From NCBI GenBank assembly GCA_947259875.1, contig CAMYNX010000005.1, positions 1-35,839 on the forward strand: 35,839 nucleotides of DNA, given 5' to 3'. The notes beneath the pieces were generated by a model. It was given only the letters and a program-made list of their open reading frames with translations, did not search any database and had not been told where the DNA came from. Shown here piece after piece: positions 1-35,839 of the stretch. The position numbers and the translations under genes were made by a program. How positions within the stretch are numbered: position 1 is the stretch's first letter; each line of letters begins with the position of its first letter. Source of the DNA: an uncultured Gammaproteobacteria bacterium. GTDB taxonomy: Bacteria; Pseudomonadota; Gammaproteobacteria; Arenicellales; JAANXG01.

Positions 1-411
1 TCGGCCCTAATGGCCTTAAGAAGAGCCGAGATGACCCTCAACGAGGCATCCGATCAGTGGTTCATCGACCATTTTCAATCTTCGGGTTCGCTGATGCGCG
101 GTGACTATGAGGCCTGCTTGCGGTGTTGGCGGTCTGTTTTCCCGCCTGATCAGATCTTGGCTTTGCGGTACGAGATGTTATGCGACAACCCGCTCAGGAT
201 GCTGGAGCAATGTACCGCCCATCTGGCTATCGACCAAGATTTCTATAGTCCCTGGCCCCGCGATGCGCTGACAGAAAAGGTCTTGGCCGGCCCAGGATAT
301 CCTATACGTCCGGCACTCTTGCCTCTTATTAACGAAATATACGATCCCGAGATAATATCCCTCAGCCATTACCTAGGTTGGGATCTCGCTGATTGGTTAT
401 CTTGCACGTAA
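1..411 (+). CDS. Sulfotransferase, 5'-truncated by window edge
   Basis: The reading frame is open from the first base, so the N-terminal half, including the PAPS-binding P-loop, lies outside the window. The visible 136 residues match the C-terminal part of Sulfotransfer_1-type enzymes: a helix, then GDYEACLRCWRSVFP, then LALRYEMLCDNP, corresponding to the usual GxY...L.RW...FP...LL.YEDL..DP pattern. The end, HYLGWDLADWL, fits the terminal helix of the family. Such enzymes move a sulfuryl group from PAPS to a hydroxyl or amine, here presumably on a sugar. It is the first of six sulfotransferase loci in the window. Family assignment is fairly firm; the acceptor is unknown. Confidence 0.7.
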   Translation, partial: SALMALRRAEMTLNEASDQWFIDHFQSSGSLMRGDYEACLRCWRSVFPPDQILALRYEMLCDNPLRMLEQCTAHLAIDQDFYSPWPRDALTEKVLAGPGYPIRPALLPLINEIYDPEIISLSHYLGWDLADWLSCT

Positions 412-540
412 TTCGATGGGCTACTCGGCCCGATAGGTTATAAGGATAGCGTATCAGCGATGGCGGAATTGGCGTCGATGATCGGGTGCCACGAACGCGT
501 AACGACGGCTAACAGACGCCTGCAATCTGATGAAATCATC

Positions 541-1347
541 CTATAGCACAGGAGTGCGATTCGCCCATGCGTTTCGAAGTGTTCTCACAAAAAAGAAATT
601 TAAATAGTTTCTTAAGTCACGGATTTGGTCTTTTCTAAAGGTGCCGCTTTATTCCGACGATATACTCCGAGACACGACCACTTTTTCTTGCTCGTCCAGG
701 TCATATCCGATGTACCTCAGAATCGATTTCAGCGTCGATAGCTGAGCCTTGCTACTTCCTCCGCCCTTCGGCCCAACGAGATCTTCGAAAAGTACGAGCG
801 TACTATCCGACCAGTTTCTCCATCTGACAACCGACTCAAAACGCTCAGCGATTGGTAATAGGCGAGTAAAACCATTTTCCGGCCGGGGATCCATACCCTT
901 GATCGCGAGCACGAGCTGAGCGTCCATGTTTGGCAGTGCGGCGAAATGTTTGTGAAGGCGATGGTCTTTTTTACTTAGTACGAAATGAGTTAGGGAACAC
1001 ACTACTGCCCGGGGGTCACGCACTATGACGACCATCCTCATCTTTCTGCTTTCAAGAACGGCGCATGTCGCTTGCGAAAAAGGCAAATGCCCGTAAATAT
1101 ACATGGCAGGTTGGACTTTTTCGATCAGTTGTATGAAGTCAGATCGCTTTTTACGGTGCGGATCGCCAACACCGACTAGAATACTGCCAGCGGGATCGTC
1201 TCGGCCTTCCAAGGTTGTACTGGTAATTCTAATTCCGGCGCAAGTGTATCGCGTCAATCCCTCCAATACACGGTTGAGCAGATAAGTGCCTGCTTTTGGC
1301 AGGCTGTTAAGAAAAAGGGGAGGCAGCGTTGGTAGCATGGGTGACAT
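541..1347 (-). pseudogene. Sulfotransferase interrupted by an in-frame TAA
   Basis: The N-terminal part has the 5'-phosphosulfate loop (FLNSLPKAGTYLLNRVLEG) and the 3'-phosphate motif (VVIVRDPRAVVCSLTHF) of PAPS sulfotransferases. The frame reaches a TAA at 649-651, just after SRSISSE. Reading on in the same frame gives SGTFRKDQIRDLRNYL, the expected C-terminal signature of the family (compare S.TFRKG.IG.WRN.F), before a second stop at 541-543. The homology therefore runs through the stop, so this is a recent nonsense mutation or, less likely, readthrough. I chose the ATG at 1345-1347; the frame is open to a TTG at 1452 but that extension has no family features. No clear Shine-Dalgarno sequence precedes either start. 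Confidence 0.7.
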
Positions 1348-1698
1348 TTTTAGGCGGTATTGTTTCGGTAGCACGTCTGGGAATGCAGGTATAGTTCGGC
1401 ACTGACTGAAACACGCGAATCCAACGTGGCCGCAGACGATCGTTTCCGGCAAGTGCAGATTCCCTTCAAGCGAGTATTTTTTTATCGGCTGTCAAACATG
1501 AGTATAGGAATAAAACGATAGCGCCAACGGTTATCACGTTTCTGAATCGGGTTGGCATAATCGATTTTCTGGTTGTTGATACGTAATTGCCGTCGTCTCC
1601 TATCAAAAAGAATAAAGCCGAGTCTGGTATGATCGTGTCGAATCATTCGTCACCACCGCAAAGAATTACCTATGTGAAAAACGTCGTCAGCAGGTTAA

Positions 1699-2188
1699 TG
1701 TATTTTCTTAGGCTGCCAAGATCCCACACAGGATAGATTTGTCGGAAATACTATCAATGCACGAGCGTTGATGAAAGACCGACAACAACTTATCTCCCGC
1801 ATAAACACTATATTCGAACTGAAACTAGACTGTGTCTCGAATGATGTTAAAAACGCTGTAGCGACTTTTCTTCGAACTGACCTACGGCACCATAGTGACG
1901 GCAGCCAGCTAGTATCCACAGATCACAAAGTGCCCGCATGGATAATGGATAAGTTGAACTTGTCCAGGCACTGCGACGCAGAGCAACAGTCTGGAGGATA
2001 ACGCTTCTGATTTGTCAGTCGTCCTGGAATATGAGAAGACAAAAGAACTGTTTATGCCGCGTCTGGAGCTTGACGACGGCGTTATTCGGACATTGCAGAA
2101 AGATATTAGATGGGCCTTGCAGGCAGCTTTAGGTCAGAGATCAGCAGAGCAACCTGGACATAAGATCGCGGTTCAAGAATTGAAATAA
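1699..2188 (+). pseudogene. Broken reading frame of unknown family
   Basis: Two overlapping frames look like one protein split by a frameshift. The first is open from 1699 (ATG at 1771, MKDRQQLISRINTIFELKLD) to a stop at 1999-2001. The second is open from 1958 and continues with EYEKTKELFMPRLELDDGV to a stop at 2186-2188. Both parts have ordinary charged, helical composition and no long low-complexity stretches, which suggests former coding. An upstream frame ending near 1730 (RITYVKNVVSRLMYFLRLPR) could be another displaced piece. I do not recognise the family. It lies between a broken sulfotransferase and the autokinase gene, in an eroded part of the locus. Confidence 0.35.
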
Positions 2189-2258
2189 TTCCAGGTCCAC
2201 GGTGGCCGGCAACCGGAGTGACATTGAGTGTTTACAAACGCACATCTATACGGCTCCA

Positions 2259-4523
2259 TCATCCGTAGTTGTATTGATATTTATATCCATAACTTGACGC
2301 TTCTTTCATTCCATTGAATATCACTCCATTTACCCGCGCGCCGGCGTGACTGAATCTCTTCAGACTGGTCTCAACCTCCTGCATCGTTTGGCGCCCGGAA
2401 CGTACTACTAGAAAGTTGACACTCGAATTACGAGCGATAATAGTGGCGTCGGTCACGATGACTGGGGGGCTATCGATAATTACTACGTCGTATTCGCCGG
2501 ATAAATGTTTTATGAGTTCGGAGAAGCGGTCACTGGAGAGCATCTCGGACGGATATTTCGGTAATTCTCCGGCGGGCAGGAAGTCAAAGCTCTTGTTCTC
2601 CAAATCCATATTGCCCCGGTGTTGGTTTACGCAATGGGCCGCCGCGTAGAAATCGACCGTGCCGTCGATGACTTCGGATAAACCGGGCGACCGCGGCACG
2701 GCAAGATATTGGTGTAACGACGCTTTGCGAAAATCTGCGTCAATCAATAAGATCTTCTTCCCGCTGTTATTCATTAAATGCGCAAGATTAACCGCTATAA
2801 ACGATTTTCCCGCATTGGGTGCGGGGCTGCTAAGAGTGACAACGTTAGCGCCCGATTCCAGCAAAATGAATTGCAGTGCGGTACGCAGACTTCGAATTCC
2901 TTCTACTGCTGAGTCTTCTGGAAATCGCCCTGCTAGAATCACAGGAGCATCATCTTCTTTCTTTGCCAGGCCTTTCGATAGTTTGATCTGGGTACCGGAA
3001 TGCGGGATCACCGCATACACGGGCAGGTTTATCTGCTTCTCAAGACTTGCCGGGTCTTCCACCTGTGTATTTAGGCTTCCGGATACATAGGCGTAAACAA
3101 TCCCGATTAATGTGCCCAATAAAATGCCAGCGGAAATAAGCAGGAGTTTTTTGGGTTGATCGGGGATATTGGAAACTATCGCATTATCAATGATGCTTAC
3201 ATCGCTGACGATACCAGATTTTGCAATCTCCGTAGATTTCGCTTTATTCAGGACTAACAAGTAGATCTCGGTGGCCACTTTGACATCTCGGGAAACCCGC
3301 AATGCCTCAAGGGTTGCTCCAGGCAATTTATTCAAACGCTGATTGTAAAGTTTCCGTTCTGATTTGAGCTGCCTGATCTTTTGCTCGAGGGTCTTCATCG
3401 CCTCGTGCTCAGTAGTGAATTTTGTCTTGAGCTCAACACGCATCAGTTCCAGTTTGGATATTTGTGTCGCGATTTCGGCAAGCTTATCGAGTAAAGCTCT
3501 GTTATCTACTTCGAGATCGATACTGCCGAATTTAAGCCGATGGTCATTCAACTTAACCTCTGCGGTTTCGAGGTTTTCCTTGAGCAGGGGCAACTGGCTT
3601 TGCAAAAACTGGAGGGTGTTGACCACTTCCTCTGATTTGCGCGCGATGTCTTGACCCACATAGATTCGGGCGATGCTGTTCAGGATGGTGACGTTTTCCT
3701 CGGCGTCCGACCCCTCCAGGGACAGTTGAAGAATACCGGTTTTCAAGCCGATTTCCTTTATCGTCAAACGCTCTTGCAAATCATCAAAGCTTTGCATGTA
3801 CGATTTCTTCTGGACCTGAAATTGGGTACCCACCCCTGCTCGAAGAGCCGAGATCTCAATGCGCGCCGGTGATGCTTGGGCTTCATCGGCGCCGGATATC
3901 ACGAGCCGACCAACCTTACCTTCAGTTATCAAACGCCCGCTGGGATCGTAAAGAAAATAGTTCTCGCTCTCACCAACAACCAGTTTGAGCTCCTGATCAA
4001 GGTATAGTGGGGGAAGCTCAAGTTGGTTGATTTGTATAGACTCTCCGCCCCACGCAAAACTCGACAACCCCAACCAAGGTTCATTGAGCCCGTCAGAGGT
4101 CCTTTCGTGAATACGCGCAACGGCTCGTCCAAACAACGGAAAATATTTTGGTTGTGCAAAAATGTCTAGCCTATGGTCGTCAATGACCCTCGCTAGAACG
4201 CTATGGGACTTGATGATCTCGATCTCGGTGGCGGCAAGACTCGGCTCGGCAACGACAATGGATGAAATATCCTGTAGCGTATTTATGCCGCTCTCGTTCT
4301 GCTTGAGCTGAATTAGCACATTGGCTTGATAGATCGGCGTGGCGAGGAAGGCGTAAGAGGTAAATAACGCAAAAAACAAAAAAATGATTAACAAGATCTT
4401 CCACTTCAACCGCACCAAGGGCTGTAGGTAATCCCGTAGATCAACGCGGTGGTCATGCACAGGGCGCGGGCTTACCAATTCTGTTTTTAGTAATCTTGGG
4501 TCAGAGAGTTCCAATTTGGACAT
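2259..4523 (-). CDS. Wzc-like polysaccharide co-polymerase / tyrosine autokinase
   Basis: This 754-residue protein has the full architecture of proteobacterial Wzc/EpsG-type BY-kinases. An N-terminal Wzz domain starts with a membrane segment at about 42-60 (ILLIIFLFFALFTSYAFL). A long periplasmic part is rich in coiled coil (about 300-430), and a second membrane segment lies at about 459-480. The cytoplasmic kinase domain shows Walker A SPAPNAGKS (566-574), Walker A' ILLIDADFR (591-599) and Walker B DVVIID (679-684). The C-terminal tail SYGYKYQYNYG has five tyrosines, the autophosphorylation cluster. Such proteins control chain length and export together with Wza, and are dephosphorylated by the phosphatase encoded 52 bp upstream. 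Last gene of the minus-strand export run. Assignment is secure. Confidence 0.95.
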   Translation of the reverse strand: MSKLELSDPRLLKTELVSPRPVHDHRVDLRDYLQPLVRLKWKILLIIFLFFALFTSYAFLATPIYQANVLIQLKQNESGINTLQDISSIVVAEPSLAATEIEIIKSHSVLARVIDDHRLDIFAQPKYFPLFGRAVARIHERTSDGLNEPWLGLSSFAWGGESIQINQLELPPLYLDQELKLVVGESENYFLYDPSGRLITEGKVGRLVISGADEAQASPARIEISALRAGVGTQFQVQKKSYMQSFDDLQERLTIKEIGLKTGILQLSLEGSDAEENVTILNSIARIYVGQDIARKSEEVVNTLQFLQSQLPLLKENLETAEVKLNDHRLKFGSIDLEVDNRALLDKLAEIATQISKLELMRVELKTKFTTEHEAMKTLEQKIRQLKSERKLYNQRLNKLPGATLEALRVSRDVKVATEIYLLVLNKAKSTEIAKSGIVSDVSIIDNAIVSNIPDQPKKLLLISAGILLGTLIGIVYAYVSGSLNTQVEDPASLEKQINLPVYAVIPHSGTQIKLSKGLAKKEDDAPVILAGRFPEDSAVEGIRSLRTALQFILLESGANVVTLSSPAPNAGKSFIAVNLAHLMNNSGKKILLIDADFRKASLHQYLAVPRSPGLSEVIDGTVDFYAAAHCVNQHRGNMDLENKSFDFLPAGELPKYPSEMLSSDRFSELIKHLSGEYDVVIIDSPPVIVTDATIIARNSSVNFLVVRSGRQTMQEVETSLKRFSHAGARVNGVIFNGMKEASSYGYKYQYNYG

Positions 4524-4575
4524 ATGTCTGTACCGTCGTGCAAGGTTTCAATTGCATCTCAATTAGATCGATGTA

Positions 4576-5028
4576 TTACGGAGCCGTGAAAAGTCTTGGC
4601 AGCCATTCATTTACGCCGCGTTCGATTTGCGAAAGACTCGTCTCAAATATCTCTCTGGACTTGGAAAAAGGATCGCCAACTTCGAATCCACTCCACTTTC
4701 CCAATAGATGAACCCGTCCTCTTATACTCGGCATCATCTCCTCGACGGCTTTAACCTGCCATGTTTCCATCACCAGAATGAGATCGGATGTCCTAATAAA
4801 TTCTACGTTTACTTGACGTGCCCGATGTTCCGTGAGATCGATCCCGCGCTCACTCATGAGCTCTATAGCGGTAGGATCCGCCGGTTGACCCACCAAAGCC
4901 GACAGACCTGCTGACATGACATGCGTCTTTGGGGCACGTTGCCTAAGATGGCTGGAAAGCAGTCCTTCTGCCATAGGACTGCGACAAATATTCCCTACGC
5001 AAACCGCCAATATTTGTTCAAAGACCAT
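4576..5028 (-). CDS. Low-molecular-weight protein-tyrosine phosphatase (Wzb-like)
   Basis: The catalytic P-loop CVGNICRSP (C-x5-R, Cys10 in this numbering) sits at the N-terminus, and the general-acid aspartate lies in GDPF near residue 118, as in LMW-PTPs. At 150 residues the length fits the family. I chose the ATG at 5026-5028 because MVFEQILAVCVGNICRSP matches the usual family start; an in-frame ATG at 5077-5079 would add 17 residues and sit closer to the upstream stop. The expected substrate is the phosphotyrosine tail of the autokinase encoded immediately downstream; cycling of that tail drives polymerisation and export. Assignment from motif and context is strong. Confidence 0.93.
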   Translation of the reverse strand: MVFEQILAVCVGNICRSPMAEGLLSSHLRQRAPKTHVMSAGLSALVGQPADPTAIELMSERGIDLTEHRARQVNVEFIRTSDLILVMETWQVKAVEEMMPSIRGRVHLLGKWSGFEVGDPFSKSREIFETSLSQIERGVNEWLPRLFTAP

Positions 5029-5091
5029 GCATTCGTAGAAACTTCCCGGGAACAAATTTTTGATCCGGGAAAGGTGCATAAGACGCTGTTG

Positions 5092-6405
5092 TCAGATATC
5101 GTCTTCATCAATTCTATCAATGTTACGAGCTGACCCGGTTAAGTACCAAAGGGTGCGAACCGTTGGCAACAGTCGCTGTACAAAACGATCCCATCGCACA
5201 ATGCCCTTGGGCGCGGCGTAGACAACGTCGGAGGGTTGGATCGGGAAGCTAACCGCCAGCAACATGGCCTCCGCGGATGTCGCGTCCAGATGAAAAATGA
5301 TTGGCACCTGATCCTGCATGCGAAATACAAAAATCCGACTTGCATCAACACTCCTAAGATCCAATCCTCCTGCTCGTCCGACTACTTGGGAGAGTGTCAT
5401 GCCCCGAGTAGGCACATTAACAATGTTTGGCTCGTTGAACTCCCCCAACACGAATATGTGCTTGAGCCGCCGGTCCGGAAAATGGAGTACGTCGTCGTGC
5501 TTTAAGAGATAGTTCTGCCTTACATCCCCGTGTTCATACATAGCCACCAAATCGATCTCAAAACGTTTCCCCTGCCGACTCAAGCTGACACTTTCTTGAT
5601 CGGCAAATTGCGTGACGCCACCCATGAGGGATATCGCATCCAGTACTCTCACGGGTGATTCACCGAGCGGCAACACACCTCGATTCTCCACCTCACCAAA
5701 CAAATATGCCTTTTTGCTTCGGTAGGCAGATACTCTCACATCCAACTGTGGATTTGGCACGTATTTGGATAAACGTTTGATTATCTCGGCCCGAATCTCG
5801 GAAACGGTTTTTCCGGCGACCCGTACCAAGCCGATATGCGGAAAGTATATATTTCCCTCGCCATCGACAAGATGGCCCGTGGCCTTGGCACCGACCGGTT
5901 CTCCCGGGATTGTGGGCTCGGGGGCCGCGATGGCCAATTGCAGCTCAGGATGTCCCCAAACCGTTATGCTGAGAACATCATGGGGGCCGACACGGTACTC
6001 ATAAAGTGCCTCCTGCGGTAGTTGCCCGTTAGGCAGTCGATCCGCGGCCCGTGCCTTACGTTGAATCAGTTCTTGAACTACATCGGGCGTGATGCTTATG
6101 AATATCGGTTGCTCGAGACCCGGTTGTGCGGTCTCTGCCTCGGTTCCAGTACCTGCGGTCTCCGGTACCTTAGCGTCCGCCTCTGTTTTCGCAACGGGCT
6201 TTTGCGAGCCGTTTTTACTCAGCGCTTCCGAGTCGACAAACCAACTATCCATCTTTAAGGCAGTCGCACCTTGTGATTTTCTCTTTGCCGACGTGTCTAT
6301 GTCGATATAAACACCCGGAGCAAGAGAGCAAGCTTGTAGAAATATGGCAAGCGCCAGACACAAACACGCGACAAAACGATGCTGACTGTAATTTTTAAAA
6401 GACAT
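5092..6405 (-). CDS. Wza-like polysaccharide export outer-membrane lipoprotein
   Basis: The start is set by a GGAGG Shine-Dalgarno sequence at 6413-6417, seven bases before the ATG at 6403-6405; an upstream in-frame start at 6444 is therefore unlikely. The N-terminus is a lipoprotein signal with lipobox LQAC (Cys26). A linker rich in Glu, Ala and Thr follows, then the Poly_export domain (YEYRVGPHDVLSITVWGH at about 135-152) and at least two SLBB domains (AYLFGEVENRGVLPLGE and IFVLGEFNEPN). The C-terminal helix DRFVQRLLPTVRTLWYL could be the amphipathic outer-membrane helix. Wza proteins form the octameric export channel working with Wzc. The 437-residue length is longer than E. coli Wza, mainly through the N-terminal linker. 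Confidence 0.93.
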   Translation of the reverse strand: MSFKNYSQHRFVACLCLALAIFLQACSLAPGVYIDIDTSAKRKSQGATALKMDSWFVDSEALSKNGSQKPVAKTEADAKVPETAGTGTEAETAQPGLEQPIFISITPDVVQELIQRKARAADRLPNGQLPQEALYEYRVGPHDVLSITVWGHPELQLAIAAPEPTIPGEPVGAKATGHLVDGEGNIYFPHIGLVRVAGKTVSEIRAEIIKRLSKYVPNPQLDVRVSAYRSKKAYLFGEVENRGVLPLGESPVRVLDAISLMGGVTQFADQESVSLSRQGKRFEIDLVAMYEHGDVRQNYLLKHDDVLHFPDRRLKHIFVLGEFNEPNIVNVPTRGMTLSQVVGRAGGLDLRSVDASRIFVFRMQDQVPIIFHLDATSAEAMLLAVSFPIQPSDVVYAAPKGIVRWDRFVQRLLPTVRTLWYLTGSARNIDRIDEDDI

Positions 6406-6440
6406 GATTTTGCCTCCAGATCTCTTCGCAACCACGTCAC

Positions 6441-8465
6441 TCAAGGTTTGCGGATCTCGTAAATCCGCGCGTGAACATCCGCCGCGACTTCGCCCATGAC
6501 CTTGTCTTCTTGGTCGGTGATATCAATAAAACCGTTGGCCACGCTCTTGATAAAATTTCCATGGTTGCCACTAATTTCCTGATTTTTGAGCATGAAATAA
6601 AAGTTGCCGACCATGTAAGGGCGCTGCGCGAGGTCCGTGATGTAATCTTCATATAATCTGGCTCGAGTCAATGGATCCCGGCCGTTCACGTTCACCCTTA
6701 ACCCCCTACCCGGCACTGAGATTCCGTGCTCTCCTATCAGGATAGGCCGATTAGTCAATTTAGCAAGATGATCAAAGAATGCAACGTCGAATCGCGCCGT
6801 GTAATGATCGAATGAAGCCACATCGACATGGCGCCCATAGGCCTTGACTGCGGCATCTGACCACAGCCAACCGATATTATTTCCCAGATAAAGATGATTC
6901 GGATCGATCCTTTTTAGTGTCTGTGAGAGTATCCTGAAGTAACGCTCCGCCACGACGCCAACAAATGTCTCCATTTCTCGTCTTGCTTTCGCGGGCGGGC
7001 GTTTTAACTGTTTTGATCTACGCAATTCCTCAAAAGAGGAAGCATGTAGCCCCCACGACCTATTCAATCGACGCAAGCGACCGTCATACCGCTGTTGCAG
7101 CCAATTAACGAGTTCCCGCTTGATGGCCCAATCGTTTCCCTCCAACGCCATGATATCCCTGACTAGTTTCCAATCAAGAATCTCCTCATTGTTGACCATA
7201 TATCCTAGGAACCAGGGGTCCGCTTTGAGTCCTTTTTGTTCAATTTCCTTCCCTAAAAACCCGCTCAAGTTGTTCTCAAAATCGTCTTCGAAAACGTCCG
7301 GTATGGCATGACCTTTGTCTGCCAACGGCACCATTTTTAAGCCTTTTCGGAGACGCAGCACCACTGTATATGGCATGGGTTTTACTGCTCTGCCTTCATC
7401 CCACGCGGCCCTGGCGGTCCACTTGCCGAGTGTATTGAAGTTCCATTTGCTGATGCGGTGCAAACTGACCCGTAACCAAGGTTCGATATAGTTGTGGCCG
7501 AACTTCGCCTTCAGGTTTTCAATATAGAAATTTCCCGCTCTCGGCGGACAAGACTGCGTGTACGCTGCTCGCTGATGGGCCAACTCCTTGCTACGTCCCG
7601 GGTTGAGCACACTGTCCATCCCAAGTGCAAAGAATAGGTTCCCCTCTGGTGTGACGAACCACCACTTTCCCTTTATCTTTGACACCTGAAAAAAACCGGT
7701 GCCTATGAGTCCAAATTGTTCCTTCGAACCGGCCAAGCCCCCATATTGATCATGCGGATAGGGGAGTTGTGGGATTGGGTCGCTACTGCCAACGTCTCTT
7801 TTCCCTTGCATTGCCAGCTGATTTTTTGACGATATCTTGCTTTCCCAGGCCTCTCGCGTGTATTGACCGAAACAATCCACCCACGGTCTTTGGTGGGGGA
7901 TGTTCGACGCCTCGTTGTCGTCACCAATCTTCTCGCCTTGAAATACAACCTCGGATATTTGCAGATCCCGTTTCTTCTTAGGCACGTAAAACTCGAGTTC
8001 GACACTTCGCACCACCACCTTGGGGAGGTCCACAACTGCGGTGGGTTCCGAATCCTGATCCCAGAGCGTCGATGCGAGAAGTGAGTAGACCCCATTGGAT
8101 CCCTTTTCTTGTTTCCCCAATAACCGGATCCCGTAACGCCCGGCTCGGAATGAACGCGGAGTATCGCCCCTGTAAATCTCCAAGCCCGATAGTCTGACCT
8201 CACCGCCAAAATCGAACGCTATGCGGATCACCGCTCGTTTAGTTACCCGTGACCAGGAGTGCCTGCTGTGACCCGTGGTATCCCCGTCCAGCAACATCGC
8301 CTTGGAACTCTCACGGGATTGAAACCCTTCGAACGGAGTTTGGATGAGTTCAGCAGGGTCACGGATAAACTCATATCCTTTCGGCGCGACGTACGCCGCA
8401 GGTGCTCGCGACGAAAAGACTACGAAAGCCAATATCGTGAACGTCCCGATCCCACGTCCATTCAT
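6441..8465 (-). CDS. Secreted GH50/agarase-like glycoside hydrolase
   Basis: This 674-residue protein starts with a signal peptide ending near APAAY. Residues about 50-190 look like a discoidin/F5-8C-type beta-sandwich (SWSRVTKRAVIRIAFDFGG, LSGLEIYRG). From about 255 a clan GH-A barrel resembling GH50 agarases follows: KWWFVTPEGNLFFALGMDS, a probable acid/base glutamate in YMVNNEEILDW (E427) and a probable nucleophile in PILIGEHG (E579). It lies between a sulfotransferase gene (10 bp upstream) and wza, inside the export run. It probably trims or releases the polymer in the periplasm or outside. Substrate specificity cannot be read from sequence; a related GH-A family remains possible. Confidence 0.7.
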   Translation of the reverse strand: MNGRGIGTFTILAFVVFSSRAPAAYVAPKGYEFIRDPAELIQTPFEGFQSRESSKAMLLDGDTTGHSRHSWSRVTKRAVIRIAFDFGGEVRLSGLEIYRGDTPRSFRAGRYGIRLLGKQEKGSNGVYSLLASTLWDQDSEPTAVVDLPKVVVRSVELEFYVPKKKRDLQISEVVFQGEKIGDDNEASNIPHQRPWVDCFGQYTREAWESKISSKNQLAMQGKRDVGSSDPIPQLPYPHDQYGGLAGSKEQFGLIGTGFFQVSKIKGKWWFVTPEGNLFFALGMDSVLNPGRSKELAHQRAAYTQSCPPRAGNFYIENLKAKFGHNYIEPWLRVSLHRISKWNFNTLGKWTARAAWDEGRAVKPMPYTVVLRLRKGLKMVPLADKGHAIPDVFEDDFENNLSGFLGKEIEQKGLKADPWFLGYMVNNEEILDWKLVRDIMALEGNDWAIKRELVNWLQQRYDGRLRRLNRSWGLHASSFEELRRSKQLKRPPAKARREMETFVGVVAERYFRILSQTLKRIDPNHLYLGNNIGWLWSDAAVKAYGRHVDVASFDHYTARFDVAFFDHLAKLTNRPILIGEHGISVPGRGLRVNVNGRDPLTRARLYEDYITDLAQRPYMVGNFYFMLKNQEISGNHGNFIKSVANGFIDITDQEDKVMGEVAADVHARIYEIRKP

Positions 8466-8475
8466 CGATAACAGA

Positions 8476-9312
8476 TCATTCTAGCCAGTGACTCAAATCC
8501 TTATCCAACAACCTCCCGACTTGTCTCACGTCGCCCTCGTAGAACTCGACCAATCGCGATCGCTCCGAATCGGTGATTGCACCTTGTTTTTCCTCGGTGT
8601 TCATCGGCCGATAAAGCATTTGCAGGAACAGCGGAGAATTTTGAAATCTCCCTATCAAACGTATGTGACCTTTTTTTCGCAGCAACACCGCCACTTTCTT
8701 TGTTAGTGTGGCTAACCAAAAGACTCTTGGTATGGAGGCCGGAAATACACTCTTTTTTCCGTCTGCGTGGTTGTAGGTGGCGTTAACTCCCAAATACTCA
8801 TAAAGGTTTTTTGCAAATTGGGTCGGATTGTCCTGGAGGTCATCGTACATCAGGATGCGAAATCGATCGACACCGAATCTATCGAGATACATTTGCACAT
8901 GCTTCAGGTACTTACCCCTATTCAAGATTTCCGGATTCGCCTCCATGGTGCTGAAGAAATCCGGACGCGCGATGCCGTTCCTGATTTTGAAGTGGTAGCC
9001 CGAGATAGCCCGGTCGATCGGGTTCCTCAAACACGCGAATAATTTGACCCCGGGGAGATCACGGTCGATACGATTCAATGCTTTCGCGGAATAGAGATAG
9101 CGCGGCGACAGTTCGCCCAAGGCCTTACAATTATCACCGGCCGGCGTGAAAAATGACGAATACCACGCGAGCCCTTTGTCGTAATAATCGTCAAAAAAAT
9201 GTATTTCTTTGACGCTGGGCACATAGACCTCGGGATGGGCGGCAAGAGTTCTGTACATCCATGTCGAACCGGTTTTCGCGGCGCCGACGAAAAGAAAATT
9301 GGGTAATTTCAT
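8476..9312 (-). CDS. PAPS-dependent sulfotransferase
   Basis: This 278-residue, single-domain sulfotransferase is of the heparan-sulfate-sulfotransferase-like type. The 5'-PSB loop is FLFVGAAKTGSTWMYRTLAA at the N-terminus, and the 3'-phosphate site is FACLRNPIDRAISGYHF. PEVYVPSVKEIHFFDDYYDKG after the P-loop is the typical substrate-side segment, and MYDDLQDNPTQFAKNLYEYLGV matches the LR.YEDL..DP..... pattern. No signal peptide, so it acts in the cytoplasm. It appears to open the minus-strand run with the hydrolase, Wza, phosphatase and autokinase. Both cofactor motifs are intact, so it is probably active; the acceptor sugar is unknown. Confidence 0.9.
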   Translation of the reverse strand: MKLPNFLFVGAAKTGSTWMYRTLAAHPEVYVPSVKEIHFFDDYYDKGLAWYSSFFTPAGDNCKALGELSPRYLYSAKALNRIDRDLPGVKLFACLRNPIDRAISGYHFKIRNGIARPDFFSTMEANPEILNRGKYLKHVQMYLDRFGVDRFRILMYDDLQDNPTQFAKNLYEYLGVNATYNHADGKKSVFPASIPRVFWLATLTKKVAVLLRKKGHIRLIGRFQNSPLFLQMLYRPMNTEEKQGAITDSERSRLVEFYEGDVRQVGRLLDKDLSHWLE

Positions 9313-9437
9313 TTATATCGACGTATCGACGTATCTAAGTGAATCATAGGTATATTCCGCCGTGACAATATTTCCACTGTGCGGTTATACGCAATTATAG
9401 CCAACGGAACGGAAGCAGTAGACAATGAGACCTACAA

Positions 9438-9713
9438 ATGGCATTAACTTATGCTGGGGCCGTGTATGTGAGCCCGCGCCTGATATTAAACATCTTGGGC
9501 TACGACTTCAATACTGGGTACTACATCTACTGGCCAGGTAAAAACCGAATTGATTATATCTGCGATCTCTACGTCTATTATTTCCCACAGCTCGGTTGTT
9601 TGTGAGCTCTGATCTTTATTGTCTCGCTAGCCTGGCTGTTCTTCGTGTGCTGTAAACTGTTCGACTGTCAGTGTGAAAACGAACGGCTCATCAAATTTGC
9701 GTTTCCACTATGA
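9438..9713 (+). pseudogene. Possible small membrane protein gene with in-frame TGA
   Basis: From ATG 9438 a frame encodes MALTYAGAVYVSPRLILNIL and an aromatic-rich stretch (YDFNTGYYIYWPGKNRIDY), stops at TGA 9603-9605, and in the same frame continues with a clear hydrophobic segment, ALIFIVSLAWLFFVCCKLFD, to a double stop starting at 9711. The second half looks like a transmembrane helix followed by a Cys-rich tail. Another frame just upstream (LYAIIANGTEAVDNETYKW) may be a displaced N-terminus. I recognise no family. It is most simply a decayed membrane-protein gene. The rest of the gap 9313-9840 shows only a short direct repeat (ATCGACGT twice, near 9318-9334). Confidence 0.25.
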
Positions 9714-9840
9714 TGACTCTATTCGTAATCCGTGTGATTCTGACAAATTTTCGCGTGGTATTTGACGGCATTTACCTTATACCGAACATCCGAGATCTTC
9801 GTTCCGGTTATACCCGATCCGTAAAATTGACAAAGTACGC

Positions 9841-11088
9841 ATGAACATTCTCCTCCTGTTTACCAGAAATCCATTTGGCCGGACAACTGGCCGAAAGGTG
9901 GTTCTTCGTACCATTATCAATTCGGTGGCTAGCCTCGGCCATCGGGTCGATATCGTTGTTGTTGACCGAGATACGAATCGATATGACTGCCCGGCGGATA
10001 TCAATTTGATATTCATCAACCCACCTGGACTCCCGACTCTTGCATACAACGCTGCTCGCTACTTCATTTTCAAATGTCTCAGCTTGAATGAGTGCGCGTA
10101 TTTAAATAAAACTATTCGCGCCGAGATTTTCGCACTTACCAAAAAAAATAAATACGATGTTGTCATCGCAGATATGATCAGAATGGCGCAGCATGCCGAC
10201 TGCCTTAATCTTCCTTGGATCCTCGACCTGGATGATCTACTTTCGAAGCGTTATGAATTCTATCTAGGCAATAAAAACGCTGCTCGCGAATTCCTCGGAT
10301 ACTACGAAGAAAATATTCCAGCCCCCGTCCGCCCAATCATCAAAGGTATCGCATTTAGACTACTAAGGCATGAGGCAGGGATTCTTGCTGCCCGCGAGTT
10401 ATTCTGGGCAACGCGCGCAACAGCAGTGTCGCTGATATCCCCTGTTGAGGCGGCGAAGCTCCAGGAACAGACCGGACGGACGGTGGACAACGTGCCCATG
10501 GGAATCCGAATCAACTCCACGCCACCAGTGCGACAATTCAAGAGTGGACTCAACAGGGCCGTGTTCATCGGGGGTATGGATTACCAACCCAACATTGAGG
10601 CAGTCCGGTATTACCGGGATACCATTTTGCCGGCTCTGGTCGAAGCTGGAGTGGAAAATTTTGTTTTTGAGGTAATAGGATTCTGTCCAGCAGGGATCAA
10701 AAGGGATTTTCCGGCCGAATATATTCGTTTCGTGGGTTATGTGGAGGATCTTCAGGGTGCCTTGGCTAACCACTTCCTGTTTCTCGCCCCTATAGTCTCC
10801 GGTACTGGGATCAAGACTAAGGTTCTAGAAGCAATGGCAGCCGGTCTTCCCATCCTGTGCACCAGTGCTAGCACCTTTGGCCTTAATATTCAGAATGGCA
10901 CCCACTGTGTTATTGCTGAAGACGGTCCCCAGTTCGCCACAGCGATCCTTAAATTGCGAGATTCTCCGCAAAAACTTCGGACGTTAGCACTGGCCGGCCA
11001 CGAATATGTTCTCAACAACTTTTCACAGTCGATCATTACCGGGAAATGGCGAGATATCCTAGAAAGATTGAAGTCAACTGTCAGCTAG
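9841..11088 (+). CDS. Glycosyltransferase family 4 (GT-B)
   Basis: A 415-residue GT-B enzyme. The N-terminal Rossmann half starts MNILLLFTRNPFGRTTGRKV and includes SLGHRVDIVVVD. The C-terminal half has the nucleotide-sugar-binding signature SGTGIKTKVLEAMAAGLPIL (about 321-340), with the glutamate-containing motif of GT4 retaining enzymes, then ALANHFLFLAPIVSGTG-type residues as in the Glycos_transf_1 domain. It presumably adds one sugar to the lipid-linked repeat unit at the cytoplasmic face. It is the only obvious non-initiating glycosyltransferase in the window, so more must lie outside or the repeat unit is short. No strong ribosome-binding site precedes the ATG. The donor and linkage are unknown. 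Confidence 0.88.
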   Translation: MNILLLFTRNPFGRTTGRKVVLRTIINSVASLGHRVDIVVVDRDTNRYDCPADINLIFINPPGLPTLAYNAARYFIFKCLSLNECAYLNKTIRAEIFALTKKNKYDVVIADMIRMAQHADCLNLPWILDLDDLLSKRYEFYLGNKNAAREFLGYYEENIPAPVRPIIKGIAFRLLRHEAGILAARELFWATRATAVSLISPVEAAKLQEQTGRTVDNVPMGIRINSTPPVRQFKSGLNRAVFIGGMDYQPNIEAVRYYRDTILPALVEAGVENFVFEVIGFCPAGIKRDFPAEYIRFVGYVEDLQGALANHFLFLAPIVSGTGIKTKVLEAMAAGLPILCTSASTFGLNIQNGTHCVIAEDGPQFATAILKLRDSPQKLRTLALAGHEYVLNNFSQSIITGKWRDILERLKSTVS

Positions 11089-11157
11089 CTCCACTTGCGT
11101 AACTCGCGCGGTAATAACTAAGGTGTAATCCATGTAAAGCAATTTTATTCTATCATC

Positions 11158-11919
11158 TCATGCCAGCGGATAACCCAGTGGAAGGAGTAGGTTTTCATAG
11201 GAGCTGTCAAAATAATTCTTCACCCTCGGTGTGAAGTATTCTCGCCATTGATTCGCGGCCGGATTTCTTATATGCCGAAAATTACTTCTTCGGCGTTTCG
11301 CCGAAAACCTATCGGCGAGGAACATACCTATAGATTGTTCCTTAGGAGAGTAATCATAAAATTCAAATAGTTTACGAAATGTTTGCTCCTCGTTACCGAG
11401 TATATCCTCGTAGCGAAATATCCTAATTCTCGGGTCCTGCGTGGGCCATTCCATCATTGACTGGAAGTGATACTTTCGAAATTCTATTTCCGCGATTAGC
11501 CCATCATCCTGAGGTAACTTTTGAAGGTAACTTGAAAAAGAGTCATTTATTCCCATTCCTACCGGAATGTTTCCGTTGACAATATTCCAATCCTCCTCAT
11601 TCGGCGCGACGATATTACACCATCTTTCGACACCCTTCTTGTGATAGAAGTAACCTGAAACCACCAGATCGCGAGGATCACGAACGAAGCGGGATATGCG
11701 AAAATTTCCAAGACGCGTAAAGTCCAACTTATGATTATTTATTGAAACAAGCCGATATCCGCCTACCGAGTGATAGAACTCATCAACTTTACTATTGAAG
11801 TGATGGTAGCGACCTCGCCATGGAGTGATCCAGTTGCAAAGAATACCCAGCACCCTCCCATAGTATACCGTGAGACATTTATGGTAGGAGCAGTGAATAA
11901 GGTTGACATCGTTACCCAT
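11158..11919 (-). CDS. Sulfotransferase domain protein
   Basis: The P-loop variant is NLIHCSYHKCLTVYYGRVL (residues 6-24), and the 3'-phosphate motif is RISRFVRDPRDLVVSGYFYH, followed by IRIFRYEDILGNEEQTFRKL, all typical of Sulfotransfer_1. The C-terminal part (NQWREYFTPRVKNYFDSSYENLL) also matches the family. I chose the ATG at 11917-11919 because GAGGA lies about 11 bases upstream; the longer TTG-started frame would run through this site. The gene converges on the GT4 gene with a 69-bp gap. The loop lacks the usual glycine-rich PRSGTT form, carrying YHKCLT instead, which is seen in a subset of bacterial sulfotransferases. Confidence 0.82.
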   Translation of the reverse strand: MGNDVNLIHCSYHKCLTVYYGRVLGILCNWITPWRGRYHHFNSKVDEFYHSVGGYRLVSINNHKLDFTRLGNFRISRFVRDPRDLVVSGYFYHKKGVERWCNIVAPNEEDWNIVNGNIPVGMGINDSFSSYLQKLPQDDGLIAEIEFRKYHFQSMMEWPTQDPRIRIFRYEDILGNEEQTFRKLFEFYDYSPKEQSIGMFLADRFSAKRRRSNFRHIRNPAANQWREYFTPRVKNYFDSSYENLLLPLGYPLA

Positions 11920-12200
11920 TCCGTAATCTTTCCTCGCAATGTACTGGTCCAAAAACCAACACTCTCTTAATAGTTGACAAAAAACTCATGGTTTCAGGAA
12001 CGCCAAATACTTAACAACACTGTCCGGCTTATAAATGACAACGGCACGAACACCTTATCGTTAGTTACGTTTCCAAACGCTGATAATATAAATGTTTAGT
12101 ATGCCGCAAAGAAATCATCCTCAGATTGAGAGTAGCCTGGCTAATCCCCCTCCGCCAGCGAGATTTTTCAGCACTTGTGTATGACCGCTGTCTCCCCCAC

Positions 12201-12540
12201 TCATGCAAGACGACCGGGACCAATCGAAAAACCCTTTCGACAACAAGTACGACATCGATATACGGTTCCCAATACTGCTCCCACAACATAACGCTGTTGT
12301 GCAACAAGCCCGGCATCGCCTTGGCCCTGGCCCACGCCCGCATAACCTTGGGCAGGTGTAACAATTCGAATCGGGCCGTGCCAATGTTCGTGGTGGTACC
12401 AATCCACGCAATCCCGCTGCCTATAGACGTACTTCCGTGACACCGGAGAATGGCCGCGTAGGGTGTTGCAGGCGGTACGTCAGCGTCTTGGATCGCGATT
12501 CCGAGTACAGGTTTTGCTGCCACATCAACACGCCTATCGC
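12201..12540 (-). mobile_element. IS3-family transposase (orfB) C-terminal remnant
   Basis: Two minus-strand frames together recreate the C-terminal end of an IS3-type DDE transposase. The first (12513-12424) reads NLYSESRSKTLTYRLQHPTR, matching the NPYSES.F.TLKYRP..P.R pattern. The second, shifted frame (about 12440-12201) reads DCVDWYHHEHWHGPIRIVTP followed by AQGYAG, matching FVDWYN..HRHS.IR.VTP.QRH.G. A frameshift separates them, and catalytic residues other than the final motif are missing or upstream and unreadable. No terminal inverted repeats were identified. This is an inactive fossil. The sequence from 11953 to 12200 shows nothing recognisable. Confidence 0.75.
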
Positions 12541-12556
12541 TGTACTTGACGCGCTA

Positions 12557-12564
12557 TTGAGACA
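12557..12564. promoter_or_regulatory. Possible distal activator half-site of the wcaJ-like gene
   Basis: TTGAGACA equals the right arm of the palindrome found upstream of the secreted paralogs. If it is the right half of a 20-bp site, that site is centred about 196 bases before the predicted transcription start, the same distance as the distal elements at the other three sigma-54 promoters. Only a half-site is clear, and it lies in eroded sequence, so chance is possible. Confidence 0.35.
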
Positions 12565-12641
12565 ACCCAGAAAGGAGTTGAAGTTATGCATATATCTATT
12601 TGTTAATGAGACAAAAAACCCAGCGATCACGTCCATTATTC

Positions 12642-12661
12642 CTGTCTTAATTCTGAGACAC
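12642..12661. promoter_or_regulatory. Palindromic activator site (about -100) of the wcaJ-like gene
   Basis: CTGTCTTAATTCTGAGACAC matches the perfect inverted repeat at 34072-34091 at 16 of 20 positions. Its centre lies about 100 bases upstream of the start predicted from the sigma-54 promoter at 12726-12740. The placement is typical of enhancer sites for sigma-54 activators. The likely binder is the VpsR-like regulator encoded at 21045-22436; that link is inferred. Confidence 0.6.
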
Positions 12662-12725
12662 CTGGCGTCCACCGGGTGCATCCTCAAGTTCGATTGTTCC
12701 AATGATAACAACGGGTTGTGGTAAC

Positions 12726-12740
12726 TGGCATAAAATTTGC
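12726..12740 (+). promoter_or_regulatory. Sigma-54 promoter of the wcaJ-like gene
   Basis: TGGCAT-N5-TTGC has the GG and GC dinucleotides at exact -24/-12 spacing, with one departure from TGGCAC. Transcription would start near 12752, giving a leader of about 52 bases before the ATG at 12804. The related activator sites upstream add support. Confidence 0.7.
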
Positions 12741-12803
12741 GGATCTTTAGATCGCGCGTCTGTACAGCAGACAACGCGAAATCGACGTTAACTGGGGGAA
12801 CCG

Positions 12804-14198
12804 ATGCTGAAAAAGTATAACCGGCTGTTTAAGCTCGTCTTATTCTTGTCGGACATCACGTTGATCTCGCTGGCATATCTATTCACCTATTGGGCATTTT
12901 ATGGTTTGGGGCCGAACCCGGAACTGCTGACGGTTGGGCATTTCATTTATCCCATCGTAGTTATCGTCCTCCTGTTTGCTGCTTCGTTCAAGGCCTTCAG
13001 GCTGTATCGGGCATTTCGTGTCACCTCCCCTTTTACCGAGACCCGGGATGTGTTGCACGCATCCGCGCTAAGCCTATTGGCAATAGTGACCGTACTCTTC
13101 TTCTTGGGTGTGTCCGCTTACTCGCGAGATTTTCTCGCTGTCTTCTGGGGCTTGGCTGTCGGTCTTGTTGTGGTCGTACGCTGGAACGCCCGGCAGGTAC
13201 TGAAATATTTTCGCAAGTTAGGATACAACCAACGGCGCGCTCTGATTATCGGAACTGGTCCTTTGGGGCAGCAGATCGTAAAAAAACTCAAGCACCAGAA
13301 CGATCTCGGAATTCGAGTCGTTGGATACATCACCAGAGATACAGCGGAGATCGGGAAAGAAATTCAGGGAATCAAGGTGCTCGGAGGGGAAGAGTTAATC
13401 GATGAGATCGGCCACTACTTAAAAGTAGACCAGGTCTATGTCGCGCTACCTGAAGAGCATGTCACAAAGACTCGAGAGGTGCTCTCCCGGCTTTCCATTC
13501 TTGCTGTTGATCTGCGCATCGTTTCCGAGGCCTCGGAGTTCATGTCTGCGGGAATGTCAGCGGAGCTGTTCGGCAATTTATCCATCACCACCTTACAGGC
13601 GGCACCTATAGACGGCTGGAAAGATTTCCTGAAAAGAAGTTTTGATCTGACATTTTCGTCATTGGCACTATTGGTGCTCTGGCCGTTGCTAATCGCCATT
13701 GCGTTGCTGATTAAAACTACCTCAGCAGGTCCAGTGTTGTTCATTCAACCACGTGTTGGTTACCAGGGACGAATATTTCCGCTGTTGAAATTCAGAACCA
13801 TGTGCCGGGACGCGGAAGGCAAAGATGGCGCTACGTGGACAACACCGGGCGATCCCAGGCGCACCAGCCTCGGGCGCTTTTTGCGCAAATTCAGCCTCGA
13901 CGAATTACCGCAATTTTTCAACGTACTGATGGGTCATATGAGTGTGGTCGGCCCGCGCCCGGAGCAACCGCGATATGTGGAAGAGTTCAGGCAATCGATT
14001 CCTTATTATATGGCCAGACACAAAGTCAGGCCCGGTATTACTGGATTGGCTCAGATCAGCGGATGGCGGGGTAACACGTCGATCCCAGAAAGGATCAAAT
14101 GCGATAATTCATACATACAAAAGTGGTCGTTTTGGCTGGATTTGAAGATTATCGCATTGACGCTGAACAGAGGGATGTTCAATCACAACGCCTACTAG
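12804..14198 (+). CDS. WcaJ/WbaP-like undecaprenyl-phosphate sugar-phosphate transferase
   Basis: This 464-residue polyprenyl-phosphate hexose-1-phosphate transferase initiates EPS synthesis by linking the first sugar-phosphate to undecaprenyl phosphate. The N-terminal half has about four membrane helices (first: LVLFLSDITLISLAYLFTYW), then a Rossmann-like domain (RRALIIGTGPLGQQIVKKL). The catalytic C-terminal domain begins with KRSFDLTFSSLALLVLWPLL and contains PLLKFRTM, FSLDELPQFFNVLMG, MSVVGPRP and RPGITGLAQISGWRG, all signature motifs of the family. A GGGGG Shine-Dalgarno precedes the ATG. It is the first committed step, so its own sigma-54 promoter makes it a control point. Glucose or galactose are both plausible substrates. 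Confidence 0.93.
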   Translation: MLKKYNRLFKLVLFLSDITLISLAYLFTYWAFYGLGPNPELLTVGHFIYPIVVIVLLFAASFKAFRLYRAFRVTSPFTETRDVLHASALSLLAIVTVLFFLGVSAYSRDFLAVFWGLAVGLVVVVRWNARQVLKYFRKLGYNQRRALIIGTGPLGQQIVKKLKHQNDLGIRVVGYITRDTAEIGKEIQGIKVLGGEELIDEIGHYLKVDQVYVALPEEHVTKTREVLSRLSILAVDLRIVSEASEFMSAGMSAELFGNLSITTLQAAPIDGWKDFLKRSFDLTFSSLALLVLWPLLIAIALLIKTTSAGPVLFIQPRVGYQGRIFPLLKFRTMCRDAEGKDGATWTTPGDPRRTSLGRFLRKFSLDELPQFFNVLMGHMSVVGPRPEQPRYVEEFRQSIPYYMARHKVRPGITGLAQISGWRGNTSIPERIKCDNSYIQKWSFWLDLKIIALTLNRGMFNHNAY

Positions 14199-14220
14199 CC
14201 TCGATGTAAAGAGAATCACG

Positions 14221-14508
14221 GTGCTTCACCGATTCCTGCTTCCAGTGCTAACCTTGTTCCTCGCGTATTGACCGACCACTTATGCCCAGACTTCGACGAT
14301 GTTGTCTGCGACGAATGCGTCGGACTTGCCGGAGCAATCAGTTAACGCCCCCAAGCTGAAGAACAAGTCTGTCAATACGAATATATTGGGTAATGGTGTG
14401 GTCACGACGAAGAAGATCGGCGATGCTGCAGTCACAGCGGATAAGATACAAGATGATGCAGTGCGGCAAAACCATCTGCGCGGATCTCTGAGGGCGAAAG
14501 CCGAATGA
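14221..14508 (+). pseudogene. Degenerate tandem copy of the downstream repeat-protein gene
   Basis: The sequence aligns with the start of the gene at 14605. The signal peptide is recognisable (LHRFLLPVLTLFLAY) but followed by a TGA. The position of the paralog's ATG-ATG start reads ACG-GTG. The paralog's DDVVCDKCV motif appears here as DDVVCDECV in a shifted frame, so small indels flank it. The body (APKLKNKSVN, KIGDAAVTADKI) is back in the first frame. The copy ends at a TGA at 14506-14508 without the C-terminal domain. It is a decayed, truncated duplicate. Confidence 0.8.
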
Positions 14509-14604
14509 CTGCGAGCCTCGATCACCCTCTTGACAGACCAGCAAACTTACTGCACTTTGGTGTTGACGTCTAAATACTTACCAACAAAAGAATGGAGGGG
14601 AATT

Positions 14605-15408
14605 ATGATGATTAACCGATTCTTGATTCCAGCAATAACCTTGTTTCTCGCGTATTCACCGATCACTTATGCCGTGACTGCCGACGATGTTGTCTGCGAC
14701 AAATGCGTCGATACGACGGACTTGGCGGGCAAATCGGTTAGTACCAACAAGCTGAAGAACAAAGCTGTCAAAACAAGGCAGATCGGCGATGCTGCGGTCA
14801 CCGCGGATAAGATCGGCGATGCTGCGGTCACCGCGGATAAGATAGGAGTTGGTGCAGTAACGGTGGAGAAATTGGCGGACGGAGTGTATGGAGGACCGCA
14901 CTACGTTGTCAAAGATAAAAACGATGATCCTGTAGGGTTTGCGATCCCACACGGTACTATGAACAAGTTTGTGAATGTGTTTAAAGACCAGGCTGGCTTG
15001 CAGTTCCTCCTGCGCGTGCAGCCAGATTTCATGAACGTCAAGGATCCGCCTACACTTCTATTTACCACAACAGATTGTAGTGATGGACCTTGGGTCGAGA
15101 AATCTGTAGTAGATGATGAAGTGCTAGCTACTTTTAGTATGTTTGATTTTGTGGCTTCGGTGTGGGGGAAACAAGCGGTGTCGCCCTTTGATCAAAATTT
15201 ATTGAGCGTGTATCGCCCATCACAAACCGAGCCAGCCTCGAATCAGGACATCATAAGAGAAAATACTACCGGTGACGTTGACGATTGTGTAGCAAGAACG
15301 ACTGAAAGCCTTGAAGTCGTGCTTATGGATAAAGAAATAGATAACCTAATTGTCGATCATCCTCCACCCTACGCCCTGGAACGTGTCGAGCCATCGGCCC
15401 CAGAGTAA
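14605..15408 (+). CDS. Secreted protein with short VTADKI-type repeats
   Basis: A strong GGAGGGG Shine-Dalgarno precedes the ATG pair at 14605; the 267-residue product starts with a signal peptide ending near ITYA. A segment with two cysteines (DDVVCDKC) follows, then about six imperfect decapeptide-like units (TTDLAGKSVS, TNKLKNKAVK, TRQIGDAAVT, ADKIGDAAVT). Such repeats occur in phage tail and surface proteins, where they form extended beta structures. The C-terminal 150 residues are a separate domain I do not recognise (HYVVKDKNDDPVGFAIPHG), with two further cysteines. It sits directly after the initiating transferase gene, so a role at the cell surface or in the matrix is plausible but unproven. 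Confidence 0.75.
   Translation: MMINRFLIPAITLFLAYSPITYAVTADDVVCDKCVDTTDLAGKSVSTNKLKNKAVKTRQIGDAAVTADKIGDAAVTADKIGVGAVTVEKLADGVYGGPHYVVKDKNDDPVGFAIPHGTMNKFVNVFKDQAGLQFLLRVQPDFMNVKDPPTLLFTTTDCSDGPWVEKSVVDDEVLATFSMFDFVASVWGKQAVSPFDQNLLSVYRPSQTEPASNQDIIRENTTGDVDDCVARTTESLEVVLMDKEIDNLIVDHPPPYALERVEPSAPE
14781..14840 (+). repeat. Perfect 30-bp tandem duplication inside the repeat-protein gene
   Basis: The 30-base unit at 14781-14810 is repeated without change at 14811-14840 and encodes the decapeptide IGDAAVTADK twice. Identity at all third codon positions points to a very recent duplication by slippage or unequal exchange. The decayed upstream copy has a single such unit. Confidence 0.95.
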
Positions 15409-15544
15409 TCGGACACGAACTCTGTCCTCGGTGGCGGGGGAAGGTGTGCCATGGCTAGTTGAAATTTTCGCTGGACCGGTGAGTTGATCATCAAGTTGCT
15501 GCCTTCTGGATGATAGGTTCAATACGCAGGGCTTTTAGCAACGC

Positions 15545-15975
15545 CGTCCCTTAAGATGGGTCAGCGACGATAGCCCTTGTAGACCGGTTGGAGGCGCAAG
15601 CGCCGGAAAATGACCTTGACTTTCCGCAACAAAGCCATGCGTTTCTTCGTCTGTGGCCTATACAACAGCATCCAGCGTCCCGAACGGCTACGCACACGCC
15701 AAAACTCAAAAATCCGCAGTTCTCTCCTTACGCAAGCTGCGCACGATGACTCTGGTCCTCGTTCACCTCCACTTCGAGCCTGGCAACTCCTCGCGAAGTC
15801 ACCTCTCCAGTGCACCTCGTAGCCAACGCTGACGCGGACGGGCGCTCAACAAAACAGAAATTTCGTCAGCGAATCTGGCGTAATCAACGATCTTCAGCTG
15901 CTTATATTACGTGACCCTTTTGCCCTCTCCAGCATCTTGTCCGTTACAGTCAAATTGACTTGACACGGCGATTCA
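15545..15975 (-). mobile_element. Group II intron reverse-transcriptase/maturase remnant
   Basis: Minus-strand frames rebuild, with several frameshifts and stops, the C-terminal half of a group II intron-encoded protein. In order: MLERAK near the upstream edge, KIVDYARFADEISVLL (the YADD-type catalytic block, with the second Asp changed to Glu), LERxLREEL, and SRSGRWMLLYRPQTKKRMAL followed by LRKVKVIFRRLRLQPVYK, which corresponds to the thumb/X-domain region before NPILRGWVNYF. The altered catalytic box and broken frame show that it is dead. No intron domain V hairpin was recognised next to it. The flanks 15409-15544 and 15976-16224 show nothing else. Confidence 0.7.
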
Positions 15976-16224
15976 TCGTGGATCTACAGTTTCGGTAAGA
16001 CGTATAACGGATTACATCGTATGCCGGACTGAAGGTAGATTGGCAGTGTCTTTCGAAGTTTTGCTCACATGATCAGATTCTCTGCTGCGTGGGGTGTTGA
16101 CTGCGCTCCTTGTTATATCGACTCCTGCTTGCTACGTCTTTTCAACTCACCTAAGCTTTGTAACGAAGGACGCCCATTAGAAAAAAAGGTGTATCGTGTT
16201 TGGCGTATCTGCGGCTCTCTGTCT

Positions 16225-17220
16225 ATGAAAAAAATCCTTGTTATTGGTGTACCGCGTTCGGGAACAACCTGGGTGGAAAATATCCTTGGCCTAGCACGCG
16301 GTGTCGAGGGAGTCTTCGAGCCGGATAACGAGAAAACAAGTTTGCTTGGCTATTGTTTTAAAAAAAGATCGCTCAGGTTTCCGGTATTAGCGGCAACGGA
16401 TACCCATCCTGATTACGCACACCTATGGCGTGTTGCCTATTATGCGCCCCAAGCTGCGCTCGTAAGCAGGAGTCTCTTGACGCGACTATTAATGGCCAGA
16501 AAGCGATCGCTAGAAAAATGGGTCCGAGCGAAAGAGCGTATCATTAGCAATGGGTGTGGGACCTCGCCGGCAGGTCCACTGCGGCTCACCGCAAAAGTCT
16601 TATGCGGATACCTCCGCGTGATGAAGCTAGATGCAACATCGACCCGACAGGATAGACAGCGGCAGACCGCGCGACTAGTGAAGTCGGTTCACGGTGTGTT
16701 GTGCCCGGAGTGGATTGCGGCGACCATCGGGGTCGATCATGTGGTTGTTGTTCTTCGAAGTCCGTTTGCTGTCATTGACAGTTGGAGGCGAATGCACATA
16801 TATGACGCCGTGCGCCCCGGATGCCTGCAAAAAAAGCTAGTCGAGAAAGCATTTGGCATCGAGGACTACGTAAAGGACGGATCAAGTCCCAATCTAAGTA
16901 ACATGGCCGCGCAGCTCGCAATCATGTATCGATCTCTGGAAGATGCCCTGACTTCTAATCCAGACTGGGTCACGATTCACCATGAAGATTTCTGCACAGA
17001 TCCTACTGCAAAATTTTACGCATTATACGATCGCATCGGACTACCATTCGATGATCGTATTGCTGAAGGTATACAGTCCCGCAATCGGGAAGGCAGTGGG
17101 TATCGAACGCAAAGAGTGGCTACGAAGGAAATTGGTAAATGGCGGAATAGGTTTGGCGCATCAGAAATAGATGAGATCGGCGGTATCTTTAAGGACGCAG
17201 ATTTGGCGCACTGGGTCTAA
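16225..17220 (+). CDS. PAPS-dependent sulfotransferase
   Basis: The 331-residue product starts MKKILVIGVPRSGTTWVENI, with the canonical PRSGTTW phosphosulfate loop at residues 10-16. The 3'-phosphate motif is VVVVLRSPFAVIDSWRRMH, and the C-terminal GKWRNRFGASEIDEIGGIF is the usual terminal signature. I chose the ATG at 16225; the frame stays open upstream to 16069 but that stretch (Cys- and Arg-rich) does not resemble a sulfotransferase N-terminus. Arrangement with the flippase, another sulfotransferase and the polymerase suggests one transcription unit to 20766. The acceptor is unknown. Confidence 0.88.
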   Translation: MKKILVIGVPRSGTTWVENILGLARGVEGVFEPDNEKTSLLGYCFKKRSLRFPVLAATDTHPDYAHLWRVAYYAPQAALVSRSLLTRLLMARKRSLEKWVRAKERIISNGCGTSPAGPLRLTAKVLCGYLRVMKLDATSTRQDRQRQTARLVKSVHGVLCPEWIAATIGVDHVVVVLRSPFAVIDSWRRMHIYDAVRPGCLQKKLVEKAFGIEDYVKDGSSPNLSNMAAQLAIMYRSLEDALTSNPDWVTIHHEDFCTDPTAKFYALYDRIGLPFDDRIAEGIQSRNREGSGYRTQRVATKEIGKWRNRFGASEIDEIGGIFKDADLAHWV

Positions 17221-17330
17221 ACTACATTTTACACCCAGCCGGCCAGGAACAAGCGACATGTCACTCGAAAAATATTCATGATACTTAGTAAAAACGCTCA
17301 GTATCTGTGTGAGCAGCATTCGAATATCGC

Positions 17331-18644
17331 ATGCTAGCGCCGGCGCACATGTTTCAGAGGTTATGGGCTTTGACGCATAGTCGCGTGTGGTGGGGGCTCA
17401 TCACCATATACAGTGGCGTATTAGCGCAGTATCTTCTGCATTTTCTAACGGCCGCGGCGTTAGGCGCCGAGATGTATGGCTTTTTCACTCTGGGTCTCAC
17501 CATTATTACCGTAGGCGCCGCGGTGTGCCAGATGGGATTCAATCGTGGCGTTATAAAGTTAATCGGTGTCTATAACGCCACCAAGCAAAATGAACTCCTC
17601 ATGGGGGCTGTCCGCGGAATCTTTCTGACAGTCGCAATATTTTCCATTTTGGTTGCCTGCGTGGGATTTCTAATTGTCGATATAAGCGCCGAATATACGT
17701 TCCAAGGCAGACACGAACAGTTACTCAATGTCCTGAGTATTTCGGTCGTAACAATTCCGTTAGCCGCTTTATTGTTGTTGTCGCAGAACATGGCGCGAGG
17801 ATTTGAGAGGATTGCGTTGGCCAATCTACCGTATAACACACTGATCCCATCAATATTAATTTTATATATCTTGGTGGTTGGTGGCGCCGGGATTCACGCA
17901 CGTCAATTACTAACCATATACGCAGCGTCTGCCCTTATACTTGTAGTTGTTGTTTACACTTATGTAAACACCCTGCCCGAGACGCGAAGGCTTCGAGGCG
18001 TACAGAAACGTTTTGCTTTTAAGAAATGGTTTGAGATGGCTTTACCGATGTGGGCGTTTACAACGCTTAATCAGCTTCTGCAACGCAGCGATATATTAAT
18101 TCTCGCACTTTTTGTCCCACTCAGAGACCTTGGAGTTTACGCACTGTCATCGAGAATAAGCCAGACTGCTACGATCGCGAACCGCGCATTTAATCGTTAT
18201 TGGGCTCCGGCCATGGCCAAACATCATGTCCTCAATGAGGACGGAAGCTTGCACCAAGTGGTAACGCAGACGGCTCGACATACATTCATATTTACGCTTT
18301 TTGTTGCAATTATATTAGTACTAATTGGAAAACCGGCCATCGCGCTGTTCGGCGAGAGTTATAACGGTGTATACATGTTAATGATCGTCCTATTGGTGGG
18401 CCGGCTGGTACATGCATTCTTTGCACCCTCGATAATGCTCTTGCAGATGACGGGACGCGAAAGACACGCGACGAAACTTCTGCTTATCATTGGGAGCCTA
18501 GCAATAATTGCACGCTTTTTAATTATCCCAAAATTTGGAGTTATGGGCGCGGCGATTATCACCAGCGGTGCGATCTTGACGCTAGCTATCGCCTCTGCAG
18601 GGGCAAGCAAGCGGCTAGCCAATTGTTACACCGGCGCATTTTAG
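17331..18644 (+). CDS. Wzx-like polysaccharide flippase
   Basis: A 437-residue, highly hydrophobic protein with about 12 predicted membrane segments. The N-terminus (WGLITIYSGVLAQYLLHFLT, followed by AAALGAEMYGFFTLGLTIIT) and the central LQRSDILILALFVPLRDLGV with YALSSRISQ are typical of polysaccharide-transporter (MOP superfamily) proteins, as is the late LLVGRLVHAFFAPSIMLLQM region. Wzx proteins translocate the undecaprenyl-linked repeat across the inner membrane. The position between sulfotransferases and a Wzy-like gene fits a Wzx/Wzy-dependent pathway, consistent with the Wza/Wzc export set at the left. Confidence 0.87.
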   Translation: MLAPAHMFQRLWALTHSRVWWGLITIYSGVLAQYLLHFLTAAALGAEMYGFFTLGLTIITVGAAVCQMGFNRGVIKLIGVYNATKQNELLMGAVRGIFLTVAIFSILVACVGFLIVDISAEYTFQGRHEQLLNVLSISVVTIPLAALLLLSQNMARGFERIALANLPYNTLIPSILILYILVVGGAGIHARQLLTIYAASALILVVVVYTYVNTLPETRRLRGVQKRFAFKKWFEMALPMWAFTTLNQLLQRSDILILALFVPLRDLGVYALSSRISQTATIANRAFNRYWAPAMAKHHVLNEDGSLHQVVTQTARHTFIFTLFVAIILVLIGKPAIALFGESYNGVYMLMIVLLVGRLVHAFFAPSIMLLQMTGRERHATKLLLIIGSLAIIARFLIIPKFGVMGAAIITSGAILTLAIASAGASKRLANCYTGAF

Positions 18645-18659
18645 TCATAGGCTGGAACA

Positions 18660-19499
18660 ATGGACATGAAACGGATATTTATTGTCGGGTGTCAACGTTC
18701 GGGAACCACTCTTCTACAGAGCTTGATGGCGTCGCATTCGCAAATTACGTCGTTCACAGAATCGCATTTTTTCAATAAAGGCTTTTATCCGCTGCCGATT
18801 GGGAATCATCTAGTAAAAAAAGGAACGGGCTTTCTGGTTAGCAAATTCATGAAGGAAAATCATGTGCACAGCAAACCTATTACTACGTGGCCGGTATCCC
18901 GTAGCGGCAGGGATGTGGTGTTGGACACGGCGCAGAAGCTCATAGCAATCCTGGATGCTGCTGCCATTGAGCGCGATAGAGTCGTTTGGATAGAAAAAAC
19001 GCCCAATCACTTATTCTTTATTCCATTGATCAAGCGAGTCGTACCAGATGCCCTCTTCATTCATGTAATACGCAGGCCGGAGCACGTATTACCCTCTCAA
19101 TATATGGCCAGCCGGCAGTGGGGAAGGCCCAAGAGTTATCTCGAATGCGCCCTACACTGGGTGCTGGCAATCTACACCAGCGATAAATATCTCCAGGAAT
19201 TCGGGCATTACTGCGTTCCCTACGAGCGACTGGCCTCAGATGCCGAACCGGTATTGGAGGGACTTTTTGAATGGCTGGAGATGCCATGGGAAGCCACAAT
19301 ACTGGAAGATTACAAATCAAAGGTAAGCGAGGTAATTGCCCCTGAGGAATCCTGGAAACAGAACAACTACACGAAGATAGAGCTTAAAAGGACGAATCGA
19401 TTCGCCGATCTTCCATGGCACGCGCGCTTACTGATCAATATCAGTCGCACAAACACGAAATTTTTACGAATCACGCAGCGCTATGATTGCATTGCATAA
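18660..19499 (+). CDS. PAPS-dependent sulfotransferase
   Basis: This 279-residue protein starts MDMKRIFIVGCQRSGTTLLQ, with a clear 5'-phosphosulfate loop (CQRSGTTLL). The 3'-phosphate motif is LFIHVIRRPEHVLPSQYMA, and the intervening segment VWIEKTPNHLFFIPLIKRVV is the K.P.h....... pattern of the Sulfotransfer_3-like group. The stop overlaps the start of the polymerase gene by 17 bp and the gene starts 15 bp after the flippase, so the three are almost certainly cotranscribed. Intact motifs suggest an active cytoplasmic enzyme. Confidence 0.9.
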   Translation: MDMKRIFIVGCQRSGTTLLQSLMASHSQITSFTESHFFNKGFYPLPIGNHLVKKGTGFLVSKFMKENHVHSKPITTWPVSRSGRDVVLDTAQKLIAILDAAAIERDRVVWIEKTPNHLFFIPLIKRVVPDALFIHVIRRPEHVLPSQYMASRQWGRPKSYLECALHWVLAIYTSDKYLQEFGHYCVPYERLASDAEPVLEGLFEWLEMPWEATILEDYKSKVSEVIAPEESWKQNNYTKIELKRTNRFADLPWHARLLINISRTNTKFLRITQRYDCIA

Positions 19500-20766
19500 G
19501 CCGCTGTATGCGGGAAGTGTGAGTATTAACCTGCCCCTTCGAGCAGCAGCACTTTTAGCGATACTGACTGTCGAAGTAGTCACGTCGGTGGCATCTACGT
19601 CAGATGTCGTGCAGGCCGCCGGCGTTAGCGCGATGGTGATTGTCGTGGGGTTGGGGATTTTCATCACGTGGTGCGTCAAACCATCCTTCGAAACCAGTGG
19701 ATTTGCGGTACCGTTTCTCGGTGCCATCGCAATTTTGGCAATCGTGGGAGTGTGGGGTGTATTTCTGGCGCTTGCGCGCGCCAATGAACCTTATTACTTG
19801 GTCGCAGACGCGTACCACTGGTTCGTAGAACTCGTATTGGTCGCGCTGTTCACATTCTGGGCACTATCGCGCAGCGACGCCGAGCAGATGGTAACTGTTA
19901 TTGCCATATTCGGACTGATACAGGGTGTCGTCGGTTTACTCACGTTCTGGCTTGCCGTCAAAGGAATACTGCCCGGCGCACATCTCGTACCGTCCGCCGG
20001 TATATGGCGATTCGATTCCATACGCGGTTTCCCAGAGTTCATGCTGATCCCCGTGACCGCAGCACTCATCGGTGCCGACGTGCGAAAAATATGGTTGAAG
20101 TGGGTTTTGTGGCTGGCGTTTGGGTCGTTGATTATCGTCCTGATAATAACCTTGAAGCGTACACTGTGGGTCAGTTATGCGTTGGCGGTTGTGTTGCTGT
20201 TAGCGCCCAGATTAATGTCGCTACTAATCGCTGGGACCGCGCTTTTGTTCGCGGTAGTCCTAATCGAATACTCGCTCGATCCGCGCTTGCTCGCCGAGAG
20301 CTTCGAGTTTCTGACATACAACCCGAATAATCCCGACAGCTTCAGTGGTCGGCTGGCACAAATTTATTCTATTCTTCCGCACATCGCCGAGGAGCCGCTG
20401 GGACACGGATTCGGTGCCAAAGTAGAAGCGTATTGGCTAGGGCGGGATATCTATGGATTTGTTCACTACATCCACAACGTTTATGTAAGCTATACCCTGC
20501 AATTAGGTATCGGGGGTATGTTGGTGGTTGCTACGGTCGGTGGTTGGCTTTTCTGGAAACATTGGGGATTGCTGCAACACAAAACAGAATGGCGATGGAT
20601 CCTAAGGGGCGGCTTGGCATGCTTGTTCGCTCTGGCAGTTAATGGGCTCATGTTGATTTCGACGCATACAGTTTTCGCGGGTTTCGTAATCGGTCTCGGA
20701 ATGGTCGCGATTGTTAACACACAAATACAATTGTCCAACTGGCGCGAGATCTCCGAGAGGACATAG
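19483..20766 (+). CDS. Wzy/WaaL-like O-antigen polymerase or ligase family protein
   Basis: A 427-residue protein with about 10-12 membrane segments and a large loop after residue 260. The loop ends in YGFVHYIHNVYVSYTLQLGI, the conserved H-N-x-Y motif of the Wzy_C/O-antigen ligase family, which holds residues needed for glycan transfer. In this setting, with Wzx, Wza and Wzc homologs, a polymerase joining lipid-linked repeats at the periplasmic face is more likely than an O-antigen ligase. The start overlaps the upstream sulfotransferase by 17 bp, implying translational coupling. Confidence 0.82.
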   Translation: MIALHKPLYAGSVSINLPLRAAALLAILTVEVVTSVASTSDVVQAAGVSAMVIVVGLGIFITWCVKPSFETSGFAVPFLGAIAILAIVGVWGVFLALARANEPYYLVADAYHWFVELVLVALFTFWALSRSDAEQMVTVIAIFGLIQGVVGLLTFWLAVKGILPGAHLVPSAGIWRFDSIRGFPEFMLIPVTAALIGADVRKIWLKWVLWLAFGSLIIVLIITLKRTLWVSYALAVVLLLAPRLMSLLIAGTALLFAVVLIEYSLDPRLLAESFEFLTYNPNNPDSFSGRLAQIYSILPHIAEEPLGHGFGAKVEAYWLGRDIYGFVHYIHNVYVSYTLQLGIGGMLVVATVGGWLFWKHWGLLQHKTEWRWILRGGLACLFALAVNGLMLISTHTVFAGFVIGLGMVAIVNTQIQLSNWREISERT

Positions 20767-20924
20767 CATCAGCGCAAGCCCCTGCGCCATCATCCGGGAT
20801 CCTTGGTGTAATATACGGGCTAAGCAAACAACAATCTGGTCGAGATTGTGATGTCGCAGTAGTGCGGTCAAGATTTTGATGCCCGTTTTTTCGCGTTTGA
20901 GAACGAATTAGCGAATTGCTTTTC

Positions 20925-20944
20925 AATTGAAGGCGTCTTCAATT
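20925..20944. repeat. Inverted repeat before the sigma-54 activator gene
   Basis: AATTGAAG-GCGT-CTTCAATT is a perfect 8-bp stem with a 4-base loop, about 100 bases before the regulator ATG and 160 bases after the polymerase stop. There is no following T run, so it is more likely an operator or a leader hairpin than an intrinsic terminator. The half-site sequence TGTCGCA at 20852-20858 lies in the same gap. Confidence 0.4.
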
Positions 20945-21044
20945 AACTGTCGTATGTTATATCCGGTGCGCGAGGGCGGATAAGGACTTGACACGGAGGC
21001 CATTTTTTAAGCACAATTGGGGCTCATACGAGTGGGGGGACTGT

Positions 21045-22436
21045 ATGACAATAAGCAGTGGTTTACCGCTGCCGCGTGATGCATCACCAGATACGCGCAG
21101 ACGGCTTCTTATAATATCTCGCAACGAACCCGACAGCGGTCTTATCGGCCAAACGCGTCCGCAAAGAAATTGGTGCGTCGACGTTTTTCCGAATTTCGAA
21201 GACGCTCAAGATCACGCGTTGATGTACGGGCCGCGGGTGGGTTTGGTCGATTTCGAACTCCTGCAAGACAAAACGCTCATGGGGCGTTGGGACGAGTTTT
21301 GCGTGTCCCATCCAGGAATCGAATGGATAGCGTTACTTCCTAAGGACGTGGAATGCAACGACGAGATCCGCCAACTGATCCGGCAACGTTGTTACGATTT
21401 TCACACTTTGCCTTTAGATGTGTCGCGCCTGCTGGTCACGATCGGCCACGCCTACGGCATGGCTAAGCTTCAATCAAGCCGCTCGATAAGCCCTACAGCA
21501 AAGGGCAACGGAAACGGCATGATGGGCGAGAGTCCCGCGATGCGAGACTTCTGGAAAAAGCTAGCAAAAATCGAGCTGGTTGATACCCCGTTGCTAATTA
21601 GCGGAGAAAGCGGCACCGGTAAGGAACTCGCAGCTCGCGCCGTTCATGATCGATCTCGCCGCAGTGATGGGCCGTTTATCGCAGTTAACTGCGGTTCCAT
21701 TCCACCGACGCTGATACAGTCTGAGTTGTTCGGTTACGAGAAGGGGGCTTTTACCGGCGCCACTCATCGTAAGATGGGAAGAATGGAGGCGGCTGCAGGG
21801 GGTACTATTTTTCTGGATGAGGTCGGTGACCTGCCTTTGGAGTTACAGATAAATCTATTGCGGTTTCTACAGGAAAACACCATAGAAAGAGTCGGTAGCC
21901 ACAAGAGTATTTCAGTGGATGCAAGGGTGATTGCTGCGACACACGTCGATTTGGAGGAAGCAATTAGGGAGAAGCGTTTCCGTGAAGATCTGTATTACCG
22001 GCTAAATGTCATACACCTTGAGGTTCCACCGCTTAGAAAGCGGAGCACCGACATTGGCTTATTGGCCAAATATTTCTTTGAATTGTTTTCCGAGGAAAAA
22101 AGTCCCACTGTGCGAGGCATCAGTCAGAGCGCGATCGATGCGATGTATCGTTATAACTGGCCGGGCAATGTGCGTGAACTCATGAACCGTATGCGTCATG
22201 CGCTAGTCATGTCGGATAGCAGGCTAATTACACCCGCCGATCTCAGGTTGAATGGACTGGAATCGAGCGTAAAAGTCATGCCATTGGAAACGGTTCGTTC
22301 TCTGGCTGAGAAAAACGCGGTCACTCAAGTGTTGAAGGACACCGGGTACAGAATATCGATTGCGGCGCGCCAGCTAGGTGTATCCCGTGCCACGCTATAC
22401 CGCCTGATGACAAAGTACCAGCTTCACAGCGAGTAG
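21045..22436 (+). CDS. VpsR-like sigma-54-dependent transcription activator
   Basis: A 463-residue bacterial enhancer-binding protein. Residues about 20-136 form a receiver-like domain with a single aspartate in GLVDFELL near the phosphoacceptor position, resembling the divergent receiver of VpsR. The AAA+ domain has Walker A GESGTGKE (187-194), the GAFTGA sigma-54 contact loop (234-239), Walker B GGTIFLDEV (252-260) and FREDLYYRLN. The C-terminus is a Fis-type helix-turn-helix (RISIAARQLGVSRATLYRLM). I chose the ATG at 21045, preceded by GGGGGA, over an open TTG at 20988. VpsR activates EPS genes in Vibrio, partly through c-di-GMP; c-di-GMP binding here is not testable by eye. Confidence 0.93.
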   Translation: MTISSGLPLPRDASPDTRRRLLIISRNEPDSGLIGQTRPQRNWCVDVFPNFEDAQDHALMYGPRVGLVDFELLQDKTLMGRWDEFCVSHPGIEWIALLPKDVECNDEIRQLIRQRCYDFHTLPLDVSRLLVTIGHAYGMAKLQSSRSISPTAKGNGNGMMGESPAMRDFWKKLAKIELVDTPLLISGESGTGKELAARAVHDRSRRSDGPFIAVNCGSIPPTLIQSELFGYEKGAFTGATHRKMGRMEAAAGGTIFLDEVGDLPLELQINLLRFLQENTIERVGSHKSISVDARVIAATHVDLEEAIREKRFREDLYYRLNVIHLEVPPLRKRSTDIGLLAKYFFELFSEEKSPTVRGISQSAIDAMYRYNWPGNVRELMNRMRHALVMSDSRLITPADLRLNGLESSVKVMPLETVRSLAEKNAVTQVLKDTGYRISIAARQLGVSRATLYRLMTKYQLHSE

Positions 22437-22453
22437 TCGCTATTCAGGTCGGG

Positions 22454-23926
22454 TTATTGTGGGTTCAGCGTCTGTAGGATTTCCTGTGCCCGCTCGCTGA
22501 CCTGGGAATCCGGATCTTCCGCGGCCTTAGCCAAAACATCGCGTGCCTGGTTTATCTCCAGTTTAGTTACCGCATCCAGCGCCCTTAGCCTCAACCCCGG
22601 GAGCGAATTGGTTAACGCAGTCTTCATTATCAGTTCGGCAGTGGCGCCCGAAGTATCCATCTCCACCAACATATCCACAGCGGAGATTCGTAGTTGCGGA
22701 TCTCCCGTTGCCATCGCCCCATCCAGGGCCGAAACGAATTCGCCTTCATATCTACCCGTGTGGCTATGCAGCCCCCTTATTGCTTCTAACGCGTTCAGAC
22801 GTAAGCCAGACGCCGCCGATGAGCTTACCAAGGAACTCAGGGTCGGTATCAAACGCTGCACGTGTTCTTCGGGCAAATCCTGGTCACCGAGCAAACTAAA
22901 CGCACTTTTCTGAACACTTGAGTCCGCGTCGTTAATGGCTAATTCCAGGGCCCTGACATATTGATCATACTCTCCCAGATCGTCCGCGACACCGGACAAA
23001 GCATTGAGCGCATGTCCTCTAAGCCTCGGTTCAGCGTCCGACTCGACCATAGAAACCAAGAGACGCTTGCTCTCTGCCGCAAGTTGCATCGGAGCAGGCC
23101 TCTCATCGGCATCCTCCATGGGTAAATTCGATAACACCTCGATCGCGGCCTCACGAACGGTGGCATCTCCATCTCGCAACGTGGCTACCAGCGTATTTTC
23201 AAGGATTTGCGCGTTTTCGGGCGTATATCCGGCATCGCCGATGGTCTTGCCAAGTAAGGTCAGGGCTTCACGCCGCATTGCAGAGAAATTATCTTCCCTG
23301 GCGATGGTTGCGATTGGGTCGAGCGCGATGGCCAATGTGCCGTCCAGAACCATGGTTGACATGGAGCGCAGTGCTTTGCGTCTTATCTCGAGATCGGCGT
23401 GCTGGAGCGCTTCAACGAGCGATGATTCCGATAGCGCAATATCTTCGTCAACGGGACTGGTTGGTGCCTTGCTTCTGTCCGTCTCCGGGCGCGCGAGGAT
23501 CTCACCCTTATCGAGTAGGAATACTCTCACTCCGGACTTAGAAGCGAGCGCGGTTGCTTCGTGCTCTGGAATTGAATACGTCATCAAGTAGTCCACGCCT
23601 TTTAACAAAGATTTGAGCCCCTGAATCAGTGGAACGCGAGAGTACTCGGCGTACACCGCTGTATCCAGCGCAGTTTCGGCAACGATATATAATTCGATGT
23701 GTGCCCGGATCTGGGATTGAGATTTGAGTTGTGACAGCAGCTTTCGCAGTGGCACGCCATCGACATTGGCATTCATCAAGGTGCCATCGTGCACAATGGA
23801 CACCGAACCGGAGGGTTCGGTAACATCCGTGGCCGCCGCCCAGGTAACGCAGGTAGAAATCAGCACCAACACGGCTACACGCGTGCTGGCTTTCAGGATC
23901 TGCGTGAAGGACTGCATGAGTGACAT
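22454..23926 (-). CDS. Secreted STN-like / HEAT-repeat protein
   Basis: The start at 23924-23926 is preceded by GGAGAG; an open frame upstream adds nothing recognisable. The 490-residue product has a signal peptide (VAVLVLISTCVTWAA). Residues about 40-130 (GVPLRKLLSQLKSQSQI ... PLIQGLKSLLKGVDYLMTY) resemble an STN/secretin-type short N-terminal domain. From about 160 to the end come repeated helical pairs of 30-40 residues (LEIRRKALRSMSTM, ATVREAAIEVLSNL, SVQKSAFSLLGDQ, QVSERAQEILQTL), typical of HEAT repeats. It probably works as a periplasmic scaffold. It converges on the regulator gene with a 17-bp gap; function unknown. Confidence 0.75.
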   Translation of the reverse strand: MSLMQSFTQILKASTRVAVLVLISTCVTWAAATDVTEPSGSVSIVHDGTLMNANVDGVPLRKLLSQLKSQSQIRAHIELYIVAETALDTAVYAEYSRVPLIQGLKSLLKGVDYLMTYSIPEHEATALASKSGVRVFLLDKGEILARPETDRSKAPTSPVDEDIALSESSLVEALQHADLEIRRKALRSMSTMVLDGTLAIALDPIATIAREDNFSAMRREALTLLGKTIGDAGYTPENAQILENTLVATLRDGDATVREAAIEVLSNLPMEDADERPAPMQLAAESKRLLVSMVESDAEPRLRGHALNALSGVADDLGEYDQYVRALELAINDADSSVQKSAFSLLGDQDLPEEHVQRLIPTLSSLVSSSAASGLRLNALEAIRGLHSHTGRYEGEFVSALDGAMATGDPQLRISAVDMLVEMDTSGATAELIMKTALTNSLPGLRLRALDAVTKLEINQARDVLAKAAEDPDSQVSERAQEILQTLNPQ

Positions 23927-24185
23927 GCGAATAGCTCTCCAGCCAGGATAATTCAGCTCCACCCGGACGAAACTAACGTGTCACCGGGGCCAACCCATTG
24001 GATTGCTCGGTGCCCAAACGGCGCGTCTGAGACCGGGCCGGGATAGACGTATACTCGTTACAAAAGGTCATACCTGACATCCATCGAACTCCATAATTCA
24101 AACCACTTGTTGCGCTCTATTTCGTCTCCATGGGGCGATATCCGGGCGTTCAGCCCGACACTGCTTGGCGGGCCTAATGTGCTCG

Positions 24186-26582
24186 TCATTTAAACCACAG
24201 CATCAAATGCGGCGCCCACTCCGGATGTCCGGCCTGCTCTGCCCCCTCTCGCGAGTAATAGTGGATTCTTCCATTCCTGGTCTCATCACGTTTCTTTATC
24301 ACCCACGCTTTGGCGCCGTCGATTACGTCCTGCGTAACTCCCCATTCCACTGAGGTGCCCTCGGCCATGTCGTTGGTATGCACAACCGGCGCCGCGGTGG
24401 CGTCATCGAATTTTCCACCGCTCCATGGCACACTACAATCCCGCGCAGTGTTGTCGATCGCCTGGTCGGTGCGGCAATTCCAGGTTATCCCCTTACCGCT
24501 CCCCCGGGTCCGTTTTGCCGCACCCACGCCCGCCCACTTGCCGCTACCCTCAACAAAGTTGACCGATGACGGGTGCGCATCCACCGGACGGCCGTTCCAC
24601 CACTTGCCGGGATTCTTGGCGACATGGAGTACCAGTGTCGCGTATTGGACTGCGGCACGGTCCACCTGGGACAGATTGAACTTAACGACCGCGCGCATGG
24701 CCTTGCTCTGATCGTCAGTCTCCTTGAGCCTCAGCCGCGGATTAATGCCCTCATTACGATTCTTTTTCGACAAACTGAGAATGCTGTCCTTTTTTACGTC
24801 AAAACGCGTGCCGGGTTCTGGCGGAATGCATTCCACCCCGCTTAGGATACCCCGGTAGCAAAATTGTTCGCGTAGCACATCCTCATTGATCCCGCCGTTG
24901 AGTTGCCCATCCGCAGCGATAATCTCCAGCGCCGCCTGGGTCATGGTCGCGCCGCAGGGAACCGAAAACTGGGATTCGAGGACGACCTGATCGGTCGTCG
25001 GTCCACCCAGCTCATTACGAATATCCCACAGTGCCCCAGACCAGATCTCTCCATCGTCGTGCTCGTCGTTGACGAGGTCTTGCGGATAGAGCTTGTTGCC
25101 GTCGACGCGGCGCAGGCAGGTGGGATTGCCGGTACGGTATGACGTGCTGTCCCACTCGCCAACACACGCCGCATGCACGGACTGGTATTCCACGTCCCCA
25201 CTATCGGCATAGAAGGAAGCCGCCAGATAGTCGCCAAATCCCTCGCCCATCGCGCGCATGTCGCCGTCGTTTAGCGCGCCCGGCCAACAAGTGTTCTGAT
25301 AACGCTGTATGGCGTGGCCATATTCATGAACGATGATGTCGGCGTCTTCGGCATCATCTACGCCTCCGTCCCCAAACTGCAGCGTGTCTGCGTTGTGATC
25401 GTAATAGGAATTGTCATCGTTGGACCAATGCACGTTCGCCCGGGTCGGGAAGTCTCGAATACCGTTGGGTATGCCCGAATCGTCGTCATAGCCCAGGGTA
25501 TGAATATAACGCTGCACCGAATCCATGGCGTGATAAGCAACCACCTGCTCGAAGCGAGGGTCGCTGCGGTCGTAAAAATACATGCGGTGCGCTGCTTCGG
25601 CGTCGGCGCAACCGTCGGCGCGCGGGCAAGTCGGTGGGTCGTGGCTTGCAACGTCGGCAAATTCACCCTGAAGCAGAGTGCCGTCGTCGAGCCCTTGGAG
25701 CTCGACGTCGATCCGTTCATCGTCCAGCACGAAGTCGGTTGCGTCGGCGTTGTCCGTCAAGGTGGTGTTGCCCGAGGTCTGTACCGGATTGGGCACGTAT
25801 ACGAAACCCCGTCCAGAACCGGAGAAAGCGAGAAGGTTTTCCTGCAGCAGAAGCTCGCCGGTGTTCGCGTCCACGAAGGTCAGGAATTCACCGAGCGGCC
25901 AGCGACTGTGGATCGCCAACTTCCACGCCAGGACCAGCTGCTGGCCAGCCACCGGGAACCAATTCAACTCCGCGTCTGTCGCGGCGCTCAATTCCGGATC
26001 TCCGTCACCTAAATGTTGGCTGAGGGCAGCGGTGGCAATGGTTTCCGCCTCGGCTTTAGAGATCGCGGGCGAGGTGTTTCCCACAACCAGCGGATTGCGG
26101 ATGTAGCCGCTGTGCACTCGATGGATACGCCCACCCGCGTTCTGGACGACCATCACGTAGGCGTTGTACACGGGGTAGCCGGCAAACATCTGTTGAAATC
26201 GCGTATGACTCGTGCTCAGACCACGTTTCGTTTCCAGGGTCTTCAAATCCGCGTCGTCAGCACGCAAATCCAAGCCGTAGGCATGGCCCTTGAGAAAGTC
26301 CCTGGTACTGCGTATAGATTCTGATCGCTTTCCAGGGTGGTCGCACTCGCTGAACGTGGTGACGTTCTTCCAACGACGCGCCGCCGCACAAGGCAAACCC
26401 GCGGCCGGAACTTCCAGACCCGGTGTGGTCGCTAACGCCTGCGCACGCGCACTGGGCCGTTTGTCCTGGATCCCCGGCGTCGGGCCGCCCTTCGCCGCAA
26501 TCACCGGCGAACCATGAGAGAGAAACGCCACCCCCAATAGCAACGCGGCGTATGCGCGGAGACTTGCTGCGCGACGATTCAT
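24186..26582 (-). CDS. Secreted M36/M4-like zinc metalloprotease with DNRLRE-type C-terminus
   Basis: I chose the ATG at 26580-26582 (798 residues), which starts the signal peptide MNRRAASLRAYAALLLGVAF; the open frame goes 19 codons further. A fungalysin/thermolysin propeptide-like region with a PepSY-type part follows (FLTFVDANTGELLLQENLL). The catalytic domain has the zinc site DIIVHEYGHAIQ (about residues 415-426) and the third ligand in GEGFGDYLAASF, as in M36. The last 200 residues (RLRLKETDDQSKAMRAVVKF, WGVTQDVIDGAKAWV, GRIHYYSRE) look like a DNRLRE/CBM-like beta domain, commonly on secreted polysaccharide-associated proteins. Likely an exoprotease acting on or within the matrix. Confidence 0.88.
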   Translation of the reverse strand: MNRRAASLRAYAALLLGVAFLSHGSPVIAAKGGPTPGIQDKRPSARAQALATTPGLEVPAAGLPCAAARRWKNVTTFSECDHPGKRSESIRSTRDFLKGHAYGLDLRADDADLKTLETKRGLSTSHTRFQQMFAGYPVYNAYVMVVQNAGGRIHRVHSGYIRNPLVVGNTSPAISKAEAETIATAALSQHLGDGDPELSAATDAELNWFPVAGQQLVLAWKLAIHSRWPLGEFLTFVDANTGELLLQENLLAFSGSGRGFVYVPNPVQTSGNTTLTDNADATDFVLDDERIDVELQGLDDGTLLQGEFADVASHDPPTCPRADGCADAEAAHRMYFYDRSDPRFEQVVAYHAMDSVQRYIHTLGYDDDSGIPNGIRDFPTRANVHWSNDDNSYYDHNADTLQFGDGGVDDAEDADIIVHEYGHAIQRYQNTCWPGALNDGDMRAMGEGFGDYLAASFYADSGDVEYQSVHAACVGEWDSTSYRTGNPTCLRRVDGNKLYPQDLVNDEHDDGEIWSGALWDIRNELGGPTTDQVVLESQFSVPCGATMTQAALEIIAADGQLNGGINEDVLREQFCYRGILSGVECIPPEPGTRFDVKKDSILSLSKKNRNEGINPRLRLKETDDQSKAMRAVVKFNLSQVDRAAVQYATLVLHVAKNPGKWWNGRPVDAHPSSVNFVEGSGKWAGVGAAKRTRGSGKGITWNCRTDQAIDNTARDCSVPWSGGKFDDATAAPVVHTNDMAEGTSVEWGVTQDVIDGAKAWVIKKRDETRNGRIHYYSREGAEQAGHPEWAPHLMLWFK

Positions 26583-27124
26583 GACGTGTGCCCCCATTCT
26601 TGTGCCATCACCTGCTGGCAAAGGATCGCCAAGGCGCACCGACCAGGTTTCCGGTCAATGTCGGCAATCTTTACACAAACAGGATAGCGACCCCACTGTT
26701 TAGCATCCACCAGCATGTGTCAATCCCCCCACCGCTGGAACCTGCGGAAATAATATCAGTTTTTGTGCCGATTTTACAGTTATCGGCAGGTATTTCTCGC
26801 CAGGATTCAGGGGTCCTGATGCAAGACTCGTGCCCCGGAGCGCTGTGCCTGGAGCGCGACCCATAGCCGTCGAACGAAGCCCAAATCTAAGGTGCACGAG
26901 GACCCGTCAGGGCCGGGGGCAGGGTGAATGCGGAATCACCGGTTATATCGTCTCATTGGCTCGAATTCTGACGGTTTATCGTGGTTTGCGCCCACGGGTG
27001 AGAAATGCGGGTTAGTTGTTCATCGTACCCAACCGGGGACCCATAGCACCCAGTATTAACGCATTGCACATCGACAACTAAGCGGGGTGGGTGTCAGTGC
27101 GTGTCGAGACCCCAATCTCGCGTA
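26583..27124. other. Intergenic region without recognised genes
   Basis: About 540 bases separate the protease start from the FG-GAP protein stop. No reading frame has convincing coding character, and I see no sigma-54 promoter, intrinsic terminator or copy of the palindrome found elsewhere. It should contain the protease promoter; a weak AT-rich segment on the minus strand near 26735-26765 is the best place to look. Confidence 0.5.
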
Positions 27125-28471
27125 TCAGGGTTTGGTTCCCGTTTGGTTAAACCACACCTGAACATGCGGCAAGGCGTCCTCAGGCCTGCTGTCAGCCCGT
27201 GTCTTCGCCGACGCTCGTCCCCCACCCGTGGTGACCGCGAGATCCAAGCGGCCATCGTTGTTCACGTCGCCGACGGCAATGCCCCACGGGACCTCCAATC
27301 CGTCGCGCGGGAGCCCGGTCGCCAACTCGGTCCAACTGCCTTGGCCATCTCCTCGCAACACAAACAAACCAAACCGGCTATTGCGGTGCCGTGTGATGCG
27401 TCCACCCACCACCATGTCCAGGTAACCGTCCCCATCCAGATCCCCCAGCGCCACGGCGAGAGCCCCACCCTGCATCGATGGCATCACGTCAGGCGTTCTT
27501 TGCCACGACCCGTCGGCGTTTTGTAGAAACACCTCCGGCCCGTTGATCCGGTTGCCAACCAGCAGATCCACGCGCCCGTCGTGATTGATGTCCCCCGCCG
27601 CGATGCCCCAAAACAGCCCGCCGACGACAGGCTTAGGCAGGCCGTTGGACCAAGGCTGCCACCACCCCTTTCCATCGCCCCGCCACACCCGCGGTCCGGC
27701 GTAATAGCTGGCCGCCACGTCCACAATGCCGTCACCGTTTATATCCTGCAGCAAAAATTTGGTGGCCCAGCCGCCCCTTTGGATATCTTTATTTTCCGGG
27801 TCGTAGGCACTGGGCAAGCCGTCCACCCCGGTTTCCTCCCAGTTGGTGCCGGTGCCGTCACCGAGATACACGGCGAAACCGCCGCGATCCGAGGCCGAGA
27901 CCACCAGATCAAGAAATCCGTCCTGGTTCACGTCACCCACCGCCAGATGCTCCGCACCGGTAAAAATATTGAGATCGTCTTCCGGTACTTCCGCGGCGAT
28001 CGACGGATTCAAGGCGCCGGTGGTCTGCCGCCAGCGACCTTGGCCGTCCCCCAGGAACACGTACACACCGTTGCAGTGGTCGGCGACCGCCAGATCGAGG
28101 TGCCCGTCCCGGTTTATGTCTCCGAGATCGACGCCGCCGCCGCAGGATCCCTCCTCAACCAGAAGCCCCTTTGATACGTCGGTCCAACTTCCCTGCCCGT
28201 CGCCCAACCACACACCCGCCCCATCGCCCAGACGCAGATGCGCGGCCAGATCGAGAAACCCATCGGCGTTGACATCGGCCAACACGGGCACGCCCTTCCA
28301 GTGGCCGTCTGCCGGGAGACCATCGGCGGCGAGCGTAAAGCGCAACGTCTCGGGTTCGGTCCCATGCCCTGTTGCCGACGGCTCGATCGTTTGCTGCGTC
28401 GTGCAAGCACCGATCCCAATAGCGACTAGCGTCGTGAGTGCCAACTTGCGGTGATTCTGTACGTACGTCAT
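27125..28471 (-). CDS. FG-GAP/VCBS beta-propeller lipoprotein
   Basis: The 448-residue product has a lipoprotein signal with lipobox IGAC. The rest is about seven FG-GAP/VCBS repeats, each with a calcium-binding-type loop: DVNADGFLDLA, DINRDGHLDLA, DVNQDGFLDLV, DINGDGIVDVA, DINHDGRVDLL, DLDGDGYLDMV, DVNNDGRLDLA. Seven units fit one seven-bladed propeller, a fold used for binding protein or glycan ligands outside the cell. It is a full-length paralog of the protein at 30071-31417. It lies downstream of the secreted-paralog gene at 28690 with a 218-bp gap, so the two may or may not be cotranscribed. Ligand unknown. Confidence 0.87.
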   Translation of the reverse strand: MTYVQNHRKLALTTLVAIGIGACTTQQTIEPSATGHGTEPETLRFTLAADGLPADGHWKGVPVLADVNADGFLDLAAHLRLGDGAGVWLGDGQGSWTDVSKGLLVEEGSCGGGVDLGDINRDGHLDLAVADHCNGVYVFLGDGQGRWRQTTGALNPSIAAEVPEDDLNIFTGAEHLAVGDVNQDGFLDLVVSASDRGGFAVYLGDGTGTNWEETGVDGLPSAYDPENKDIQRGGWATKFLLQDINGDGIVDVAASYYAGPRVWRGDGKGWWQPWSNGLPKPVVGGLFWGIAAGDINHDGRVDLLVGNRINGPEVFLQNADGSWQRTPDVMPSMQGGALAVALGDLDGDGYLDMVVGGRITRHRNSRFGLFVLRGDGQGSWTELATGLPRDGLEVPWGIAVGDVNNDGRLDLAVTTGGGRASAKTRADSRPEDALPHVQVWFNQTGTKP

Positions 28472-28689
28472 AGGCGATCATTGTTAATTAAGACTGCTTA
28501 CGTTGGCACATACTTCGAGGTCCTGAATTTGATTCGCGGCCATGTTTCGGCAACGGGGATCGCCGCGCGTTAATCGCATCTTACCAACTCGGATCGGTGC
28601 TATTGGCAGTATAGCTGGTTAAAACACGGCCCTAGAAAAACAGGGCTTCGTGACTCCAAGCGCTGTTTTTCATCTACGCAAACTGGATT

Positions 28690-29772
28690 TCAGTTTTTTT
28701 CTGGAGGGTCGTCTTCGCCGACTCTAAACTGGATGCTACCGGATTTCTTTCCCGCGTGATTCAATGTTACCGCGGCGTTGCTATTGCCGACACCGGTAGC
28801 GCCTGCGCCGCTGTCGAAGATTTCGTAGTCGGTGACGAGCACGCCAAGGAGTCCGTATCCTTCCTCGGATTCGGCGCGGAAATGCGCAGAGTTCGTCTGC
28901 AACTGACCGAACGTGAAGATGTCTGACGCCATGTCAATCTCGCTGTAGTTCGGCGCCGTGTTACCAAGAACCATACGCCACCAACTGTCTGCCGACTCGC
29001 GTGCGCCGCTGACTTTCAAGTTGTCTTCATTCCAGACGTCAAACGTAATGGTCTGCGGCATGGGATTAGCTAATCCAACCGGTGACAGGTCCTGGGTGCA
29101 GCTCGAGACCGACAGGAAATTGCCGACGATCCCCACTCGCGCAGTTCCAGGAAGGGAGATGACGGCTGCTTTAGGACTGAAATGGCCGATGACGTATCGC
29201 CCGCACTGGTCATACGCGCCATCACCCGCGGTGCCGTTCAGCTCGAGGGTTCCGGGCGTCGTTCCGACCTGTTGCTTGTTCTTTACGCCGCGGGCGTAAG
29301 ACTGATAAGCGTTGTAGGTGTAAGCAGTCTCGTCGCTAGTATCAATGACGGTGGCAGTGCCCGACAGGTGATTCCATTTGACTTGCGTGCCGCCGCCTTT
29401 GGTCACCGCCCAGCACAGCAGTTGGCCGGTGCCGGTAGTCGTGTTGGGAAAGTCGGGTACCGGAATCGTGCCGTTCCCGTCTTTCGCCTCCCAGTGCGCG
29501 GGTTGGTTCTTTTTCAGCTTGAACATGAAATCCAGCGTTGGTTTGACCAGCGGGTCGTCGGTGAACTCACCGTAATAACACATGACATTGATAGCCTGGG
29601 TGTTGTCGTTGGTGAGGCGAATTATCGTATTCCGCTCGCCCGAAGTGTCGATCTCGGGGAAGATGACCAGGCTGCCCTTCTGTGTGGTGTTAACGACATT
29701 CGGCGCCGCCGGCGCGCCGCTGGCAAATAACAATATCCCTAGCGCTGTCCCGCCTAGCAGTAATCGGATCAC
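28690..29772 (-). CDS. Secreted protein of unknown family (third paralog)
   Basis: A GTG start at 29770-29772 follows GGTGGGG. The 360-residue product has a signal peptide ending in APAAPNVVN. It is a diverged paralog of the two proteins at 32590 and 34229, sharing NTTQKGSLVIFPEI, NTIIRLTNDNTQ, YYGEFTDDP, QLLCWAV, KWNHLSGTATVID, CGRYVIGHFSPK, LSVSSCTQ and EGYGLLGVLVTDYEI, and four conserved cysteines that could form two disulfides. It lacks the extra Cys-bearing loop seen in the others (after MNLGSC). I do not recognise a named family. A sigma-54 promoter precedes it. Probably extracellular, all-beta; function unknown. Confidence 0.8.
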   Translation of the reverse strand: MIRLLLGGTALGILLFASGAPAAPNVVNTTQKGSLVIFPEIDTSGERNTIIRLTNDNTQAINVMCYYGEFTDDPLVKPTLDFMFKLKKNQPAHWEAKDGNGTIPVPDFPNTTTGTGQLLCWAVTKGGGTQVKWNHLSGTATVIDTSDETAYTYNAYQSYARGVKNKQQVGTTPGTLELNGTAGDGAYDQCGRYVIGHFSPKAAVISLPGTARVGIVGNFLSVSSCTQDLSPVGLANPMPQTITFDVWNEDNLKVSGARESADSWWRMVLGNTAPNYSEIDMASDIFTFGQLQTNSAHFRAESEEGYGLLGVLVTDYEIFDSGAGATGVGNSNAAVTLNHAGKKSGSIQFRVGEDDPPEKN

Positions 29773-29823
29773 GACAAGTCCCCACCCGTCATTGAATTAT
29801 GCAGATTTACTCACACTACCGCT

Positions 29824-29838
29824 GCAAACATCGTGCCA
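29824..29838 (-). promoter_or_regulatory. Sigma-54 promoter of the third paralog
   Basis: On the minus strand TGGCAC-GATGT-TTGC is an exact consensus -24/-12 element. Predicted start near 29812, about 40 bases before the GTG. Confidence 0.82.
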
Positions 29839-29902
29839 TGTACAGTAACTCGTTGTTTTTATATGAGAATTGAATAGGATAGACAGACCGGCGACCGCCG
29901 AC

Positions 29903-29922
29903 TGTCGCACATCTCAACACCG
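29903..29922. promoter_or_regulatory. Upstream element near -100 (third paralog)
   Basis: TGTCGCACATCTCAACACCG is shared almost exactly with 33977-33996 and 35618-35637, each centred 98-101 bases before the predicted start. The surrounding sequence of this copy has otherwise diverged, so conservation suggests a bound site. Confidence 0.6.
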
Positions 29923-29997
29923 AAATCAGCCGGATATTGGATAACTTTATAAATAAAACAGCAGCTTGTAGACGCTAAGTCAGCTGAACTCTGGAAT

Positions 29998-30014
29998 GTG
30001 TCACTATTGAGACG
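29998..30014. promoter_or_regulatory. Upstream element near -195 (third paralog)
   Basis: GTGTCACTATTGAGACG is a shortened, imperfect version of the palindrome at 34072-34091, centred about 194 bases before the predicted start. It is the least perfect of the set but sits at the same distance. Confidence 0.5.
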
Positions 30015-30070
30015 TCCGCATTGCATCCGGCGCGCCAGAAACAGCGCCACCGGTGATTACGCGACTACGA

Positions 30071-31417
30071 CTAGCGGGCGGTGGCCCCAGTGGTATTGAG
30101 CCACACCTGAACGTAGGGTAGCGGTCGATGATCGCCTTTATCTGGGTTGACGCCACGCATCGGTTGTGTGTTTATCGCCAAATCCGGCCGTCCGTCGCGG
30201 TTTACGTCGGCCACGGCAATGCCCCAAACCGTGCCCAGCCCATCGGTCGGCAGTTCGGGGGCATCCGTCTGGGTCCACTGACCGCGGCCGTTTCCCCTGA
30301 GCACGAACACGCCGTACGGCGCATTCTTTATTCTCTTTAGCCGGCCAGCGAAGACCATATCCAGGTGGCCGTCGGCGTCGAGATCGGCCAGCGCGATGGC
30401 ACGGGCACCTCCCAGCAATGTCGGCGCCACGTCGGGGGTCCGTTGCCATGAACCGTTCGCGTTCTGCAGAAACAATTCGGGACCGTTGACCTCGTTCGCG
30501 ACCAACAAATCCAGCCGCCCGTCCTCATTCGTATCGCCGACCGTGATACCCCAAAAAATTCCGCCAATGCTCGGGGTGGGCAAACCCGTCGACGCCGGCC
30601 GCCAACCCCCTTTGCCGTCGCCCTTCCACACCCTTGGCCCGCGGTAGTAACTGGCCACGACGTCAAGGTGGCCATCGTCATCGATATCTCGCAGCAGGAA
30701 CTTGGTGGCCCATCCCCCCTGCTCCGGATCTATGACCTCCGGATCATCGTGGCTGGGGAGACCGTCTTTGCGGGTCTCGGTCCACGTGGTTCCCGAGCCA
30801 TCTCCCAGGTAGACGCTGAAGCCACCGCGATCGGACCCGGCGGTCACCAAATCCAAGAATCCGTCCTCGTTCACATCGCCGACCGCCAGTTGCTCGGTGC
30901 CGCCAAATGGGCTGGCCCCACTGGCAACTTGGTCGGTGTGGAAGATCTCCGGATTGAGTTCGGTGGTCGTCACCCGCCAGTGACCGCGCCCGTCCCCGAG
31001 GTAAGTGAAGGTCCCTGTGCAGTGGTCACCCACCGCCATATCGAGATGTCCATCACGATCAATATCACCGAAATCGAGACCACCGCCACACGTACTCCCA
31101 TCGGACGCCCGGCGCAGACCCTGCGACGCGTCGGTCCAGCCTCCCGCTCCGTCACCCAGCCACACCTGCGCCCCATCGCCGAGCCGCGGGTACCCCGCGA
31201 GGTCGATCAGGCCGTCGGCGTTGACATCGGTAAACACCGGTGTGGATTTCCACCGCCCCGCTTGCGGGAGCCCGCTGGCGGCAAGCACAAAACGCAAGCG
31301 CTCGGATTGACCGGCTGACGCGTCCGTGTGCACGGTCGCTGGTTTTCCGGTGCAGGCCGCCAACCCACTCAACACCAGTAACCCCAGAACTTGGGGCAGC
31401 TTAGCGGTCTGATTCAT
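30071..31417 (-). CDS. FG-GAP/VCBS beta-propeller lipoprotein (paralog)
   Basis: 448 residues, the same length as its paralog at 27125 and alignable throughout. The lipobox is LAAC. Repeats include DVNADGLIDLA, DIDRDGHLDMAV, DVNEDGFLDLV, DIDDDGHLDVV, DTNEDGRLDLL, DLDADGHLDMV and DVNRDGRPDLA. The ATG at 31415-31417 is preceded by GAGGAT, which lies across the stop of the NTF2-like gene, leaving a 12-bp gap, so the two genes are an operon and translation may be coupled. Likely an outer-membrane or surface-anchored binding protein. The paralog has no NTF2-like neighbour. Confidence 0.87.
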   Translation of the reverse strand: MNQTAKLPQVLGLLVLSGLAACTGKPATVHTDASAGQSERLRFVLAASGLPQAGRWKSTPVFTDVNADGLIDLAGYPRLGDGAQVWLGDGAGGWTDASQGLRRASDGSTCGGGLDFGDIDRDGHLDMAVGDHCTGTFTYLGDGRGHWRVTTTELNPEIFHTDQVASGASPFGGTEQLAVGDVNEDGFLDLVTAGSDRGGFSVYLGDGSGTTWTETRKDGLPSHDDPEVIDPEQGGWATKFLLRDIDDDGHLDVVASYYRGPRVWKGDGKGGWRPASTGLPTPSIGGIFWGITVGDTNEDGRLDLLVANEVNGPELFLQNANGSWQRTPDVAPTLLGGARAIALADLDADGHLDMVFAGRLKRIKNAPYGVFVLRGNGRGQWTQTDAPELPTDGLGTVWGIAVADVNRDGRPDLAINTQPMRGVNPDKGDHRPLPYVQVWLNTTGATAR

Positions 31418-31429
31418 CTGCGATCCTCA

Positions 31430-32302
31430 TTATGGTGACACCCATTTTCTGGCCGCGTTCTCGGCGGCCCGTTGCGGGTCGGTTTTATCTTTCACGCGCC
31501 GATACCACTGACCGTCCGTCTTCACCCACGCGTCAATCTTGACCAATTGCTTGGTTCCCAACTTCGCCAGGCTCGGATCCTGCGGGCGAATGCCTACGGC
31601 GACCTTCGCCCGGCCCCGCGCCCCTAACACCTCGGCCCATTCGATGTGCGCTGACGAATAGGCAACAGGCGGCCTGTTGGCAATAAAAGCGTCCAGCGAG
31701 ACGCGGGCCCGGTACCCGGGCTCGAGATACCGGTACACGGTTTCCCAATCACCGGCTGCTTGCGCGCGCCAAAACGCGCCTACGCGTTTGGCCAGCTCGG
31801 CCTCTGCCGCCGCCGGCCGCAGGTGCGGCGGGCGGCTGGGGAATGCCGCCCGGGTGCCTTTGGGGATCGGATGCCATTGATCCAGTCGCTGCCAAACATG
31901 CCAGAACGCATTTCGCGTTGGCGGTGTGTCCGGAATATCGATCATCCGGTATTCGTATTGCACGTGGGCCCATGCGAGGTCACCACTAATCGCCACCTCG
32001 CTCACCTTCGCATTCACCCACCGATACGGCCTTTTTTCTTTTTGCTCGACGAACTTAGCCTCGTTGGCCTTCGATCGGTCGGCAGGCGACAAAAAACGAT
32101 ACTCTTCAGCATAGTCCGCGGCGACCCTGGCGTCCCAGAACGCCTTGACCCGCTGCTCGAGCAAACCGGCCTCGTCGTCGGCGCGCACTGCAGAACCCAC
32201 CCACGGCAGCAGCGCACAAAGCAGCCCAGACAAGACCGTGGTCGCAACGCGGAGACCGCGCGCGCGCCGCGGGAGACAGACTATGGAACGAGATAAGCGC
32301 AT
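31430..32302 (-). CDS. Secreted protein with two NTF2/SnoaL-like domains
   Basis: I chose the ATG at 32300-32302 (290 residues); a TTG seven codons upstream is open. A signal peptide (VATTVLSGLLCALLPWVGSA) is followed by two similar domains, each starting with a helix pair: RVKAFWDARVAADYAEEYRF and RVGAFWRAQAAGDWETVYRY. Each continues into a strand-rich half (WAHVQYEYRMID; AKVAVGIRPQD) and a tryptophan-rich end. This matches NTF2-like folds, used for small-ligand binding or as protein scaffolds; no catalytic residues are evident. The gene is first in the operon with the FG-GAP lipoprotein. No sigma-54 promoter was found in the 230 bases upstream. Confidence 0.7.
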   Translation of the reverse strand: MRLSRSIVCLPRRARGLRVATTVLSGLLCALLPWVGSAVRADDEAGLLEQRVKAFWDARVAADYAEEYRFLSPADRSKANEAKFVEQKEKRPYRWVNAKVSEVAISGDLAWAHVQYEYRMIDIPDTPPTRNAFWHVWQRLDQWHPIPKGTRAAFPSRPPHLRPAAAEAELAKRVGAFWRAQAAGDWETVYRYLEPGYRARVSLDAFIANRPPVAYSSAHIEWAEVLGARGRAKVAVGIRPQDPSLAKLGTKQLVKIDAWVKTDGQWYRRVKDKTDPQRAAENAARKWVSP

Positions 32303-32533
32303 GGGTTCAGCATGGGTCGACAATCAATCATCAACAAGCAACGAATAATTCTGCTACGAATTGTCCGCGCACGACAAATAGGAAATTATAGTGCAGTTTT
32401 CATTTTTTTCTATTGATCCATCAAACTCGTAATCGATGGCACGCGGTACCTCCCTAGGCCGCAGGAATGCGCGAATCAATCGGAGGTTGCTTAATGATAA
32501 TAGACGAAAAGTGGAAAATCGAGAACACAAAAA

Positions 32534-32563
32534 AGGAGGCAGAAGGGATTCCTTCTGCCTCCT
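32534..32563 (-). terminator. Intrinsic terminator of the first tandem paralog
   Basis: A perfect 13-bp stem, AGGAGGCAGAAGG with loop GATT on the plus strand, is followed on the minus strand by a run of T. It lies 27 bases after the stop at 32590. The same stem ends the second tandem paralog. Confidence 0.93.
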
Positions 32564-32589
32564 CGGCAATAAGTCTTCAGCTTGACGAC

Positions 32590-33780
32590 TTATTTCTTCT
32601 CAGGAGTGGGGAGATCCGGTTGCCATGAAATAGATCCCGTTCTTTTCCCAGCATGGTGCGTCGTCACCGAGTTGATGTCGTAGTCAGTAAAAGCTGGGGA
32701 CCCGCGATCATCCAGGTCATGGACGATAACGCCCAGCAACCCATATCCGGGCTCGGTCCCGGCTGAGTTCAGAAACGACTCGGCACGAAAATAGCCATTA
32801 TCGGATTCTAGGATGTCTTGCGTAAACACCTCGGGATTGACATCGATTTCCGAATAGCCTGCGTCGGTTGTATCGATGCACTTATCGCCGTTGTCGCAAG
32901 AGCCCAAGTTCATCCGCCACCAGCCGTCCGCTTTCTCCTTGGCGCCCGTTCTCTTGTTCTCATCATCATCCCACACCGTAAACACGATCCAATGGGGCAG
33001 TACCACCGCGTTCCCGACCGGGATCAGGTTTTGGGTACAGCTCGAGACACTCAGATAGACGTCGTCCACGTTTACCCTCTCCGGTGGTTCAGTTGTGGCG
33101 CCCATCGGGCCGAATGCGCCGAGGATGTAGCGACCGCACTTGTCGTATGCACCCTCATCTTTTTTGGTGCCGTTCAGATCCAGCCGACCCGCCACGTCTC
33201 CAACCTGCGACTTGTTCCCGGTCTGGTTGCGACCAAAGAATGAAAACGCGTTGTAGGCGAAAGAGGTGTCATCACCCGGATCGATGATCGTGGCCGTACC
33301 AAAAAGATGATTCCACTTGACCTGCGTCTCTCCGGAATTGCTCACCGCCCAACAAATGAGCTGACCAGCATCAGAAACGTCGCTTTGATCTGGAAAGTCC
33401 GGCATCTGTTTCGTGCCGTCGCCATCTCTGACCTCCCACCATATCGAATGATTTCGCGTCAGCGTAAACTCAAAGTCGGTTGTCGGCTTCTGCCCAGGTG
33501 TGTCCAGTTTGTTGTCGCTATCAAACGTATCAAAAGCGTCTTGGTCCGTGAATTCACCATAGAAGCATTTCACCTGGATATTGCCGGTGTTGTCGTTTGT
33601 CATGCGGATGATGGTATTCCGGTCATCGGTAAGTTCACCGGCGTCACCGCCGGCTTGGATTTCGGGAAACACCAACAGGCTGCCCTTTTGCGACGTGTTA
33701 GCTATATTCGGCGCCGCCAGTGCGGTGGTGCCAAACAGGGCCAACGATACCGCCGTCCCCACCAATGTGTATCGTTTCAT
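32590..33780 (-). CDS. Secreted protein of unknown family (tandem paralog 1)
   Basis: The start at 33778-33780 (MKRYTLVGTAVSLALFGTTA) follows GAGGAG and matches the paralog's start, so a longer open frame to 33888 is discounted; it would also begin inside the leader. The 396-residue product has a signal peptide ending in ALA-APN. Conserved blocks include NTSQKGSLLVFPEIQAGGDA, IIRMTNDNTGNIQVKCFYGE, LICWAVSNSGETQVKWNHL, YDKCGRYILG and GYGLLGVIVHDLDD. A loop with two cysteines (LGSCDNGDKCIDTTDAGYSE) is shared only with the neighbouring copy. One identical run of over 30 residues around WDDDENKRTG is shared with it. No known family recognised; likely extracellular. Confidence 0.85.
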   Translation of the reverse strand: MKRYTLVGTAVSLALFGTTALAAPNIANTSQKGSLLVFPEIQAGGDAGELTDDRNTIIRMTNDNTGNIQVKCFYGEFTDQDAFDTFDSDNKLDTPGQKPTTDFEFTLTRNHSIWWEVRDGDGTKQMPDFPDQSDVSDAGQLICWAVSNSGETQVKWNHLFGTATIIDPGDDTSFAYNAFSFFGRNQTGNKSQVGDVAGRLDLNGTKKDEGAYDKCGRYILGAFGPMGATTEPPERVNVDDVYLSVSSCTQNLIPVGNAVVLPHWIVFTVWDDDENKRTGAKEKADGWWRMNLGSCDNGDKCIDTTDAGYSEIDVNPEVFTQDILESDNGYFRAESFLNSAGTEPGYGLLGVIVHDLDDRGSPAFTDYDINSVTTHHAGKRTGSISWQPDLPTPEKK

Positions 33781-33897
33781 CGTATTTCTCCTCAGATGTT
33801 GATATTCACGTTTCAAAAAACATTCACATACAAGCGGAACCGGGTAAGTCGTAAGCCCTCGTACCATCGCGTAGGAATGTCGTCGCAATTAACTACC

Positions 33898-33912
33898 GCA
33901 AAGACTGTGCCA
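33898..33912 (-). promoter_or_regulatory. Sigma-54 promoter of tandem paralog 1
   Basis: Minus strand TGGCAC-AGTCT-TTGC, exact consensus spacing. Predicted start near 33886, with a leader of about 106 bases. An AT-rich block, TAACAATCTGTTTTTAAA, lies just upstream and is identical in the second unit. Confidence 0.85.
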
Positions 33913-33976
33913 CATTCCATAACAATCTGTTTTTAAATAACAATTCATCCATGATGTCGCTGCGCAAGCGGCACTA

Positions 33977-33996
33977 TGTCGCAGATGCCAACACCG
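33977..33996. promoter_or_regulatory. Upstream element near -100 (paralog 1)
   Basis: TGTCGCAGATGCCAACACCG, centred about 100 bases before the predicted start; the left arm TGTCGCA resembles the palindrome arm while the right arm is weak. Confidence 0.6.
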
Positions 33997-34071
33997 CGCT
34001 TGGTGCGTGTACCGGCATATTTCCGATGTAATACAGATACTTAAGCACCGAACCTCGTCTTGGACCTTGGC

Positions 34072-34091
34072 GTGTCTCAAGTTTGAGACAC
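34072..34091. promoter_or_regulatory. Perfect palindrome near -195 (paralog 1)
   Basis: GTGTCTCAAGTTTGAGACAC has two exact 9-bp arms around GT. It is centred about 195 bases before the predicted start. It is the clearest member of the set and suggests binding by a dimeric regulator. Confidence 0.72.
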
Positions 34092-34175
34092 GCGACGATC
34101 GCGTGGGATTGCGACCGCAATGGGCGCGACTATCAATTTACGGTGATTGCGGGGAATGCGGGGCGCACAAGAAAA

Positions 34176-34205
34176 AGGAGGCAGAAGGTGTCCCTTCTGC
34201 CTCCT
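34176..34205 (-). terminator. Intrinsic terminator of the second tandem paralog
   Basis: The same 13-bp perfect stem as at 32534 (AGGAGGCAGAAGG / CCTTCTGCCTCCT) with loop TGTC, followed on the minus strand by TTTTTC. It lies 24 bases after the stop at 34229. Confidence 0.93.
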
Positions 34206-34228
34206 GCGCCAGTCATTATTGTTACAAC

Positions 34229-35413
34229 TTATTTCTTCTCAGGGACCGGGGCATCGGGATGCCACACAATATATCCCATCCTGCTGCCAGCATGGTGCGT
34301 CGTCACGGAGTTGATGTCGTAGTCACCACTACCGCTATCATCCAGGTCATGGACGAGAACGCCCAGCAACCCATATCCAGGTTCGGTCCCGGCTGAGTTC
34401 AAAAACGACTCGGCACGGAAATAACCATTATCGGATTCTAGGATGTCTTGCGTAAAAACCTGGGGATTGACATCGATTTCCGAATAGCCTGCGTCGGTTG
34501 TGTCGATGCACTTGGAGGCGTCGTCGCAAGAGCCCAAGTTCATCCGCCACCAGCCGTCCGCTTTCTCCTTGGCGCCCGTTCTCTTGTTCTCATCATCGTC
34601 CCAAACCGTAAACACGATCCAGTGCTCATTAGCTTTCGCATGCCCGACCGGTACCAGGCACTGGTAGCAGCTCGACACACTCAGGTAGAGATCGTCCACG
34701 TGTACATTCTCCGGGCCCTCAGTTACGCTGCCCACCGGGCCGAATTGGCCAATGATGTAGCGGCCGCACTTGTCGTACGAGCCGTCATCTTTGCCAGTGC
34801 CGTTCAGATCCAGTCGACCCGCAACGGGTCCAACCTGCTTCTTGTTCTTCTGGCCGCGGGCAAAGAATGACCACGCGTTGTAGGCGAAAGAGGTGTCATC
34901 ACCCGGATCGATGATCGTGGCCGTCCCTAAAAGATGATTCCACTTGACCTGCGTTTGTCCGTCACTCGCGTCCCTCACCGCCCAACAAATGAGCTGACCA
35001 GCATCAGATACGTCGCTTTCGTCTGGAAAGTCCGGCATCTGTTTCGTGCCGTCGCCATCTTTGACCTCCCAAAAGACGGAATGATTTCGCGTCAATGTAA
35101 ACTCAAAGTCAACGGTCGGCTTTTTCCCCTGGGTTACCAGTTTTTTTTCACTATCAACCGTATCAAAGGCCTCTTGGTCGGTGAATTCACCATAGAAGCA
35201 TTTCACCTGGATATTGCCGGTGTTGTCGTTTGTCATGCGGATGATGGTATTCCGGTCATCGAAGAGCTCACCGGCGTCACCGCCGGCTTGGATTTCGGGA
35301 AACACCAACAGACTGCCCTTTTGCGACGTGTTAGCTATGTTCGGCGCCGCCAGTGCAGTGGTGCCAAGCAGGGCCAACGATACCGCCGCCGCCGCCATTG
35401 TGTATCGTTTCAT
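34229..35413 (-). CDS. Secreted protein of unknown family (tandem paralog 2)
   Basis: A 394-residue product starting MKRYTMAAAAVSLALLGTTA, with a signal peptide cut near ALA-APN. It aligns along its whole length with tandem paralog 1. Differences cluster in one loop (RYIIGQFGPVGSVTEGPENV) and in the cysteine segment, which reads SSCYQCLVPVG here against SSCTQNLIPVG there, adding a cysteine. Aspartate-rich segments (WDDDENK, HDLDDSGSGDYD) could bind calcium, but there is no formal motif. It has its own sigma-54 promoter and terminator, so it is a single-gene unit. Function unknown; a structural matrix or surface role is inferred from context only. Confidence 0.85.
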   Translation of the reverse strand: MKRYTMAAAAVSLALLGTTALAAPNIANTSQKGSLLVFPEIQAGGDAGELFDDRNTIIRMTNDNTGNIQVKCFYGEFTDQEAFDTVDSEKKLVTQGKKPTVDFEFTLTRNHSVFWEVKDGDGTKQMPDFPDESDVSDAGQLICWAVRDASDGQTQVKWNHLLGTATIIDPGDDTSFAYNAWSFFARGQKNKKQVGPVAGRLDLNGTGKDDGSYDKCGRYIIGQFGPVGSVTEGPENVHVDDLYLSVSSCYQCLVPVGHAKANEHWIVFTVWDDDENKRTGAKEKADGWWRMNLGSCDDASKCIDTTDAGYSEIDVNPQVFTQDILESDNGYFRAESFLNSAGTEPGYGLLGVLVHDLDDSGSGDYDINSVTTHHAGSRMGYIVWHPDAPVPEKK

Positions 35414-35540
35414 CGTACTCCACCCCAGTGTTTCAACTTGTTGATCGCTACATTATTCGAAAACCCTTGAACACCTGCACCACCGCGTGCGTCGTTCGCC
35501 CTCGTCCTTGCGGGGACGCATGGTGTCGCATAAAAAGCCC

Positions 35541-35555
35541 GCAAAGAATGTGCCA
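35541..35555 (-). promoter_or_regulatory. Sigma-54 promoter of tandem paralog 2
   Basis: Minus strand TGGCAC-ATTCT-TTGC, exact consensus. Predicted start near 35529, leader about 116 bases. Confidence 0.85.
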
Positions 35556-35617
35556 ATTACATAACAATCTGTTTTTAAACAACAAATCATCCAAGTTATC
35601 GCCGCACAAGCCGACCA

Positions 35618-35637
35618 TGTCGCACATCTCAACACCG
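35618..35637. promoter_or_regulatory. Upstream element near -100 (paralog 2)
   Basis: TGTCGCACATCTCAACACCG, identical over 20 bases to the element of the third paralog at 29903, although those two promoter regions are otherwise strongly diverged. Centred about 98 bases before the predicted start. Confidence 0.65.
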
Positions 35638-35712
35638 TGCTTGTTACGCACGCACCCAAATTACGGATGTAATACAGATAGTTGAGCGCCGAACCTCGTC
35701 TTACACCTCGGC

Positions 35713-35758
35713 GTGTCGCAATTATGAGAGGCGTGACGATCGTGCGGAATTGCGACAC
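35713..35758. promoter_or_regulatory. Upstream element near -195 with extra half-site (paralog 2)
   Basis: GTGTCGCAATTATGAGAGGC (35713-35732) corresponds to the palindrome of paralog 1 and is centred about 193 bases before the predicted start. A further AATTGCGACAC at 35748-35758 is the exact reverse complement of its left arm, so this promoter may carry an additional site. Confidence 0.6.
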
Positions 35759-35839
35759 AAATGCGCCCGACTTGCAGTTTGGAAAGATCGACGGGCAGGC
35801 AACGAACTCAAGAGCAATCGGGACACAAATTTGCGCTTA

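Follow-up and report, generated by a model that had tools for sequence, protein, structure and literature searches.

The stretch of DNA analyzed here (hereafter, the window; 35,839 nucleotides) is positions 1-35,839 of contig CAMYNX010000005.1, in the 4.59 Mb, ~91% complete assembly GCA_947259875.1 of an uncultured Gammaproteobacteria bacterium. It contains three paralogous genes of an orphan family whose products are predicted, from N-termini judged by eye, to be secreted. It also contains a run of exopolysaccharide genes and a regulator gene. Sulfotransferases go with the exopolysaccharide. The genes are as follows:

28690..29772, minus strand: secreted paralog 1 (orphan family)
32590..33780, minus strand: secreted paralog 2 (orphan family), with a terminator-like hairpin after it
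34229..35413, minus strand: secreted paralog 3 (orphan family), with a terminator-like hairpin after it
12804..14198, plus strand: undecaprenyl-phosphate glucose phosphotransferase (TIGR03023, above cut-off), first gene of the exopolysaccharide run
20988..22436 (also given as 21045-22436), plus strand: likely cognate activator, with a VpsR domain, a sigma-54 AAA+ domain with GAFTGA and a Fis-type HTH

Promoters and their upstream elements

A first-pass annotation of this DNA had placed an exact TGGCAC-N5-TTGC sigma-54 promoter before each secreted paralog. This pattern indeed matches the window three times, exactly where claimed, when 0.04 matches are expected; none of 100 shuffles had three. 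A similar promoter precedes the exopolysaccharide operon. These TGGCAY-N5-TTGC sequences have the GG at -24 and the GC at -12, where the first G of GG is numbered -24, and the genome encodes rpoN (499.4 bits, cut-off 277.35). Promoters, predicted starts and associated elements are listed below.

29824..29838, minus strand: sigma-54 promoter of paralog 1, exact TGGCAC-N5-TTGC, predicted start 29813; kept in contig C10 of a same-genus genome (G002)
29846..29858, minus strand: IHF-like element of paralog 1, AAACAACGAGTTA at -45
29903..29922, minus strand: putative proximal activator site of paralog 1, CGGTGTTGAGATGTGCGACA
29997..30014, minus strand: putative distal activator site of paralog 1, variant palindrome, 2 mismatches
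33898..33912, minus strand: sigma-54 promoter of paralog 2, exact TGGCAC-N5-TTGC, predicted start 33887
33920..33932, minus strand: IHF-like element of paralog 2, AAACAGATTGTTA at -45
33977..33996, minus strand: putative proximal activator site of paralog 2, CGGTGTTGGCATCTGCGACA
34073..34090, minus strand: putative distal activator site of paralog 2, perfect palindrome TGTCTCA-N4-TGAGACA
35524..35530, minus strand: additional half-site, TGCGACA, where paralog 3 has its predicted start, 94 bases after the proximal site
35541..35555, minus strand: sigma-54 promoter of paralog 3, exact TGGCAC-N5-TTGC, predicted start 35530
35562..35574, minus strand: IHF-like element of paralog 3, AAACAGATTGTTA at -44
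35618..35637, minus strand: putative proximal activator site of paralog 3, CGGTGTTGAGATGTGCGACA
35714..35731, minus strand: putative distal activator site of paralog 3, variant palindrome, 3 mismatches
12547..12564, plus strand: putative distal activator site of the operon, centre -195.5, 3 mismatches
12607..12613, plus strand: extra TGAGACA of the operon promoter, at -144; absent from the G002 counterpart
12643..12660, plus strand: putative proximal activator site of the operon, TGTCTTA-N4-TGAGACA, centre -99.5
12706..12718, plus strand: IHF-like element of the operon, TAACAACGGGTTG at -45
12726..12740, plus strand: sigma-54 promoter of the operon, TGGCAT-N5-TTGC, predicted start 12751; conserved in G002

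The annotation had also described two elements upstream of each paralog, centred at -98 to -101 and at -193 to -196. This layout stands, with the exact figures off by a few bases: the proximal centres lie at -98.5, -98.5 and -96.5, and the distal centres at -192.5, -194.5 and -192.5. The spacing of about 95 bases, third copy included, agrees with our separations of 94, 96 and 96. The palindrome or variants of it are found at all three distal sites, the perfect form only at 34073-34090. As a picture of three promoters with two elements each, the annotation was accurate for those promoters and incomplete, in that the operon promoter, a third element at -45 and a set of collagen-like genes were overlooked.

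The proximal element CGGTGTTNNNATNTGCGACA has three window matches at up to two mismatches, all exact and all at the three paralog promoters, when 0.07 are expected, this pattern having been written from the very sites it matched. Chance as the origin of the promoters is ruled out by these numbers (three sigma-54 matches with 0.04 expected; three proximal elements with 0.07 expected). The distal palindrome, allowing three mismatches, matches the window five times (1.17 expected; one of 100 shuffles reaches five). Three of these matches are the paralogs' distal sites (2, 0 and 3 mismatches) and the other two precede the exopolysaccharide operon, where the promoter-side half of the distal site is an exact TGAGACA that is also kept in G002. 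Paired elements are also rare across the genome, in keeping with the annotation: pairs of TGMGACA with 74-104 bases between them occur six times in 4.59 Mb (three times for the reversed pattern). The window accounts for four of the six, and a start-to-start distance of exactly 96 bases is seen in only three, each at a sigma-54 promoter. In a scan of positions 26500-35839, sigma-70 promoter-like sites are at background (5, with 4.9 expected) and so uninformative on a sigma-70 alternative; terminator-like sites number 13, with 9.0 expected.

The overlooked third element, AAACAANNNNTTR, lies at -45. The IHF consensus is WATCAANNNNTTR, and the -45 element, listed for 8 of the 9 promoters scanned, differs from it by one or two changes in those 8; an equally good IHF-like match occurs elsewhere in 3 of these 9. 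The genome also has an ihfA-like gene, above cut-off.

It is important to consider whether the two activator sites of a promoter bind the same protein. TGMGAC or variants of it occur in both types of site. However, the proximal element of the three paralog promoters differs from the distal palindrome at 6, 7 and 6 of 14 positions, and therefore neither site of a given promoter is a simple copy of the other. Because of this departure, two proteins could be involved, e.g., with the activator confined to one element and a repressor or co-regulator taking the other as well as the half-site near the start. The proximal site is poorly palindromic in all seven secreted-protein promoters of the two genomes (5-7 of 14 mismatches) and in the G002 operon promoter (5). 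In a scan that covered the secreted-protein promoters, an exact TGCGACA occurs at the start in 3 of 7, namely at paralog 3 and at two of the three promoters on G002 contig C306. On the other hand, neither site of the window's operon promoter strays far from the palindrome (1 and 3 mismatches), and at the collagen-like genes the proximal sites (3 mismatches in each) seem to fall between the two types of site. We consider a division of the sites between two proteins unlikely, and prefer one activator at both.

Extent and conservation of the promoter set

The same layout precedes three collagen-like genes on another contig of the same genome. With five from G002, at its operon and secreted-protein genes, the seven promoters of this genome form a set of 12. 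Across all 12, the distal site departs from the palindrome at no more than 3 of 14 positions, which is true of none of the genome's 17 other exact sigma-54-like matches; TGMGAC is present in every proximal site; and the -45 or -44 element has at most one mismatch in 12 of 12 and in 1 of the 17. These full counts arise partly by construction, in that half-sites spotted by eye led to the operon promoter, the palindrome led to two of the collagen-like promoters, and the -45 consensus was derived from the promoters that it was then matched to. The third collagen-like promoter came from the list of exact sigma-54-like matches, on the same contig, and not via the palindrome. The one positive among the 17 lies before a decayed copy of a secreted-protein gene (contig C59), and its element is an exact fit to the IHF consensus (AATCAATCGGTTA). 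At C380, there is a -45-like element with 2 mismatches and no distal dyad.

Scans with a sequence-only model yielded four matches in this genome at E <= 2.7e-15 (next, 0.076) and five in G002 (next, 0.17), these nine top matches being the sequences from which the model was built. A strict pattern added C325 in G002 and five places dispersed over other relatives; reversed, it gave three matches over the whole set of 41 genomes. The four of these six places that were scanned (C325 and those in G004, G006 and G010, the others being in G029 and G032) have a single half-site each. The three collagen-like promoters were missed by both the strict pattern and the model, which gave one of them at E 1.9. 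Because of these misses, the regulon is not delimited, and our membership list is a minimum: at least these genes belong to it.

The annotation's expectation that sites and spacing would be kept in a related genome was borne out in the five corresponding promoters of G002. The secreted-protein family itself turned up in 2 of 41 genomes, the one studied here and, alone among its 40 relatives, G002; among 274 genomes of the class, in a sample without G002, only the genome studied here has it at E <= 1e-10.

A conserved layout might simply be inherited, if paralogs were copied along with their upstream DNA. The three secreted genes are indeed paralogs, and the DNA upstream of two of them is similar; for two of the three collagen-like genes it is near-identical. 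However, across the 10 pairs that compare one diverged promoter group with the other, spacer identity falls to 39% as against 66-92% for the elements, whose columns were chosen as conserved. Moreover, the elements recur at the same distances before the operon gene and the collagen-like genes, which share no homology with the secreted proteins. Duplication as the sole origin of the elements is thus largely refuted, and we give this explanation very little credence.

The candidate activator and a possible mechanism

These data suggest that one activator may switch on much of the extracellular matrix, i.e., the exopolysaccharide, the three secreted paralogs and the three collagen-like proteins. 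We consider it likely that the promoters form a single activator-dependent sigma-54 matrix regulon with two operators, an IHF-type bend and looping, and that the VpsR-domain protein encoded at 20988-22436 is the likeliest activator. This reading draws on the sequence, positions and conservation of the elements, on gene content, and on the intact GAFTGA, rpoN and the ihfA-like gene.

The protein has a Sigma54_activat domain, a GAFTGA and a Fis-type HTH, as is expected of enhancer-binding proteins, and a VpsR domain (PF20161; 60.5 bits, cut-off 23.7). It was nominated by the annotation and is plausibly the cognate activator of these promoters. Its orthologue in G002 is 86% identical and sits in the corresponding position: both genomes have the gene where the run of polysaccharide genes ends. 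Among the other 39 relatives, the best match by E-value is 47% identical. The regulator's own genome has 10 matches to it at E <= 1e-60, itself included. In an alignment to FleQ, which addresses only this mode of binding, the regulator does not keep residues that serve FleQ as c-di-GMP contacts.

We scanned five loci around regulators that are 41-50% identical to that of the window (C213 and C134 in the same genome, G005 C40, G010 C87 and G006 C53). No sigma-54-like sites were found at C213 or G006 C53. Of the two at G005 C40, one falls within the regulator gene; neither these nor the single site at G010 C87 have half-sites. C134 also has two, one with a TGAGACA 93 bases upstream of its TGGCAC, and no dyads.

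C134 bears on the possibility that a regulon of this kind is run by a different enhancer-binding protein, e.g., the PrsR of the organism's own PEP-CTERM system, for C134 encodes a PrsR (734.9 bits, cut-off 502.6) and PrsK (710, cut-off 300) pair. In the PEP-CTERM box described by Haft et al. 2006 (PMC1569441), a mean of 62.8 bases separates the activator motif from the sigma-54 motif that follows it, and the distance from TGMGACA to TGGCAY here is 62-65 bases. In addition, the NCBIfam model nearest to the window's regulator is PrsR (TIGR02915), albeit below cut-off (396.3 of 502.6 bits). However, the published motif, compared by eye, ends in TTTACA as opposed to the TGMGAC of our sites, the sigma-54 match beside the PrsR pair is without a dyad at either the distal (8 of 14 mismatches) or the proximal position (9 of 14), and the three secreted and three collagen-like proteins have no PEP-CTERM match in Pfam or NCBIfam. 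The position of the window's regulator at the end of a polysaccharide run in both genomes is a further point against PrsR. Membership in the PEP-CTERM box is ruled out on three of these features (the TIGR02915 score, the targets and the motif), and control by another enhancer-binding protein is improbable. The regulon is thereby set apart from the PEP-CTERM/PrsR box, whose regulators PrsK and PrsR the genome also encodes.

Under the preferred hypothesis of control by the VpsR-domain protein, an enhancer-binding protein, most likely this one, would respond to a presumed signal and occupy two operators ~98 and ~194 bases upstream. These operators, 93-96 bases or about nine turns apart, would lie on one face of the helix. 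A protein such as IHF would bend the DNA at -45, and the bend would let the bound AAA+ oligomer reach and open sigma-54 RNA polymerase at -24/-12. Polymer and matrix proteins would thus be turned on jointly.

Relation to known systems

What is new here is how known parts are combined, in a proposed sigma-54 regulon of matrix genes that answers to a VpsR-type activator. The PEP-CTERM box (PMC1569441) likewise has a common activator motif and a sigma-54 motif before many exported-protein genes, a link to exopolysaccharide, a Fis-type enhancer-binding protein proposed as activator and a similar motif-promoter distance. The system here differs from it in the activator motif, in targets that give no PEP-CTERM match, in the two sites at a fixed distance and in the -45 element. 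In place of a normal receiver domain, its candidate activator has one of the VpsR type, and a Pfam scan of 20 window proteins found no histidine kinase.

Control of biofilm polysaccharide by VpsR-type enhancer-binding proteins is described for VpsR of Vibrio cholerae and BrpR of V. vulnificus (PMC8268162, PMC3162934, PMC5552954). BrpR sites, at 18-21 bases matching a palindrome, resemble our putative sites. For the V. cholerae protein, a damaged GAFTGA (PMC3162934) and activity without RpoN (PMC5552954) are reported, in contrast to the intact GAFTGA and the sigma-54 promoters of the presumed targets here. SypG of V. fischeri is also an RpoN-dependent activator of polysaccharide genes, with two upstream sites at its target qrr1, and its reported site TTCTCANNNTGMDWN resembles, by eye only, half of TGTCTCA-N4-TGAGACA (PMC10162802, PMC5552954); unlike the window's regulator, it is termed a response regulator in the latter's account. 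BerB of Burkholderia cenocepacia similarly combines RpoN with a GAFTGA enhancer-binding protein over biofilm polysaccharide, but is reported there to have no N-terminal input domain, to bind c-di-GMP and to act through berA (PMC5552954).

We regard as an evenly balanced proposition the more specific idea that a VpsR-type activator that has kept its sigma-54 contact runs the matrix regulon by a rigid design, with two operators one loop-length apart and a bend at -45. If true, this activator would represent a condition that the sigma-54-independent VpsR of Vibrio may have left behind, and the same genome also encodes a second VpsR-domain protein, with GAFTDA. Sigma-54-competent and probably sigma-54-incompetent VpsR-domain proteins coexist in one genome, and therefore the question of how VpsR-type regulators left sigma-54 is directly testable. 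The promoter set also provides target genes for one proposed switch, drawn from sequence alone, and therefore a likely role as matrix proteins for the orphan secreted family and for the collagen-like proteins, which lie off the polysaccharide contig. The fixed geometry of the 12 promoters offers a natural series for testing operator-pair looping.

Paired upstream elements in the window

The first-pass annotation had placed an exact sigma-54 promoter, TGGCAC-N5-TTGC, before each of three paralogous genes predicted to encode secreted proteins (paralogs 1, 2 and 3), and these promoters are indeed present, far above chance for the window. However, the whole genome contains 23 matches to this motif versus 15 to its reversed form, so the motif alone is weak evidence and the upstream elements decide. 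The two elements that had been described were recovered at all three promoters, about 98 (proximal) and 193 (distal) bases before the predicted start. The proximal element, CGGTGTTNNNATNTGCGACA, has no match in the whole window outside these promoters at up to two mismatches. The distal element is the palindrome TGTCTCA-N4-TGAGACA or a variant, lying 94, 96 and 96 bases from the proximal element for paralogs 1, 2 and 3, respectively.

A scan of the window for this palindrome (up to three mismatches) gives five matches where 1.17 are expected, all at four promoters: three are the distal sites of the secreted paralogs, and two precede an exopolysaccharide gene run, where the two-site layout had not been reported. 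The run begins with a polyprenyl glucose phosphotransferase gene (above the NCBIfam cut-off), followed by sulfotransferase, flippase-like and polymerase-like genes.

12726-12740: predicted sigma-54 promoter of the exopolysaccharide operon, TGGCAT-N5-TTGC

The operon's sites are centred at -99.5 and -195.5, 96 bases apart, as in the secreted-paralog promoters; an extra half-site at -144 is not kept in G002, a genome of the same genus. A strict pattern combining half-site and promoter has exactly four genomic matches, each of them in the window, and its reversed form has none in the same genome.

In the promoters collected, a further element, AAACAANNNNTTR with at most one change, begins 45 bases ahead of the predicted start, or 44 in one promoter, although this consensus was derived from the same promoters on which it is scored. 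It resembles the IHF consensus, WATCAANNNNTTR, from which it differs by one or two changes, and equally good IHF-like matches occur elsewhere in 3 of 9 promoters scanned. The genome has an ihfA-like gene above cut-off, and IHF would be the likeliest binder. Among 20,000 random window positions, true sites included, 0.2% pass the distal criterion and 0.4% the -45 criterion.

Three promoters carry a TGCGACA half-site on the predicted start (window 35524-35530; positions 6673 and 8462 of extracted stretch L008), 94-96 bases past the proximal site, and two more carry an altered, similar form; this is possibly an operator for shut-off. Two FG-GAP repeat proteins (27125-28471 and 30071-31417) are encoded on either side of paralog 1, in an order unchanged in G002. 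The polysaccharide cluster includes three sulfotransferase-family genes (8476-9312, 16069-17220 and 18660-19499), and its polymer may be sulfated. By eye, about 14220-14510 appears to be a degraded second copy of the gene at 14530-15408, upstream of it; the corresponding place in G002 has too little room for that gene.

Further promoters and their conservation

Elsewhere in the genome, sequences within one mismatch of the palindrome occur twice on contig C35 and once on C297. Three C35 genes encode proteins that combine collagen triple-helix repeats with an SdrD-B-like domain (stretch L079, C35:8000-27000 of this genome).

L079 4663-6123: SdrD-B/collagen-repeat protein
L079 13361-15085: SdrD-B/collagen-repeat protein
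L079 15593-16972: SdrD-B/collagen-repeat protein

Each gene is preceded by an exact TGGCAC-N5-TTGC, among the genome-wide matches, and by a full -45 element. The proximal site is GGTGTCACGATTGAGACG and variants, with three mismatches each, and the distal site lies 93-95 bases from it. The strict pattern missed these promoters because their proximal half-site ends differently. Two of the genes share long, near-identical upstream and leader DNA, and a sulfatase with TPR repeats (L079 9350-12178) lies between the collagen-like genes.

As controls we used the 17 other exact sigma-54-like matches of the genome. Their best distal-site scores are 5-9 mismatches of 14, versus 0-3 of 14 in the 12 promoters (seven in this genome, five in G002), and only one, on contig C59, has a -45 element at up to one mismatch. 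The C59 site precedes an apparently decayed secreted-protein gene, which contains stops and keeps weak similarity at its start (E 0.01) and at its C-terminal end (E 0.0005 and 0.001).

L098 (C59:12500-16548 of this genome), about 2122-2569: probable decayed copy of a secreted-protein gene

Given this copy, and TGAGACG at the proximal place, the C59 promoter probably belongs to the family too. Its -45 position matches the IHF consensus exactly.

The proposed sites are conserved in the related genome: promoter, proximal, distal and -45 elements are kept in all five corresponding G002 promoters, although at the operon's proximal site only the promoter-side half is well kept (5/14 mismatches to the palindrome). 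G002 has four secreted paralogs, one of them truncated where its contig ends. Of the window proteins, 15 were compared; they keep their order there, the best match of each being 73-91% identical, and paralogs 2 and 3 sit on a different contig. Between paralog-1 type and paralog-2/3 type promoters (10 pairs), identity is 66% for distal, 91.5% for proximal, 76% for -45 and 83% for promoter elements, versus 38.8% for spacers, a difference that favours selection over recent copying.

A sequence-only model (about -117 to -21), built from the nine window and G002 promoters and scored on 150 first-look candidates in each of 21 genomes, finds its source promoters, as expected by construction, and nothing near them among those candidates; the next best are E 0.076 in this genome and, elsewhere, E 0.003 for a partial match in G015. 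One C35 promoter was matched, at E 1.9 only.

The enhancer role suggested in the first-pass annotation is thus well supported by conservation and independent target genes, while the binding protein and looping are predictions. The set is larger than that annotation described: a predicted matrix regulon with seven or more promoters.

The candidate activator

In the candidate activator (20988-22436), a VpsR domain is combined with a Fis-type HTH and with a sigma-54 AAA+ domain that carries GAFTGA. Receiver domains need a particular lysine. In an alignment with the genome's PrsR, a PEP-CTERM-system regulator, this position is leucine in both the candidate and its G002 orthologue; the aspartate at the usual phosphorylation position is retained, and among the N-terminal acidic residues the candidate has two that align and the orthologue none. 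The lost lysine and partly missing acidic residues make kinase control doubtful and ligand control possible.

The G002 orthologue is 86% identical, and the best match by E-value in the other 39 relatives 47%; among all 40, only G002 has the secreted paralogs. In both genomes the regulator gene ends the polysaccharide gene run, which makes co-transcription with its putative target operon possible; such an arrangement would give positive feedback. A single TGTCGCA half-site lies at 20852, 5' of this gene. One further VpsR-domain match occurs in the genome; it has GAFTDA and, by eye, lies next to another polysaccharide locus.

Comparison with published systems

V. cholerae VpsR is described as having a damaged GAFTGA and acting independently of RpoN (PMC3162934, PMC5552954). 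The nearest published kind is the PEP-CTERM box with PrsK/PrsR, an upstream motif about 63 bases from a sigma-54 motif, which precedes numerous genes for exported proteins, mostly close to polysaccharide loci (PMC1569441). It looks as if the present promoters work alike, but they lack what defines that system, namely its motif, the PEP-CTERM domain and a regulator above the PrsR cut-off. Searches of an open-access library listed no title or opening of an abstract reporting a sigma-54 regulon that includes collagen-like proteins and is run by a VpsR-domain activator. This genome also has PrsK and PrsR as a separate pair, together with two exosortase-associated acyltransferase genes, and all are above cut-offs.

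L056 (on contig C134) 5051-11386: PrsK/PrsR pair and two exosortase-associated acyltransferase genes

A sigma-54-like site lies at L056 6128, before one of the acyltransferase genes.
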